Under the pieces are notes generated by a model. That model made no database searches, had not been told where the DNA came from, and saw only the letters and a list, made by a program, of their open reading frames with translations. From NCBI RefSeq assembly GCF_011682145.1, contig NZ_WHJH01000018.1, forward strand, positions 1 through 64,000: 64,000 bases of DNA, read 5' to 3'. Origin of the DNA: Massilia mucilaginosa. GTDB taxonomy: Bacteria; Pseudomonadota; Gammaproteobacteria; Burkholderiales; Burkholderiaceae_D. Positions within the stretch are counted from its first letter, which is position 1; each line of letters begins with the position of its first letter. A program made the translations under genes and the position numbers. Positions 1 to 64,000 of the stretch are shown one piece after another.

Positions 1-46
1 GACACGCCTCGACGTGTGAAGTCCAGAATTCGGTGTCACCTTCCAT
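1..46 (-). CDS. tnpA: IS66 TnpA-like protein, N-terminus only
   Basis: Only 15 codons lie in the window. The peptide starts MEGDTEFWTSHVEAC, with the Trp-x-x-His-Val-Glu pattern often found at the start of the small accessory protein TnpA of IS66 elements. The start is supported by AAGGAG 9 bases upstream and by its position just inside the terminal repeat at 127. Assignment is by context and a short motif, so it is tentative. Confidence 0.5.
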   Translation of the reverse strand, partial: MEGDTEFWTSHVEAC

Positions 47-127
47 GCTTGCTCTCCTTAAAATTGAAACGGCAAGCATGCGGAAATCGGGATTAGGCCA
101 CAAGGCTGTGGTTCATGGAGCGCTTAC
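1..127 (-). mobile_element. Left end of an IS66-family element running off the window
   Basis: Read on the minus strand, the element begins at 127 with GTAAGCGCTCCATGAACC. The GTAAGC start is the usual terminal sequence of IS66-type inverted repeats. About 80 bases further in there is a good ribosome binding site (AAGGAGAG) and an ATG at 46 opening a frame that continues past the window edge. Its terminal repeat differs from that of the IS66 copy at 2497-4955, so the two are different IS66 types. The other end cannot be seen. Confidence 0.7.
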
Positions 128-263
128 GGTGTCCAATGCCTGAGCCCTGCAATGGTTCGTCGACCGTCGACCTTGGCCCCCGCCGGTGCTGGCCGTTTGG
201 GGACGGTAACGGTGCCAGGTCTGACATGTGGACACGGCCTCATCAGCATCTATATCTTGAATG

Positions 264-321
264 AAAAAGCCGCCCCCAACCCCTGCTCGCTGAAGCGGGG
301 TGTCGGGTGCGGCTCTTTTTT
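264..321. terminator. Bidirectional intrinsic terminator, cassette copy A
   Basis: AAAAAGCCGC and GCGGCTCTTTTTT flank a long GC-rich stem (CCCC...GGGG), so the structure has a T-run in both directions. It lies just downstream of the minus-strand XRE stop codon at 347-349. The same structure recurs at 972-1029 and 6404-6461. Confidence 0.8.
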
Positions 322-346
322 AGCTGCCCGGATGGCAGCGAGAAAG

Positions 347-566
347 CTACTTGATCCGAGAGGACCAGCGCTCGGCCTCGTACTTGATGATCATCCCTTC
401 CAGCAGTTGGCGGATGACCGCCTGTTGCGGCTCCGGCATGCCGGCGATGGCCTGAAACTGCAAGGCCAGATTGGCGTCCGGCGCCAGTTCGCTCTCCTTG
501 AAAATCAGAAAATCCGTCGTCACGCGCAAAACCTGGGCGATCTTCTTGATCGAGGTACCCAACAAT
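347..566 (-). pseudogene. XRE-family regulator, C-terminal remnant (copy A)
   Basis: The minus strand encodes the tail of a small helix-turn-helix regulator: IAQVLRVTTDFLIF, then a short helical tail ending YEAERWSSRIK and a stop. The N-terminal DNA-binding half is missing. The frame continues upstream into unrelated AT-rich DNA where the small ORF at 590 lies, which shows a recombination junction near 560. Copy C at 6487-6776 keeps part of the missing helix-turn-helix. The parent protein probably had about 110-130 residues. Confidence 0.75.
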
Positions 567-589
567 ATTGAGAAAAATAGAAAATTGAT

Positions 590-802
590 ATGAAAACTAT
601 TGTGTATGACGATGAGATTTCCACGTTGAATATGATATTTTCTGAGTATCCAGAGGGTGGGCTGTCTGTCCTTTGTCCTGTGTGCAAGGAAGAGGTTGTT
701 GTAGTCCTTGATGCAAAGGATGTTAAGAAGCAGAGTCTTGGACCTGGGATTTATTGCAAGAATAATCATATTCGTTCGCTTTTTAATATTAGGGGGAAAT
801 AG
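590..802 (+). CDS. Small Cys-rich protein, possible orphan immunity or zinc-binding protein
   Basis: This is a 70-residue ORF in a markedly AT-rich stretch bounded by cassette copies A and B. The protein has a CPVC pair at about residues 29-32 and a later YCKNNH, which could form a small zinc knuckle. There is no signal peptide or membrane segment. I do not recognise the family. Sitting alone between recombining copies downstream of RHS debris is typical of displaced immunity genes of polymorphic toxins, but that is an inference from position and base composition only. The ribosome binding site is weak. Confidence 0.5.
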   Translation: MKTIVYDDEISTLNMIFSEYPEGGLSVLCPVCKEEVVVVLDAKDVKKQSLGPGIYCKNNHIRSLFNIRGK

Positions 803-971
803 CGTAGGGCATGGAACGTGGCACGGAACAGGTCAGGCTGACCTGCCCCCGGGCACGGCACGGAGTGACGGCACCGGGGTCACAGGTCCCACGGCCGGGG
901 GGCAGGTCCGGCAATGTGGAACGGTGCCAGGTCTAACATTTGGACACGGCCCCATCAGCATCTATATCTTG

Positions 972-1029
972 AAAAAAAGCCGCCCCAACCCCTGCTCCTG
1001 AAGCGGGGTGTCTGGTGCGGCTCTTTTTT
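972..1029. terminator. Bidirectional intrinsic terminator, cassette copy B
   Basis: Same structure as at 264-321: an A-run, a GC-rich stem with arms CCCC and GGGG around a short loop, and GCGGCTCTTTTTT at the far side. Confidence 0.8.
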
Positions 1030-1054
1030 AGCTGTTCGTATAGCAGCGAGAAAG

Positions 1055-1165
1055 CTACTTGATCCGAGAGGACCAGCGCTCGGCCTCGTACTTGATGATC
1101 ATCCCTTCCAGCAGTTGGCGGATGACCGCTTGCTGCGTCCGGCATGCCGGCGATGGCCTGGAACT
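1055..1165 (-). pseudogene. XRE-family regulator, C-terminal remnant (copy B)
   Basis: This minus-strand remnant ends in the same stop as copy A and gives the same tail (LLEGMIIKYEAERWSSRIK). It is frameshifted near 1135 and cut off at about 1163 by RHS sequence. It is not functional. Confidence 0.7.
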
Positions 1166-2496
1166 GCACGCGGTCAGCACGATCATCTATTCGTCGCGCG
1201 GCACCTCCTACGACGAGCCGGGGCGCCAGGTCGGCACATGGAGCGGCATCGATGGGATGCCGCACCGCGCCGGCACAAGCTGGACCTATGACATGCAAGG
1301 CAACCTCGCATATCAGCAAAACGAACTGAACGTCATTACGCGCAGCAAGTTCAACCTGTTTGGCGAACGTACCCAGCTGATCCAGCCGATCTCGCAGAAG
1401 GACGGCCGCTTTATCGTCACCAATTACGCCTACGACAAGCTGGGCCAGGTCGAGCGCAGCTGGATCGACCATATCCCGGTCGTCAAGATAACCGGCATCA
1501 CCGAGGGCGACGGCATGAATGTCGAACTGGTCGGCGCCGACCAGACGCTGACGCAGCACTTCCGCTACGACGAACTGGGCCGCCGCATCGCCAGCGTTAA
1601 CAGCGCCGGCGGCGAAACCCGCACCCGTTACGACCTCGACGGCAACGTGGTATCCACCACCGACGAGAGCGGCGTGACCATGCGCTACGCCTACGACAGC
1701 ATGCATCGCAAGATCTTCGAGCAGGACGCCATGGGCAAGAAGAACACCTGGCACTACGAAGGCGGCATCCTCGTGAGCAGCACCGACATGGGCGACGCCA
1801 CCACCGAGTACGGCTATGACGGCCTGCGCCACATGACGTACCAGAAGGGGGGCGGCAAGGGCAAGGATCTGGTCTACGGCTACGATGGCGCCGGCCTGCT
1901 GACCAGGGTCGAGGACCGTACCCTGAAGCAGGTGACGACCTACGCCTACGACCTGGCGGGCAACCGGGTGGGCGAGAGAACCGTCGTGACCGAGTCCTTG
2001 CAGGCCGACTCCGGTTCGGATCGCCGGCGTGTACTTCACCGTACTCGGGCGGACTGCCGACTTGGGCGAATTGTCGTCCTGGTCAGGCAAATACATCCGC
2101 GGCGAAGCGACCTATCAGAGCATCGCCGAGCAACTGCTGAAGACGGCGGAAGGCCAGGCACGCTTCGCGTCTGGGCTGAACAATGCCGACTTCATCAAGA
2201 CCTTGTACCAGCTGACCTTCGGCACGACTCCCGATGCCGACTCGCAGGCGCTGCTGACGACCAGGCTGGACGAAGGCGAATCGCGCGGCCAGATCGTCTT
2301 CGACGTCATGACTGCCATGAGCGGCGAGGCGAAGTCCAGATTGGACCATGCCGTTCATATCGGCATGAACCCGGCGCCGTTGAGCAGCGTGGCGCACCAG
2401 GTTGTCGTGCAGGACAACCATATGGCGTACGACCGGTTCAACCGCATGACGCGCGTGATGGACGGCCGCTACGACGTGGCCTTTGCCTACGACAAT
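1163..2496 (+). pseudogene. RHS/YD-repeat protein fragment with a DUF4214-like segment
   Basis: From 1163 the plus strand reads a run of YD repeats (for example FRYDELGRRIASV, TRYDLDGNVVSTT, TYAYDLAGNRVGERT). These repeats build the shell of RHS polymorphic toxins. The amino-terminal export and core regions are missing. Near 1990-2015 the frame changes by one base. The new frame gives YFTVLGRTADLGELSSW and later SRGQIVFDVMTAMSG, which resemble DUF4214 repeats found in large secreted proteins. It then returns to an RHS-type segment (MAYDRFNRMTRVMDGRYDVAF) until an IS66 element interrupts it at 2497. A DUF4214-like unit inside an RHS shell is unusual; either it is a genuine architecture or the frameshift hides a fusion made by recombination. 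Confidence 0.75.
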
Positions 2497-2571
2497 GTAA
2501 GCATCCAGCCCGCCCACCTTTCTTCCGCTCCATAAATTGCCCACACTGTGATCTTCAACTTGGAGATAGAG

Positions 2572-2868
2572 ATGGCAAATTTGGAACGCGAGTCATTGTG
2601 GGAGGAACGGGTTGCGCAATGGCGCAAGAGCGGCCAGTCCCAGCGCGCCTTTGCAGAGAGCCAGGGCTATCCGCAGCGGCAGCTTAATTATTGGGCGCGC
2701 CGTCTGGCCGCGCCAGTCGTGCCGCCGGCGCTGCTGCCGGTGTCGATTGCAGCATCCATCGACGCAGCACCGGCATTGAGCCTGCGTAGCCCGGGCGGCT
2801 GGATCGTGACGCTGCCTCCGGCGTTGCCTGCCGGCTGGGTGGCGGCACTACTGCGCGAGCTGGCATGA
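2572..2868 (+). CDS. tnpA: IS66 accessory protein TnpA
   Basis: The product is 98 residues starting MANLERESLWEERVAQW, with a predicted helix-turn-helix in residues 10-40 (SGQSQRAFAESQGYPQRQL). This is the usual form of the small first ORF of IS66 elements, which is needed with TnpB for transposition. The ATG at 2572 was chosen because the start of family similarity lies there; a start at 2548 in the same frame would add eight untypical residues. Its stop overlaps the tnpB start as ATGA, indicating translational coupling. Confidence 0.8.
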   Translation: MANLERESLWEERVAQWRKSGQSQRAFAESQGYPQRQLNYWARRLAAPVVPPALLPVSIAASIDAAPALSLRSPGGWIVTLPPALPAGWVAALLRELA

Positions 2869-3206
2869 AGCTGCAAGTCGAGTCGGTTCTGCTGGCCACC
2901 CAACCTGTCGATATGCGCATCGGCGTCGACGGACTTTCCCTGCTGGTGCAGCAGGTGCTCGGTTGCGCTCCCTGCGATGGCACGGCCTATGTGTTCAGCA
3001 ACCGGCGCCGTACGCGCCTCAAATTGGTGTGCTGGGACGGAAATGGCGTATGGCTGTGTCTGCGCCGCTTGCACCGCGGCCAGTTCGTGTGGCCGCAGGC
3101 CGGCGACGCCACCTGGCAAATGAGCGGCGAGCAATGGCAATGGCTGATCGCGGGCGTGGACTGGCAACGCATGGCGGCGCCGGCACCGGCCCAGTGGCAA
3201 TTATAG
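2865..3206 (+). CDS. tnpB: IS66 accessory protein TnpB
   Basis: This 113-residue protein has the features of IS66 TnpB: the opening TQPVDMRIGVDGLSLLV and, near the middle, VFSNRRRTRLKLVCWDGNG. The size matches the family, which is usually 110-120 residues. It overlaps tnpA by four bases and is followed by a 58-base gap before tnpC. In that gap a small hairpin (GAGCCC, eight bases, GGGCTC at 3246-3264) ends directly at the tnpC start codon and may limit its translation. Confidence 0.9.
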   Translation: MKLQVESVLLATQPVDMRIGVDGLSLLVQQVLGCAPCDGTAYVFSNRRRTRLKLVCWDGNGVWLCLRRLHRGQFVWPQAGDATWQMSGEQWQWLIAGVDWQRMAAPAPAQWQL

Positions 3207-3264
3207 TGCGTCGCTACAGGCGATCTTGCTTGTAAACATAAGCAGAGCCCGGTAAACTGGGCTC

Positions 3265-4921
3265 ATGGATTTGCTCAACGAACTGACCCACGCCAACCTT
3301 GATCCTGCCGTGCTCGACGCGGTACGGGCCTTGCTTGCGCAGGCAGATCAGCTGGCCAATAGCGTGGCGGTGAAAGATGACATCATCAAGGCGGCCCACG
3401 CCACGATTGCCGCCTTGAAGCTAGAACTGGCGCAACATCGCCGCATTCGATTCGCCAACAAGAGCGAAGCTTTTACCGCTGAACAGCGTGATCTGTTCGA
3501 AGAATGCCAGGAAATTGATCTGGTTGCCATGGAAGCGGAGTTGCAGCATCAACGCGATCTGCTCGTCGGCGAGAAGCCGAAGAACAAGCGTCCACGCGCC
3601 GGGCGTCAGCCATTGCCGCCCCAGTTGGAGCGCATCGTCCACAGTCATGAGCCGGCCTGCTGCGAATGCGGTCAGTGCGGCCAAGCCCTGACCCTGATCG
3701 GCGAGGACGTCAGCGAGCAGCTCGACGTTGAACCTGCCCGCTTCTTCGTGCGCCACCCGTGGCCCTACAGGGCAGGAGCTTGCCCTTGCAAGGGCAAGCC
3801 GTTATGCAGGCGTAGGGCAATGCCCTACGAATTCCCTGCTACACCATATCCGCCCGCAGTATGCCTGCCGCGCCTGCGACAGCGTCACCGCTGCGCCTGT
3901 GGCGCCGGCGATCATCGACGGCGGCATGGCCGCACCCGGCCTGCTGGCCTGGATCGCCATCAGCAAGTTCGTCGATCACCTGCCGCTGTATCGGATCAAC
4001 CAGATTGGTGAGCGCCAGGGCGTTCCACTGCCCATCTCGACGACATCGGACTGGGCCGGCAAGGTCGGCGTGGCGTTGCAGCCTCTGGCTGACAGGCTGG
4101 CGCAACTGCTGCGCATGCGACCGACCCTGCATGCCGATGAAACGCCGGTCAGGCAACTCGATCCCGGGCAGGGCAAAACCAAGCGTGCCTACTTGTGGGC
4201 GTACCGTTCCAACAGTTTGGACGAAGGTCCTCCTATCGTCGTGTTCGACTACCAGGGCGGGCGCGCCGGCTCGCATGCCCAGTCGTTCCTGCAGCACTGG
4301 CGCGGGCACCTGATGGTCGACGATTATGTCGCCTACAAGGCACTGTTCGTGCATGGCGTTACCGAACTGGCTTGCCTGGCCCACGTGCGCCGAAAATTCT
4401 TCGAGCTGCATGCGGCCAATGGCAGCCCGATCGCCGCCGAGGCCCTGCGCCGCATTGGGCTGCTGTATGGCATCGAGCGCACTGCGGCCAGTGATTCCGC
4501 GCCGGAACGTCATGCTCGCCGCCAGAGCGAAGCCAAACCAGTCCTTGATGAGCTGCACGCGTGGCTCGTCAAAACCAGACCCGTCGTTGCCGATGGCAGC
4601 GGCACTGCAAAGGCGCTTGATCATGCGCTCAAACGGTGGCCGGCATTGATTCGCTATATCGACAGCGACACCTACCCGATCGACAACAACGCCGTCGAGA
4701 ACGCCATACGCCCCATCGCCATTGGGAAAAAGAACTGGCTCTTCACTGGCTCGGAGCGCGCTGGCCGGCGAGCCGCTGCCATTCAAAGCCTGGTCGCTAC
4801 TGCCAAACTCAACGGCATCGATCCCATGCGCTGGCTGACCGAAACGCTGGAAAAACTCCCTACCTGCCCCAACAGTCAGATCGATTCGCTTCTGCCATTT
4901 GCTCAGATTACCGGGAAATAG
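3265..4921 (+). pseudogene. tnpC: IS66 transposase TnpC, interrupted
   Basis: The first part, in the frame of the ATG at 3265, has the N-terminal coiled segment and a zinc-finger-like region (CCECGQCG) up to FFVRH. The rest, from about 3846, is in the next frame and carries HIRPQYACRAC, the catalytic LHADETPV, MVDDYVAYK and NNAVENAIRP blocks of the DDE domain, and the usual C-terminus. The 88 bases between the two parts (3758-3845) are a palindromic insertion; 88 is one more than a multiple of three, which explains the frame change exactly. Without the insert the ORF would be intact. Confidence 0.9.
3758..3845. repeat. 88-bp palindromic MITE/REP-like insert in tnpC
   Basis: The insert holds three palindromes: GCCCTACAGGGC near its left end, a perfect 20-base one CTTGCCCTTGCAAGGGCAAG at 3779-3798, and GTAGGGCAATGCCCTAC at 3812-3828. 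A possible 4-base duplication, CACC, is present at 3754-3757 and 3842-3845. Removing 88 bases restores the transposase frame. It has no coding capacity, so it would have to be mobilised by enzymes from elsewhere. Confidence 0.8.
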
Positions 4922-4955
4922 ATTCCACTGAAAGGTGGGACCGTCGGATGCTTAC

Positions 4956-5400
4956 GCTTGTCCTTCAAGCTAAGGCGGCAACGCTTGTAGCGAAACGCCA
5001 TGCGCTTCAGATATTCTTTGATGCTGTTGCGGCTGAGCGGCGTATGTTCCGCGCCTTCCCACTGCCGCTGCAGTGTCCTGGCAGTCCCGCCCGCATCGCG
5101 CGCCAGATCGCCGAGCTGACTCCGCTCCTCGTCGGACAGCTTCGGCGGCCGGCCGGTATGCCGACCCTCGAACAAACCGAGCAGGCCCAATTCATCCCAA
5201 CGCCGGCGCCAGTTCTCGACACTGTTCAGGTGCACCTCGAATTCGTCGGCCACCTGTTGCAGTGTCAAACCTTGCGCCAGCCGGAACATCCCCTGTGCCC
5301 GCATCCGAGTGCGCGCATGCGGATGGTAGATCCCCATCTCCCGCAGCGTCCTGCGCTCATCAGCGCTAAGCTTCAATCGCAGCCTCATGTCTGTCACCAT
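4956..5400 (-). pseudogene. IS630-type transposase, N-terminal part
   Basis: Reading from 5400 on the minus strand, about 148 residues match the DNA-binding half of IS630/Tc1-like transposases: two helix-turn-helix units (LTLQQVADEFEVHLNSVENW, and later LSRNSIKEYLKRMAFRYKR) joined by the GRPPKLSDEER linker. The DDE catalytic half is absent because the frame runs into the right end of the IS66 element at 4955. A second in-frame ATG at 5388 is an equally good start. Confidence 0.75.
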
Positions 5401-5449
5401 CCTGATCGTTATAGATCAGAATTTGACAAGAAAAATCTGGCGATTACTT

Positions 5450-5965
5450 AGCCGAATTGCCCATCATTTGCGACCGCGGCACCAAGTGCAACGCGCAGGG
5501 TTACAAGACCAGCTGGAATGGGTACAAGCTGCACATTGACACCGCCGATTGTGGCGTTCCCATCGCCGCCTTGCTGTGTTCTGCCTCGATGCATGACAGC
5601 CCCGCGCCGCCGTGCCGCTGTCTCACATCACGAAGCAACGGGTCACCAATTTGTACGATGTGATGGACGCTGCCTACTGCAGCAAAGAGTTGCACGACCA
5701 CTGCCGCGAACTGGGACATGTTCCCCTGATCGACCACAATCCGCGTGGCGGCGAGAAGGAACACTTCGAGCCTGCCGATGAAGTTCGCTACCGTGAACGC
5801 ACCGTGGCCGAACGGACCAACGCGCGCCTCAAGGACGAATTCGGCGGCCGCCACATCATGGTCAAAGGACATGCCAAAGTCATGAGCCATTTGATGTTTG
5901 GGCTGCTTGCTCTCGGTGCTGACCAACTGATGCGACTTCGACGATGTCCCGACAAAACCGCTTAA
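5450..5965 (+). pseudogene. IS4/IS5-superfamily DDE transposase, C-terminal part
   Basis: The first frame gives CDRGTKCNAQGYKTSWNGYKL and IDTADCGVPIAALL; a frameshift near 5600 leads to a second frame with VTNLYDVMDAAY, HVPLIDHNPRGGEK and RYRERTVAERTNARLKDEFGG. The last block contains the YxxR-type signature with the catalytic Glu typical of Transposase_11 domain enzymes. The N-terminal half is missing at the junction with the IS630-type fragment (about 5445), where a TTAG sequence fits the TA target preference of IS630 elements. It cannot make an active enzyme. Confidence 0.75.
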
Positions 5966-6063
5966 CAACCCCGATTCCGCCCCGAATGTTTCAGTTACGG
6001 TATCCCCACGCCTTCAGAATGAGATTGACCATGATTCCGCCACCATAACCAACCAGAATTTGT

Positions 6064-6110
6064 CCGGCATCACGAAAACGCGACGGGAAATCGCGCTTTC
6101 GTGATGCCGG
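6064..6110. repeat. 20-bp inverted repeat with 7-base loop
   Basis: CCGGCATCACGAAAACGCGA at 6064-6083 pairs with 6091-6110 at 19 of 20 positions around the loop CGGGAAA. There is no T-run. It lies in a 385-base stretch (5966-6350) without an intact gene, between transposase fragments, and is probably the end or centre of another small element. Confidence 0.7.
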
Positions 6111-6209
6111 CCAGTTCAGAAAAATCGTTTTGCAATTGCCTCTATTCAGTCTGAATGATCAGCGCAATCGACAGTTGTAAACCCTTGGCAATTGCCGCAT
6201 CATGTAGGC

Positions 6210-6335
6210 ATGCCACCGAAACCGCCCCGTCCCGATCTTACCCAGCTGTCCGATACCGATAAAGACAGGCTCATCGACGCCCTGTTTGCGCGCCTGGACG
6301 CGGTCGAGGCCAAGCTGGGCATGAACAGCGAGGGT
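6210..6335 (+). pseudogene. Second IS66-type transposase, N-terminal fragment
   Basis: The reading starting MPPKPPRPDLTQLSDTDKD and ending about LDAVEAKLGMNS matches the beginning of a zinc-finger-bearing IS66 TnpC. It stops at about 6333, where the sequence switches to cassette copy C. It is unrelated to the tnpC at 3265 and may belong to the same type of element as the one at 1-127. Confidence 0.6.
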
Positions 6336-6403
6336 AACGGTGCCGGGTAACGGTGCCAGGTCTGACATTTGGACACGGCCTCATCAGCATCTGTATCTTG
6401 AAT

Positions 6404-6461
6404 GAAAAAGCCGCCCCCAACGCCTGCTTACTGAAGCGGGGTGTCGGGTGCGGATTTTTTT
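6404..6461. terminator. Intrinsic terminator, cassette copy C
   Basis: Same stem as copies A and B, with the right side changed to GTGCGGATTTTTTT, so the outer pairs are weaker but the T-run on the plus strand is longer. Confidence 0.75.
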
Positions 6462-6486
6462 AGCTGCCTGGATGGCAGCGAGAAAG

Positions 6487-6776
6487 CTACTTTGTCTGAG
6501 AGGACCAGCGCTTGGCCTCGTATTTGATGATCATCCCTTCCAGCAACTGGCGGATGACCGCCTGCTGCGGCTTCGGCATGCCGGCGATGGCCCGAAACGG
6601 CCAGGCGAGGTTGGCGTCCGGCGCCAGTTCGTCTCCTCGAAAATCAAAAAATCTGTCGTTACGCGCAAGACCTGGGCGATATTCTTGACCGCTTCCAGCG
6701 ATGGCAGGGACGCGCCTGCCTCATAGCGCTTGACCTGCGTGACGTGCAGGCCGAGGGCATCGGCCGGGTAGGTCAA
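6487..6776 (-). pseudogene. XRE-family regulator remnant (copy C) with part of the HTH
   Basis: The minus strand reads ALGLHVTQVKRYEAGASLPS, the second half of an XRE helix-turn-helix, then LEAVKNIAQVLRVTTDFLIFEE. A frameshift (about 6640) then scrambles the tail before the stop at 6487. The start of the protein is lost at about 6776. The three copies together show what the intact regulator looked like: a short Cro/CI-like protein. Confidence 0.75.
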
Positions 6777-7060
6777 TATTCGGTCGGCGCCAACACAACG
6801 GCAACAAGGTGAGCGATGTGACGACCAACAGCATCGCCATCCAGCCGGGCGATACCTTGTTCATGGCGCGTCCGCGCACAGTGGGAGTCCGTCTCAAAGC
6901 GCGTTTTTGATGAGGATGCAGCTAACTTAAGCTCCGTCATTTCTGCCAGTGGCAGGAATGACGGAGCTGAGGTTTCTGGCAAAAATGACTTTAGTGGGTG
7001 CGCGTCTCAAAGCGCGTTTCTGATCCCGTCCCGCGGTGCACTTACCAGGAGAAATTGCTT
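6777..7060. other. Gene-free stretch with repeats upstream of the desaturase
   Basis: At 6800-6900 a short plus-strand reading (DVTTNSIAIQPGDTLFMARP) looks like leftover coding sequence of an unidentified gene. A 39-base near-perfect palindrome, AGCTCCGTCATT...AATGACGGAGCT, lies at 6930-6968 and belongs to the common GTCATTCC-type REP sequences. The 16-base direct repeat GTCTCAAAGCGCGTTT occurs at 6891-6906 and 7004-7019, flanking the palindrome, as if the intervening 97 bases were inserted or duplicated. Confidence 0.6.
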
Positions 7061-8044
7061 ATGACAACAGCAGTGGCAAAGGAAGTGCGCCCGGACTACA
7101 TGGATGCCGCGCAACAGCAGCAAATGCGCGGCGAACGCGGGCGCTGGCTGTGGCTGGCGGAGTGGCCCACCTGGCGGCTGATCGTCGTCATTCACGGCGG
7201 CTGGCTGGCCACCCTGGCGTACTGGCGCGAGCTCGGCACGCCCGCCGCCACGCTGCTGATGATCTGGTGGTGCGCGTGGTACATGTCGCTCCAGCATGAA
7301 TTGATCCACGGCCATCCGACCCGCTGGCCGCCGCTGAACCGCCTGTTCGGCACGGTGCCGCTGGCGGTGTGGTATCCGTATCAGCTGTATCGCGACAGCC
7401 ATCTGCGCCATCACGTCGATTTCCACCTGACCATGCCGGCGCTCGATACCGAAAGCCATTACGTGTCGCCCGCCACCTGGGCCGGCATGGGCAGGCCGCT
7501 GCGACAGCTGCTGTGGTTTAACAAGACCTTCTGGGGCCGCCTGCTGGTCGGCCCGGCGATTGCGATCGCCTCGGCCTGGATCGAGGCGCTGCGCCAGCCC
7601 TTGCGCGGGGACTGGACGCAGGCCCACATGTGGCTGCGCCATGTGGTCATGCTGGGGGCGCTGCTGTGGGTGGTCGAGACCGCGTTCGGCGTGTCGGCGG
7701 TCTATTATGTGCTGGCGATGTCGTATCCGGCCCAGTCGCTGGTGATGATCCGCTCTTACTACGAACATCGCCCGGCGCGGCACCACAAGCAGCGGATCGT
7801 GCTCAACGAAGCGGGCTTCGTGTTCCGCCTGCTGTACCTGAATAACAATTTCCATCTGGTGCACCATGATTTTCCATCGCTGCCGTGGTATCTGCTGCCG
7901 CGTGTCTATCATGCGCGGCGCGACGCCTATATCGCCCGCAGCGGCGGCTTTTACGTGCGCGGTTACGGCGAACTGATGCGCCGCTTCGGCCTGACGCCGG
8001 TCGACGCGCCCGTGCATCCGCACATGGAGGAGTCAAGCCGATGA
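7061..8044 (+). CDS. Membrane fatty-acid desaturase family protein
   Basis: This 327-residue protein belongs to the membrane-bound, di-iron fatty-acid desaturase/hydroxylase superfamily. The His boxes are visible: HELIHGH near residue 79, HLRHH near residue 111 and, towards the C-terminus, HLVHHD. Several hydrophobic segments lie between them (WRLIVVIHGGWLATLAYW, HVVMLGALLWVV). Substrate is not evident; lipid or a small amine/lipid-like acid are both possible. ATG 7061 was chosen because AGGAG stands 9 bases upstream; upstream in-frame starts lack this. The last codons overlap the next gene as ATGA, so both are probably one operon. Confidence 0.85.
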   Translation: MTTAVAKEVRPDYMDAAQQQQMRGERGRWLWLAEWPTWRLIVVIHGGWLATLAYWRELGTPAATLLMIWWCAWYMSLQHELIHGHPTRWPPLNRLFGTVPLAVWYPYQLYRDSHLRHHVDFHLTMPALDTESHYVSPATWAGMGRPLRQLLWFNKTFWGRLLVGPAIAIASAWIEALRQPLRGDWTQAHMWLRHVVMLGALLWVVETAFGVSAVYYVLAMSYPAQSLVMIRSYYEHRPARHHKQRIVLNEAGFVFRLLYLNNNFHLVHHDFPSLPWYLLPRVYHARRDAYIARSGGFYVRGYGELMRRFGLTPVDAPVHPHMEESSR

Positions 8045-8844
8045 GGTGGAAAGCGGCTTTTCCGATGTATAACGTGTCGGACCGGGTCGGGGCGGGGTAC
8101 GAAGCCCTGTTCGAGGCGCTGGTCGATGTGCTGCGCGCCGGCGGCATGCGCAACGCCGTCGAGCTGGAACGCGATCCGGTCCTGCCGGATTTCTGGAAGC
8201 GGCCCGACATGCTGCTCAGCCAGACCTGCGGCTATCCCTACCTGACGCAGTTGCGCGGCCAGGTCCGGCTGCTCGCCACCCCGGCCTACGCGTTTGAAGG
8301 CTGCGAAGGCAGCGACTACGCCAGCGCGATCGTGGTGCGCGACGGCGGCGGCATCGCCACCCTGGCCGACGCGCGCGGGCGGACGGCGGCCGCCAATGAT
8401 GGCGCTTCCAACAGCGGCATGAACGCGCTGCGCCATGCGGTTGCGCCGCTGGCGCGCGACGGGCGTTTTTTCAGCGGCGTGATCTGGTCGGGCAGCCACC
8501 GCGCCAGCCTGGCGCTGGTGAAGGGTGGCGCAGCCGATCTGGCCGCGATCGACTGCGTCACGCTCGGCTATCTGCGCCGCGAGCAGCCGTCCAGCCTGGA
8601 TGGCATCTCGATCCTGCGCTACTCGGCACCATCGCCCGGCTTGCCGTTCGTGGCTGGCGCCGCCGTGCCGCACGCCTTGCGAGAACAGTTGCGCGAGGCC
8701 TTGCTGGGGCCGGCGGCCGCGCTGGCCGAACTGTTGCCGGCGCTGTCGATCCGCCACTTTGCGCCGTGCTCCACGCACGACTACGAGCGTATCGGCATGC
8801 TGCAAGCCGAGGCGAGCGCCCTCGGCTATTCGCATCTGGCCTAG
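8041..8844 (+). CDS. PhnD-like periplasmic-binding-fold protein without signal peptide
   Basis: The 267-residue product has the pattern of the PhnD/SsuA/TauA-like binding fold: an opening MRWKAAFPMY followed by VGAGYEALFEALVDVLRAGG, LLSQTCGYPYL in the first lobe, IVVRDGGGIATLADARGRTAAAN at the lobe hinge, and HRASLALVKGGAADLAAIDCVTLGYL. These are typical of phosphate/phosphonate ABC binding proteins. No signal peptide is visible, so it would be cytoplasmic or act as a sensor-like partner. It is coupled to the desaturase by ATGA overlap. Its stop overlaps that of glnE on the other strand by four bases. Confidence 0.75.
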   Translation: MRWKAAFPMYNVSDRVGAGYEALFEALVDVLRAGGMRNAVELERDPVLPDFWKRPDMLLSQTCGYPYLTQLRGQVRLLATPAYAFEGCEGSDYASAIVVRDGGGIATLADARGRTAAANDGASNSGMNALRHAVAPLARDGRFFSGVIWSGSHRASLALVKGGAADLAAIDCVTLGYLRREQPSSLDGISILRYSAPSPGLPFVAGAAVPHALREQLREALLGPAAALAELLPALSIRHFAPCSTHDYERIGMLQAEASALGYSHLA

Positions 8845-11591
8845 GCGAACACCGCCTCCCACAATTGCCGGACCGGCGCGCTGTGCCTGGCCACCAGCGC
8901 CGCGTCGACGCGCGCATTGTCCTTGCCCTGCAGGCGCATCTGGTGCTGGAGTTTGCGCATGGCGCGGTAGGCGTCGCCCACCGCCAGCGCCAGGTCGGCA
9001 TCGATCAGCCCCAGGTCGGCGAACATGCGCAGCAGGCCGATGTTGCCGAGGTTGATGGTCAGCTGCGGATATTGCGCGCAATGGCGCAGCACCAGGTACT
9101 GCGACATGAACTCGACATCGATCATGCCGCCCACGTCCTGCTTGAGGTCGAACAGGCCGGGGCGCGCCGGGTGGGCCTCGTGCATCTTCTTGCGCATCTT
9201 GAGCACTTCCTGCTTGAGTTCGTCCGCGCGCGCGCTGCGGTCGGTGCGCAGCACCCGTTCGCGCACCGCTTCGAAGCGTTCGCCGATGGCGGCGTCGCCG
9301 GCGCAAAAGCGCGCGCGCGTGAGCGCCTGGTGTTCCCAGATCCAGGCCGAATTTTCCTGGTAGCGCTCGAAGGCGGCCACGCTCGAGACCAGCATGCCGC
9401 TGGCGCCGTCCGGGCGCAGGGCGGTATCGATGTCGAACAGGATGCCGGCCGAGGTGTGCGCCGTCATCCAGGTAATGAAACGCTGGGCCAGCTTGGCGTA
9501 GTTGCCGGGCGCTTCCTGGTCGTCGTCGTCGAACAGGAAAATCACGTCCAGATCCGACACGTAGCCGAGTTCCTTGCCGCCCAGCTTGCCGTAGGCGATG
9601 ACGGCGAAGCGCGGCACCTCGCGGTGGCGCGTGGCGATCGCTTGCCAGGCGGCGTCGATGGTGGCCGCGACGATGGTGTCGGCCAGCGCGGACAGGTAAT
9701 CGGCCAGCTTTTCGACGGTGAGCTCGCCCGCCAGGTCTTGCGCCAGCAGGCGGAACAGTTGTGCGTGGTGGGCTTCGCGCAGGATATCCATCTGGCGCTC
9801 GGTGTCGCCGGCGGCCGCGCCCAGTTGTTCCTTGAGTTCGGCGGCCAGCGCGGCGCAGTCGGGCACGGCGCTCCTGACGCGCTCGTCGAGCAGTTCGTCG
9901 AGCACGATCGGATGCTGGGTCAGGAAGGTGGCGGCCCAGCCGCTGGCGTACATCATGCGGATCACGCGCTCGAGGGTATGCGGATATTCGGTCAGCAAGG
10001 ACAGGTAGGCCGAGCGGCGCGCGATGGCTTCGAAAAACGCCAGCAGCCGGGTCAGGGTGGAGCTGGCGCTGCCGGAACCGGCTTCTTGCGCGGTCTTGGC
10101 GATCAGCGGCAGCGCGGCGTTGACCAGCGCCAGCAGGCGGGTGCGGCTCGCTTCGGGCAGGGCTTGCACCTTGCTCGATTGCCAGGTGCTCATCAGGCGT
10201 CCGGCGGCGCCGCCGGCGTCGTCGAAGCTGAGCGCGCGCAGGTGCGCTTCGATCGCTTCGCGGTTGTCGAGGTCGGCCCCGCCCCAGTTGCTGGCGCCCG
10301 GGTCGACCGTGTCGCCGGCCTGCTCGGACTTGTCGCTGAAGATGGCGTCGAACTGGGCCGCGACGAACTGGCGCGTGTCGTCGAGCTGCGCCAGCAGGGT
10401 GGGCACGTCGGGCAGGCGCATCATCTGTGCGATGACGGCGCGGTCGGCGTCGCTGGCGGGCAGCGTGTGGGTCTGGGCGTCGTCCAGGTATTGCAGGCGG
10501 TGCTCCAGGTTGCGCAGGAAACTGTAGGAAGCGAGCAATTGCTCGACGGTGTCGGCCGGCAACAGTTCCTTGTCGGCCAGCACGCGCAGGGTGGCGCGGG
10601 TGGAACGGTCGCGCAGGGCGGCATCGCGCCCGCCGCGGATCAGCTGGAACACTTGCGCCAGGAATTCGATTTCGCGGATCCCGCCGCGCCCCAGCTTGAC
10701 GTTGTTGCTGCGGTCCGGGTGCAGGCGCTCCTGGCGGTCGACCTCGGCGCGGATCTGGGCGTGCATGGTGCGGATGGCGTCGATCACGCCGAAGTCGAGG
10801 TAGCGCCGGTACACGAAGGGGTGGACGATGGCGTCGAGCGCGGCGATGTCAAGCGCCGTGCCGGTGACGGCGCGCGCCTTGACCCAGGCGTAGCGCTCCC
10901 ATTCGCGGCCCTGCACGATCAGGTATTCCTCGACCATGTTGAGGCTGGCGACCAGCGGGCCGGAATTGCCGTTCGGGCGCAGCGCCATGTCGACGCGGAA
11001 GGTAAAGCCATCCTCGGTGATCTCGGACAGGGCGGCGATCAGCTTCTTGCCCAGGCGCGCGAAAAACTCGTGGTTCGACAACTGGCGCTGGCCGGTGCCG
11101 GCCGCGGTGTCGCCATCTTCCGGATAGACGAAGATCAGGTCGATGTCGGACGAGACATTCAGCTCGCCGCCGCCTTGCTTGCCCATCGCCAACACAATCA
11201 TTTCCTGCGGCAAGCCCGATTCGTAGCCGACCGGCATGCCGTGGCTGGCCACCTGCTCGGCCATGAGGGCGGTGAGGTGGGTGCGGATGGCGAAGTCGGC
11301 GAACGCGGTCATGGTGGCGACCACTTCGGCCAGGTCGGCCTGGCCGTCGAGGTCGCGCTGGATCAGGCTCGAGACCAGCAGGTTGCGCAGGCGGCGCATG
11401 GCGCGCACGGCGGGAAGCGGCGCGGCGCCCGGCCTGGCGTCGTCCACGGCCACGCGCGCCAGCGTTTGCGCCAGGTCAAGCCGGTCGAGCGCGCCGGCGC
11501 TGATGCCGGCGACAGCGCCGGCGCGGTTCGGATCGGCCGCCAGCCAGCGTTGATAAAAGCGCGAGAGCGGTGTCAGGGAGGCTGGATTCAT
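8841..11591 (-). CDS. glnE: Bifunctional glutamine synthetase adenylyltransferase/deadenylylase
   Basis: GlnE adds and removes AMP on glutamine synthetase, under control of PII protein, adjusting nitrogen assimilation. The 916-residue protein has two nucleotidyltransferase domains. The N-terminal (deadenylylase) domain has GGGELNVSSDIDLIFVYPE near residues 138-156, and the C-terminal (adenylyl transferase) domain has YGKLGGKELGYVSDLDVIFL followed by LFDIDTALRPDG. Both carry the G...DxD metal motif. Between them are the helical linkers (RLQYLDDAQTHTLP). Length fits the family. It is read divergently from the YhdP-like gene. A 950-residue ORF on the opposite strand is only a shadow of this GC-rich gene. 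Confidence 0.96.
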   Translation of the reverse strand: MNPASLTPLSRFYQRWLAADPNRAGAVAGISAGALDRLDLAQTLARVAVDDARPGAAPLPAVRAMRRLRNLLVSSLIQRDLDGQADLAEVVATMTAFADFAIRTHLTALMAEQVASHGMPVGYESGLPQEMIVLAMGKQGGGELNVSSDIDLIFVYPEDGDTAAGTGQRQLSNHEFFARLGKKLIAALSEITEDGFTFRVDMALRPNGNSGPLVASLNMVEEYLIVQGREWERYAWVKARAVTGTALDIAALDAIVHPFVYRRYLDFGVIDAIRTMHAQIRAEVDRQERLHPDRSNNVKLGRGGIREIEFLAQVFQLIRGGRDAALRDRSTRATLRVLADKELLPADTVEQLLASYSFLRNLEHRLQYLDDAQTHTLPASDADRAVIAQMMRLPDVPTLLAQLDDTRQFVAAQFDAIFSDKSEQAGDTVDPGASNWGGADLDNREAIEAHLRALSFDDAGGAAGRLMSTWQSSKVQALPEASRTRLLALVNAALPLIAKTAQEAGSGSASSTLTRLLAFFEAIARRSAYLSLLTEYPHTLERVIRMMYASGWAATFLTQHPIVLDELLDERVRSAVPDCAALAAELKEQLGAAAGDTERQMDILREAHHAQLFRLLAQDLAGELTVEKLADYLSALADTIVAATIDAAWQAIATRHREVPRFAVIAYGKLGGKELGYVSDLDVIFLFDDDDQEAPGNYAKLAQRFITWMTAHTSAGILFDIDTALRPDGASGMLVSSVAAFERYQENSAWIWEHQALTRARFCAGDAAIGERFEAVRERVLRTDRSARADELKQEVLKMRKKMHEAHPARPGLFDLKQDVGGMIDVEFMSQYLVLRHCAQYPQLTINLGNIGLLRMFADLGLIDADLALAVGDAYRAMRKLQHQMRLQGKDNARVDAALVARHSAPVRQLWEAVFA

Positions 11592-11772
11592 TGGTTGGCG
11601 TCAGGAAAGGGTAAGTGAAAGTCGGGTTCGGCGGCGCTTGTATAAGGTAAAATTGAGACGGGCCGCGCTACGGTGAGGATCAGGACGATGGTAAGGGAGC
11701 CGGCGCGATTCGCGCAAGCGCTACCTTATTGCACGACATTTGGATACGGCGGGACCCTTTATCAGCTTATTG

Positions 11773-14700
11773 ATGCATACACCGGAAGCACAGGCGGCCA
11801 CCGAGCACCTGCCCATCGCAGAGCGCTGGCGGCGGCTGCGTTCCGCCTATCGGGCCTGCAACCGTGCCACGCATCATGTGCTGGGCTTCACGATCAAGCT
11901 GGCGCTGCTGGTGTATTTCCTGTTCACCATCGTGTTCCTGGTGCTGCGCTACGCCATTCTGCCGAATATCGACTATTACAAGGGCAATATCGAACACATC
12001 GCCAGCCGCGCCCTGGGCAGCGATGTCAGCATCACCCGCATCTATGCCTCCTGGCGCGGCTTGCGCCCGAACCTGTTTCTGGGCGACGTGATCCTGCGCG
12101 ACCCGGCCGGCCGCCAGGTGCTGAGCCTGCCGAGCGTGTCGGCCACCTTGTCGTGGTGGAGCGTGCCGACCCTGCAACCACGATTTTACTCTCTGGAAAT
12201 TATTCGTCCCGACCTCGACATCCGGCGCGATGCCAGCGGCCAGCTGTTCGTGGCCGGCATGCCGATCAAACAGGGCGAGGCCGGCGACGGCGGCGGCGCC
12301 GACTGGGCCTTCAAGCAGCGCCAGATCCTGATCCGCGAAGGGCGCGTGCAGTGGACCGACCAGTTGCGCGGCGCGCCCGTGCTGGCGCTTGAAAACGTCG
12401 ACCTGGTGCTCAAGAACCGCTGGCAGCACCACCGCTTCGGCCTGCGCGCCACGCCGCCGGCCAGCCTGGCCGGGCCGCTCGACGTGCGCGCCGACTTTGC
12501 CCATCCGCGCTTTACGGCGCGCATGGCCGACATGCGCCAGTGGAAAGGCGAACTGTACGCCGACCTGCCCGATACCGACCTGGCGGCCTGGACCCCGTAT
12601 CTCGATTACCCGGTCAAGCTGAGCCAGGGCCAGGGATCGGTGCGCGCCTGGCTCAGCCTGGACCGGGCCAAGCTGGCCGGCTTTACCGCCGACGTGGCGC
12701 TGGCCGGCGTCAGTGCGCAGCTGGCCCGCGACTTGCCGGCGCTGGAACTGGCGCGCGTGCGCGGCCGCCTGTCCGCGCGCGAAACCTTTGCCGCCGGCAG
12801 CAATCGAGGCACCCCGGCCTTCGGCGCGCACGGCCATGAAGTGACGCTGACCGATTTTTCCCTGCTCACCGCCGACGGCCTTAGCCTGGCGCCGACCACC
12901 TTGTCCGAGTCCTACACGCCGGCGCGCGGCCACACGCCGCAGCAGGTGAAAGTGAGCGCGCGCCAACTCGACCTGGAAACCCTGTCGCGCCTGGCCGCAC
13001 AGTTGCCTTTGAGCGAGGTGCAGCGCCAGTTGCTGGTCGACAGCGGCCTGCGCGGCAAGGTGAGCGAGCTGTCGGCCCAGTGGCAGGGTAAATTCCCCGA
13101 TATCGCCAGCTACCATGTGCGCGGCAAGCTCGACGGCTTGAGCATGCGCGCCCAGCCGGCCCGGCTGGCCGTGGCCAAGACCGCCTCAAACCCGGCGCGG
13201 GCGGCGTTTCCGCCGATTCCGGGCATCGAGAACCTGTCCGGCACCCTGGACGCGAGCGAGAAGGGCGGCGCGCTCACCCTCGATTCGCAGCAACTGGTGC
13301 TGCAACTGCCGGCCTGGTTCGCCGACCCGGCCATGCCCTTCGACCAAGTCGATGCGCGCGCCCGCTGGACCTTTGCGCCCCAGAACAAATTGCTGGTGGA
13401 ACTGGAGAGCCTGAATTTCGCGCAAGGCGCGCTGACCGGCTCGCTGTCGGGCACGCACCAGATGACCTTGGGATCGCAGCCGGGCAAAACGGCCGACATC
13501 GTCGACGTCAGCGGCACGCTCTCCGGCTTCGCGCTCAACACCATCGGCCGCTACCTGCCCTTGACAACCCCGGAACACCTGCGCGACTGGCTGACCGGCG
13601 CGCTGGAAGACGGCGTGGCGCAGGACGCCAGCTTCCGCCTGCGCGGCGACATGGCGCATTTCCCGTTCCGCAGCAACACGCCGGGCGAGCGCAAGGGCGA
13701 GTTCCGAATCGGCGGACGCCTGGAAAACGCCAAGCTGAACTACGCGCCCGGCCACTTCGCGCCCGATGGCGTGGCGCCGGTGTGGCCGCAGGCCGAGCAG
13801 ATCAACGGCAGCTTCCTGTTCGAGCGCACGCGCATGGAAATCAAGGGCGACACGGCGCGCACGCGCGGCGTGGCCCTGAGCGCGGTCAAAGCCGTGATCG
13901 CCGACCTGGCCGATCCCGACAAGGTGCTCGAGATCGACGGCAACGCCGCCGCACCGATGCAGGAGTTCCTCGGCTACGTCGAAGCGAGCCCGGTGCTGAA
14001 CTGGATCGGCCGCTTTACCGAACACACGCGCGCGACCGGCAACGCCAAACTGGGCCTCAAGTTGCAGCTGCCGCTGGCCCATCTGATCGAATCGAAAGTG
14101 CAGGGCACCTTGCAGCTGATGAACAACGACGTGGTGCTGTTCGAGCCCTTGCCGCCGCTGCAGTCGGCCATCGGCAAGCTCGAATTCAACGAAAAAGGCA
14201 TCAACCTGAACGGCGTCGGCGCCAGCTTCCTGGGCGGGCCGCTGGCGCTCACGGGCGGCACGCAACGCGACAATGCGATCGTGATCAAGCTGGCCGGCAG
14301 CGCCACCGCCGACGGCATCCGCAAGACTTATCCCTCGGCCGCCTTGCAGCATGTGCTGGGATTGGTGTCGGGCGCGGCCCGCTACACTGGTTCGGTGGTG
14401 GTGCGCGATCACCAGGCCCAGGTGACGGTCGACTCGACCCTGGCCGGCATGGGCGTGGAGCTGCCGGCGCCGCTCAACAAGGCGGCCGCCGACAGCCTGC
14501 CGCTGCATTTCACCCTGACCGGCTTGGCGGGAAGCGAGGCCGGCGTGGCGCGCGACGAGATCCGCCTGGCGCTGGGCCCGAACATGGGTGCGCGCTACCA
14601 GCGCATCAAGCTGGGCAAGGGACCGTGGAAGGTCGAGAGCGGCGGCATCGGCGTGAACGTGCCGGCGCCGATCCCGGACAGCGGCCTGATGATCAATGCC

Positions 14701-15978
14701 GAGATGAAGACCATCAACGTCGACCAGTGGATCGCGATCGGCTCGTCGGTGGCGCGCGCGGCGCCCGAGCCGGCGGCTGGCGTCCCGGCTGCCGCCGCGC
14801 CGGTCGATGGCGGCATGGACCTGGCCCAGTACGTGGTGGCCGATGTGCTGGCCGCGCGCGCGAACGAACTGATCATCAGCGAACGCAAGCTCGACAACGT
14901 GGTGGTGGGCGCCTCGCACGTCAAGGGGACCTGGCAGGCCAACGTCGACGCGCGCCAGGTGGCCGGCCACGTCACCTGGGCCGAGGGGCCGAGCGGCCAG
15001 GGCCTGGGCAAGGTGACGGCGCGCCTGGCCTCGCTGATCATTCCCGAATCGGCCGCCGCCGGCGTGAAAGACTTGCTCGAAGGCGGCAAGAGCGCGGCCG
15101 CGACCATTCCCGCGCTCGACATCGTGGCCGAGCATTTCGAACTGTTCAACAAGAAACTCGGACGCCTGGAACTGGTCGCCAGCAACGCCCAGCTTGCCAG
15201 CGGGCGCGAATGGCAGATTAATCGCTTGCTGCTGGCCAATCCCGACGGTGTGCTGCGCAGCACCGGCAAGTGGGTGACCGGGGACGGGCAGAGCAACACC
15301 AGCCTGAACTTCGTGCTCGACATCGAGGATGCCGGCAAGCTGCTGGACCGTTTCGGCTTCCCCGAAACGCTGCGGCGCGGCAAGGGCAAGATGTCGGGCG
15401 ATATTGCCTGGAATGGCTTGCCGTATTCGCTAGACATTCCTAGTTTGTCGGGCAAGATCGAGATGGGCGTGGCCGCTGGCCAGTTCCTCAAGCAAGACCC
15501 GGGCGCGGCCAAGCTGCTGGGCGTGCTGAGCCTGCAAATGCTGCCGCGCCTGCTGAAACTCGATTTCCACGATGTGTTTTCGGAAGGACTGGCCTTCGAC
15601 GGCATCACGGCCAGCGCCAGCATCACGCGCGGCGTGGCGCGCACCGACAACCTGAAAATGCATGGCGTGGCCGCCACCGTGCTGATGGCCGGCAGCGCCG
15701 ACATTGCCAACGAGTCGACCAACCTGCATGTGGTGGTGATCCCCGAATTCAACCTGGGCACCGGCCCGCTGGTATACGCGCTGGCGGTCAATCCGGTGGT
15801 CGGACTGGGCAGTTTCCTCGCGCAACTGTTCCTGCGCGCACCCGTGATGAAGGCGCTGACCTACGAAATGCAGGTCACCGGCCCGTGGAAGGCGCCGGTG
15901 ATCACCAAGCTCGGCGCGCCGAAGGGGCCGCCGCCGCTGGTGCTGCCGGCGAGCAATGTGAAGCCCGAGACCAACTGA
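11773..15978 (+). CDS. yhdP: YhdP/AsmA-family giant envelope protein
   Basis: About 1401 residues. One N-terminal membrane anchor (IKLALLVYFLFTIVFLVLRY, about residues 35-54) is followed by a very long periplasmic part rich in beta strands. The C-terminal AsmA-like part contains GDIAWNGLPYSLDIPSLSGKI and ends GPWKAPVITKLGAPKG. This is the architecture of YhdP (DUF3971 plus AsmA), which in E. coli helps move phospholipids between the inner and outer membranes; that role is inferred from family. An ATG at 11773 fits the family; an in-frame TTG at 11740 adds 11 residues. Neither has a strong ribosome binding site. The genes for the nitrilase and TldD follow closely, a grouping known from other betaproteobacteria. 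Confidence 0.9.
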   Translation: MHTPEAQAATEHLPIAERWRRLRSAYRACNRATHHVLGFTIKLALLVYFLFTIVFLVLRYAILPNIDYYKGNIEHIASRALGSDVSITRIYASWRGLRPNLFLGDVILRDPAGRQVLSLPSVSATLSWWSVPTLQPRFYSLEIIRPDLDIRRDASGQLFVAGMPIKQGEAGDGGGADWAFKQRQILIREGRVQWTDQLRGAPVLALENVDLVLKNRWQHHRFGLRATPPASLAGPLDVRADFAHPRFTARMADMRQWKGELYADLPDTDLAAWTPYLDYPVKLSQGQGSVRAWLSLDRAKLAGFTADVALAGVSAQLARDLPALELARVRGRLSARETFAAGSNRGTPAFGAHGHEVTLTDFSLLTADGLSLAPTTLSESYTPARGHTPQQVKVSARQLDLETLSRLAAQLPLSEVQRQLLVDSGLRGKVSELSAQWQGKFPDIASYHVRGKLDGLSMRAQPARLAVAKTASNPARAAFPPIPGIENLSGTLDASEKGGALTLDSQQLVLQLPAWFADPAMPFDQVDARARWTFAPQNKLLVELESLNFAQGALTGSLSGTHQMTLGSQPGKTADIVDVSGTLSGFALNTIGRYLPLTTPEHLRDWLTGALEDGVAQDASFRLRGDMAHFPFRSNTPGERKGEFRIGGRLENAKLNYAPGHFAPDGVAPVWPQAEQINGSFLFERTRMEIKGDTARTRGVALSAVKAVIADLADPDKVLEIDGNAAAPMQEFLGYVEASPVLNWIGRFTEHTRATGNAKLGLKLQLPLAHLIESKVQGTLQLMNNDVVLFEPLPPLQSAIGKLEFNEKGINLNGVGASFLGGPLALTGGTQRDNAIVIKLAGSATADGIRKTYPSAALQHVLGLVSGAARYTGSVVVRDHQAQVTVDSTLAGMGVELPAPLNKAAADSLPLHFTLTGLAGSEAGVARDEIRLALGPNMGARYQRIKLGKGPWKVESGGIGVNVPAPIPDSGLMINAEMKTINVDQWIAIGSSVARAAPEPAAGVPAAAAPVDGGMDLAQYVVADVLAARANELIISERKLDNVVVGASHVKGTWQANVDARQVAGHVTWAEGPSGQGLGKVTARLASLIIPESAAAGVKDLLEGGKSAAATIPALDIVAEHFELFNKKLGRLELVASNAQLASGREWQINRLLLANPDGVLRSTGKWVTGDGQSNTSLNFVLDIEDAGKLLDRFGFPETLRRGKGKMSGDIAWNGLPYSLDIPSLSGKIEMGVAAGQFLKQDPGAAKLLGVLSLQMLPRLLKLDFHDVFSEGLAFDGITASASITRGVARTDNLKMHGVAATVLMAGSADIANESTNLHVVVIPEFNLGTGPLVYALAVNPVVGLGSFLAQLFLRAPVMKALTYEMQVTGPWKAPVITKLGAPKGPPPLVLPASNVKPETN

Positions 15979-16010
15979 ACCGAACTGAACGACCGACTGG
16001 AGACCGAGAC

Positions 16011-16808
16011 ATGACGACCGTGGCCGCAGTACAAATGATCAGCACCCCCGATGTCGCCGAGAACATCGCCACGGCGCGCCGGCTGGTGGGCGAGGCGGCC
16101 GCGCGCGGCGCCACCCTGGTCACCTTGCCGGAATACTGGCCGATCATGGGCATGAGCGACACCGACAAGGTGGCCCACGCCGAAGCGCCCGGACAGGGTC
16201 CGATCCAGGACTGCATGGCGCAACTGGCGCGCCAGCACGGCATCTGGCTGATCGGCGGCACCTTGCCGCTGGTGTCATCGGACGCCGGGCGCGTCATGAA
16301 TACCACCCTGGTGTACGACCCGCAAGGCGCGCCGGTGCAGCGCTACGACAAGATCCACCTGTTCGGTTTCACCAAGGGAAGCGAAAACTATGACGAGGCG
16401 CGCACCATCGTGCCGGGCGAAGCCGTGGTGGCGTTCGAGGCGCCGTTCGGGCGGGTCGGCTTGTCGGTCTGCTACGACCTGCGCTTTCCCGAGCTGTACC
16501 GGGCCATGGGCGAGTGCGCGCTGATCGTGGTCACCGCCGCCTTCACCCACACCACCGGGCTGGCGCACTGGGAAGTGCTGCTGCGCGCGCGCGCCATCGA
16601 AAACCAGTGCTACGTGCTGGCCTCGGCCCAGGGCGGCACCCACGTCAACGGGCGCCGCACCTTCGGCCACAGCATGCTGATCGACCCCTGGGGCGAGGTC
16701 AAGGCGCTGCTGGAAGAGGGCGAAGGCGTCGTCAGCGGCGCGCTCGATGCCGCCTTCCTGGCGGGTGTGCGCGAAAGCTTGCCCGCACTCAAGCACAGAA
16801 AACTGTGA
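16011..16808 (+). CDS. Carbon-nitrogen hydrolase, nitrilase superfamily (Nit2-like)
   Basis: The 265-residue protein has the Glu-Lys-Cys triad of the superfamily: E41 in TLPEYWP, K114 in [10 protein letters not shown] and C154 in [14 protein letters not shown]. The sequence closely follows the Nit2/YbeM branch, whose members hydrolyse omega-amides such as deaminated glutathione; that substrate is inferred from family. It is cytoplasmic. It begins 32 bases after the YhdP-like gene with a purine-rich GGAGACCGAG upstream, and is followed 82 bases later by tldD, so the three may be co-transcribed. Confidence 0.9.
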
Positions 16809-16890
16809 GCGACGCTGCGAGCCGCCCTGCGAGCTACTGTAACGGGCCGACTATGGCACAATGGCTGATCCACACTGAAAGACCCGCAAA

Positions 16891-18351
16891 ATGACACCGT
16901 TCGAACCGAATCTCTCCTCCCTGGCTGTCGCGCGCGATGTGCTGCTGACGCCCTTTGGCCTCGACGAAGGCAAGCTGCTCACCACCCTGGGCACGATGTT
17001 CACCCACAAGGTCGATTACGCCGATCTGTATTTCCAGTTCACCAAGAGCGAAGGCTGGAGCCTGGAAGAAGGCATTGTCAAGACCGGCAGTTTTTCGATC
17101 GACCAGGGCGTGGGCGTGCGCGCCGTGTCCGGCGACAAGACCGCCTTTTCGTACTCCGATGAAATCTCGGAACGCGCCCTGCTCGACGCGGCCGCCGCCA
17201 CGCGCACCATTGCGCGCGCCGGCGCCGGCAAGATCAAGGTGGCGTCCTCGATGACCCCGGTGGGCGGACGCTCGCTGTACCTGCCCAACGATCCGCTCGC
17301 CTCGCTCGACGCGACCGCCAAGGTCAAGCTGCTCGAACGCGTGGAAAAAATGGCGCGCGCCAAGGATCCGCGCGTGGTGCAAGTCATGGCGGGCCTGGCC
17401 GGCGAATACGACGTGGTGCTGGTGGTGCGCAGCGATGGCGTGCTGGCGGCCGATATCCGTCCGCTGGTGCGGGTCTCGGTGACGGTCATCGTCGAGCAGA
17501 ACGGACGGCGCGAAATGGGCTCGTCCGGCGGCGGCGGCCGCTTTAACTATGGCTATTTCGACGATGTGGTGCTCGAACGCTACGCCGACGAAGCGGTCAA
17601 GGCGGCCGTGGTCAACCTCGACGCGCGCCCGGCGCCGGCCGGCCCGATGACCATCGTGCTCGGACCGGGCTGGCCCGGCGTGCTGCTGCACGAAGCGATC
17701 GGCCATGGCCTCGAAGGCGACTTCAACCGCAAGGGCTCGTCGGCGTTTTCGGGACGCATCGGCGAACGCGTGGCCGCCAAGGGCGTCACCGTGGTCGATG
17801 ACGGCACCCTGGCCGACCGCCGCGGTTCGCTCAATATCGATGACGAAGGCAATCCGACCCAGTGCACCACCCTGATCGAAGACGGCATCCTGAAAGGCTA
17901 CATCCAGGACACCATGAACGCGCGCCTGATGAAGATGCCGGTGACCGGCAATGCGCGCCGCGAATCGTTCGCGCACCTGCCGATGCCGCGCATGACCAAT
18001 ACCTATATGCTCGGCGGCGACAAGGACCCGGAAGAAATCCTGGCCTCGGTCAAGAACGGCCTGTACGCGGTCAACTTCGGCGGCGGCCAGGTCGATATCA
18101 CGAACGGCAAGTTCGTGTTTTCGGCCAGCGAAGCCTACATGATCGAAAACGGCAAGGTCACCTACCCGGTCAAGGGCGCCACCCTGATCGGCAACGGACC
18201 TGACGTGCTCAACCGCGTATCGATGATCGGCAACGACATGCGCCTCGATTCCGGCGTGGGCGTGTGCGGCAAGGAAGGCCAGAGCGTGCCGGTGGGCGTG
18301 GGCCAGCCGACCCTGCGCATCGAAGACGTGATCGTGGGCGGTACCGCGTAA
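16891..18351 (+). CDS. tldD: TldD metalloprotease subunit
   Basis: TldD with TldE (PmbA) forms a heterodimeric zinc protease that degrades unfolded peptides and matures some modified peptides such as microcin B17. The 486-residue product has the metal motif HEAIGH (H267, E268, H272), followed by [21 protein letters not shown], and the C-terminal [18 protein letters not shown] typical of TldD rather than TldE. The length is that of the family. The start at 16891 gives [19 protein letters not shown], which matches the usual N-terminus. No tldE is in this window; in related bacteria it is often elsewhere. Confidence 0.95.
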
Positions 18352-18408
18352 ATCGCCCGCCGTCGCCGCTGGCAGTTGCCGGCGCTGACGGCTCAGGCAA
18401 GTTCCCGA

Positions 18409-18431
18409 CGGGCGCACTTCTGGTGCGCCCG
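18409..18431. terminator. Hairpin between convergent tldD and TonB receptor
   Basis: CGGGCGCAC, a five-base loop, GTGCGCCCG: a perfect 9-bp stem in the 120-base gap between the ends of two convergent genes. There is no long T-run, so termination may be weak or Rho-assisted. Confidence 0.55.
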
Positions 18432-18471
18432 CCGCGTTTCTGGCCAGTGCCGGCTGGCCGTGCTCGGACAG

Positions 18472-21162
18472 TCAGAACTTGTAGGTCGCCCTCACGTAAA
18501 ACGTGCGCCCGAGCGGGTCCGTGTAGCGCGGGTCGTAGCCCTGCTGGAACGTGGTGCCCTGGATGGTGAAGGGCGGGTCTTCGTCCAGCAGGTTCTTGAC
18601 GCCGGCCGTTACGCTGACCTTCCGGTTGGCTGTATACGTGCCCGCCAGGGCCCAGGTCGAGTAATGCCCGACGCGGCCGGGCACGACGCCGTTCGCGTCG
18701 GGCTGGTCGTCATAGCCGGACAGGTAGCGGTTGGACAGGATCATGTTCAGCGGCCCCCGGGTCCACCCCAAGGTGGCGGTGTGACGCCACTGGAACACCG
18801 GACTGGCATCGGCATAGCGGCCCGCGTTGATGGTGAACGGACCGTTGCGCTCGTTCTGGTAGTCGTAGCGGTCCACATAGGTGCCATCGACCCCCAGCGT
18901 AAAGTTGCCCCAATGGCCGCGCTGCAGGCGCCACAGCAGGCCCAGGTCGACGCCGCGCGTCTTGACCTCGCCCAGGTTCTGGGTGATTGCCAGCACGTAA
19001 TCGAGCCGGGTGCGGGCGGCATTGTAGAAATACAGGTTCTGGTATTTCTGGTAGTCGCCGAAGATCGATTCTTCCGCCAGCGCGCTGATCTGGTCCTTGA
19101 GCCGGATATCCCAGTAGTCGGCCGTAAGGGTCAGGTTATTGACCGGCTCGAGCACGATCCCGGCGCTGTAGGTGCGCGAGCGTTCCGGCTTGACGTCGGG
19201 ATTGCCGCCCTGACGGCGGTTTTGCTGCTGGTCGCAGGCGAGATTGGGATTGGCTGCCGGAACAGCGGTACCGCCCGGGCACAGCACCGGATCGTTCCAG
19301 GTATTGCTGGTATTGGTCGTGGTCTGCGGCCCGTGCAGGTCGTACAGGGTGGGCGCGCGGAAGCCTTTGTTGAACGACCCGCGCACCAGCACCTGTTTGG
19401 TCGGCTGCCAGCGCAGCGCCACCTTGGGATTGAAGCTGTGGCCAAAATCGGTGTAGTCGTCGTAGCGCGCGGCCAGGTTGACTTCGAGGTCCTTGATGAC
19501 CGGGATGTTGAGCTCGGTAAATACGGCGCCGATATTGCGGCTGCCGCTCTGGTCCTGGGCGTCGGCGTAGCCGGAACTCGAGGCCTGGCTGGCCAGCGCG
19601 CGGTTGACCCGGTAGTCGGCTTCGTCGCGCCGGAATTCGCCGCCCAGCGCGAATCCGAGCGGGCCTGCGGGCAAGGTCATCAGTTCGCGGCTGGCCTTGA
19701 CGTCGATGGCGCCGCTCTTGATCTTGGCGCGCAGGTACTCGCCCAGCAGCTGCGACCGGGCCAGAAAATCGTTGCCGGCGCTGGTTTGTTCGCCGAAGGG
19801 GTTGAGCAAGCCGTTGCCGACGCCCTCGATGATGCGCGCATCGACCACGTAGCCGCCGGTGAACGCGCTGCGCGCCCGCCCCACCGCATACGACAGCGCG
19901 GCGTTGTAGTCCCAGCCGCCGGCCGTGCCCTCCATGCTGGCCAGCAGGCGGTCGGTCAGGCTCACGTCGAGCCCTTCGCGCTTGCCGGTCACCATCGGGC
20001 GCCAGCTGATGTCGAGCGGCTCGCCGGCCAGGCCGGCCACGGCCGGGGTGATGCCGGCGCCGGGATAGAAAGGACTGGCATTGCTCATGGTCAGGCCGAT
20101 GCCGGCCAGCGGCGGCGGCGCCACGTGCGCTTCGTTGGTGCTGCGGCTATGCAGGTATTCCAGCGTGGCGGTGTGGTCGGCCCCGAGTTTTTTGCTGAAG
20201 CGGCCGAGGAAGGTTTCCTGCTTGGTCAGTGGAATCAAGTCGACGAACTGGGTATAGTCGAAGCGGCAGGTCGGCGCCGCGCCGGCATTGGGCATCGAGT
20301 AGGGCGGCTGGCAGCCGCTGGCATGGCTGGGGTTGCCCGAGATGCCCTCGTCGGAATAGAAGTTGGCGGGGAAGGTGGTGCCGCTGGTGCGGTTCAGGCC
20401 GCGCTCGGGGCGCACCCCGGTGCGCGCGAAGTCGCGGTCGGTGGCCATGAGTGCGGACTGGCGGTGGAAGTCGACGATGCCGAGCAGGTTGTAGCCGTCG
20501 TTGGCCAGGTCGCCCCAGCCGCCGGTAAGGTTGATGCGTTGCTCGTCGCCGCCGCCCGAGCCGGCCGGCTGGTACGCTTCCACGCTCACTTCCATGCCGC
20601 GGTAGGAGCGCTTGGTGACGAAGTTGATCACGCCGCCGATGGCGTCGCTGCCGTAGATGGCCGAGGCGCCGTCGCGCAGCACTTCGACCCGTTCGAGCGC
20701 GGCCACGGGAATGATGTTCAGGTCGACCGTGTCGGCGAAGAAGGGGTGGTTGGCCAGGCGCCGGCCGTTGAGCAGCACCAGGGTCTTGTCGCTGCCCAGG
20801 CCGCGCAGGTTGGCCGTGGCGCGTCCGCCGGTGCCGGAGCCGACCGACTGGCTCGAACCGGTCGAGGTCTGGTTCATGGGAATGGTGGCCAGCACTTCCT
20901 GCACGGTCGAGAGGCCCTGCTTGGCGAAGTCTTCGGCGCGCAGGGTGGTGATCGGCAGCGCCGTTTGTGCGGCCAGCCGCTGCCGGATCGAGGTGCCGAC
21001 GATTTCGACCTTTTGCATGGGCTGCGCGCCCTCGGCGGGCGCCTGGGCCCGGGCCGGCAGGGCCAGCACGCCGGCGCCGAGCAGGGCGCCGCCGGCGCAC
21101 AGGCGGCCGATAGCGGCGGACATGTTTTTTTCACGCGTTTTTGCAATCGCATTTGCAGTCAT
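18472..21162 (-). CDS. TonB-dependent outer-membrane receptor (type A)
   Basis: This 896-residue receptor imports an unknown substrate through the outer membrane using TonB energy. It has an N-terminal export signal with cleavage likely after LPARAQ, a TonB-box-like VEIVGTSI, a plug domain (VEVLRDGASAIYGSDAIGGV) and a beta-barrel ending in the family's final aromatic residue (YVRATYKF). The ATG at 21162 was chosen because GGAG lies 7 bases upstream; an earlier start would add an untypical leader. It is the downstream partner of the receptor at 21232-24081, 69 bases away. Its plug resembles that of the receptor at 35167-37785 more than the one next to it. Confidence 0.9.
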   Translation of the reverse strand: MTANAIAKTREKNMSAAIGRLCAGGALLGAGVLALPARAQAPAEGAQPMQKVEIVGTSIRQRLAAQTALPITTLRAEDFAKQGLSTVQEVLATIPMNQTSTGSSQSVGSGTGGRATANLRGLGSDKTLVLLNGRRLANHPFFADTVDLNIIPVAALERVEVLRDGASAIYGSDAIGGVINFVTKRSYRGMEVSVEAYQPAGSGGGDEQRINLTGGWGDLANDGYNLLGIVDFHRQSALMATDRDFARTGVRPERGLNRTSGTTFPANFYSDEGISGNPSHASGCQPPYSMPNAGAAPTCRFDYTQFVDLIPLTKQETFLGRFSKKLGADHTATLEYLHSRSTNEAHVAPPPLAGIGLTMSNASPFYPGAGITPAVAGLAGEPLDISWRPMVTGKREGLDVSLTDRLLASMEGTAGGWDYNAALSYAVGRARSAFTGGYVVDARIIEGVGNGLLNPFGEQTSAGNDFLARSQLLGEYLRAKIKSGAIDVKASRELMTLPAGPLGFALGGEFRRDEADYRVNRALASQASSSGYADAQDQSGSRNIGAVFTELNIPVIKDLEVNLAARYDDYTDFGHSFNPKVALRWQPTKQVLVRGSFNKGFRAPTLYDLHGPQTTTNTSNTWNDPVLCPGGTAVPAANPNLACDQQQNRRQGGNPDVKPERSRTYSAGIVLEPVNNLTLTADYWDIRLKDQISALAEESIFGDYQKYQNLYFYNAARTRLDYVLAITQNLGEVKTRGVDLGLLWRLQRGHWGNFTLGVDGTYVDRYDYQNERNGPFTINAGRYADASPVFQWRHTATLGWTRGPLNMILSNRYLSGYDDQPDANGVVPGRVGHYSTWALAGTYTANRKVSVTAGVKNLLDEDPPFTIQGTTFQQGYDPRYTDPLGRTFYVRATYKF

Positions 21163-21231
21163 GTAGTGCTCCAGTGAGAGGGTGGTGATCAGCAAGTGCG
21201 CGTCAATTGCGCATCATTTCGGCACACTTGC

Positions 21232-24081
21232 TTAAAAGGTGTAACGCACGCCGGCCGTGAAGAAACGCCCCACGGCGCCGGCATGGTCGAGCGGGTTGTA
21301 GGCGGTGGCCCCGTAGGTCAGCGGGTCGAGCGGGGCGGTCTTGTCGAAAATGTTTTGCGCCGATCCGAACACTTCGACCCGCGTGCCCGGCTTCCAGCGG
21401 AAGGTCAGGTCGACCGTGGTGAAGGACGGCAGTTCGCAGCCGGCCGGGGCCGCATCGCCATTGGCGAAATGGCTGGCGCAACCGGCCGGGTCGTTCTTGA
21501 ACAGCGTGTTCTTGAGGTCGCCCCGGTAGTTGACGTTGGCCCCCACGCGCCAGGCGGCGCGCTCCCACGAGAGGCTGAAGTTGACCCGGTCGTCGGGCGT
21601 GCCGACGCAGTTGGTGACGTCGCAGTTGCCATGGGTGCCGGCGAAGTCGCGCGCGCTGCCGTCCTGCTCGGTGCGCAGCCACTTGAACAGGTGGGTCCAC
21701 TTGGCGTTGATGGTCGCTTCGCCGGTGCCTGGTCCGAAGTTGACGCGCTGGGTCAGGTCGAGGTCGGCGCCGCGCACCTCGGTGCTGGCCGAGTTGACGT
21801 AGCTGGCCAGCACCGCCGTGATCGGTCCGGGGTCGCCGGGCACGGCGGCGCTGCTCGGATCGCGCGCGATGCGGCCGGCCGCGATGGCGGCATCGCTCTG
21901 TTCCTGGTTGATTTCGTTCTTGCGCTTGATTTCCCACAGGTCGAGCGCGATGCTGGTGCGCTTGTACGGGTCCCACACCATGCCGACATTGATGCTGCGC
22001 GATTTTTCGGGCGACAGCGCCGGGTTGGGCGAGGTGATGATGGCCACGCCGGCCGGGGCGCAGGCGGTCTCGACCCCCAGGCCGCAGCGCAGGGGATCGA
22101 TGGCGGTGGAAAACGCGGCCAGGCCGCCGACGCCGTTTTCGGCCGTGCTGGGGGCGCGAAAGCCGCGCGCATACGTGCCGCGCAAGGCGAAGGTGGGCAC
22201 CGGCGTCCATTTGACGCCGAACTTGGGCGTGTAGGAGTCGCCGGCGTCGGTGTAGTGGTCGCCCCGCAGCGCGGCCGACAGTTCGACGGTCGGATGCACC
22301 GGCGCGAGCACCTCGCCGTACAGCGCGGCCACGTTGCGCCCGCCCTTGTAGGCCGAGTAGCCGAGGCCGACGATGTTGCCGCGCTCGGTGCCGGGGACCG
22401 CTTCCAGCTCGGCTGTTTCGCGCCGGAATTCGCCGCCGAGCGCGATCCCGAGCGGCCCGCCCGGCAGTGCGGCCAGTTCGCGCGAGGCGCGCATGTCGAG
22501 CTGGGCGATGCGGCTCTTGGCATCGTTGTGCAGCGTCGGCGCCAGCGCCGCGTACAGGGCCGGCGAATCGATGCCGGCGTTCTCGGCGATGCGCCACACG
22601 CTGCCCGGCGCCAGCGCGGCGTAGGCCGGGTTGGCGCCGGCCGCCGCCACATTGGCCGCGGTGGGATTGAGCAGGGCGAACATGACGTCGCGCTGCAGGT
22701 AGCGGCTGCGTTCCTGGCTGACCTGGTTTTGCGAGAACAGCAGGGCGGTGTCGAGCTCCCACGGGCCTGCGCTGCCCTTGACGCCGGCCAGCAAGCGCAC
22801 GAAGTCGGAGTCGATCCGGCTCATGCGCGGACCGACATCGGCGGCCATGTAGCGCAGCCGCGCCGGCGTGCCGAAATACGGATTGTCGGGATGGGCCGCG
22901 CCCAGCGCCACCGCGGCGCTGTTGACCGGCCCGGCGGGCGAGCCGACCGCGCCGCTGACCGCCGACGGCGTGGACGACGTGGCCGACTCGCTGCGGTACA
23001 GGTTCAGTTCGGCGTAGGTTTGCAGCCCGGGCGTGGGCTGGAAGGTGGCGCGCCCGAAAAAGTTGATCCGCTCCTGGCGCGGCTGGATCTGGTTGTACAG
23101 TTGCGCTGCGTCGACCAGGCAGCCGCCGCCCGGGTCGCCCTGCGGATGGCGGGTGAAGTTGGCGCAGGCCGCGCCCGGAAAGGTGCGGGTAAAACCGGCG
23201 CCGGCCAGGTTGCCGCGGTTGGTGTAATCGAGCGTGTCCGGGTTGCGCACATTGCCGTTGATGGCGCTGCCGGCGGTATTGTTGTTGGTGATGGCGCCGG
23301 TGCCGCCCAGCGTTTCCTGGGCGCTGAAACCCCACGGGCGCAGGTCGCCGCGCCCGATGTAGGCGCGGCCGGCGCGGTCGCGGTTCCAGATCTCGGCGCG
23401 CCGTCCGTACTCCAGGCTGGCCAGCAGGTTGTAGCGGTCGGCTTGCAGGTCGCCCTTGCCCCAGGTGAGGGCGGCGACGCCGTCGTTGCCGTCGTGCTCG
23501 CGCGACTGGCCGAAGCTGGCGCGCACGGTGGCGCCGCGGAAGTCGCGCCGCAGGATCACGTTGACCACGCCGGCGATCGCGTCCGAACCGTACATGGCCG
23601 AGGCGCCGTCCTTGAGCACTTCGACCCGCTCGACGGCGTCGGTGGGGATGATGTTCAGGTCGGAAAAGACTTTCTGGCCGTCGTCGGCCAGGCCGTAGGG
23701 GGCCACCCGGCGCCCGTTGAGCAGCACCAGGGTGGAGGCCGTGCCCAGGCCGCGCAGCGAGATGCCGGAGGCGCCGCTGGCGAAGCCGCCGCCGAAGCTC
23801 GACGGCACCGAGCCCTGGTTGTCGACCGCCAGGGTCTGCAGCAGTTCGGCCACGGTGGTCTTGCCGGAACGCTCGATATCGTTGCGGTTGAGGGTGATGA
23901 CGGAGGCCGCCGTTTCCTTGGTGGCGCGCGGGATCAGGGTGCCGGTGATTTCGACGCGCGGGAGGGGGCCGGGCGGCGCCGGGGTTTGCGCCTGGGCGGC
24001 GCACGAGAGCAGGGCCAGGCCGGCGGCGCTGCCGCCGGCGAACAGGCGCCGCAGCGAACGGGAGATAATGGTTTCTTTCAT
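21232..24081 (-). CDS. TonB-dependent outer-membrane receptor (type B)
   Basis: This is a 949-residue receptor with a signal peptide ending near SCAAQAQ, VEITGTLI near the mature start, a plug domain (VEVLKDGASAMYGSDAIAGV) and a barrel ending GRFFTAGVRYTF. ATG 24081 follows GGAG at 9 bases. No ligand is evident. It is first in a two-receptor unit. Upstream (24129-24250) lie three FNR-like boxes, suggesting oxygen-dependent expression. The closest relative in the window is the receptor at 38743-41535, which has the same DLN/DLS-IIP/IPM plug variant and barrel pattern. Confidence 0.9.
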   Translation of the reverse strand: MKETIISRSLRRLFAGGSAAGLALLSCAAQAQTPAPPGPLPRVEITGTLIPRATKETAASVITLNRNDIERSGKTTVAELLQTLAVDNQGSVPSSFGGGFASGASGISLRGLGTASTLVLLNGRRVAPYGLADDGQKVFSDLNIIPTDAVERVEVLKDGASAMYGSDAIAGVVNVILRRDFRGATVRASFGQSREHDGNDGVAALTWGKGDLQADRYNLLASLEYGRRAEIWNRDRAGRAYIGRGDLRPWGFSAQETLGGTGAITNNNTAGSAINGNVRNPDTLDYTNRGNLAGAGFTRTFPGAACANFTRHPQGDPGGGCLVDAAQLYNQIQPRQERINFFGRATFQPTPGLQTYAELNLYRSESATSSTPSAVSGAVGSPAGPVNSAAVALGAAHPDNPYFGTPARLRYMAADVGPRMSRIDSDFVRLLAGVKGSAGPWELDTALLFSQNQVSQERSRYLQRDVMFALLNPTAANVAAAGANPAYAALAPGSVWRIAENAGIDSPALYAALAPTLHNDAKSRIAQLDMRASRELAALPGGPLGIALGGEFRRETAELEAVPGTERGNIVGLGYSAYKGGRNVAALYGEVLAPVHPTVELSAALRGDHYTDAGDSYTPKFGVKWTPVPTFALRGTYARGFRAPSTAENGVGGLAAFSTAIDPLRCGLGVETACAPAGVAIITSPNPALSPEKSRSINVGMVWDPYKRTSIALDLWEIKRKNEINQEQSDAAIAAGRIARDPSSAAVPGDPGPITAVLASYVNSASTEVRGADLDLTQRVNFGPGTGEATINAKWTHLFKWLRTEQDGSARDFAGTHGNCDVTNCVGTPDDRVNFSLSWERAAWRVGANVNYRGDLKNTLFKNDPAGCASHFANGDAAPAGCELPSFTTVDLTFRWKPGTRVEVFGSAQNIFDKTAPLDPLTYGATAYNPLDHAGAVGRFFTAGVRYTF

Positions 24082-24128
24082 GACAGGCTCCACAAAGCGA
24101 ATGACTGCCCCGTCCGCTTTGAAAAGCC

Positions 24129-24250
24129 ATGATCCAGGTCAATCTATCTGACTGGAAAAGTTGACCGTGTTTGATCTGGCGCAAAGTCCGGCAGGGGGCT
24201 CGGTGACTGAGTTTTGCACCCGAGACGTTTGCACAACTGATCTGGATCAA
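24129..24250 (-). promoter_or_regulatory. Three FNR-like boxes upstream of the TonB receptor pair
   Basis: Read on the minus strand, the sites are TTGATCCAGATCAG (24250-24237), TTGCGCCAGATCAA (24184-24171) and TTGACCTGGATCAT (24142-24129), matching the TTGATnnnnATCAA consensus at 9, 8 and 8 of 10 positions. All share a CCAG/CTGG core. A −10-like TAGATT is at 24146-24141, with the middle box centred about 40-45 bases upstream of the expected start, as in class II FNR promoters. The third box overlaps the likely start site. Confidence 0.55.
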
Positions 24251-24333
24251 ATGTGACAGGCATCGGCGCCCCTGTTGTGGGAAGCGCGCAACCGCTTGTG
24301 CCGTGAGGACGTGACGGACGCCGATAAAACAGC

Positions 24334-24363
24334 TTGCCAAATTGCAGGAATTGTTGTTATAGT
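24334..24363 (+). promoter_or_regulatory. Sigma-70-type promoter of the aroG attenuator
   Basis: TTGCCA at 24334-24339 and TATAGT at 24358-24363 are 18 bases apart. Transcription would start near 24370, about 20 bases before the leader ATG at 24389, which suits an attenuator. Confidence 0.65.
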
Positions 24364-24388
24364 CCTTGCACCACTTTCGGATCTTGCC

Positions 24389-24457
24389 ATGCACAACGTC
24401 GTTTTCTTTACCTGCTACTTTTACTTTAGCAATTCCAACCTAAAGGCGGTGGAGTAG
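24389..24457 (+). CDS. Phe/Tyr-rich leader peptide of the aroG attenuator
   Basis: This 22-residue ORF carries VVFFTCYFYF: four Phe and two Tyr within nine residues. It is placed between a promoter and a strong terminator ahead of DAHP synthase. In the classic mechanism, ribosomes stalled at Phe/Tyr codons when these amino acids are scarce would allow an antiterminator to form. The GGCGGT at 24445-24450, within the leader's last codons, is complementary to ACCGCC in the terminator stem, giving the required alternative pairing. The leader is too short for standard gene finding. Confidence 0.8.
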   Translation: MHNVVFFTCYFYFSNSNLKAVE

Positions 24458-24503
24458 CGGCAGGTTCACGTAGCAACGACGAGATCCAGCATCATCCAGA
24501 GAA

Positions 24504-24529
24504 ACCGCCAATCATGGCGGTTTTTTTTT
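24504..24529 (+). terminator. Attenuator terminator before aroG
   Basis: ACCGCCA, loop ATCA, TGGCGGT followed by nine T. This is a compact, strong intrinsic terminator lying 47 bases after the leader stop and 49 bases before aroG. Its left arm can instead pair with GGCGGT of the leader. Confidence 0.85.
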
Positions 24530-24577
24530 GTCCAGCCAGTTTGATTCCAGTTTGAAATACCAGCCACGGAGAACACC

Positions 24578-25639
24578 ATGCCACGCACCGACGATCTACG
24601 CATCCGCGAAATGAAGGAACTGACCCCGCCCTCCCATCTGATCCGCGAGTTCGCCTGCGGCGAGCGCGCCGAGCAGACCGCAGCAAGCTCGCGCGTGGCC
24701 CTGCACCGCATCCTGCACGGCCAGGATGACCGCCTGATGGTGGTGATCGGCCCCTGCTCGATCCACGATACCCGGGCGGCGATGGAATACGCGCGCCGCC
24801 TGATCGGCGAGCGCGAGCGCTTCAAGGGCGAACTGGAAATCGTCATGCGCGTGTACTTCGAAAAGCCGCGCACCACGGTCGGCTGGAAGGGCTTGATCAA
24901 CGATCCGTACATGGACAACAGTTTCCGCATCAACGACGGGCTGCGCATGGCGCGCGAGCTGCTGCGCGACATCAACGAGCTCGGTTTGCCGGCCGGCACC
25001 GAATACCTCGACGTGATCAGTCCGCAGTACATCGCCGACCTGATCAGCTGGGGCGCGATCGGGGCCCGCACCACCGAGTCGCAGGTGCACCGCGAACTGG
25101 CGTCCGGGCTGTCGTGTCCGGTGGGTTTCAAGAATGGGACCGACGGCAATATCAAGATCGCGGTGGAAGCGATCAAGGCCGCGTCGCAGCCGCACCACTT
25201 TTTGTCGGTGACCAAAGGCGGCCATTCGGCGATCGTGTCGACCAACGGCAATGAGGATTGCCACATCATCCTGCGTGGCGGCAAGACGCCGAACTACGAC
25301 GCCGCCAGCGTGGACCTGGCCTGCCAGCAGATCGCCGCGCAGGGCCTGGACGCGCGCCTGATGATCGACGCCTCGCACGCCAACAGTTCCAAGAAGCCGG
25401 AAAACCAGGTGCCGGTGTGCGCCGATATCGCGGCCCAGGTGGCCGGCGGCGACCGCCGGATAGTCGGCGTGATGGTCGAGTCGCACCTGGTGGCCGGGCG
25501 CCAGGACCTGGTGCCGGGCAAGGAACTGGTCTACGGCCAGTCGATCACCGATGGCTGCATCGATTGGGACAGCAGCGTGGCCGTGCTCGAAGGCCTGGCC
25601 GAGGCGGTGCGCCAGCGCCGCCAGCGTGCGCCAGCCTGA
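24578..25639 (+). CDS. aroG: 3-deoxy-7-phosphoheptulonate (DAHP) synthase, type I
   Basis: The enzyme condenses phosphoenolpyruvate and erythrose 4-phosphate, the first step of the shikimate pathway. The 353-residue protein has IGPCSIHD near residue 55, YFEKPRTTVGWKGLINDP, the GTEYLDVISPQYIADLISWGAIGART block and the metal-binding DASHANSSKK. Length and the N-terminal extension fit the feedback-regulated AroF/G/H type; the Phe/Tyr-rich leader suggests a Phe- or Tyr-responsive isoenzyme. GGAG stands 8 bases upstream of ATG 24578. Confidence 0.95.
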   Translation: MPRTDDLRIREMKELTPPSHLIREFACGERAEQTAASSRVALHRILHGQDDRLMVVIGPCSIHDTRAAMEYARRLIGERERFKGELEIVMRVYFEKPRTTVGWKGLINDPYMDNSFRINDGLRMARELLRDINELGLPAGTEYLDVISPQYIADLISWGAIGARTTESQVHRELASGLSCPVGFKNGTDGNIKIAVEAIKAASQPHHFLSVTKGGHSAIVSTNGNEDCHIILRGGKTPNYDAASVDLACQQIAAQGLDARLMIDASHANSSKKPENQVPVCADIAAQVAGGDRRIVGVMVESHLVAGRQDLVPGKELVYGQSITDGCIDWDSSVAVLEGLAEAVRQRRQRAPA

Positions 25640-26251
25640 GGCGGGCGCGACCGGCTGAAGATGCGGCACTGAAGCACAGCGGGGCTTGCGCCAGCAGCCC
25701 CGCGCCTCTCCTGATCAGGTGATACGGCGGCGCGCCAGGCGCCGTCGCCCGCTCATTATTCCCCACGCCGCGACCGGCGCCCATGTCGAACGCCGCCATG
25801 CGCAGTATGGCGCGCTTCCACGTGCCTGCATTCTAAGCGGGCACGGCTGCGCATTGCCAACCCCTGCAATTAATTTCCTTTATTCAATCACAAATTTCTG
25901 TTCCGTATGCAAGAAACTACAGTGCAATCGTATGCATGCGACCACGGCTGTTGTTTATATACATATTGTGTGTTTACCGTTGACATCAATTATTCCCATA
26001 TGTTTCTATCTTGGGCTTGATTGGCAGAAAAGCACAGAAGTGCGGCGCCAGTTGGAGAAAGTCGCTTTAAGCGAAGTGAAGAAGTTTCAGCCGACGGAGA
26101 CAAGGTTACCCAAAACTCGGCTGTTGTACCTTGCATCGGGACGTGTCCGCGATCCGGAACGTGCCACCGCGAGGTTCGCTACTTAAATTGATGCACCCTC
26201 CAAAAGAGATGGTGTTAATACTAATATTATATAAAATCAAGGGATTCACAC
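25640..26251. other. 612-base intergenic region
   Basis: Just after aroG, GCGGGGCT and AGCCCCGC at 25679-25704 form a hairpin without a T-run, perhaps a weak terminator. From about 25860 the base composition falls towards AT, with an AT-only run (TAATATTATATAAAAT) at about 26221-26236 close to the next gene start, where a promoter is likely. No coding sequence with family features was seen here. Confidence 0.5.
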
Positions 26252-29071
26252 ATGATGACAGAAACCGTTTTATCGCGTTCACTGCGCCTGGTCTTTTCGG
26301 GCGGTATCGCAGTCGGCCTCGGCCTTGCGGCATTGCCAGCCGTCGCCCAGACCGCTTCACAGGACAATTCGATGCAGCGCGTCGAGATCACCGGCTCGTC
26401 GATCAAACGCGTCGCCGCTGAAACCGCGCTGCCTGTCACCATTCTTCGCCGCGAAGACATCGAGCGCACCGGCGCCACCTCCGCACAAGACCTCGTCAAC
26501 CTGATTCCGGGTAACTTCGGCGGCGGCGTCACCGCCAACAACGTCGGCGCCTCCGGCGTGCCGTCGACCGCCAACCTGCGCGCCCTGGGCGCGCGCTACA
26601 CGCTGGTGCTGCTGAACGGCCGCCGCGTGGCCAACTATGCGGTCGGCAACAATCCGGTCGACTTGAACTCGATCCCGCTGTCGGCCATCGAACGCATCGA
26701 AGTGCTGCGCGACGGCGCCTCGGCCGTGTACGGCGCCGATGCGGTGGCCGGCGTGATCAACTTCATCCTGCGCAAGGATTACAAGGGCGTGGAAATGTCC
26801 GCCTTCAAGACCCATGTCGACCAGGGTGGCGGCAACACCAAGAGTTTCAATATCACGGCCGGCTTCGGCGACATCGCGACCGACCGCTTCAATGTGCTGG
26901 TCAGCGCCAATCACGAAGAGAACGAGAAGCTGACCGCCAGCGAGCGCAGCTTCTCGACCACCTCGGTACGTCCCGACCTCGGCCTGAACAAGGCGTCGCC
27001 GCGTAACGGCGTGCCCAACCTCAATTTCGGCGATACCCTCGGCAACAAGTATGTCGGCGTCAATCCGTACCGCTACAACGGTTGCGACAATCCCGAGTTC
27101 GCGCTGGTGGTCATCAGCGAAAAGGGCTGCGGCACCGATTACGTCAAGTACATCGACCTGATTCCGGAAGCGAAGCACTCGAACCTGGTCTCGCGCGCCG
27201 TCTTCAAGCTCAGCGAGAACCACGAACTGTTCGCCGAAGCGGCCTATACCCGCGACAAGATGATCTCGGCGTCGTCGCCGGCGCCGTACACCGAAACCAT
27301 GCGTTATCCGGCCAATGGCCGCTTCTACCCGAAAACGGTCAAGCTGCCGAAGGGCCTGGTACTGCCAGCCGGCTACAAAATGCCGAACGGCAGCGTCACC
27401 ACGGCGGAAACCGTGCTCGCCGCCGACATGGACGTGACCCCGACCGGTCCGATCACGGGTACCTGGCGTACCGTGCCCGGCGGCGGACGCAACGACCTGA
27501 CCACCACCGAGAACACCCGGGTCGTGGTCGGCGCCAAGGGCAATCTGGCCGGCTGGGATTACGAGACCGCGCTCACCTACGCCAAGAATGAAGTGGAAAT
27601 TTCCTTCGGTCCTGGCCGCTTCAGCTATGCCAAGCTGAAACCGCTGGTCGATTCCGGCGAAATCAACGTGTTCGGCACGCAGGACGCGGCCAGCCTGGCC
27701 GGCCTGCTCGGTTCGCAGTTGACCGGCTTCCAGAACGGCGGCACCTCGACCTCGAAAGAATTCGATTACAAGATGTCGCGCGAGATCTACAACCTGCCCT
27801 ATGGCGCGGTTGGCTTCTCGGTCGGTACCTCGTTCCGCAAGGAAGAGCTGAAACAGGTTTCCTCGCCAGTACTGGCCTCGGGCGACGAAGTCGGCGGCGC
27901 CGGCGAAATTCCGAGCGTGTCGGGCGACCGCGAGGTGTTCGGCCTGTTCACCGAAGCGATCATCCCGGTCTACAAGGACCTTGAACTGACCGCCGCGGCG
28001 CGCTACGACAAGTACAAGAACGGCTTCGGCACCGAGTTCGACAACATCAGCCCGAAACTCGGCTTCACCTATCGTCCGAGCACCGCCATCATGATGCGCG
28101 GTTCGGTGGCGCGCGGCTTCCGCGCGCCGACCCTGGTCGACAACCTGAACCCGAAGGCGATCAACAATACCTCGGCCAGCTTCAGCGATCCGATCCGTTG
28201 CCCGAACGGGGTGCCGGTCAACAGCGTCAACACCGTTGGCGAACTGCAGGACGAGTGCGACGTTCAGCTGAGCACCCAGAACAGCGGCAATCCGGACCTC
28301 AAGCCCGAGAAATCGAAGCAGTTCACGGTGGGCCTGGTATTCCAGCCGACGGCAACGTTCAGCGGTTCGATCGATTACTGGAACGTGAAGATCGACAAGT
28401 CGATCAACGCCATGTCCGAAACCACGGTGTTCAACGATCCGGTCGGCAACGTGGCCCAGTTCTATCGCTACGATCCGGCCACCGGCATTGTTTATCCGGG
28501 CAGCACCAACAAGGATTTCCCGCTCTCCTACGTGGCCCTGCCGCGCGTGAACACGGGTAAATTCTTCGCCGCCGGCGTCGACCTGAACCTGAACTATCGC
28601 CAGAAGATGGGCGACATGGGCACCATCGGCGCCAACTACGACGTCACCTACTACACCGACCATGGTTACCAGTACCAAGGTTCGCCGGAAGTGAGCGACC
28701 TGGGCGACTTCAAGGATTTCGGTCCGACCCCGCGCTACCGCCATACCCTTGGCGCGACCTACGCCATCGGCCAGTGGAATGCATCGCTGACGCATAACTA
28801 CACCAAAGGCTACAAGGACTACACCGACCTGGCCTCGGTCGGCCCCGACTACCCGCTGGTGCGCAAGGTCGATGCCTATTCGACCTTCGACGCGGCGCTG
28901 GGCTGGAAGCCGATGAAAAACGTGAGCGTTACCCTGGGCGTGAAAAACCTGACGGACGAGGATCCACCATCGTCGCGTAACGGACAGAATTTCCAGGTCG
29001 GCTACGATGCGACCTTCACCAACCCGCTGGGCCGCACGTTCTACGCACGTCTGAACTACAAGTTCCTGTAA
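26252..29071 (+). CDS. TonB-dependent outer-membrane receptor (type C)
   Basis: 939 residues. Signal peptide (LGLAALPAVAQ), VEITGSSIKR at the mature start, plug (IEVLRDGASAVYGADAVAGV) and a barrel with FRAPTLVDNLNP and the late NLTDEDPPSSRNGQNFQVG. The sequence ends YKFL: the usual terminal Phe is followed by a Leu, which is unusual for recognition by the barrel-assembly machinery. It differs from the other receptors in the window by its plug variant. It stands alone, with a long AT-rich upstream region and a strong terminator behind. The substrate is unknown. Confidence 0.9.
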   Translation: MMTETVLSRSLRLVFSGGIAVGLGLAALPAVAQTASQDNSMQRVEITGSSIKRVAAETALPVTILRREDIERTGATSAQDLVNLIPGNFGGGVTANNVGASGVPSTANLRALGARYTLVLLNGRRVANYAVGNNPVDLNSIPLSAIERIEVLRDGASAVYGADAVAGVINFILRKDYKGVEMSAFKTHVDQGGGNTKSFNITAGFGDIATDRFNVLVSANHEENEKLTASERSFSTTSVRPDLGLNKASPRNGVPNLNFGDTLGNKYVGVNPYRYNGCDNPEFALVVISEKGCGTDYVKYIDLIPEAKHSNLVSRAVFKLSENHELFAEAAYTRDKMISASSPAPYTETMRYPANGRFYPKTVKLPKGLVLPAGYKMPNGSVTTAETVLAADMDVTPTGPITGTWRTVPGGGRNDLTTTENTRVVVGAKGNLAGWDYETALTYAKNEVEISFGPGRFSYAKLKPLVDSGEINVFGTQDAASLAGLLGSQLTGFQNGGTSTSKEFDYKMSREIYNLPYGAVGFSVGTSFRKEELKQVSSPVLASGDEVGGAGEIPSVSGDREVFGLFTEAIIPVYKDLELTAAARYDKYKNGFGTEFDNISPKLGFTYRPSTAIMMRGSVARGFRAPTLVDNLNPKAINNTSASFSDPIRCPNGVPVNSVNTVGELQDECDVQLSTQNSGNPDLKPEKSKQFTVGLVFQPTATFSGSIDYWNVKIDKSINAMSETTVFNDPVGNVAQFYRYDPATGIVYPGSTNKDFPLSYVALPRVNTGKFFAAGVDLNLNYRQKMGDMGTIGANYDVTYYTDHGYQYQGSPEVSDLGDFKDFGPTPRYRHTLGATYAIGQWNASLTHNYTKGYKDYTDLASVGPDYPLVRKVDAYSTFDAALGWKPMKNVSVTLGVKNLTDEDPPSSRNGQNFQVGYDATFTNPLGRTFYARLNYKFL

Positions 29072-29136
29072 TTGCCGGAGTGCGCGGCGGTTGACAGACA
29101 GCCACCGCGTACGCTTGCAAGAAACTTGTAGGACGT

Positions 29137-29175
29137 AAAAAACCCCGCCGGACATGCGTCCGGCGGGGTTTTTTC
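29137..29175 (+). terminator. Intrinsic terminator after the type C receptor
   Basis: AAAAAACCCCGCCGGAC, a short loop, GTCCGGCGGGGTTTTTT: a long GC stem with a T-run in both directions, about 65 bases after the receptor stop. It isolates the isoprenoid cluster downstream. Confidence 0.9.
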
Positions 29176-29207
29176 ATGGCGGTCCGTCCTTGCGGCATAT
29201 CAGGGAC

Positions 29208-29221
29208 TTGATCTGTATCAA
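29208..29221 (+). promoter_or_regulatory. Perfect FNR/ANR box before ispH
   Basis: TTGATCTGTATCAA matches the TTGATnnnnATCAA consensus at all ten defined positions. Its centre lies about 28 bases before a −10-like TAAGCT (29243-29248), close to class II FNR spacing. The gene start (29287) would be about 30 bases from the transcript start, with CGGAGGACGT as ribosome binding site. This implies activation under low oxygen. Confidence 0.75.
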
Positions 29222-29286
29222 GCCCGCCCCGGCCCAGGCACGTAAGCTCTAAAGCGGACTGATCCAGTCTCCGCTTCGGAGGACGT

Positions 29287-30240
29287 ATGCAAATCGTGTT
29301 GGCCAATCCGCGCGGCTTTTGTGCCGGGGTCGAGCGGGCGATCGAGATCGTCGAGCGCGCCCTGGACGTGTTCGGCGCGCCGGTCTACGTGCGCCACGAG
29401 ATCGTGCATAACCGCCACGTGGTCGACTCCCTGCGCGCGCGCGGCGCGCTGTTCGTCGAGGAGCTGGCGCAGGTGCCCGAGCACAGCATCGTGGTGTTCA
29501 GCGCGCACGGGATCGCGCCCCGGGTCCGGGCCGAGGCCGACGCGCGCGGCCTGCGCGTGTTCGACGCCACCTGTCCGCTGGTCGGCAAGGTCCACATGGA
29601 GGTCGGGCGCCACGCGCGCGACGGCCGCGAGGTGGTCCTGATCGGCCACGCCGGGCATCCCGAAATCGTCGGCACGCTCGGCCACTACAGCGGCCCCAAC
29701 GCGCGCGCCATCCACGTCGTCGGCAACGCCGAGGAGGCCGCCCGGCTCCAGGTGCGGGACGGCACGCGCCTGGCGTACGCGACCCAGACCACGTTTTCGA
29801 TCGACGACATCAAGCCCATCCTGCACATCCTGCAAGAGCGCTTTCCGGCGCTGACCGGGCCGCGCAAGGAAGACATCTGCTACGCCACCCAGAACCGCCA
29901 GTCCGCCATCAAGGAACTGGCCGCCACCTGCGACCTGATCCTGGTGATCGGCTCGCCCGCCAGCGCCAACTCGCAGCGCCTGCGCGAGATCGCCGCCCAG
30001 CAGCACGTCGCCGCCCATCTGATCGATCACGCCGACCAGTTGCAGCGCGCATGGTTCGAGGGCCGGCGCCGCGTCGGCATCACCTCCGGCGCCTCCACCC
30101 CCGAAGTCCTGCTCACGCAGGTGGTGGCGCGCCTGCAAGAGTGGGGCGCCGGCCCGGTGGAAAATCGTCCCGGCGTGCGCGAGCACGTGGTGTTTGCCCT
30201 GCCGCGCGAACTGGCCGGCGCCGTGCGTTCCGGAACCTGA
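29287..30240 (+). CDS. ispH: 4-hydroxy-3-methylbut-2-enyl diphosphate reductase
   Basis: IspH (LytB) is the last enzyme of the methylerythritol phosphate pathway and makes IPP and DMAPP using a [4Fe-4S] cluster. The three cluster cysteines are present (C12 in RGFCAGV, C96 in [10 protein letters not shown]198 in [11 protein letters not shown]), as are H41, H124 and the catalytic E126 ([10 protein letters not shown]). Length (317) is typical. It heads a plus-strand cluster with two unknown proteins and a prenyl synthase and lies 66 bases after an FNR box. IspH is oxygen-sensitive, so an anaerobically controlled, perhaps second, copy is plausible; whether another ispH exists in the genome cannot be seen here. 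Confidence 0.95.
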
Positions 30241-30266
30241 ACGCCAACCCTGTGAGGAGAACCGCC

Positions 30267-30635
30267 ATGCCCGAACAAACCGTCTCGATCGTGTCCTGGC
30301 CGGAGCAATCGGCCCGGCTCGAACACACCTTCAAACTCGACAAGCCGTGCCCGGTCTCGATTGCGTTCGAACCGGCGCCGGCCAATGTGATGCTCTCGAG
30401 CGACCCGCAGCGGCCGCTCCAGGTCAGCATGAACATGCAGCTGGCCGCGCGCGAGCCGGTGCCGGTGTGCATCACCGTGTGCGAGCCGATCTGCGCGCGC
30501 AGCGACTACACGATCGGCATCGAGGTGTTCGGCAACCCGTTTGCCAGCATCACCGTGCGCGGCACCACGCGCCTGTTCGCCTGCCGCGACGACGTGCCGA
30601 CGCCGACGCCGACCCCGGTGCCGGTGCCGGGCTGA
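30267..30635 (+). CDS. Unrecognised small beta-rich protein of the isoprenoid cluster
   Basis: 122 residues with no signal peptide and no family I recognise. The sequence looks like an all-beta domain (alternating hydrophobic strands such as VSIVSW, YTIGIEVFG) with a cluster of cysteines in VCITVCEPICARSDY and an extended tail of Thr-Pro and Val-Pro repeats (PTPTPTPVPVPG). GAGGAG stands 7 bases before the ATG at 30267, and the gene lies 26 bases after ispH, so both are translated from one transcript. The Pro-rich tail suggests a linker or docking role. Confidence 0.75.
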   Translation: MPEQTVSIVSWPEQSARLEHTFKLDKPCPVSIAFEPAPANVMLSSDPQRPLQVSMNMQLAAREPVPVCITVCEPICARSDYTIGIEVFGNPFASITVRGTTRLFACRDDVPTPTPTPVPVPG

Positions 30636-30703
30636 TATGTCCGGCGCCGCGCACGCGTACCCGCCTTTCCAACCGCTATCGTCACACCAAGGAGCTGTGA
30701 GCA

Positions 30704-31396
30704 ATGCCAAGCAATGAAAGCGACAACATCAGCATGAGCCGGGCCGAACTCGATTACCTGATCCGCATGGCCGGCAAGACGTCCCGCATCGTGCAGCAGG
30801 CCGCCTCGACCCTGGAAGAAGAAATCGCGCTCGGCGTGGCGGCGGCCAAACGGGTGGAAATGCGCTTCGTGGACGTGGAAAAACTGCGCGCCGGCGACCC
30901 CGCCGACGTGATGCAGCGCTTTCGCCGCGACGCGCACGAGGTGGTCGACATCCTGCTTGACATGGTGGTCCTGGCCAGCAATTCGCTCGGCGCGCTGTCG
31001 GAGCGGGTGGTCACGGTGCGCCCCGGCGGCGGCGCGGCGGTGCCGAAGCAGGGCGGCGACGCCACCGCGTCGTTAAAGATGCCGCAGCCGATCGCGCCGG
31101 GCGGCTCGCTCAGCGTGCCGATGACGCTGGAAAACGCGGCCGATGTCCCGACCGACATGTTTCGCTTCCACTGCTCCGACCTGCTCAGCGAAAGCGGCGC
31201 CCGTCTCGCGGCGGCGCGGATCGGCTTCGTGCCGGAGCAGCTGTTCATCCCCGCGCGCTCGGCGGCGACGGTGCAGATCACCGTGACGGTGCCGCCGGAC
31301 GCCGCGCCCGGCACCTATTCCGGGCTGCTGCTGGCCAGCCAGCTGGAACAGGTGCGCGCCGTGCTCACCGTGCAGGTCGAGTCGCCCGGTGAGTGA
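30704..31396 (+). CDS. Unrecognised protein: helical N-terminus plus Ig-like beta domain
   Basis: 230 residues in two parts. Residues 1-105 are helical and charged (MSRAELDYLIRMAGKTSRIV, LDMVVLASNSLGALSERV). Residues about 120-228 look like an immunoglobulin-like sandwich of the kind found in alpha-galactosidase NEW3 or CARDB domains (PIAPGGSLSVPMTLENAADVP, then VPPDAAPGTYSGLLLASQLE). No signal peptide is seen, which is odd for such a domain. AAGGAG lies before the start. Its last codons overlap the start of the prenyl synthase by eight bases, so the two are coupled. Not assigned to a function. Confidence 0.75.
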   Translation: MPSNESDNISMSRAELDYLIRMAGKTSRIVQQAASTLEEEIALGVAAAKRVEMRFVDVEKLRAGDPADVMQRFRRDAHEVVDILLDMVVLASNSLGALSERVVTVRPGGGAAVPKQGGDATASLKMPQPIAPGGSLSVPMTLENAADVPTDMFRFHCSDLLSESGARLAAARIGFVPEQLFIPARSAATVQITVTVPPDAAPGTYSGLLLASQLEQVRAVLTVQVESPGE

Positions 31397-32432
31397 GGCG
31401 GCCGGGCGTTCCCGTTTCGTCGAGGCCAGCCTGGCGCGCTACAAGGACATCACCATGGCGCGCCTGCTGGAATACCTGCCCAGCAAGGAGCCGCGGCGCT
31501 ATCTGTACGACCTGCTGCCGGTGTATCCGCTGCGCTCGGGCAAGGGCTTGCGTCCGGCGCTGTGCATCGCCGCCTGCTGCGCGTTCGGGGGCGAGGTGCG
31601 GCGGGTGCTCGAATCGGCGGTCGCCATCGAGCTTTATCACAACGCCTTCCTGATCCACGACGACATCGAAGACGGCAGCGAAAGCCGGCGCGGCCAGCCG
31701 ACCCTGCAGGCCGACCAGGGCCTGGCGGTCGCGCTCAACGTGGGCGACGCCATGCAGGTGCTGTGCATCCGCCTGTTGCTCAACAACCTGACCATCGTCG
31801 GCCCGCAACTGACCTGGCGCATCGTCAACGAAATCGAGCACATGGTGTGCCAGACGGTCGAAGGCCAGGCGCTGGAACTGGGCTGGGTGCGCGACAACGT
31901 GGCCGACCTGAGCGAGGAAGACTACCTGCGCATGGTGCTCAAGAAAACCTGCTGGTACACCTGCATGCACCCGCTGCGCATCGGCGCGCTGATCGCCAGC
32001 GGCGGCGCGCTGCCGCTTGACCGCTTCGACCGCTTCGGCTACTACATGGGCGCGGCGTTCCAGATCCAGGACGACATCCTCAACCTCGACGCCGACGAGG
32101 GCAAGTACGGCAAGGAAATCAATGGCGACATCTGGGAGGGCAAGCGCACCTTGATGCTGATCCACACGGTGGGCCGCTGCGACGAGGATGAAAAACAGCG
32201 CATCCGGCGCTTCCTGGCGCTTGGGCGCGGCGCGCGCCAGCAAGCCGAGGTCGACTGGGTGCGCGCCACGATGGACAAGTACGGCGGCGTCAATCACGCG
32301 CGCAGCTGCGCGCGCCAGCTGGCCGGCGCGGCCCTGCATGAATTCGACCTGATCTTCGGCGCGCTGCCCGACTCCGAGCACAAGCGCTTCTTGCAGCAAG
32401 TGGTGCTTTACATGATCGAGCGCGATTCGTAG
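31389..32432 (+). CDS. Short-chain polyprenyl diphosphate synthase
   Basis: A trans-prenyltransferase that joins IPP units to an allylic diphosphate. It has the first Asp-rich motif DDIED (D91, D92, D95) followed by SRRGQPT, and the second as DDILNLD (D228, D229) with KEINGDIWEGKRTLMLI. A Phe (F87) lies four residues before the first Asp, a position that limits chain length in many such enzymes; this suggests a C15-C20 product by inference. Length 347. It starts with GTG inside the end of the preceding gene. Upstream ispH could supply its substrates; the convergent reductase could act on its product. Its 3' end overlaps that reductase by 25 bases. Confidence 0.9.
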   Translation: MSEAAGRSRFVEASLARYKDITMARLLEYLPSKEPRRYLYDLLPVYPLRSGKGLRPALCIAACCAFGGEVRRVLESAVAIELYHNAFLIHDDIEDGSESRRGQPTLQADQGLAVALNVGDAMQVLCIRLLLNNLTIVGPQLTWRIVNEIEHMVCQTVEGQALELGWVRDNVADLSEEDYLRMVLKKTCWYTCMHPLRIGALIASGGALPLDRFDRFGYYMGAAFQIQDDILNLDADEGKYGKEINGDIWEGKRTLMLIHTVGRCDEDEKQRIRRFLALGRGARQQAEVDWVRATMDKYGGVNHARSCARQLAGAALHEFDLIFGALPDSEHKRFLQQVVLYMIERDS

Positions 32433-33937
32433 CCGAGCGCGGCGGGGGGCGGCGCCATGGCCTGCCCGCCCGGGCGCAGCAGCGCCCCGGCCACGCCGCC
32501 GCCCAGTTCCAGCGCGCTGCCGGCCACGCCCAGGCCCCAGTCGAGCGCGGCGCGCGGATCGGCCGCCATCGACAGCGCCACCCCGGCCGCCGCCGTGCCG
32601 GTTTGCAAGCCGAGCCGCACGCAATGGGCGCGCCCGCGCAGCAGGTGGCGCGCGCCCATCCCGCCCAGCGACAGCAGCGACTGCAAGGCGGTCTTGCGCA
32701 GGATGTCGGCGCCCATCACGCGGCGCGCCGGCACCAGCCCGGCCAGCACGCCGCCGGTGACATCGGCGTAGGCAGGGTCGGTGCGGGCGCGCGCCACGAT
32801 GATGCGCAGCGCGTCGAGCCACAGCGGGGTCAGGTGGCGGTTGCGGATCAGCTGCACGATCAGGCGCGCCAGCGCCATGTCGAAGCGCAGCTCGCGTTCG
32901 ACCCGCTGCGCGTAGGGCAGCAGGCTGGCGTGCGAAAAATCGTCGCGCGCGCGCGCCGCGATCAGGGTCTCGGCGGCCCAGCGTCCGCTCAGCATGGCGT
33001 ACTGGATGCCTTCGCCGTTGAGCGGGTTGATCAGGCCGGCGGCGTCGCCCGCCAGCAGCACGCGCCCGCCCACGCAGGGCAGGGCGGGATCGTAGGTGGT
33101 CAGCGGCCAGCCGGTCACCGGGCCGCGCGGTTGCGCCTTGCCGAGGCGTGCGCGCAGGGCCGGGTCGCTGGAGATCAGGCGCAGCATCAGCTGGCGCAGA
33201 TGTTCCTCGTTGCGCGGCAAGGTCTCGCGCACCATGCCGATGCCGACATTGGCCGAGGTCGGACCGGTCGGGAACAGCCAGTAATAGCCGGGGAAGGTGT
33301 CGTCCGAAAAATACAGGTCGCAGCGCTTGCCGGTGTCCGGCAAGCCGTCCATGTAGCAGCGCATGGCGATGATGCGGTTGCGGTCCGGCACCGCGTGCCC
33401 GCGCAGCAGGCGGGCGACGATGGAACTGCTGCCGTCGGCGCCGATCAGGGCTTGCGCGCGCAGGGTGGCCGGGCCGGCCGGGCCGTTGACCGTCACGCTG
33501 ACGCCGTCGGCGCCGCTGTCGAAGCCCTGGACGCGGGTGTTTTCCAGCACCCGTGCGCCGGCCGCGCGCGCCCGCTCGAGGATCCACTGGTCGAGCGCCT
33601 TGCGCGCGATGACCCGGCCATGCGCCGGCATGCCCGCCACGCGCGGGATGGGATGGGTGATCAGGTGGCGCCCGTTCAGGTACAGCGCGGCTTCGTGGAT
33701 GATCGTGGTTTGCCGGTAGCCGGGCAGGCCGGTGATGCCGAGGCTGTCGAGTTCGAGCAGGGCGGCCGGGCCGACGAAGTCGCCGCAGACTTTATCGCGC
33801 GGGAATTGCTGGTGGTCGAGCAGGAGGACGGAAAAGCCGGCGTCGGCCAGATGGGCGGCCGCGGCGGCGCCGGCCGGGCCGGCACCCGCGATAATCACGT
33901 CGCCATCGCGCGCGGAGGCAATTTTCAGAGTCAGCAT
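32408..33937 (-). CDS. Geranylgeranyl-reductase-family FAD oxidoreductase
   Basis: 509 residues. The FAD-binding motif is GAGPAGAAAAAHL near residue 18, with the C-shaped VCGDFVGPAAL region, FPGYYWLFP (the PxxYxWxFP signature of this family) and GDAAGLINPLNGEGIQYAM. Members reduce isoprenoid double bonds (geranylgeranyl chains in chlorophyll, archaeal lipids, menaquinone) or act as related monooxygenases. The C-terminal part (roughly residues 405-500) is Ala- and Gly-rich with helical stretches and is longer than in many members. It is convergent with the prenyl synthase, overlapping by 25 bases. A weak FNR-like sequence lies at 33994-34007 upstream. Confidence 0.85.
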   Translation of the reverse strand: MLTLKIASARDGDVIIAGAGPAGAAAAAHLADAGFSVLLLDHQQFPRDKVCGDFVGPAALLELDSLGITGLPGYRQTTIIHEAALYLNGRHLITHPIPRVAGMPAHGRVIARKALDQWILERARAAGARVLENTRVQGFDSGADGVSVTVNGPAGPATLRAQALIGADGSSSIVARLLRGHAVPDRNRIIAMRCYMDGLPDTGKRCDLYFSDDTFPGYYWLFPTGPTSANVGIGMVRETLPRNEEHLRQLMLRLISSDPALRARLGKAQPRGPVTGWPLTTYDPALPCVGGRVLLAGDAAGLINPLNGEGIQYAMLSGRWAAETLIAARARDDFSHASLLPYAQRVERELRFDMALARLIVQLIRNRHLTPLWLDALRIIVARARTDPAYADVTGGVLAGLVPARRVMGADILRKTALQSLLSLGGMGARHLLRGRAHCVRLGLQTGTAAAGVALSMAADPRAALDWGLGVAGSALELGGGVAGALLRPGGQAMAPPPAALGYESRSIM

Positions 33938-34149
33938 GGTCGGGCTCCAGGCACGGGAATCTTTCAGTGTCGGATGGATCGGGAGCGAGCTTCATGATTT
34001 GACGCAAAGCTAGCTCGGAGTCTGCATCAGCGTTGATATGTCCCGACGCGAGGGCCATGCGCTCATGCTGTAATCGCTGGCGGCGGCGCTCCTGCACTGT
34101 CCTGGCAGATGCTTGAGTGTGGGTAGCTACGCGTAAATGCCGCAGGGAC

Positions 34150-34410
34150 ATGGAGCGCTACAGTTGGGATCGTGCTCAGGTGGGCTGCATGCTATGCGCA
34201 CTGCGCCCCGGGCGGCGGCCCAAGGGCGATTACCAAAAGTCGGCGTGGTGCGAAGTCGACGGAGGCGGAATGTTCGCGTGCGATGTATATCACCTGCCTT
34301 TTGATGAAGTAAGGGGCGAGAGAAATCCCAACGGCCTTTCCATTTATCTGAAATTTTCATTGGATGAGTACGGCGAGCCGATGTTGGTGCTCGTTTCCTG
34401 CCATCTTTAA
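34150..34410 (+). CDS. MqsR-like toxin of a type II toxin-antitoxin pair
   Basis: 86 residues. The layout follows MqsR, a ribosome-independent mRNA interferase: DYQKSAWCEVDGGG, then CDVYHLPF, then LSIYLKFSLDEYGEPMLVLV near the end, which match the DFYKS, DVYRPRL and QVYLKI...VLIVSF elements of E. coli MqsR. It directly precedes an MqsA-type antitoxin, in the toxin-first order of mqsRA. ATG 34150 follows CAGGGAC; an upstream GTG at 34117 is less likely. The N-terminus is shorter than in E. coli MqsR. Confidence 0.7.
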   Translation: MERYSWDRAQVGCMLCALRPGRRPKGDYQKSAWCEVDGGGMFACDVYHLPFDEVRGERNPNGLSIYLKFSLDEYGEPMLVLVSCHL

Positions 34411-34431
34411 ACGAACGCAAGGATGACTGCC

Positions 34432-34947
34432 ATGGCGACAAAAATGACTTGCCGTGTCTGCAAGAACGGCACCTTACATGAGGTGGTGTCGCGTCGTGAC
34501 TTTTTCCCTAACAAGAAGCAGGTCAGCGTGGAGCTTCTGGAATCGCGCTGCGACGCGTGCGGCGCCATCAGCATCGTCGCCGCGCAGCATTCCGAGAACT
34601 TGCGCAGGCTCGCCGCGCGCAAGGCGGAATACGACGGCCAGCTGATGGGAGAAGAGTCCATTGCGCTGCGCAAGCGCTATGGACTGACGCAGCAACAGGC
34701 CTCGAAGATCTTCGGCAAAGGGTTGATTGCATTTTCGCGCTACGAAAATGAGGATTCGTATCCAGATACCTCAACGCGGCTCTTGATCGAGCTTGCGATT
34801 GCCAGGCCGGACGTTCTCAAGACACTGGCGGAGCGCGCCGGCGTTGCGATCCCCCTGTGGAAAGAGCGCTGCGAAGACGATCAGCGCATGATGGGCAGCC
34901 GCCGTTCGGCGGCAGTGTCGGGACGGCCCACCCTCGCGCATGAGTAA
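34432..34947 (+). CDS. MqsA-type antitoxin and transcriptional regulator
   Basis: 171 residues. N-terminal zinc ribbon with two CxxC pairs (C7/C10 and C40/C43), which in MqsA binds the toxin, followed by a linker and an XRE helix-turn-helix (YGLTQQQASKIFGKGLIAFSRYE). The C-terminal tail after about residue 130 is longer than in E. coli MqsA. The ATG at 34432 has AAGGA 8 bases upstream; an ATG at 34423 is too close to it. It lies 21 bases after the toxin gene. Confidence 0.85.
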   Translation: MATKMTCRVCKNGTLHEVVSRRDFFPNKKQVSVELLESRCDACGAISIVAAQHSENLRRLAARKAEYDGQLMGEESIALRKRYGLTQQQASKIFGKGLIAFSRYENEDSYPDTSTRLLIELAIARPDVLKTLAERAGVAIPLWKERCEDDQRMMGSRRSAAVSGRPTLAHE

Positions 34948-35112
34948 GCAATAGCACCGCATTGGTGCTTGCGCTGACGAGGTCTTCAACGCGTCACCCT
35001 GCCCATGGCAATCGCATCCGGCCCGGTTCGTCAAACATGCGCAGCTATTTCCAGATCAGCATGGGCGGCAATCGTGGCCCCGCCCCGCCCGGCCGCGCCA
35101 GCGTCCAGACGA

Positions 35113-35150
35113 AAAAAAAACCGCCGGACTGTGCATCCGGCGGTTTTTCA
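35113..35150 (-). terminator. Intrinsic terminator of the TonB receptor at 35167
   Basis: On the minus strand it reads AAAAACCGCCGGATGCACAG and continues TCCGGCGGTTTTTTTTT. The T-run follows the receptor's stop codon by about 50 bases. Confidence 0.85.
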
Positions 35151-35166
35151 TATCAGCCCAGGAGGC

Positions 35167-37785
35167 TTAAAACGCGTAGCTGGCGCGCAGGTACACCGCG
35201 CGGCCGATCGGATCGCTGAAGCGCGGATCGTAGCCCTTCTGGAACAGGGTGCCCTGGTTCGAGAATGGCGGCTGTTCGTCCAGCAGGTTTTTCAGGCCGG
35301 CGGTCAGGGTCAGGCCCTGGACGCCGCTGTAGCTGCCCGACAGGTTCAGCAGGCTGTAGGCTTCGACCTTGTGCTTGAACTCGTCGGCGACCTGGTTCTG
35401 GTCCTGGTACGAGGACTTGAACGATTGCGACAGGTTCACGCCCCATGGACCGTTGCTCCAGTTCAGCGCTGCCGTGTGCTGCCAGCGGAACACCGGCGCC
35501 ATGTCGGCGTAGCGGCCCACGTTGTGGACGAACTCGCCATTGCGCTCGTTCTGGTAGTCGTACTTGTGCACGTAGGTACCGTCCATGGTCACGGTGAAGT
35601 TGCCATAGCTGGTGCGCGGCAGGCGCAGGGTCATGCTCAGGTCGACGCCGTCGGTCTTGACTTCGCCCAGGTTGTTGAGGAAGTTTTCGATCGCGTTCGG
35701 CGAGCCGTCCGGATTACGCAGGAACAGCGCCTTGTACTTCTCGTAGTTGCCGTAGATGGTTTGTTCCGGCAGGGCGGCGATCTTGTCCTTCAACTGGATG
35801 TTCCAGTAGTCGGCGGCGATCGTCACGCTCGGGATCGGCTCGATCACCGCGCCGAAGGAGAACGACTTCGATTTTTCCGGCTTCAGGTTGATATTGCCGC
35901 CTTGCAGCTTGTACTGTTGCAGGTTGCAATCACGTAGCGGATTCGAGCCTGGCTGCGGCTTGCCGCCCGGGCACAGGATTGGATCGTTGTAGCTGTCGTT
36001 GGTATCGTTGCGCGACGGCGGGCCGTTCTTTTCGAACAGGGTCGGCGCGCGGAAACCGGTACTGGCCGAACCGCGCACCAGCACTTGCGGGGTCGGCTGG
36101 TAGCGCAGGCCGACTTTCGGGTTGGTGGTGTTGCCGACGTCGCTGTAGCGGTCGTAACGGGCCGCCAGCTGCACTTCCAGTTCCTTGGTGAAAGGCAGGT
36201 TCAGTTCGGTGAACACGGCCTGGATATTGCGCGAACCGGTTTTCGACAGCGAACCCGACAGGCCCGAGCTCGACGCCTGCGAGGCGATCGCGCGGTTGAC
36301 GTTGAATGCGGCCGTCTCGCGCCGGATCTCGGTGCCGACGGCGACTGCCATCTGGCCGCCGCCCATGGCCATGATGTCGCGGCTGGCCTTGAAATCGAAG
36401 GCGGTGTTTTTCACTTCGGCGCTCTGGACGCGGCCGCGCAGGGCGGTGCTGTCGAGGTAAGCCTTGCCGGCCGCATCCTGCAGCGCGAACGGGTTGAGGA
36501 TGCCATTGGCCACGCCGGCCGCGAACAAGGCGTCGGCCACGTAGCCGCCCATGAAGTCTTCGCTCGACTTGGAGATCGAATGCGCGATGCCGCCCTTGTA
36601 ATCCCAGCCCGCCAGCAAGCCTTCCATGCCGAACACCACGCGGTCGGCCTTGCCTTGCGAATCGATGGTGCGCTGGCCCGCTTCCAGCGGACGCCAGTTG
36701 ACCGACAACGGTCCGCCCGACACGCCGCTCTTCGGATAGTACTTGCTGGTGTTCGGCAGGATCAGGCCGGTCTGCGGCGGCGGCGCGGTACGCGAGGTCA
36801 CGTCGTTTTGCGAATGCAGGAATTCCAGGCTGGCCAGGTGGTCGGCACCGAGTTTCATGCTGCCGCGCGCGAACAGGGCCAGTTGTTCCTGGTCGGGCAT
36901 GCTGTCGATCTGGCGCGTGTAATCCTGGCGGCAGATGCCGTCCGCGTTCGGTACCGAGAATGGTGGATTGCAACCGGTGGCCCAGCCCGGGCTGCCGGAC
37001 TTGTCGGCGCCGGCATCGTAGAAGTTGGCCGGGAAGGTGGTGCCGGACGTCAGGTCCAGGCCGCGGCTCGGAACGATCCCGGTTTTCGAGAATTCGCGCT
37101 CCTGCGAACCGATCGATTTCTGCTTGTGCCAGTCGACCACGCCGAAGACGTTGAAGCCGTCCTTGTCGAGGTTGCCGAAGCCGCTGGACAGGTTGACGCG
37201 CTCTTCGTCGCCGCCTGCCTTGCGCGGGCGCACCAGTTCGCCGGTGATGGTGGTGGTCGTGACCGAGCGCTTGGTGATGAAGTTGATCACGCCGCCGATG
37301 GCGTCGGTGCCGTAGATGGCGGAAGCGCCGTCGCGCAGCACTTCGACCCGGTCGAGGGCGGACAGGGGAATCATGTTCAGGTCGACGCTGGAGCTGTCGT
37401 ACGGGTGGTTGGCGAGGCGCCGTCCGTTGAGCAGCACCAGGGTCTTGTCGCCGCCCAGGCCGCGCAAGTCCGCGCTGGCCTGGCCGCCGGTCGGCAGGCC
37501 GCTGCTGTTGCCGCCAACGACGTTGCCGCTGCCCATGGTGCTCTGGTTCGATGGAATGCGCGACAGCGCTTCCTGGGCCGTGGTCAATCCCTGTTTGATG
37601 AACTCGTCGGCCTTGATGATCGACAGCGGGTTGGCGGTTTCGCTTTGAATGCGTTTGATCGACGATCCGGTGATCTCGACGCGCTGCATCGGCTGGCCGT
37701 CCTGGGCGAAGGCCGCGCCTGCAAAGCCGCCGCCGGCTGCAAACATCGCGCCCAACGACAGGGATAATACGGTTGGCTTCATCAT
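35167..37785 (-). CDS. TonB-dependent outer-membrane receptor (type A)
   Basis: 872 residues. Signal peptide (FAGAAFAQ), VEITGSSIKR near the mature start, plug (VEVLRDGASAIYGTDAIGGV) and a barrel ending YLRASYAF. ATG 37785 was chosen because GGAG lies 9 bases upstream; a second ATG follows at once. It is closest in this window to the receptor at 18472-21162: similar LVNLNMIPL/LNIIPV plug loops, LGSDKT/LGGDKT, and late NERNG...VDRYDYQ/VHKYDYQ blocks. No substrate hints. It has its own terminator and lies downstream of the TerB-like gene in the opposite direction. Confidence 0.9.
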   Translation of the reverse strand: MMKPTVLSLSLGAMFAAGGGFAGAAFAQDGQPMQRVEITGSSIKRIQSETANPLSIIKADEFIKQGLTTAQEALSRIPSNQSTMGSGNVVGGNSSGLPTGGQASADLRGLGGDKTLVLLNGRRLANHPYDSSSVDLNMIPLSALDRVEVLRDGASAIYGTDAIGGVINFITKRSVTTTTITGELVRPRKAGGDEERVNLSSGFGNLDKDGFNVFGVVDWHKQKSIGSQEREFSKTGIVPSRGLDLTSGTTFPANFYDAGADKSGSPGWATGCNPPFSVPNADGICRQDYTRQIDSMPDQEQLALFARGSMKLGADHLASLEFLHSQNDVTSRTAPPPQTGLILPNTSKYYPKSGVSGGPLSVNWRPLEAGQRTIDSQGKADRVVFGMEGLLAGWDYKGGIAHSISKSSEDFMGGYVADALFAAGVANGILNPFALQDAAGKAYLDSTALRGRVQSAEVKNTAFDFKASRDIMAMGGGQMAVAVGTEIRRETAAFNVNRAIASQASSSGLSGSLSKTGSRNIQAVFTELNLPFTKELEVQLAARYDRYSDVGNTTNPKVGLRYQPTPQVLVRGSASTGFRAPTLFEKNGPPSRNDTNDSYNDPILCPGGKPQPGSNPLRDCNLQQYKLQGGNINLKPEKSKSFSFGAVIEPIPSVTIAADYWNIQLKDKIAALPEQTIYGNYEKYKALFLRNPDGSPNAIENFLNNLGEVKTDGVDLSMTLRLPRTSYGNFTVTMDGTYVHKYDYQNERNGEFVHNVGRYADMAPVFRWQHTAALNWSNGPWGVNLSQSFKSSYQDQNQVADEFKHKVEAYSLLNLSGSYSGVQGLTLTAGLKNLLDEQPPFSNQGTLFQKGYDPRFSDPIGRAVYLRASYAF

Positions 37786-38149
37786 GCTGTTCAACTCCAT
37801 CCAAAAGTGAGAGGGGACTATAGAATCATCAGGGGCAGCGGGTGTCAATCGTGCAAGATTGGCTTTGATCGAAATACAACGAAAATGGCTAAATTGTTTA
37901 GCTTGATTTGCAAAGTAAGCTTCCAGTCAGCAAGTACGTTCACAGGCGCCACACCTGTTGCAACGCAACAAAGCGCGCCTGCATGCATATGCATATCCGC
38001 AAGACGATGCAAGGAAGAGGGCGATGCCTGCGCAGCGCTTCATGCCCTTCATCGGTGGCAGCAGTCCTGTCCACAACGAGCTCATTTCCGAAATCGCCGT
38101 ACAATGAATCGCAAGATTGACATGTCGTTTCAACCAGAAGGATAAAACT
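37786..38149. other. Divergent intergenic region, 364 bases
   Basis: Between the receptor (minus) and the TerB-like gene (plus). AT-rich near the receptor. The 16-base GGGCGATGCCTGCGCA occurs at about 38019-38034 and again at 38693-38708, on either side of the TerB-like gene, so that gene may have been inserted between repeats. A −10-like TACAAT lies near 38100. Confidence 0.5.
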
Positions 38150-38584
38150 ATGCGTTCCTACCCACCCGATAGCCCGCAGGCTGTCTCGCGACTGCTGGTT
38201 CTGTGCGTCATTGCTGACGGTGGTGGCTCGCCGCTTGAGATTGCGGCCACGTACCGACTTGGCATTCTTGACTCCGCAGGCATTCAAGAAGATGTTTTCG
38301 ACCAGGTGCTTCGTGAGATGTGCACTGATCTCCCGACGACTCCTGACGGGCTGGTGCGGGTTGAGACAGAAATGATTGATCAGATGCTGGCGGAAATTTT
38401 GCGACCCGACCTGCGCCTGAGCGTATGGAAGGCCATGTGGCAATTGTCCTACGCGGACGACCAACTGGCCGACGGCGAACTCGCACTACTTCTCAAGGCC
38501 ACGAGCGCATGGGGAATAAAGGAGGGCGATAAGGGAAGTGGCCCGGTAGCCGCGCGGAGTTCGGTGCCACATCCGGCGACATAG
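38150..38584 (+). CDS. TerB-like protein
   Basis: 144 residues, mainly helical, with two acidic ADxxxxxxE-type segments (VIADGGGSPLEIA and SYADDQLADGELALL) like those in TerB, the metal-binding protein of tellurite and stress systems. No other ter genes are nearby, so it is probably a member of the broader TerB-like group found as single genes. AGAAGGA is 9 bases upstream of ATG 38150. The tail after about residue 118 is Ser/Pro-rich and low in structure. Confidence 0.6.
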   Translation: MRSYPPDSPQAVSRLLVLCVIADGGGSPLEIAATYRLGILDSAGIQEDVFDQVLREMCTDLPTTPDGLVRVETEMIDQMLAEILRPDLRLSVWKAMWQLSYADDQLADGELALLLKATSAWGIKEGDKGSGPVAARSSVPHPAT

Positions 38585-38742
38585 GGGAAACAGGAACAGA
38601 CAAACGCGCAGACGAATCCGGCCAATTCGACCAGCGGACACAACCATCGTGTCCTCATGCGCAGGCACGCCGTTGTAGCGGAACCGAAAAAGGGCGATGC
38701 CTGCGCACCGCCCTCCGCTCATGCAATCACAGCTGCCTCAGG

Positions 38743-41535
38743 CTAGAACTGGTAGCGCGCGCCAGCCTTGAAGTAGCGGCCGATGGCGCCGCTGGCGTCC
38801 ATCGGGTTGTAGCTCATGCCGCCGTAGGTCAATGGATCGAGCGGTGCGATCTTGTCGAACAGATTGTTGACCGAACCAAACAGCTGGAAGTTCTTCGACA
38901 CGTTGTAGCGCACCGACAGGTCGGTCGCGGTGAACGAGGCCAGGGTGCATTCCGGGTTCGGGGCCAGGGCGCCGTTGGCGAACTTGGAGGCGCACAGGTC
39001 GCCTTCGAACTGCACGTTCTTCATCTTCGAACGGTAGTTGGTGGTCAAGGTCAGGTTCAGGTCGTTCCAGTCCCAGCCCGCCACGAAGCTGATCTTCTGC
39101 TTCGGCGTACCGGCGCAGTTGGACGTGTCGCAGTTGCCGTGGGTGCCGGCGTACTGGTACTTGACGCTGGCCGACTCGGCCCGGATCCACGAATCGATGT
39201 AGGTCCAGGTCAGGCCCAGGTTGGCGCGGCCGTAGTCGCCGAGGCGGAACTTCTGCTTGATGTCGAAGTCGACGCCCTTGATTTCGGTGAAGCTCGAATT
39301 GCGGTACGGCGCATTCGAAATCAGGATCGTGCCGGTGTTCGGAATGGCCACGCCGCCGACCACCAGGTTGTTGTCGGCGCGCACCGCGGTCGGCAGGGCC
39401 GCCGCTTCGTTGTACGGCAGCGGATTGATCTCGTCGCTGCGCTTGATCTTCCACAGGTCGACCGACAGGCTGGTATCGTTGAGCGGATCCCAGACCATGC
39501 CGAGCGTCATGCCCTTCGAGGTTTCCGGTTTCAGGGCCGGGTTGCCGACCTTGACCGCCGCCAGCGAAATCGCGCAATCGGTGGCGCTGCCGCCGCCGGC
39601 CGCCGGCGTGCCGCCAGGGCAACGGACCGGATCGCGCGTGGTGGCGGTGCCGGTCGAACGCGACGAGGCGCTCGATTCAGCCGCGCCCGGTGCGCGGAAG
39701 CCTTCCGAGTAGGTGCCGCGCACGGCGAAGGTCTTGATCGGAGTCCACTTGGCGCCCAGTTTCGGCGTGGTCGAGGAGAAGTTGGTGTACTTGTCGTAAC
39801 GCAGCGCGGCCGACAGTTCCACCGATTTCAGCACCGGCGCCGCGATTTCGACGAACACGGCCGAGATCTTCTCTTCTCCCTTGGCTGCCACGTAGGACGA
39901 GTTGATGGAGCCGTCTTCGGTGCCCGAGAGCGATGGATTGTCGAGTTTTTCGCGGCGGTGTTCGGCGCCCAGGGCCAGGCCCAGGGCACCGCCCGGCAGC
40001 TGGAACAGCTCGCGCGAGGCCTTGAAGTCGACGATGTCGAGCTTGGTGGTCGAATGCGACGTTGCGGTGCGCACCATGGCCTGGTACAGCGAAGCCGGGT
40101 TCTTGCTTGCCTGGTCGCCGATGTAGTATGGGAAGTACGGGCTGGCCGCATTGCCCAGCGCCGCCTGCACCACGCGCAGGTTCAGCATGTTGCTGTACAA
40201 GAGGTCGAGCTTCGATTCCGAATGCACGTAGGAGGTGTCGAAATCCCAGCCCATGGCCGCGCCCTTGACGCCGACCACGAGACGGTTGAATTCATTGTTG
40301 ACCGAACGCTCGCTCGGACCCACGTCGAAGGCCGAATAGCGCACGCGGACCGGCACGCCGTACGGGTTCTGCGGGTGGTTGGCGGCCAGCTGCATGGTGG
40401 TGCCGGCGCCCGAACCCCAGTTGGTCACGCCGGTCGGATTGCCGGCCGTTGGCGGACCGGCATAGGTGCGCGTGATTTCGCCCGGAATCAGGGTGAACGA
40501 GGTATCGCGCTTCGAGTAGCCGATTTCGCCGTAGACCTGCAGGTCCTCGCCCAGCTTCTTGCTGGCGCGCGTGTACAGGTTCAGGCCGTCGACCTGCGGC
40601 TGCATCGAGCGGAACTGGTCGTGGTGCCACAGGCAGCCGCCTTGCGGATCGCTGTTCCTGGTTTGCGACAGGGCCGCGCAGCCTGGCAGCGACACGTAGG
40701 TGTTGTTGGCCGGGTTGCGGATCGAGCCGGTCGGGCTGGCGCCGGTGTTGTTGCTGCCTGCCAGGTAGCCGGAGGCGAACTGGGTATCCATCGCGTAGCC
40801 GTACGGACGCAGGTCGCCGTGGCCGATCCAGCCGCGGTTGGCGCGGTCTTTGTTCTTGAGTTCGTTGTTGGTGTAGTACTCGGCGTTGACCAGCACGTTG
40901 TAGCCGTCGGCTTCCAGGTTGCCCTTGCCCCAGGTCAGCGAGCCCTTGGCCATTTCGCCGTCCTTGTATTTGGACTGGCCGATCGTGCCCTTGGCGATCA
41001 GGCCCGTGAAATCCTTGCGCAGGATGATGTTCACCACGCCGGCAATGGCGTCCGCGCCATAGGTCGAGGAGGCGCCGTCTTTCAGCACTTCGATGCGCTC
41101 GACCGCTTCCATCGGGATGGTCGACAGGTCGGTGAAGCTCTTCTGGCCATCGTCGGCGCGCGCGAACGGCGCCATGCGGCGGCCGTTGAGCAGCACCAGG
41201 GTCGAGGTGGCGCCGAGGCCGCGCAGCGAGATCGCGGTCGAACCGGCGGCAAAACCGTTGCCGAAGCCGGTCGGCAGCGAGCCGGCGCCGTCGGCGGTCA
41301 GGGTCTGGAGGTATTCTGCGACCGTGCCCTTGCCGGACTTGGCCATGTCTTGCGCGGTGATGACCTGGACCGGGGAAGCGGTTTCGGCGCTCGCACGTTT
41401 GATGCTCGAGCCGGTGACCTCGACCCGTTGGATAGGTGCCGACGGGTCTTGCGCCATGGCCGGTGCGGCCAGGGTGAATGCTGCCGAAGCGAGCGCCACA
41501 GAGACGGCGTGCGCCATTACGGTTTTTCTAAACAT
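38743..41535 (-). CDS. TonB-dependent outer-membrane receptor (type B)
   Basis: 930 residues. Signal peptide (TLAAPAMAQ), VEVTGSSIKR at the mature start, plug (IEVLKDGASSTYGADAIAGV) and a barrel ending GRYFKAGARYQF. ATG 41535 follows GGAG at 8 bases. It resembles the receptor at 21232-24081 in the plug (ATSTLVLLNGRRMAPFA/TASTLVLLNGRRVAPYG) and in the barrel end (PLDPLTYG). Together with the receptor at 35167 it repeats the B-then-A order of the first pair. Substrate unknown. Confidence 0.9.
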   Translation of the reverse strand: MFRKTVMAHAVSVALASAAFTLAAPAMAQDPSAPIQRVEVTGSSIKRASAETASPVQVITAQDMAKSGKGTVAEYLQTLTADGAGSLPTGFGNGFAAGSTAISLRGLGATSTLVLLNGRRMAPFARADDGQKSFTDLSTIPMEAVERIEVLKDGASSTYGADAIAGVVNIILRKDFTGLIAKGTIGQSKYKDGEMAKGSLTWGKGNLEADGYNVLVNAEYYTNNELKNKDRANRGWIGHGDLRPYGYAMDTQFASGYLAGSNNTGASPTGSIRNPANNTYVSLPGCAALSQTRNSDPQGGCLWHHDQFRSMQPQVDGLNLYTRASKKLGEDLQVYGEIGYSKRDTSFTLIPGEITRTYAGPPTAGNPTGVTNWGSGAGTTMQLAANHPQNPYGVPVRVRYSAFDVGPSERSVNNEFNRLVVGVKGAAMGWDFDTSYVHSESKLDLLYSNMLNLRVVQAALGNAASPYFPYYIGDQASKNPASLYQAMVRTATSHSTTKLDIVDFKASRELFQLPGGALGLALGAEHRREKLDNPSLSGTEDGSINSSYVAAKGEEKISAVFVEIAAPVLKSVELSAALRYDKYTNFSSTTPKLGAKWTPIKTFAVRGTYSEGFRAPGAAESSASSRSTGTATTRDPVRCPGGTPAAGGGSATDCAISLAAVKVGNPALKPETSKGMTLGMVWDPLNDTSLSVDLWKIKRSDEINPLPYNEAAALPTAVRADNNLVVGGVAIPNTGTILISNAPYRNSSFTEIKGVDFDIKQKFRLGDYGRANLGLTWTYIDSWIRAESASVKYQYAGTHGNCDTSNCAGTPKQKISFVAGWDWNDLNLTLTTNYRSKMKNVQFEGDLCASKFANGALAPNPECTLASFTATDLSVRYNVSKNFQLFGSVNNLFDKIAPLDPLTYGGMSYNPMDASGAIGRYFKAGARYQF

Positions 41536-41958
41536 GTGTAACTCCAGAGGGTATCAATGTTAAAAACTTCTATATCTGCATGCATATTTCGCTTTATGCC
41601 CGATTCTCAGCACAGGCTTGCTGAGATGGGCGAAAAATACATGGTGTCTCTCGTTTTCTTGTGAAATAGTTGGTGAGAACGTTTTCCAAGCGCACACATC
41701 TCAACACTGGAATGTCGGACTGTCAATGTACACGCCGTACACTTTGGCAGCGAAACAACAGTTTCCCAACGCTACAAATTTGTACTTGAATTTGTTTCCG
41801 TTGTCTGCCGTCAACAAAGATTATTTTCTGCGTGACAGCCGGCATGCGTCGCTTGCCAGGCCCCCGCGCCGGGCGCCACCGCGCCGGGCAAAAATGCGCT
41901 ATCGTCATGGCCTGCCGAACAAACCGTACGCCGACCCGGAAGGACCCCGCCGCACCTC
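41536..41958. other. Intergenic region before the ABC importer, 423 bases
   Basis: AT-rich. CTCAGCA, loop, TGCTGAG near 41607 forms a small hairpin, and TGTACAC/GTACA at 41728-41741 is an inverted repeat that could bind a regulator. No coding features seen. Confidence 0.4.
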
Positions 41959-42897
41959 ATGCCTGCCTATATCCTGCGCCGCCTGTGGCAGATGCTGCCC
42001 ACCATGGCCGGCGTCGTGCTGCTGGTATTCATTCTGTTCAACTGGATCGGCGGCGATCCGGCGTATCTGCTCGCCGGCAAGATGTCCGATGCCGCCGAGA
42101 TCGAGAACATCCGGCGCCAGCTCGGCACCGACCAGCCGATGCATGTGCAGCTATGGATCTTCGTCAAGCAGATCCTCAGCTTCGACTTCGGCAATTCCTG
42201 GAGCACGGGCGAACCGGTGTCGCGCATCATCGCCAGCCGGCTGGGGCCGTCGCTGACGGTGCTGATTCCCCTGACCGTGCTCGAAACCACGATCGGCATC
42301 GCGCTGGCGCTGGCCGTGGCCTTCGTGCGCGGCTCGCTGACCGACCGCGCGCTCATGCTGGCCTGCACGGTCGGCATGTCGGTCAGCATTCTGGTGTACA
42401 TCATCGCCTTCCAGTACGCTCTGGCCTACAAACTCGGGCTGTTTCCGGTGCAGGGCTGGGGTAGCGGACTGGGCGAGAATTTGCTGCGCTATGCGGCGCT
42501 GCCGGTGCTGATCGGGCTGGCGGTGTCGATCGCGCCGACCCTGCGCCTGTACCGCAGCTTCGTGCTCGACGAAGTGCAGCAGGATTACGTGCGCACGGCG
42601 CGCGCCAAGGGCTTGCCCGAGCGCCGCGTCATGTGGGTGCACGTGCTGCGCAACGCCGCCATTCCCATCATCACGCATGTGATGGCGAGCCTGCCGGCGC
42701 TGCTGATCGGCGCGTTCTTGCTGGAGCGGTTTTTCGGCATTCCCGGGATCGGGCGCGAAGTCATTCTGGCGGTCGAGCGCAGCGATTTTCCGGTGATCAA
42801 GGCCATTACCGTGGTCGTGGCCGCCGCCACCATGGTGTTCAACCTGCTGGCCGACCTGCTGTACAAGGCGGTCGATCCGCGCGTGCAGCTCGCATGA
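41959..42897 (+). CDS. Peptide/nickel-type ABC transporter permease 1
   Basis: 312 residues, DppB/OppB-like inner-membrane permease. N-terminal helix (YILRRLWQMLPTMAGVVLLVFILFNWI), the Gly-Asp-Pro stretch, several further membrane segments, and the cytoplasmic EAA-like loop (RAKGLPERRVMWVHVLRNAAIP) that contacts the ATPase. Its stop overlaps the next permease start as ATGA. The operon continues with the second permease and the fused ATPase; no periplasmic binding protein is nearby. Confidence 0.9.
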   Translation: MPAYILRRLWQMLPTMAGVVLLVFILFNWIGGDPAYLLAGKMSDAAEIENIRRQLGTDQPMHVQLWIFVKQILSFDFGNSWSTGEPVSRIIASRLGPSLTVLIPLTVLETTIGIALALAVAFVRGSLTDRALMLACTVGMSVSILVYIIAFQYALAYKLGLFPVQGWGSGLGENLLRYAALPVLIGLAVSIAPTLRLYRSFVLDEVQQDYVRTARAKGLPERRVMWVHVLRNAAIPIITHVMASLPALLIGAFLLERFFGIPGIGREVILAVERSDFPVIKAITVVVAAATMVFNLLADLLYKAVDPRVQLA

Positions 42898-43919
42898 TGG
42901 CCGCGCGTATGGACCCCGGCCCGGCGGGCCTGTGGACCCTGGCCCTGCGGCGCCTGCGCGCCGACCGCGCGGCCATGGCGGCGCTGGCGGTGGTGGCGCT
43001 GTTCCTGGGGCTGCTGGCCTTGTCAAGCACCGGCCTGATCGCCGCCGGCTGGGAAGAGGAGGTGGCCGTCACCTACGCGCCGCCCTCGTTCCTCGGTGCG
43101 GATGCGTCGATGGGGGAGGGCGCCGGCGCGGCGCGCAACGGGCCGCCGCCGCCCAACGCCTTCGATCCGCTGGCCGGCGACATCGCCGCCATCATTGCAG
43201 CGCAGGGCGCGGCGATCGGCGCGCCGCCGCCGCCGCGCCTGGCGACCTTGCCGTTCGGGGCCGACAAATGGGGCCACGACGTCCTGCTCAAAACCATCAA
43301 GGGCGGCGAAACCTCGATCGTGGTGGGACTGGCGGCGGCATTCCTGGCGGTCGCGCTGGGGACCTTGTCCGGCGCCCTGTCCGGCTACTTCGGCGGCGTG
43401 GTCGACGACCTGTTCAACTGGTTCTACAGCGTGTTCACCTCGATTCCCTCGATCCTGATGATCCTCGCGGTGGCCGCCGTGCTGCAGCACAAGGGCGTGA
43501 GCACCATCGTGCTCATTCTCGGGCTGACCGGCTGGACCGGGCCGTACCGCCTGATCCGCGCCGAGTACATGAAGCACAAGGGGCGCGAGTATGTGCTGGC
43601 GGCCGACGCCATCGGCGCCTCGCACTGGCGCAGGATGTTCTCGCATATTTTTCCGAACGTCAGTCACGTGGCGCTGGTACAGTTGTCGATCCTGGCGGTC
43701 GGCTTCATCAAGGCCGAAGTGATCCTGAGTTTTCTCGGTTTCGGCGTGCCGGTCGGCGTGGTCTCGTGGGGCAGCATGCTGAACGAAGCGCAGAACGAAC
43801 TGATCCTCGGCAAATGGTGGCAGCTGACCGCCGCCGCGAGCGCCATGGCGCTGCTGGTGACGGCGTTTTCGCTGTTCACCGACGCGCTGCGCGATGCGCT
43901 CGATCCAAAACTCAAGTAG
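42894..43919 (+). CDS. Peptide/nickel-type ABC transporter permease 2
   Basis: 341 residues, DppC/YejE-like. After the first membrane helix (AALAVVALFLGLLALS) there is a periplasmic stretch of about 90 residues rich in Gly, Ala and Pro (NGPPPPNAFDPLAG, GAPPPPRLATLPFGADKWGHD), longer than the usual loop before the conserved GxDxxGRD-like segment, here GADKWGHDVL. The EAA loop is at ADAIGASHWRRMFSHIFPN. Two adjacent ATG codons (42894 and 42897) are possible starts; the first overlaps the previous stop. Confidence 0.9.
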   Translation: MMAARMDPGPAGLWTLALRRLRADRAAMAALAVVALFLGLLALSSTGLIAAGWEEEVAVTYAPPSFLGADASMGEGAGAARNGPPPPNAFDPLAGDIAAIIAAQGAAIGAPPPPRLATLPFGADKWGHDVLLKTIKGGETSIVVGLAAAFLAVALGTLSGALSGYFGGVVDDLFNWFYSVFTSIPSILMILAVAAVLQHKGVSTIVLILGLTGWTGPYRLIRAEYMKHKGREYVLAADAIGASHWRRMFSHIFPNVSHVALVQLSILAVGFIKAEVILSFLGFGVPVGVVSWGSMLNEAQNELILGKWWQLTAAASAMALLVTAFSLFTDALRDALDPKLK

Positions 43920-43928
43920 AAGGCAAGC

Positions 43929-45593
43929 ATGCTGCTAGAAGTGAACAACTTGCGCATTGCCTTCCGCGTCGACAAGCACAGCACGGTCGAGGCGGTGCGC
44001 GGCGTGTCGTTTTCGGTGCCGCGCAATGCCACCGTGGCGCTGGTGGGCGAGTCCGGCAGCGGCAAGTCGGTCAGCTCGCTGGCGGTGATGGGGTTGCTGG
44101 CGCCGGAGACCAGCATGATCGACCCGGCGTCGCGCATCGTGTTCGACGGCGTCGAGCTGCTGGCGCTGCCGCGCGCCGAGCGGCGCCGCCTGTGCGGCAA
44201 GCGGATCGCGATGATCTTCCAGGAGCCGATGTCGTCGCTCAATCCGGTGCTGACGGTCGGCTACCAGATCGGCGAAGTGCTGCGCCAGCACATGGGCATG
44301 AGCGCCAGGCAGGCCAGGGTGCGCACCCTGGCGCTGCTGGACGACGTCGGCATGCCGGATCCGGCGCACAAGATCGACGCCTACCCCGGCCAGTTGTCCG
44401 GCGGGCAGCAGCAGCGCGTGATGATCGCCATGGCGATTGCCTGCGAGCCGGCCCTGCTGATCGCCGACGAGCCGACCACCGCGCTCGACGTCACCATCCA
44501 GAAGCAGATCATGGCGCTGATTGCCCGATTGCAGAAAGAGCGCGCCATGTCGGTGCTGTTCATCACGCACGACCTGGGGCTGGTCAGCGAGATTGCCGAC
44601 CAGGTGATCGTGATGCGCCATGGCGAAGTGCGCGAGCAGGGCCTGGTGCGCCAGGTGCTCGACCATCCGCTTGATGCTTACACGCGCGCCCTGCTGCACT
44701 GCCGGCCGCGCCTGGACCAGCGTCCGCTGCGCCTGCCGGTGCTGGAGGATTACCTGGAGGGGCGGGAGCCGGTCGCGGGCGCCCAGCGCCAGCGCGGCTA
44801 CGCGGCCGGCGACGAGGAGGTGCTGGTCGTGCGCAAGCTGAGCAAGCATTTTTACGCGCGCGAGGGGCTGTTCGGCAAGCGTGAAATGCGCGCCGTGAAC
44901 GACGTCTCGTTCACCCTGGCGCGCGGCAAGACCCTGGGCGTGGTGGGCGAATCGGGCTCGGGCAAGACCACGGTCGGACTGACCTTGCTGCGCCTGCACC
45001 AGGCCAGCGGCGGCACGGCGATCTTCGACGGCAAGGACCTGATCGGCATGCCGGCGCGCGATTTCCTGCCTTACAAGCGGCGCATCCAGATCGTGTTTCA
45101 AAACCCGTACGCCTCGCTCAACCCGCGCTTTACGGTGGGGCAGATTCTGCTGGAGCCGATGCGCATCCACCGCATCGGCGCGAACGATGGCGAACGGACC
45201 GCCATGGCGCTGCAACTGCTCGGCAAGGTCGGACTGCCGGCGCACGCCATGCAGCGTTATCCGCACGAGTTTTCGGGCGGGCAGCGCCAGCGCATCGCCA
45301 TTGCGCGCTGCCTGACCATGCGGCCCGAGATTCTGGTGTGCGACGAATCGGTGTCGGCGCTGGATGTGTCGGTGCAGGCGCAGGTGCTCAATTTGCTGCA
45401 GGATTTGCAGGACGAATACCGCATGAGCTACATCTTCATTTCGCACGACCTGTCGGTGGTCAAGTACATGGCCGACCGGGTGATGGTGATGCGCGCCGGC
45501 GAGGTGGTCGAAATGGCCGACTCGGACGAGCTGTACCGCAATCCGCAGCATCCCTACACCCGGGCCCTGCTGGCGGCGATTCCGCGTACATAA
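43929..45593 (+). CDS. Fused peptide ABC transporter ATPase (two nucleotide-binding domains)
   Basis: 554 residues containing two complete ATPase domains, as in YejF. Domain 1: Walker A GESGSGKS, signature LSGGQQQRV, Walker [14 protein letters not shown]. Domain 2: [30 protein letters not shown]. In domain 2 the Walker B glutamate (CDES) is kept, so both sites should hydrolyse ATP. The second domain's C-terminal oligopeptide-type tail ([15 protein letters not shown]) marks a peptide transporter. It lies nine bases after permease 2. Energy subunit of the importer formed with the two permeases. Confidence 0.93.
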
Positions 45594-45711
45594 GCCACCC
45601 GCCGGCCGATGGGTGCGGCTGCGGCGGATGCGCCACAGCCGCTTGTCGCCGGCCGGCTGCGATACCACTTTCGGGGGAGAAGCGCGGCGCGTTTTCGGAT
45701 AAGATAGCGGC

Positions 45712-46659
45712 ATGCCCAATCTTATCGAATTGCTTCAGCTCTACGGTGTGCTCATCGTGTTTGCCATCGTGCTGGTCGAACAAATCGGTATGCCGATCCC
45801 CGCTTTCCCGATCCTGATCGTGGCCGGCGCGCTCTCCGTGGGCGGCGAGATCAGCTGGGGCGTGTGCCTGGCCGTCGCCATCGGCGCCTGCCTGATCAGC
45901 GACGTCATCTGGTTCAACGCCGGCCGCTACTACGGCAAGCGCATCCTGCGGCTGCTGTGCAAGATATCGCTCTCGCCCGACTACTGCGTCAGCCAGACCG
46001 AAGACCGCTTCAAGCGCTTCGGCCCCAAATCGCTGATGGTCGCCAAGTTCATTCCCGGCTTCAACATCATCGCCTCGCCCATGTCCGGCGCGCTGGGCGT
46101 GAGCACGCTGCGCTTCCTGGCTTTCAGCATGACCGGCAGCCTGCTGTGGAGCGGCACCGGGATCGCCATCGGCGCCCTGTTCCACAAGAGCGTCGACAAA
46201 GTCCTCGTCATGCTCGAAAGCATGGGCAGCACCGCCCTGATGGTCTTGCTGACCTTGCTGGGGCTGTTCATTCTGTACAAATACGTCGAGCGGCGCCGCT
46301 TCCGCCAGGGCATGCAGATCGAGCGCATCAGCATGAGCGAGCTGGTGCAGCTGATCCATGGCGGCCAGCAGCCGATCATGGTCGACGCGCGCAGCATCAC
46401 CGCCCAGCAGCTCGAACAGGCCGTGCCGGGCGCGCTGATCTACAACGCCGCCGCGCGCGAGAGCTTCGTGGCCCTGCTCGACAAGGAACGCCACATCATC
46501 GTCTATTGCAGCTGCCCCAACGATGTCACGGCGGCGCAGGTGGCCAGGGAACTGATCGCGCTTGGCTATCACCGCGCGCGGCCCCTGCATGGCGGGCTGG
46601 ACGCGTGGAATGCGCATCATGCCGGCGATGCCGCGCAGCGCACCGTCCAGGCCGGCTGA
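45712..46659 (+). CDS. DedA-family membrane protein fused to a rhodanese domain
   Basis: 315 residues. Residues 1-190 are DedA-like: several membrane segments, with FPILIVAGAL, GRYYGKRIL, FIPGFNIIASPMSGALGVS characteristic of this family of small inner-membrane proteins, some of which flip undecaprenyl phosphate. Residues 205-305 are a rhodanese (sulfurtransferase-like) domain with a cysteine loop (YCSCPNDVTAAQ) that would hold the active site. The combination is known in some bacteria but the role of the fusion is unclear. The start follows a weak purine-rich site. Confidence 0.85.
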   Translation: MPNLIELLQLYGVLIVFAIVLVEQIGMPIPAFPILIVAGALSVGGEISWGVCLAVAIGACLISDVIWFNAGRYYGKRILRLLCKISLSPDYCVSQTEDRFKRFGPKSLMVAKFIPGFNIIASPMSGALGVSTLRFLAFSMTGSLLWSGTGIAIGALFHKSVDKVLVMLESMGSTALMVLLTLLGLFILYKYVERRRFRQGMQIERISMSELVQLIHGGQQPIMVDARSITAQQLEQAVPGALIYNAAARESFVALLDKERHIIVYCSCPNDVTAAQVARELIALGYHRARPLHGGLDAWNAHHAGDAAQRTVQAG

Positions 46660-46836
46660 CCGGCCCTGTTCCAGCGCGTTTTCCATGCCGGGCGCGTACC
46701 TATACTACGCCCGGGCTAGCCGCAAGTCGCCTTGAGTCCAGAATTTGTGCTGCATATGTACTAAAACTACAAAGAAAGCTTGCACCGTCGGCATGTGATC
46801 CATTAAGCTTGGCGAGTCCATAGAACAATCGCCACC

Positions 46837-47859
46837 ATGACCGACCACGCCACCGCGCCTCACCCTGTTGCCCTGCCATCCCCCTATGTTGACGGTCCGC
46901 GCCTGCTGGCCGACATCGGCGGCACCAACGCCCGCTTCGCGCTGGAGACGGCTCCCGGCCAGGTCGGCCTGATCGACGTGCTGCCGTGTGCCAACTACCC
47001 GGCCCTGGCCGATGCCCTGCGCGCCTATCTGGGTTCGCCCAAGGTGGCGGCGGCCGGGGTGGGCGGCTTGCGTCACGCCGCGCTGGCGATTGCCAATCCG
47101 ATCACGGGCGACATGGTGCGCATGACCAACCATCACTGGGAGTTCTCGATTGCCGCCTTGCGCGTCGAGTGCGGGTTTGAAACGCTGGAAGTGGTCAACG
47201 ACTTCACCGCGCTCGCGCGCGCCTTGCCGCACCTGGCCGACAAGAAACAGCAGGTCGGCGGCGGCGTGGCGCGTGCCGGGACGCCGCTGGGGCTGGTGGG
47301 TGCCGGGACCGGGCTGGGTGTGTCGGGACTGATTCCCGCGGGCGACAGCTGGACCGCCTTGCTCAGCGAAGGCGGGCACGTGACGTTTTCGCCGGCCAGC
47401 GAGACCGAAGTCGCGATTTTGCAATTTGCGTGGCGCCAGTACGAGCATGTATCGGCGGAACGGCTGCTATCGGGCGACGGCATCGAACTGATTTACCGGG
47501 CGCTGGCGCACCACACGGGACAGGAAGCGCAGGAACTGGACGCGCCCGAGATCTCGCGGCGCGCGCTGGCGGGCGAGTGTGCGCTGTGCGACCAGGCGAT
47601 CGAAGCGTTCTGCGGCATGCTGGGCACGGTGGCGGGCAATCTTGCGGTCACCCTTGGGGCGCAGGGCGGTATCTATATAGGTGGCGGGATCGTGCCGCGC
47701 CTGGGCGAGCGCTTTGGGCGCTCGTGCTTCCGCCGGCGCTTCGAGCAAAAGGGGCGCTTCGTCAACTATCTGGCGCAAGTACCGACCTTCGTCATTACGG
47801 CCGAGTATCCCGCCTTCCTCGGCGTTTCCGCCATCCTCGCCGAAAAGCTCGGCAGCTAA
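46837..47859 (+). CDS. glk: Glucokinase
   Basis: Phosphorylates glucose to glucose 6-phosphate. 340 residues with the bacterial glucokinase features: [15 protein letters not shown] (ATP phosphate binding), VVNDFTALA (catalytic Asp-containing), [13 protein letters not shown] and the late [12 protein letters not shown]. The first 20 residues ([20 protein letters not shown]) are an extension before the usual start. No adjacent hexR or edd/zwf genes are found here, unlike in several Burkholderia. It has a −10-like TATACT upstream near 46701. Confidence 0.93.
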
Positions 47860-47904
47860 GACATTTCCCACAAATCGAAGCACATCCCTCCCTCATTCCT
47901 ACAA

Positions 47905-48207
47905 CCGGGGTCAGAGCTCTAATGTGTAATTATTTGCATTTATGCAATTTCTCCGCGCCGGGGTCTGAGCTCTGATTAGCAATTAGTTGCGCCGTCGCAC
48001 CCGATAAACGCGATTTTTGCTTGCTTGTTGGGTGAAAATTTGGCCTTGGCGTATCGCGTTCATAGGAGAGCTGCGACAACGAGGCTGGCCGATACCGCGC
48101 CCGCGCATTCCCCTGGCAATTTATTGCTAATCAGAGCTCAGACCCCGGTTGTGAGCTGTTGTGAATCTGTGCGGCAATTAGTTGCGAGTCAGAGCTCTGA
48201 CCCCGGT
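47905..48207. repeat. Cluster of four GGGGTC(A/T)GAGCTC repeats
   Basis: Four copies of CCGGGGTCwGAGCTCT with AATTAGTTGC-type tails lie in a 303-base patch: two on the plus strand (47905, 47958) and two inverted (48123-48148, 48175-48207). The copies at 47958-47983 and 48123-48148 form a perfect 26-base inverted repeat around 139 bases. The core GGGTCAGAGCTCTGACCC is itself palindromic. No gene lies inside; the patch fills most of the 760 bases between glk and scpB. Confidence 0.8.
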
Positions 48208-48264
48208 GTGGGGGTGCGGGCTGTTTTGGTGCGGCGCGTTTGCAGGGGATTCTGACGCGGGGAC

Positions 48265-48295
48265 TTGTCCTTTTTGCGCTTTTATCGGGTACAAT
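48265..48295 (+). promoter_or_regulatory. Possible sigma-70 promoter upstream of scpB
   Basis: TTGTCC at 48265-48270 and TACAAT at 48290-48295, with a 19-base gap (slightly long). A transcript from here would have a leader of about 318 bases before scpB at 48620. Within it CAGGTAGC and GCTACCTG (48419-48456) form an 8-bp stem and CGTCGCAGGCGACG near 48489 another, so the leader is structured or holds a small RNA. Confidence 0.45.
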
Positions 48296-48619
48296 GGCCT
48301 GTGTTGGAGCAAACGATGTCGATCGTTCGTGTAGTGCGCGCCCGGAGCTTGGCCTCCTTGCCGCTGCGACGAACCATCGTTTCTCTTGAAAATCAACGGT
48401 TTAGCCTCGCCAGGTATGCAGGTAGCCGTGTGGCAGGGTTCGCATCTCGCTACCTGTAACATTCCCGCCCGGCGCGCTTCGTCGCAGGCGACGGATTCCA
48501 GTTTCAACGTGTTTTCATGCTTTCGGCGTCATTCTGTGACGCGCGCTGCCATGCGTTGAATGGTATTTGGTTGTTTTTTCTCCGCAGATCTAATTGCAAC
48601 ATCCGCACACGACATCGTT

Positions 48620-49423
48620 ATGAATACTGATGAGGCCAAACGGGTCCTCGAAACCGCTTTGCTCTGTGCGCGCGAGCCCATGTCGATCCACGGCATGAAG
48701 AAGCTGTTCGTCGATGTCGATGACCATGGCCGCCCGATCGGCGCCGGGGTCGGCGCCGATACCATCAAGATCATGCTCGAAGAGTTGCGCCGCGATTGGA
48801 GCGAACGCGGCATCGAAATCGTCAGCCTCGCCAGCGGCTGGCGCTTCCAGAGCCGCCCGGAAATGAAGCAGTACCTCGATCGCCTGAGCCCGGAAAAGCC
48901 GCAGAAGTATTCGCGCGCGACCCTGGAAACCCTGGCGATCATCGCTTACCGCCAGCCGGTCACCCGCGGCGATATCGAAGAAATACGGGGCGTTGCCGTC
49001 AATTCGCAGACGATCAAGATGCTGGAAGACCGCGGCTGGATCGATGCCATCGGCTACCGCGATGTGATCGGTCGCCCGGCCTTGCTGGGCACGACCAAGC
49101 AGTTCCTTGACGATTTGGGCTTGAATTCGCTGTCCCAGCTGCCTCCGTTGCAGCAAATCAGCGATATGCGGGGCGGTCACGACATGGAAACACTCGAGGC
49201 GGCCTTGCAGGAAAATTTTGATAAAGCGGCGGCCTCGGAGGCCGCAAACGACGATGGTGCAGGTAGCGGCGACGCGCAGGGGGTCTTTCCTCCCGCCGTC
49301 GCGGATGCGGCCGGCTCCGATACTTCATCTCCTGAAGTCCTCATTCACGACCCTGCGCCAGAAATAACGGTTGACGCTGCGCCAGGTCAGCACAACCAAG
49401 AAACGAATAATGAATCCAACTAA
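48620..49423 (+). CDS. scpB: Segregation and condensation protein B
   Basis: ScpB works with ScpA and SMC in chromosome condensation. 267 residues; the two winged-helix domains are visible with [20 protein letters not shown] at the start and [29 protein letters not shown] in the middle, then [27 protein letters not shown]. The last roughly 70 residues are acidic and low in complexity. The ATG at 48620 begins the family similarity; no good ribosome binding site is visible. Its end overlaps the rluB start by 14 bases. Confidence 0.92.
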
Positions 49424-51551
49424 ACCGACAGAGACAAGTAACGCCGACGTAGCAGGCATGGACGAGGCAACAGCCAAGCCAAAACGCCGCACCAAGGCAC
49501 AGATCGAGGCGGATGCCGCCGCCGGCATCGAAGCGCCGAAACCGAAACGCGCCGCCGCCAAGAAGGCCGTGGCCGACAGCGAGGCCGCCGCGCCGGCTAC
49601 CGCACCCGCCGCAGCGCCTGGCGCCGACGACGCGCCGGCCAAGGCCCCGGCCAAGCCGCGCGCCAGGAAAGCAGTTGCCGTGGCAGCGGATGAGTCCGCT
49701 CCGGCAGCCGCCAGCGCGCCAGCCGCCGCAGCGCCAGCCGCCGCAGCACCGGCCGCCGCCAGCGCGCCCGTGGCCGCCGCGCCAGCCGCCGGCGACAAGC
49801 CCGCTCCCGCCGCCCGCAAGCCGCGCGCCCCGAAAGAAGCCGCCGCGCCGGCAGCGCCGGCCACCGCCGATGCGGCCGCCCCGGCCGCCGACGGCGCTGC
49901 GCCAGCCAATGGCGAGCGCGGCCCGCGTCCGCCACGCGGTCCGCGCCAGATGCGCGAACTGCGCGGCCAGCGCGAAGCGCGTATCCAGATGGAGCGTATC
50001 GAGTCGGGCGAACCGGAAGCGGTCGCCGAAGCGCCGGCCGAGCCGGTCGCCCGCCCGGAGCGCGGTCCGCGTCCGGAGCGCAGCCTCGATGCCAAGCCGC
50101 GCGTCAAAAAGAACAAAAAAGGCAATCCGGGCCTGCAGCACCACGGCAAGAACAAGATGAACGATGCCGATGCGGCGTTTTCGTACGTCACCTCGGACGC
50201 CTTCGACGCCAACGACGGCGGCCGCGCGCAGCCAGTCAAGGTGGTGCGCCGCGACCTGACCTCGGACGACGATGCGCCGAAGCTGCACAAGGTGCTGGCC
50301 GAAGCCGGTCTCGGTTCGCGCCGCGACATGGAAGACCTGATCGTCGCCGGCCGCGTGTCGGTCAATGGCGAGCCGGCCCACATCGGCCAGCGCATCCTGC
50401 CGTCCGACGCGGTGCGCATCAACGGCAAGCTGATCCACCGCAAGGTGAGCAGCAAGCCGCCGCGCGTGCTGGTGTACCACAAGCCGGCCGGCGAAATCGT
50501 CAGCCACGACGATCCGGAAGGCCGTCCGTCGGTATTCGACCGCTTGCCGACCATGAAAGCCGGCAAATGGCTGGCCGTCGGCCGCCTCGACTTCAATACC
50601 GAAGGTCTGCTGTTGTTCACAACTTCCGGTGACCTGGCCAACCGCCTGATGCACCCGCGCTACAATATCGACCGCGAATACGCCGTGCGTACCCTTGGCG
50701 AGCTGGAAGAGGGCATGCGCCAGAAACTGCTGGCCGGTGTCGAGCTCGACGACGGCGTGGCGTCGTTCACCAAGATCGCCGATGGCGGCGGTGAGGGCAT
50801 CAACAAATGGTATCGCGTGGTCATCGGCGAAGGCCGCAACCGCGAGGTGCGCCGCATGTTCGAAGCGGTCGGCCTGACCGTCTCGCGCCTGATCCGTACC
50901 CGCTACGGCATCATGACCCTGCCAAGCAACCTGAAACGCGGGCGCTGGGATGAGATGGAAGAAAACACCGTGCGCGACCTGCTGGCCGCGTTCGGCGTCG
51001 AGAAGAAGGGCGCCGGCGCCGGCGCCGACGCGCGCGGTCCGAAAGGCCGCAGCGACGCCAAGCCGCGCAGCGACGACGACAAGCGTTCCGATGGCAACCG
51101 CATCGACCGCGTCGACGCCAACCGCAATGCCGATCCGTTCGGTCCGCCGAACGGGCGTGGCGGTGCGGGACGCGGCGCCGGTGGCCGTCCGCAGGGACGT
51201 CCCGGTGGTGCGGGCGGCATGGGTGGCGGCATGGGCGGGCAATCGCGCAGCGCCGGTGGCTTCGATGGACAGAGCCGTGGCCAGGGCCAAGGCCAAGGTC
51301 GTCCGCAGGGCGATGGCCAGCCGCGTTCGGCGCGTCCGCAGGGTGACGGGCAGCCGCGCAGCGCGCGTCCGGGCGGCGGCAACGGTGGCAACGGTGGTAA
51401 TGGCGCCGGCGCCAAAGGCCCGCGTCAGCCGGATCCCTTGCAGACCACGTTTGGTTTTGGGAATGCCGGCGGCGGAAATCGCCGTCCGCAGGGGCCGCAA
51501 GGTCCGCGTGGCGCCGATCACGGCATGCTGCGCCGCGGTCGCCGCGGTTAA
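49410..51551 (+). CDS. rluB: 23S rRNA pseudouridine synthase RluB with long low-complexity extensions
   Basis: 713 residues, about twice the usual length. The catalytic part is roughly residues 280-530: an S4 domain ([20 protein letters not shown]) and the pseudouridine synthase with [23 protein letters not shown] (catalytic Asp in GRLD). The 270 residues before it are Ala/Pro/Lys-rich; the 180 after it are Gly/Gln/Arg-rich ([33 protein letters not shown]). Such basic disordered tails occur in RluB of Burkholderiales and may bind RNA. The start at 49410 lies inside the end of scpB; an ATG at 49458 is an alternative. Confidence 0.9.
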
Positions 51552-51690
51552 GCGCTGGCGCGCGCGGGTGGCCGGGGTGTTGTTTTGTGCCCCCCGCCCG
51601 TGCGCACGCCGCGCCGCGCGGCACTGTTGGCGCGGCTTTTGTTTTAAGCTTGATAAGTGTTGTATGCCTGTTCATTTGCCCGTCATCGGA

Positions 51691-51719
51691 TTGCGAACGG
51701 CCCGATAACAGGTTATAAT
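51691..51719 (+). promoter_or_regulatory. Strong sigma-70 promoter of the rimP-nusA-infB operon
   Basis: TTGCGA at 51691-51696 and a perfect TATAAT at 51714-51719, 17 bases apart. The transcript would begin near 51727, giving a leader of about 140 bases before rimP. Confidence 0.8.
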
Positions 51720-51791
51720 CTGCAGCCTAATAAAAGTTCTTCCCACCACAGACTGGTGCAAGTGCTTTCATCTGGTTGGGAGTATAGGAAG

Positions 51792-51816
51792 ATGGGCAGA
51801 TGCCCATTTTTTTTTT
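51792..51816 (+). terminator. Leader terminator before rimP
   Basis: ATGGGC, loop AGAT, GCCCAT followed by a run of ten T (counting the last stem base), within the rimP leader 50 bases before the gene. An upstream imperfect stem (TCCCACCA near 51737 with TCTGGTTGGGA near 51770) precedes it. The operon must be read through this, so it probably acts as an attenuator. Confidence 0.8.
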
Positions 51817-51865
51817 GGTAAATCGTTTTTAGTGGTCCTGCGGGACCGTGATCTGGAGAACTTGT

Positions 51866-53916
<2,051 letters not shown>

Positions 53917-53963
53917 TTTGAGTAACCTTATCATCTGTCTCGACACAAAGAAAAGAGGACTGA

Positions 53964-56801
53964 ATGGCGAGTAACAACGTAGCCCAATTTGCCACCGAAC
54001 TGAAGATGCCTGCAGATTTGCTGCTGACGCAGCTGCGTTCTGCCGGCGTCGATAAAAGTTCGACGTCAGATCCATTGTCGAAAGATGATAAGGATAAGTT
54101 GTTGGATCACCTGCGCCGTACCCACGGCACAGCGACCGACACCGAGAAGAAGAAAATCACGCTGACGCGCAAAGAAACAACCGAGATCAAGCAGGCTGAC
54201 GCCACTGGCAAGTCGCGCACGATCCAGGTGGAAGTGCGCAAGAAGCGCACCTTCGTCCAGCGCGACGATCCGGCACCGGCGCCCGCGCCGGTTGTCGCAG
54301 CCCCTGTCGCACCAGTGATCGACGCGGCCGAAGTGGCCCGTCGCGAGGAAGAAGCACGCCGTCAGCAAGAGCTGATTGCGCGCCAGGAAGCCGACCTGCG
54401 TGAAAAGCAGGAGCGCCTCGCCAAGCTCGACGCTGAAAAAGAAGCCCAGGCCAAGCAGGCCGAGACCGACGCCAAGAAAGAAGCCGATGCCGAAGCGAAG
54501 CGCGTAGCCGCTGCCGCCGCGGCCGCCGCTGCCGGCGCCGACCAGGCTGCCGCCGACGAAGCCAAGAAGGCTGCCGCCGACGAAGCCAAGAAAAAGGCTG
54601 CTGTCGCTGCGCAAGAAGCTGCGGCCCGCGCCGAAGCGAACGACCGCGCCCGCAAGGCCGTGGCCGACGAAGTCGCGCAGATCAAGGCCATGATGAATGC
54701 GCCGCGCCGCGCGATCAAGGCGCCGGAACCTGTTGCGCCGCCGGTCGCCGCGATCAAGCCGAAGCCGCCGGAAGGCACGCTGCACAAGCCAGCCGACAAG
54801 AAGCCGGGCGACAAGCCGGGCGACAAGAAGCCGGTGACGGCGGACAAGAAGTCGATCAAGTCGGCCAATGTCTCGTCGACCTGGTCGGACGACGCGAAAA
54901 AACGCGGTGCGTCGGGCTCGATCAAGCCACGTGGCAACACCGGTTCGCCGGGTGGCCGCGACAGCTGGCGCGGTGGCGCCAAGGGCCGTCGTCCATCGCA
55001 CAGCGATGACCGCGAAACCAATTTCCAGGCGCCGACCGAAGCGGTCATCAAGGACGTTCACGTTCCTGAGACCATCACGGTCGCCGAACTGGCGCACAAG
55101 ATGTCCGTCAAGGCATCCGAAGTGATCAAGCAGCTGATGAAGCTGGGCCAGATGTGCACCATTAACCAGGTGCTGGACCAGGAAACGGCGATGATTCTGG
55201 TCGAAGAGATGGGCCACAAGGCATTTGCGGCTGAACTCGACGATCCGGAAGCACTGCTGGCCGACCAGGGCGAACACGCCCACTTCGAGTCCGTCTCGCG
55301 CGCACCGGTGGTCACCGTCATGGGTCACGTCGACCATGGTAAGACCTCGCTGCTCGATTACATCCGCCGCGCCAAAGTGGCGTCGGGCGAAGCGGGCGGG
55401 ATCACGCAGCACATCGGCGCTTACCACGTCGAAACGCCGCGCGGCATCATCACCTTCCTCGACACCCCGGGTCACGAAGCGTTTACGGCGATGCGTGCAA
55501 GGGGAGCGAAAGCGACTGACATCGTCATTCTGGTGGTTGCCGCCGACGATGGCGTGATGCCGCAGACGAAGGAAGCGATTGCTCACGCAAAAGCTGCCGG
55601 CGTACCGCTGGTGGTGGCGATCAACAAGATCGACAAGCCGGGTGCGAATCTGGACCGGGTCAAGCAGGAACTGGTTGCTGAACAAGTGGTGCCGGAAGAA
55701 TACGGTGGCGAATCGCCATTCGTGCCGGTGTCGGCCAAGACCGGCGAAGGCATTGATGCCTTGCTGGAACAGGTTCTGCTGCAAGCCGAAGTACTGGAAC
55801 TCAAAGCCCCGATCGACGCGCCAGCGCGTGGTCTGGTGGTCGAGGGACGTCTGGACAAGGGCCGTGGCCCGGTCGCGACGATCCTGGTGCAGTCCGGTAC
55901 CCTGCGCCGCGGCGACGTGATCCTGGCTGGCTCCTCGTATGGCCGCGTGCGCGCCATGCTCGACGAGAACGGCAAGGCGATCAGCGAAGCTGGTCCGTCG
56001 ATCCCGGTCGAAATCCAGGGCTTGACCGAAGTGCCGGTTGCCGGTGAAGAAGTCATGGTCATGGCCGACGAGCGTAAAGCGCGTGAAATCGGTCTGTTCC
56101 GTCAAGGTAAGTTCCGCGACGTCAAACTGGCCAAGCAGCAAGCTGCCAAGCTCGAGAACATGTTCGACAACATGGGCGAAGGCGAAGTCAAGAATCTGCC
56201 GGTCATCGTCAAGACCGACGTGCAGGGTTCGCAGGAAGCGCTGGTTGGCTCGCTGCAAAAACTGTCGACTTCCGAAGTGCGGGTACAGGTTGTGCACGCA
56301 GCGGTGGGTGGTATCACGGAGTCCGATGTCAATCTGGCAGTCGCATCGAAAGCGGTCATCATCGGGTTCAACACCCGTGCCGACGCCCAGGCGCGCAAGC
56401 TGGCCGAGTCGAACGGCGTGGACATTCGCTACTACAACATCATTTACGATGCGATCGACGAGATCAAAGCGGCCTTGTCGGGCATGCTGGCACCGGAGAA
56501 GCGCGAGCACATCACCGGCCAGGTCGAGATCCGCCAGGTTATCCTGGTCTCGAAAGTCGGCGCGATTGCCGGTTGCCTGGTCACCGATGGCGTGGTCAAG
56601 CGTTCGTCCTCGGTCCGCCTGCTGCGCAACAATATTGTTGTGTGGACTGGCGAGATCGACTCGCTCAAGCGCTTCAAGGACGACGCGAAAGAAGTCCGCG
56701 CCGGTCTGGAGTGCGGCCTGTCGCTCAAGAACTACAACGATATCGAAGTCGGCGACGTCCTCGAAGTGTTCGAAGTTCAAGAGATCGCCCGTACCCTGTA
56801 A
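53964..56801 (+). CDS. infB: Translation initiation factor IF-2
   Basis: 945 residues. Short N-terminal IF2 domain ([20 protein letters not shown]), a long Ala/Lys/Glu-rich linker (about residues 110-290), a second N-terminal domain near residue 365, then the GTPase: G1 [12 protein letters not shown], the [12 protein letters not shown] switch, G3 DTPGH, G4 NKID. The C-terminal domains finish with the family's [10 protein letters not shown]. The AGAGGA before ATG 53964 is good. In-frame internal starts for shorter IF-2 forms are possible but not assigned. Confidence 0.97.
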
Positions 56802-56886
56802 TCGTTGGATGTGGCACGGCGAGGCGTCCCGGAAGCGGGACGCGGCGCTGGCCACGGCATATTGAAGTCATTCTGGCCTCAAACGT

Positions 56887-56924
56887 AAAAACCGTCATTC
56901 CCGCGCAGGCGGAGTGACGGTTTT
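56887..56924. repeat. REP-like palindrome 1 between infB and rbfA
   Basis: AAAAACCGTCATTCCCGC and GGAGTGACGGTTTT form an imperfect stem around GCAGGC. With A- and T-runs on the two sides it can also act as a terminator. Same family as the next element. Confidence 0.75.
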
Positions 56925-56985
56925 GATGTTTTTAGGCCGTATTTTTACAGGCGGCATGCGGACTGGTGTCCGACACCGCAAACCG

Positions 56986-57024
56986 AAAAGCCGTCGTCCC
57001 CGCCTGCGCGGGAACGACGGTTTT
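56986..57024. repeat. REP-like palindrome 2 between infB and rbfA
   Basis: AAAAGCCGTCGTCCCCGC, CTGC, GCGGGAACGACGGTTTT. Repeats the design of palindrome 1 about 60 bases on, in the 305-base gap between infB and rbfA. Both belong to the CGTCnTCCCCGC class found widely in proteobacterial genomes. Confidence 0.75.
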
Positions 57025-57106
57025 GCGGGGCAGGTACTAAAGCGTGTTTCAAACTTGCCACGCCACCTTTTGCCCCCTACAAAATCATAAAGAGTAGTAT
57101 ACGACC

Positions 57107-57544
57107 ATGGCTAAACACAGCAAAACCATTCCCGCCCGCGGCTTGCGCGTGGCCGACCAGATCCAGCGCGACCTGGCCGACATCGTCGCGTACGGTCTGA
57201 AAGACCCGCGCATCGGCATGATCACCATCACCGAAGTCCAGATCACCCCCGACTACGCCCACGCCAAGGTGTTCTTCACCATGTTCAAGGACGACAAGGA
57301 ATCGATCAAGAATACGGTCGACGGCCTCGGCGCCGCGGCCGGCTTCATCCGCAACCAGCTGGGCAAGCGCCTGCACATCCACACCTTGCCGATGCTGCAC
57401 TTCGTGCACGACACCTCGACCTCGCGCGGCATGGAAATGTCGCTCCTGATCGACCAGGCCAACGCCACCCGCGCGGCCGATGCCGAGCCGGACCCGTTGC
57501 CGGAAGATCCGTCGTCCGCCGCAGCCAAGCCCGACGCCGAATAA
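57107..57544 (+). CDS. rbfA: Ribosome-binding factor A
   Basis: 145 residues, a cold-shock KH-like factor that binds the 30S subunit. [24 protein letters not shown] and [17 protein letters not shown] are the typical blocks. Start chosen at the family's [14 protein letters not shown]. It follows infB after 305 bases with two palindromes, and precedes truB by 6 bases. C-terminus beyond residue 125 is acidic and Pro/Ala-rich. Confidence 0.95.
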
Positions 57545-57550
57545 CGCGGC

Positions 57551-58474
57551 ATGAAACAAGCTCACATCAAACGCGTCCGCGACCTGGTCGACGGCGTGCT
57601 GCTGCTCGACAAACCGGTCGGCCTGTCGTCCAACGACGCGCTGATCAAGGCCAAGCGCGTGCTCAACGCCAAGAAAGCCGGCCACACCGGCACGCTCGAC
57701 CCGTTCGCCACCGGCTTGTTGCCGCTGTGCTTCGGTGAAGCCACCAAATTCTCGCAAGACTTGCTCGAAGCCGACAAGAGCTACGAGACCACGGTTCACC
57801 TTGGCATCACCACCACCACCGGCGACACCGAAGGCGAAGCGATCGACATGCGCGATGTCGACGTGACCCTGGCCCAGATCGAAGCCGTGCTGCCGCGCTT
57901 CCGCGGCCCGATCATGCAGGTGCCGCCCATGTATTCGGCGCTCAAGCGCGACGGCAAGGCTTACTACGAGTACGCGCGCGAAGGCATCACCCTGGAGCGC
58001 GAAGCGCGCCCGGTCACCATCCTCAAGCTGGAACTGATTTCCTTCGAGACGCCGCTGCTGAAGCTGGCGGTTACTTGCAGCAAGGGGACGTATATCCGCG
58101 TGCTGGGCGAAGACATCGGCCACGCGCTCGGTTGCGGCGCGCACCTGATTGAGCTGCGCCGCACCCAGGTCGGCGCCCTGACCGTCGACGGCATGGTCAC
58201 GCTGGAGGCATTGCAGGCGCATGAGGCACCGCTGACCTTGCTGGCCCCGGTCGACGCCTTGCTGTCGAGTTTTCCGGCGGTGCAATTGACCGGGGAACTG
58301 GCAAAACGCTTCCTGCAGGGCCAGCGCCTGGCGCTCGGTAAGGAAGGACTGACTTTGCCGGAAACGCTTGGCAGGGTACGGGTGTATCACGAGACCCGCC
58401 TGCTGGGCACGGCGAATTTGCAGGAATACGCGATCCTGGCGCCCGAGCGCCTGATCGCCGCCGCGCACGCCTGA
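57551..58474 (+). CDS. truB: tRNA pseudouridine(55) synthase TruB
   Basis: Makes pseudouridine at position 55 in tRNA. 307 residues. The catalytic Asp is D50 in GHTGTLDPFATGLLPLC, followed by YETTVHLGITTTTGDTEGE and the RYxx-type VTCSKGTYIRVLGEDIG. C-terminal PUA-like part from about residue 240. The stop is directly followed by the ATG of the next gene. Confidence 0.96.
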   Translation: MKQAHIKRVRDLVDGVLLLDKPVGLSSNDALIKAKRVLNAKKAGHTGTLDPFATGLLPLCFGEATKFSQDLLEADKSYETTVHLGITTTTGDTEGEAIDMRDVDVTLAQIEAVLPRFRGPIMQVPPMYSALKRDGKAYYEYAREGITLEREARPVTILKLELISFETPLLKLAVTCSKGTYIRVLGEDIGHALGCGAHLIELRRTQVGALTVDGMVTLEALQAHEAPLTLLAPVDALLSSFPAVQLTGELAKRFLQGQRLALGKEGLTLPETLGRVRVYHETRLLGTANLQEYAILAPERLIAAAHA

Positions 58475-58981
58475 ATGCCGTTCACGCCTTTTCATTTGGG
58501 ACCCGGTGCGGCCATGAAGGCCATCGGCGGTCGTCATTTCAGCTTCATGGTGTTCGGCGGCGCGCAAGTGCTGATGGACCTGGAACCGCTGGTGCGCATT
58601 TATGCGGGCACGGCGATCCTGCACGGCCCGACCCACAGCGTGCCCGGCGCGCTGCTGGTCGGGGCCGTGGCCGCGCTCACCGGCAAACCGGTCAGCGAAT
58701 TCGTGCTGCGGCGGTCAGGCATCCGCCATCAACCGATCAGCTGGCTCGCCTCGTGCATGGGCGCCTTCCTCGGCACCTTTTCCCACGTTGTGCTGGACGC
58801 CATCATGCACGACGACACGCAGCCATGGTGGCCCTTGTCGAGCGCCAATCCATTCCTGGGCCTGGTGTCGCTGCGTACGCTGCACCTGGCTTGCCTGGCG
58901 GGCGTGGCGTTCTGGCTGGTGGTCGACACCTGGCGCGGGTTCCGGAAGCGCCGCAACGGCACTGCCGACGATCACCAGTGA
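58475..58981 (+). CDS. Membrane-bound hydrolase-like protein (YdjM-like)
   Basis: 168 residues with an N-terminal MPFTPFHLGPGAAMKAI, a His-containing motif typical of predicted membrane-bound metal-dependent hydrolases such as YdjM, then HGPTHSVPGALLVG and FLGTFSHVVLDAIMHDD, the conserved THS and SH..LDAxxHD motifs. Three or four hydrophobic segments. No known substrate. ATG immediately follows the truB stop (TGAATG), so it is coupled to truB. Its 3' end overlaps that of the convergent MipA-like gene by ten bases. Confidence 0.75.
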   Translation: MPFTPFHLGPGAAMKAIGGRHFSFMVFGGAQVLMDLEPLVRIYAGTAILHGPTHSVPGALLVGAVAALTGKPVSEFVLRRSGIRHQPISWLASCMGAFLGTFSHVVLDAIMHDDTQPWWPLSSANPFLGLVSLRTLHLACLAGVAFWLVVDTWRGFRKRRNGTADDHQ

Positions 58982-59757
58982 TAGGTCAGCGCCGTGAACA
59001 CGGCGGCGTTGTGCGGGCTGTCGGTGAGCGGGCTGTCGGCCGCGCTGCCCATCAGGCGCGAGACCGTCACGCCGCTGCCCAGCGAGTATTTTGTGCTCAG
59101 TTCCACATTCCAGCGCAGCGACAGATAGATATCCTTGATCCCGGCCCTGGCCTGGTACGCCTGCCTGCGGCCGCGCGCAGCCTGCTTCGGCGAAATCCCG
59201 AAAATCGATTGCATGTAAGCGTGGTTGACCACGTCCATGCCGACACCGGCGTTAAGCGACTGGTGGGTGCCCAGGCGCAAGCCGTAGTTGCCGCCCAGGT
59301 TCAGGCGCACGCCCTTGCGGTCGTCGCCGCCCCCGTACAGCAGGCTGGAGCGAAAGCCGATGTTGTGCGCCAGCTGGTAACCGGCGAACGCCCCCGCCTC
59401 GATGCCGAAGCGCAGCTTGTCGTTGCGGTCGTCGGCGCGGCGCGAGCGCGTGCCGTAGGTCAGCAGAGGGCCGAACTTGAGCATCGGGTCTTCCGACAGT
59501 TGCATGCCGAGTTCGCCCGGTGCGGCAAAGACGCCGTTGCTCCACTGCGCCGATATGCTCGGCAGCACGATGGCCTTCATCCCGCTGCGGCCCTCGCTGA
59601 CCGGCACCAGCGCCGCAATCAGGCTCAAGTCGATATCGGTGGTGCCTTCCGGCATCTGGGTGGTGGGCGACTGCGCCGCCGCGGGCACGCTGATGGCGGC
59701 CAGCAGGGTAATGGCGGCGGCACTGGCGCGGTAGCGCGCCGGGCTTGGGATGGTCAT
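58972..59757 (-). CDS. MipA/OmpV-family outer-membrane protein
   Basis: 261 residues. Signal peptide (ASAAAITLLAAISVPAAAQ), then beta-barrel-like strands (GPLLTYGTRSRRADDRNDKL, GGNYGLRLGTHQSLNAGVG) and a C-terminal aromatic (ALTYHW). This matches MipA/OmpV, outer-membrane proteins often controlled by two-component systems and linked to cell-wall enzymes. The next genes on the same strand are a response regulator and kinase 22 bases upstream, consistent with local regulation. ATG 59757 is preceded by AGGAAACC. Confidence 0.8.
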   Translation of the reverse strand: MTIPSPARYRASAAAITLLAAISVPAAAQSPTTQMPEGTTDIDLSLIAALVPVSEGRSGMKAIVLPSISAQWSNGVFAAPGELGMQLSEDPMLKFGPLLTYGTRSRRADDRNDKLRFGIEAGAFAGYQLAHNIGFRSSLLYGGGDDRKGVRLNLGGNYGLRLGTHQSLNAGVGMDVVNHAYMQSIFGISPKQAARGRRQAYQARAGIKDIYLSLRWNVELSTKYSLGSGVTVSRLMGSAADSPLTDSPHNAAVFTALTYHW

Positions 59758-59779
59758 GGTTTCCTGTCGGAGTGGGTGG

Positions 59780-60421
59780 TTAAATGTAGCCAAGTTCGAG
59801 TCCGCGCAGCACCGCCCGTACGCGGTCGCGCACCACCAGCTTGGCGAGGATGTTCGAGACGTGATTCTTGATGGTGCCTTCGCTCGGCCCGAGCGCGGTG
59901 CCGATTTCGGCGTTGTTCAAACCGGCCGCCATCAGCGCCAGGATTTCGGTTTCGCGCGCGGTCAGGCGCGCACCGCCTTCGGCTGGCGTGGCCACGCCGC
60001 CGGCCTGTTCGTAGGCGGCGCGGGTGCGCTCGGTCAGACCCGGGCGGAACAGGGTGGCGCCGGCGGCGACCTTGCGGATGCCCTCGGCCAGGCGTTCCAG
60101 CGAAATATCCTTGAGCAGAAAGCCGCGCGCGCCGGCGCGCATGCCGTCGAACAGCGCCTCGTCATCGTCGAAGGTGGTCAGGAGGATGGTCGGCGGCAGT
60201 AAACCCTGCTGGCGGCGCAGCAGCTCGATGCCCGAACACAGCGGCATGCGCACGTCCAGCAGCAGCACATGCGCGTGCGCCTGCGCGATCACGCCCGTGG
60301 CTTCCTCGCCATTGGCCGCTTCGGCCACGACCCGGATGTCGTCGGTCAGGTCGAGCAAGCCGCGAATCCCGCTGCGCACCAGCATCTGGTCGTCCACCAG
60401 CACTACCCGGATCGGACTCAT
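59780..60421 (-). CDS. NarL/FixJ-type response regulator
   Basis: 213 residues. Receiver domain with phosphorylatable D56 (LLLDVRMP), conserved D10/D11 and a Thr in LLTTFDD, then a LuxR-type helix-turn-helix (LTARETEILALMAAGLNNAEIG and EGTIKNHVSNILAKL). Start at 60421 overlaps the stop of the kinase gene upstream by four bases. Probably controls the MipA-like gene downstream on the same strand, among others; this is inferred from order only. Confidence 0.93.
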   Translation of the reverse strand: MSPIRVVLVDDQMLVRSGIRGLLDLTDDIRVVAEAANGEEATGVIAQAHAHVLLLDVRMPLCSGIELLRRQQGLLPPTILLTTFDDDEALFDGMRAGARGFLLKDISLERLAEGIRKVAAGATLFRPGLTERTRAAYEQAGGVATPAEGGARLTARETEILALMAAGLNNAEIGTALGPSEGTIKNHVSNILAKLVVRDRVRAVLRGLELGYI

Positions 60422-61677
60422 GGCGCCGCTCCCGCTGCGGGCAGGCGGATGGCGAGCGCGAAGCCGTGCCGGGAACCGTTGGCGGCGTGCAGGCTGCCGC
60501 CCAGCTGGGCCAGCCGTTCGCGCATGCCGCGCAAGCCATTGCCTTCGGCCGCGCCGCCGCTGCCGCGGCCGTCGTCGGCAATGTCGAGCAGCAGGTCGCC
60601 CTTGGCGTCGCGCCGCAAGGCGACCGTCATGCCGGCCGCGTGCGCGTGGCGAATGGCGTTGCTGATCGCTTCCCGCACCGCGCAGAACAGCGCATGGGCG
60701 AGCGCCGCCGAATCGATGCCGAGCCGCTCGCCGATGCAGAGCGCGATGTGCGGCGCCGGAATGCCGGCGCACAGGGTTTCCAGCGCCAGGCGCATGTCGA
60801 TATCGCATCCGCCGCGTTCGCTGCTGACCAGCAAGCGCACGTCGGCCAGCAGGGTGGCGGCGAGGCTGCTGGCCGTGGCCAGCGAGGGCGGGGCGGCCGC
60901 GCCCGCCTGGCGCTTGGCCAGGTCCAGGTGCAGCTTGAGCGCGGTCAGGTGGTGGCCGGCCATGTCGTGCAGGTCGCGCGCCAGGCGCAGGCGCTCGCTG
61001 GCGCGCACCGCTTCGCCCAGCAGCGCCTGGGTCGCCTGCAGTTCGGCATGCGCCGCGGCCAGCGCCACGCGCGCGCGCCGTTCGCGCAGGGCCACCAGCA
61101 CCAGCGCCGTGACGATGCACATGATCACCGCTTCGGCGGCCGCGAGCGTGCAGGCCATGACAACACGTGCATCGGGCATGCGCTGCGCCACAATCGTCAG
61201 CAAGGCCACGGCCGATGCCAGGAAGATCGCGGCCGCCAGCGACCGCATGGCCTCGCGTAGCGGGAGTGTGCCGAGCTGGGCGGTGAAGACATAAATCAGC
61301 CCCATGTCGCCGATCACGGCCAGGCACAATTGCAGCGCCAGCGCCGCCGGCGCCGCCGGCGAGCGCAGTACGGCGGGCCAGGCCGGTCCGCTGGCGCGCA
61401 GCCAGGCCAGCGCGGCAAAGCCGATGGCGCAGCCGGTCTGCAGAAGGCGCAGCAGCAGGGCGCTCAGTTCGATGCGGTCGGTGCCGGCCACGAGGGCCGA
61501 TGGCGCGCTGGTGAAGCGGGCCGCCACGCTGCGGGCCAGGTAGCCGCCCACGCTACGGAAGTTGTCGGCATCGGGCGTGTAGATCCATAGCAGCGCGCAA
61601 CCCGGTCCCGCCACCAGCAGGCAGGCCAGCGGCCATACGGCACGCGGGAAAAGTCGATCGAATCGGTATGTCATCAT
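60418..61677 (-). CDS. Sensor histidine kinase (HisKA_3 type)
   Basis: 419 residues. About five hydrophobic segments in the first 200 residues (LACLLVAGPGCALLWIY, FLASAVALLTIVAQ, and others) with no large periplasmic sensor domain, so it probably senses a membrane-borne signal. H-box RLRLARDLHDMAGHHLTALKL with H237, and an HATPase domain with REAISNAIRHAHA and IADDGRGSGG...GNGLRGMRERL. It is the partner of the response regulator, with which it overlaps by four bases. Confidence 0.92.
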   Translation of the reverse strand: MMTYRFDRLFPRAVWPLACLLVAGPGCALLWIYTPDADNFRSVGGYLARSVAARFTSAPSALVAGTDRIELSALLLRLLQTGCAIGFAALAWLRASGPAWPAVLRSPAAPAALALQLCLAVIGDMGLIYVFTAQLGTLPLREAMRSLAAAIFLASAVALLTIVAQRMPDARVVMACTLAAAEAVIMCIVTALVLVALRERRARVALAAAHAELQATQALLGEAVRASERLRLARDLHDMAGHHLTALKLHLDLAKRQAGAAAPPSLATASSLAATLLADVRLLVSSERGGCDIDMRLALETLCAGIPAPHIALCIGERLGIDSAALAHALFCAVREAISNAIRHAHAAGMTVALRRDAKGDLLLDIADDGRGSGGAAEGNGLRGMRERLAQLGGSLHAANGSRHGFALAIRLPAAGAAP

Positions 61678-61842
61678 GGCGCCTGTATGCGCCGGAAGCG
61701 CTTGCTGTCAATCCTGCAATTTTACGTGACGGCAGGTGGCGCCGGTCAGTGCCGGAAGTCATGCGCGGTCTCTACCTTCCGGCACATGGCGCGAGCGCGG
61801 CCCTGCACTAGAATGACGCTCCCACTCTCTGTATTGCCGCCG

Positions 61843-62589
61843 ATGAAAACGCTGACGAAATTGCTCTTGCTTGCCGCCTGCCTGCCTGGCGCCGTGCCGC
61901 GCCTTGCGCGCGCCGCCGATACCGACCCCGTTGCCACGGTGGAGATCAACGCGCAGCGCGATCCGGAATGGATCGGCTACCGGCGCGCCTACAAGGCCGC
62001 TGCCTTCTTCGCCCCCTTCGTGCGCACCCGGCCCTTGATCCAAGCGCATCTGCAAGTGCGTCCGCTGCGCCCCGATTTGCCGCTCGACGGCCTGCGCCTG
62101 TCGGTGGCCGGCGCGCGCACCCGCTTCGAGGTGGCGGTCGACGCCATGGGGCGGGCTGTGCTGCCGATGGAAAAACAGGCCTACGAAGATGACGCGGTGA
62201 TCACCCTGAACCGGCAAAAGGGGAGCTACTACTTTAGCGGGCGCTACAGCATCCGCGAGCGCGATGACGGCCTCGACGACGCCAGCCTGCTGCGTGAGGC
62301 TTGCGAGCAATTGCTGGCGGCGCAGCGCGCCTCCGGTTACCGCATGCGCTTGCTGGGCAAGCAGTGCGCCGGGGTGACGATCGTGTATCCGGCAGGGTCA
62401 ACGCCCGAGGTCGCGCTGGAAGCCGGCGCGGATGCGCCGCGCGCGCTCGCGGCGCAGGCCGCGCACCCGTTCGAGGATGGCTCGATGGGCATGTACCAGG
62501 TGGTCACGGTGCGCTTTGCCGACCTGCCGGCCGGCGCCAGGGTGAACGCCGTCACGCGGCCGCTGGCGATTGGCACGGTGTACGAGTGA
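61843..62589 (+). CDS. Exported protein of unknown function
   Basis: 248 residues with a signal peptide (MKTLTKLLLLAACLPGAVPRL, cleavage after about residue 24). The rest shows AYKAAAFFAPFVRTRPLIQAH and a Tyr-containing SGRYSIRERDDGLDDASLL stretch. The pattern reminds me of the DUF2987 type of uncharacterised periplasmic proteins, but I cannot assign it with certainty. The ATG at 61843 was chosen because the signal peptide begins there; upstream in-frame starts lack sense. Divergent from the kinase gene. Confidence 0.65.
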   Translation: MKTLTKLLLLAACLPGAVPRLARAADTDPVATVEINAQRDPEWIGYRRAYKAAAFFAPFVRTRPLIQAHLQVRPLRPDLPLDGLRLSVAGARTRFEVAVDAMGRAVLPMEKQAYEDDAVITLNRQKGSYYFSGRYSIRERDDGLDDASLLREACEQLLAAQRASGYRMRLLGKQCAGVTIVYPAGSTPEVALEAGADAPRALAAQAAHPFEDGSMGMYQVVTVRFADLPAGARVNAVTRPLAIGTVYE

Positions 62590-62630
62590 TGGCCGACCGG
62601 TGCGCTGCTGCCGTGCCGGCCAGCAGGGCA

Positions 62631-63704
62631 TCAGCCGATGGTCTGCACCACGGCCCCGCTGGCATCCCTGATCAGGGTCTTCCGGACCGACCAGGCGAGC
62701 TGCGCCAGGCCCGCCACCTGGTAACTGCCTTCGCGCGGCGCCAGGGTCGAGGTGAAGGCGGCCAGCGTGACGGGGCGCATGAACACGGTCAGCGTCTGGT
62801 CTTCCAGCAGCGCGTCGTCGATGTCGGCAGGCTCGAACACCAGTTGCCAGTCGCTGCCGGCCAGTGCCAGCGAGCCCCCGAACGGCAGCCGCAGGGGGAG
62901 CAGGGTCAGCAGATCGGCAACCTGGCGCGCACCCAGCGTGACCTGGAGCGATGCGCCGCCGCCGCCGCGTGCCAGCTCGGCCACCTGGAGCACATCGGTG
63001 AAGATGTGGCCGGTCGATGAACCGTCGCGCGCCATGCCGGCCGCCACTGCCGCGCCGACATCGGGCAGATCAAGAAGGCTGGCGCGCTCGAGGTCGGTGA
63101 TCCACAGCGGCATGTGCGGCAGCAATGCGTCGAGCAATTTCCTCGGCGCCCAGCGGGTGGCCGCGCGCTCTTCCTCGAGCGTCAGGCCGACCACCTGCAC
63201 GAATGCGACGCGGCCGTTGACGGTTTCGATGGCCGGCAGTTGCGGGTCGCCGGCAAACGCCATCGAGCAGATGCTGGTGGGCGTATCGAGCGCGATCGGA
63301 CCGTTGGCGGTCATCCAGTGACCGTCCTCGAATACATTGCCAGTGCGGAAAATGTAGCGTGCCAGGTTTTGCAGGAAATCGAAAGCCCATGACGGCGCTT
63401 CGGTCTCGCCCGGCAGCGCGCGCAGGCGGAACGTCAGTTCCAGGCCATAGCCGCTGTGGTCCGGGTCCTCGGACTGTTTGCCGTACAGTTCGGACAGGCC
63501 GTAGGTGACGTAATGCCAGTGCGGCCATCCCTGCGTGCTGTGGTAGACGCTGATGCCGTCGAGCGGATCGCCGCCGCCCAGGAACGCCGGCCGCACCGGC
63601 GCCGCGTGGCGCGGCTGCTGGCCGGGATACAGCTGCGCCAGGCTGGTGCTGATGGCATCCCAGCCGCCGGTGTCGCTATCGCTGTCCGCTTGATCGCTCA
63701 TCAT
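62631..63704 (-). CDS. SUFU (suppressor of fused) domain protein
   Basis: 357 residues. The N-terminal two thirds match bacterial SUFU proteins: GGGDPLDGISVYHSTQGWPHWHYVT, then GLSELYGKQSEDPDHSGYGLE and AFDFLQNLARYIF. Bacterial SUFU-family proteins often act as immunity proteins for polymorphic toxins. Here it is followed by a further 130-residue region with VLGARQVADLLTLLPLRLP-type features. No toxin gene is next to it. Start at 63704 or the next codon; the ribosome binding site is weak. Confidence 0.8.
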   Translation of the reverse strand: MMSDQADSDSDTGGWDAISTSLAQLYPGQQPRHAAPVRPAFLGGGDPLDGISVYHSTQGWPHWHYVTYGLSELYGKQSEDPDHSGYGLELTFRLRALPGETEAPSWAFDFLQNLARYIFRTGNVFEDGHWMTANGPIALDTPTSICSMAFAGDPQLPAIETVNGRVAFVQVVGLTLEEERAATRWAPRKLLDALLPHMPLWITDLERASLLDLPDVGAAVAAGMARDGSSTGHIFTDVLQVAELARGGGGASLQVTLGARQVADLLTLLPLRLPFGGSLALAGSDWQLVFEPADIDDALLEDQTLTVFMRPVTLAAFTSTLAPREGSYQVAGLAQLAWSVRKTLIRDASGAVVQTIG

Positions 63705-63974
63705 GATTCCATTTTGTAAAGGTAGGCGATTATGCTGCGCCGGGGCGGGTGTGGCAATCGCGGCGCTTGTCATGCCGCGGACACGCAAAGACGTCACAAT
63801 TGCAACGGGCCGGTGCATGTCTGTGGTGAAAAAAGCAGCAAGCCATTGAAATTGCAGGGCTTTTCAAATTGGTGGTGCGCAATACGCCACTTTAGCGTGC
63901 TATACTAGTCGGTTCCTGATTTAAGCAGCACCGTACACCTTCGTACACCACGTACATTTCCGTTCCTTACGACC

Positions 63975-64000
63975 ATGTCAAATTCAAAACGCGCAATTCG
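63975..64000 (+). CDS. Possible gene start at the window edge
   Basis: An ATG followed by SNSKRAI; the rest lies outside. Upstream, a −10-like TATACT is at 63901-63906 and the short direct repeats CGTACACC at 63932-63939, 63942-63949 and CGTACA at 63951-63956 lie between it and the ATG, in the expected leader. No strong ribosome binding site. Not identifiable. Confidence 0.35.

Follow-up and report, generated by a model that had tools for sequence, protein, structure and literature searches.

The HepS/HepT heptaprenyl diphosphate synthase pairs a prenyl synthase with a second protein that is helical. Family 2 encapsulin operons provide another arrangement, in which, according to Andreas and Giessen (2021, PMC8346489), a shell gene organises a polyprenyl transferase or a terpene cyclase. 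UbiA, like a prenyl synthase, is an enzyme of prenyl transfer. Fusions of IspH to UbiA and to RPS1 are also on record (Rao et al. 2015, PMC4746011) and are read there as signs of functional coupling.

Comparison with these systems was made for a locus in a 64,000-nucleotide stretch of Massilia mucilaginosa DNA, the whole of which is called the window below. As in HepS/HepT, a prenyl synthase (PS) is found with a partly helical partner, protein Y; but Y adds an Ig domain, and its helical module (H) also accompanies IspH. As in family 2 encapsulin operons, the enzyme is a trans-prenyl synthase, and the cargo model NF041169 was among the best matches of PS, which scored below its cut-off (178.1 versus 450 bits); in relatives, however, the shell gene near PS is of family 1 type instead. 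As in the recorded fusions, IspH can be joined to a partner, but at one locus (L082) this is the helical module, elsewhere part of a prenyl synthase partner, and such an IspH-H fusion is absent from the fusion list in the accessible portion of Rao et al. (2015, PMC4746011). No description of the module was found in open-access literature listings.

Gene organisation, promoter region and enzymes

Five genes are grouped at the locus and partly overlap, as a sequence-only reading of the window had reported: ispH2, encoding a second HMBPP reductase (29287-30240, + strand); X (30267-30635, + strand), for a 122 aa protein of a family without description; Y (30704-31396, + strand), for a 230 aa protein with an H module and an Ig-like module; the trans-prenyl diphosphate synthase gene PS, with a GTG start (31389-32432, + strand); and, convergent with PS, the gene of a geranylgeranyl-reductase-family flavoprotein, GGR (32408-33937, - strand). 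The start of PS overlaps Y by 8 bases, and GGR overlaps the end of PS by 25 bases. An intrinsic-terminator-like hairpin with a T run, read directly in the sequence (29137 to 29175, + strand), lies 3′ of the upstream TonB-dependent receptor gene and sets the module apart from that gene; its stem is conserved in a four-row alignment.

IspH2 passed the NCBIfam equivalog NF002188 (468.7 bits versus a cut-off of 420) and keeps the cluster cysteines C12, C96 and C198. The home genome has two LYTB genes, and a count of ispH copies thus confirmed a second one. Among 19 genomes checked, seven have a second IspH, in all seven located in the module. In a tree, the module IspHs formed one side of a branch, apart from the housekeeping IspHs (support 94/90), and IspH2 appears by this placement to be a module-specific IspH lineage.

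Upstream of ispH2 lies a candidate FNR/Anr-like site, TTGATCTGTATCAA (29208-29221, + strand), which is a perfect TTGATNNNNATCAA and the sole perfect copy within the window. When up to one mismatch was allowed, the window gave 3 matches where 0.61 would be expected, a number reached in 4 of 100 shuffles. The centre of the site is about 41 bases upstream of the probable start point, which we take to be class II spacing; a -10-like TAAGCT (29243 to 29248, + strand), picked out by eye, is identical in four Massilia. Of three relatives, L007 has the identical site, and the other two have imperfect versions, TTGATTTGGCGCAA and TTGATCTGGCTCAA. FNR and oxygen may regulate the operon, and a low-oxygen switch would suit it because IspH is an oxygen-sensitive 4Fe-4S enzyme. 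The oxygen regulation suggested earlier is consistent with this promoter site in Massilia but not matched elsewhere: the non-Massilia loci scanned (all but L020) have no perfect site, and their one-mismatch sites lie within genes or far from the module start.

PS passed PF00348 (191.5 bits versus a cut-off of 27) and by alignment belongs to a rare subfamily with a KKTCWY motif; its Asp-rich motifs are DDIED and, where the second DDxxD is expected, DDILN. No equivalog assigned its chain length (best 181.3 bits versus a cut-off of 468). GGR passed TIGR02032 (219 bits versus 158.8) and no other cut-off among the best 25 of 119 matches. It contains the motif YYWLFPTGPTSANVGIG and retains a YxWxFP...GxG motif known from archaeal reductases, but here it is grouped with IspH and two putative adaptor proteins. 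The C-terminal YxSRSIM of GGR was considered as a targeting peptide and dropped, since it sits in the 25-base overlap with the conserved end of PS and its conservation therefore has a simpler cause. A prenyl chain that is built and then reduced, as first suggested from the enzymes, fits Massilia but not the other scanned loci, in which no GGR was found; many of these carry HpnE/CrtI-like or other flavoproteins.

All these enzymes come from common families, and MenJ and digeranylgeranylglycerophospholipid reductase are among the best sub-cut-off matches of GGR, as would suit an ordinary quinone-, carotenoid- or lipid-tailoring cluster with X and Y as incidental small genes. We consider this very unlikely: GGR scored far under the MenJ cut-off (NF045655, 136.8 versus 700 bits); the ten proteins scanned from 24578 to 37848 include no UbiA, phytoene synthase or terpene cyclase, the rest of the window being inspected by eye only; and Y accompanies PS across phyla, with fusions, as set out below.

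Proteins X and Y

Y passed no Pfam or NCBIfam cut-off. Its H module (30734 to 31021, + strand) has two predicted helices, and a structure model and Foldseek point to an Ig-like (PapD/MSP/NEW3-like) module (31058 to 31393, + strand); the sequence-only reading had likewise described a helical half and an Ig-like domain. In the model, pLDDT was 69-87 in blocks over residues 121-210 and 55 and 73 beyond, the H helices were of low confidence, and the Foldseek matches were generic Ig-like sandwiches. A search of solved structures with the Y profile gave a best E of 0.028, and a search of plasmids with Y gave no match.

X, which is predicted to be all-beta, also passed no Pfam or NCBIfam cut-off; its structure model was of low confidence (pLDDT 38), the best E among solved structures searched with its profile was 0.8, and plasmids searched with X directly gave no match. 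Both X and Y behave as genes, because their dN/dS against three relatives is low (0.16-0.26 for X, 0.18-0.23 for Y); over residues 1-106 of Y it is 0 to 0.08, and no part of the module is under stronger constraint than H. X can be recognised clearly only in Massilia, L018 (E 1.5e-5, Massilia-only profile) and L082 (E 1e-18, profile including L018). Its previously noticed cysteine cluster, C68, C72 and C76, is fixed in four Massilia but broken in the L018 relative, with which included only C28 and C72 are invariant, and its Pro-rich tail varies in length.

The helical part of Y, the shell genes in some relatives and weak matches to Phasin_2 in two Y-like proteins (E 0.05 and 0.2, below cut-off) raise the idea that Y and X form the coat of an isoprenoid lipid inclusion, in the manner of phasins on PHA granules, with the enzymes on its surface. 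Phasins were found in 18 of 21 relatives, and a phasin profile of 30 matched segments was used for comparison; its best E among the module ORFs was 0.31, and its comparison with Y was no better than that of the reversed profile. Y as a phasin was dropped, and a coat of this kind is most improbable.

Co-occurrence of Y with the prenyl synthase

Y was found in 4 of 399 genomes of the order, and in all four PS belongs to the same locus, no more than about 7 kb from Y. Widespread occurrence of Y without the enzymes, which the sequence-only reading had named as contrary to it, is thus not seen. Within the genus, Y and GGR are present in the same four genomes out of 17; in one of them, G099, another relative of GGR, a weaker one, is encoded elsewhere. 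A class-wide search for Y gave matches in 3 of 369 genomes, the home genome, G528 and G529; the latter two, which matched weakly, were taken as unrelated Ig-type proteins, no prenyl synthase being nearby in the ORF list inspected by eye, and the G529 match sits among pilin and secretion-type genes. A contig scan with two N-terminal Y patterns only, which says little on distant relatives, returned three Massilia.

Outside Massilia, 15 of 16 loci of the PS subfamily have Y, or one half of it, no further than 7 kb from PS, Ruegeria and Kitasatospora among them; eight were assigned by sequence and seven by position and layout only (L026, L038-L041, L084 and L085). The other locus, L042, has no Y, but its contig ends nearby. 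At L018, L082 and L083, Y and PS are not adjacent but 2 to 6 kb apart. The Ruegeria and Kitasatospora loci had been found by PS alone, and there a Massilia-only Y profile found the partner ORF, by its Ig half in Ruegeria (E 1.4e-7 and 9e-8) and by its H half in Kitasatospora (E 1.1e-8); in the controls, the best shuffled ORF reached 0.037 and the best unrelated real ORF, of Ig type, 0.0019. Profile comparison of H with the helical parts of the layout-assigned proteins was not significant (E 0.06), and those of L026 and L038-L041 are therefore called Y-like by position and layout; they and Y have a short Ig motif in common (hhalign P 0.001, probability 21%).

At L041 the Y-like part and PS form one ORF, which lacks parts of both domains, in a genome rated 79% complete. 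At L082, the module IspH carries H in its tail (E 4.2e-8 with a wider H profile, best shuffled 0.34); this tail matched the H protein of L018 at E 1.6e-12, but with the Massilia-only H profile it reached only E 0.18, and the best shuffled ORF scored better (0.053). H is a free protein adjoining ispH at L018, and a free H overlaps the start of PS in Kitasatospora. The one match among viral contigs searched with PS was a prenyl synthase more remote from it (38%), and no neighbour resembling Y was noticed there.

In several lineages, ORFs of Y, of Y-like proteins or of H overlap PS or are its immediate neighbours, which also agrees with Y being a small, HepS-like non-catalytic subunit of a heteromeric prenyl synthase, in which H would form the lining of the product cavity and determine chain length, without acting as a scaffold for IspH. 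However, H is also fused to IspH or beside it, Y has an Ig domain, which HepS is not known to have, and the six families listed for seven Y members at E up to 10 include no Pfam prenyl synthase subunit family; we regard such a subunit as unlikely.

At 5 of the 16 non-Massilia loci (L016, L017, L019, L020 and L042), PS shares its gene run with an encapsulin shell gene of the family 1 type. No Linocin_M18 shell gene was found in the 17 genus genomes, that of M. mucilaginosa included.

Proposed role of the module

We propose, with about equal chances of being right or wrong, that the locus is an isoprenoid metabolon operon in which Y is a docking protein for IspH2 and PS. Regarding the docking, the order of the steps, the chain length and the product, we infer the following. 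IspH2 would supply IPP and DMAPP, which PS would condense to a prenyl diphosphate, probably of at least C20, and GGR would then saturate double bonds, either in this chain or in a lipid derived from it. The H module of Y would bind the enzymes, IspH and PS, and the Ig-like module would join the complexes to one another or to X, which may also be an adaptor. At low oxygen, an FNR-type regulator would switch the operon on in Massilia. In favour of the proposal are the recovery of Y at loci found by PS alone, the fusions at L041 and L082, the second IspH with its separate branch, and the strong constraint on H. Points against it are the low model confidence of the H helices, the weak match of the L082 tail with the Massilia-only profile, the seven assignments by layout, the lack of Y at L042, the narrow distribution of X, the spacing of Y and PS at L018, L082 and L083, the imperfect FNR-like sites and the incomplete domains of the L041 fusion. 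Of the earlier suggestion of an isoprenoid module whose two partners form a scaffold, carrier or targeting unit, the isoprenoid module and the undescribed partners stand, and a scaffold or docking role is plausible.

From its sequence settings, H appears to be fused to IspH in one lineage, fused to an Ig adaptor in others and encoded on its own ahead of the prenyl synthase in an actinomycete. More generally, although we hold this to be rather unlikely, H could be a general docking tag for isoprenoid enzymes, used to build a channelled IspH-to-PS factory that is enclosed by a family 1 encapsulin in some lineages and held by X and Y in others, such as Massilia. Such a factory would be, to our knowledge, the first metabolon capable of compartmentation that leads from the MEP pathway all the way to a completed prenyl chain.

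Isoprenoid precursors are usually viewed as a common pool. If the proposal is true, a dedicated IspH tied to a dedicated PS by a common docking part would form a private line from the last MEP step to the finished chain. Prenyl synthases would then join the possible contents of family 1 encapsulins, two protein families without description would gain names, and the module would offer a natural scaffold for terpene building.

The module and its upstream region

All five genes proposed by the sequence-only reading were found at the positions it had assigned: ispH2 (29287-30240, +), X (30267-30635, +), Y (30704-31396, +), the trans-prenyl diphosphate synthase gene PS (31389-32432, +) and GGR (32408-33937, -), encoding a geranylgeranyl-reductase-family flavoprotein. 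Genomes assigned to Massilia aquatica, M. atriviolacea and M. rubra contain the same locus. IspH2 passes the NCBIfam equivalog cut-off of 420 at 468.7 bits and retains the three cluster cysteines; GGR lies above its family cut-off (219 versus 158.8 bits) and carries the YxWxFP...GxG motif of archaeal reductases. PS is a trans-prenyl synthase with DDIED and DDILN motifs and reached no NCBIfam chain-length equivalog cut-off, and X and Y passed no Pfam or NCBIfam cut-off. The ten proteins scanned around the module include neither a prenyl acceptor enzyme nor a terpene cyclase.

The upstream TonB receptor gene is closed by a terminator-like hairpin (read by eye), downstream of which lies the FNR-like site TTGATNNNNATCAA at 29208, the sole perfect copy in the window. 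It is followed by a -10-like TAAGCT at the position expected in class II FNR promoters. In three relatives the corresponding sequences are TTGATCTGTATCAA (identical), TTGATTTGGCGCAA and TTGATCTGGCTCAA, so that the site is partly kept. Such a putative site would suit an enzyme whose cluster is sensitive to oxygen, such as IspH. A second FNR-like site with one mismatch, CTGATCTGGATCAA, precedes aroG at 24237-24250, and the same site occurs in the Massilia relatives' loci L007, L008 and L009.

Five large TonB-dependent-receptor-like genes surround the module (18472-24093, 26252-29071 and 35167-41535); two were confirmed by Pfam, and their homologues flank the module in all three relatives. Beside the module, at 34117-34947, an ORF with no Pfam match in the place of MqsR accompanies an MqsA-family antitoxin gene (PF15731, TIGR03830); MqsA is only partially conserved in L007 and L008, and no copy turned up in L009.

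Distribution of Y and its association with PS

Y is rare. The genome draws used for these and the following counts overlap. Counting the home genome each time, Y was found in 4 of 17 genomes of the genus, 1 of 97 in the family draw and, by profile search, 4 of 399 in the order draw; the class draw gave matches in 3 of 369 genomes, two of them unrelated Ig-type matches. Within the genus, GGR is found in the same four of 17 genomes as Y; G099, which belongs to these four, also carries a weaker GGR relative elsewhere (39% over 320 residues). The PS subfamily, delimited by PS profile A6 at E up to 1e-70 (a cut-off of our own choice), occurs in 9 of 399 order genomes, 2 of 398 genomes of the phylum draw and 5 of 216 genomes from the order of G1081.

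Sixteen PS-subfamily loci were collected outside Massilia (L016, L017, L018, L019, L020, L021, L026, L038-L042 and L082-L085). Three (L016-L018) were first found with Y and the other 13 with PS. The set is not one of independent cases, since L019 and L020 are near-identical and L038-L042 come from one genus. A Massilia-only Y profile matched a partner ORF at E <= 1e-3 in seven, L016-L021 and L083 (1.4e-15 in L016, 3e-4 in L083), with L019 and L020 matching in the Ig-like half only and L021 in the helical half (H) only. The wider Y profile A4 added L082 at 6e-12 and, marginally, L084 at 8e-4. In seven loci (L026, L038-L041, L084 and L085) an ORF with a helical and then an Ig-like part lies immediately before PS or, as in L041, forms a single open frame with it; the helical part of these ORFs showed no demonstrable similarity to H, and the L039 ORF was chosen by eye. 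A profile of four such Y-like proteins matches L084 at 1e-33 and L085 at 6e-31. L042, with a contig end close by, showed no Y or Y-like ORF. Y, half of Y or a Y-like ORF therefore lies near PS in 15 of 16 loci, and in 12 of the 13 found with PS, five of these by sequence; the distance is 2 to 6 kb in L018, L082 and L083, and the genes are adjacent in the others. Since plasmids of Ruegeria (L019, L020) and Kitasatospora (L021) are among the loci, the pair crosses phyla.

Three layouts recur. The IspH type combines IspH, PS and Y, with X added in Massilia, L018 and L082; of the loci scanned, those of Massilia alone have GGR as well. In the encapsulin type (L016, L017, L019) a shell gene and an HpnE/CrtI-like flavoprotein accompany PS and either Y or the Ig half of Y; L020 has shell, PS and Ig half, with no flavoprotein in its incomplete gene table, and L042 has shell and PS. 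The Ruegeria shell exceeds the family 1 cut-off (105.7 versus 100), those of L016 (59.9) and L042 (partial, 35) fall below it, and that of L017 is cut by the contig end. The flavoprotein type (L026, L038-L041, L084, L085) comprises a large FAD enzyme, the Y-like ORF, PS and a dehydrogenase-like gene. L021 has H and PS only. No Linocin_M18 shell gene was found in the 17 Massilia-genus genomes.

Several further genes were observed around PS. On the Ruegeria plasmids the family 1 encapsulin, a DUF3237 protein and PS lie near a nap nitrate reductase operon, in L019 together with the HpnE-like flavoprotein, and a NorC-like gene (by eye) stands at the edge of L018. Acetoacetate-decarboxylase-like proteins recur in L016 (8156-10246, where this part is fused to Y), L042 (9015-10412) and L026 (12519-14983); their PF06314 matches stayed under the cut-off in L016, in L042 and for the first L026 protein. 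Six loci (L016, L019, L038, L039, L041, L042) have a nucleotide-cyclase-domain protein no more than about 10 kb from PS. G162 (L018, 1995-11753) and G1381 (L082, 1249-10636), genomes of different classes, share a larger cluster. Besides IspH, H, X and Y it encodes unknown proteins of about 460-580 aa, a protein of 352-354 aa (CrtC/AttH-like by eye) and a PS with an unknown N-terminal part of more than 200 residues.

No description of the Massilia gene set was found in the open-access journal literature, as covered by titles and abstract openings among the matches listed. PMC8346489 reports family 2 encapsulins with polyprenyl transferases; its supplementary figure on the minor operons of family 1 may include the Ruegeria type.

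The helical module and the second IspH

IspH is normally encoded by a single housekeeping gene. Counting ispH copies, a check proposed in the sequence-only reading, gave two in 7 of 19 genomes of our own choice (the four module-bearing Massilia, G162, G1381 and G1294), the second always in the module; the 12 with one copy are four Massilia lacking the module and eight genomes whose PS loci show no ispH. In a tree of 18 IspH sequences (7 module, 11 housekeeping), one branch splits the two sets with support of 94/90, just under the mark of 95. The G1381 module copy groups with that of G162 (93/97) and their housekeeping copies lie apart; the placement of the G1294 copy is unsure because its branch is very long. 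IspH2 is 53% identical to the home housekeeping copy and likewise 53% to the L018 copy.

In L018 a free H protein adjoins ispH, and in L082, whose genome is of another class of the phylum, probably Alphaproteobacteria, a tail of about 150 residues on the module IspH contains H. Among 1831 ORFs this tail scored E 4.2e-8 with an eight-row H profile that includes L018, against 0.34 for the strongest shuffled ORF; the L018 H protein as sole query gave 1.6e-12. A Massilia-only H profile gave 0.18 at the right place, with the best shuffled ORF stronger (0.053). The connection between L082 and Massilia H is therefore indirect: it depends on the L018 protein, whose own match to the Massilia profile stands at 1.2e-4. 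One section of PMC4746011 names UbiA, RPS1 and other fusion partners of IspH, an H-like module not being among them.

All five genes are under purifying selection, with dN/dS against three relatives of 0.16-0.26 for X, 0.18-0.23 for Y, 0.18-0.24 for PS, 0.29-0.35 for ispH2 and 0.30-0.38 for GGR. The helical half of Y is the most constrained part of the module (0, 0.05 and 0.08) and the Ig half is looser (0.28-0.46); a docking module would require a surface conserved this strictly. In a structure model of Y from four close sequences, two long helices are modelled with low confidence, and the Ig-like domain (confidence 69-87 over residues 121-210) resembles GH123 N-terminal, PapD-like and MSP domains. 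Domains of this kind commonly bind partners. No usable model of X was obtained.

H is seen in four contexts: joined to an Ig module, as a free protein before PS, as a free protein next to ispH, and fused to IspH. Chiefly on these grounds we read it as a docking part common to IspH and PS. In the proposed pathway IspH2 would make C5 units, PS would build a chain from them and GGR would saturate it. Adaptors of this kind would account both for the association of the module's enzymes and for the recruitment of a second IspH.
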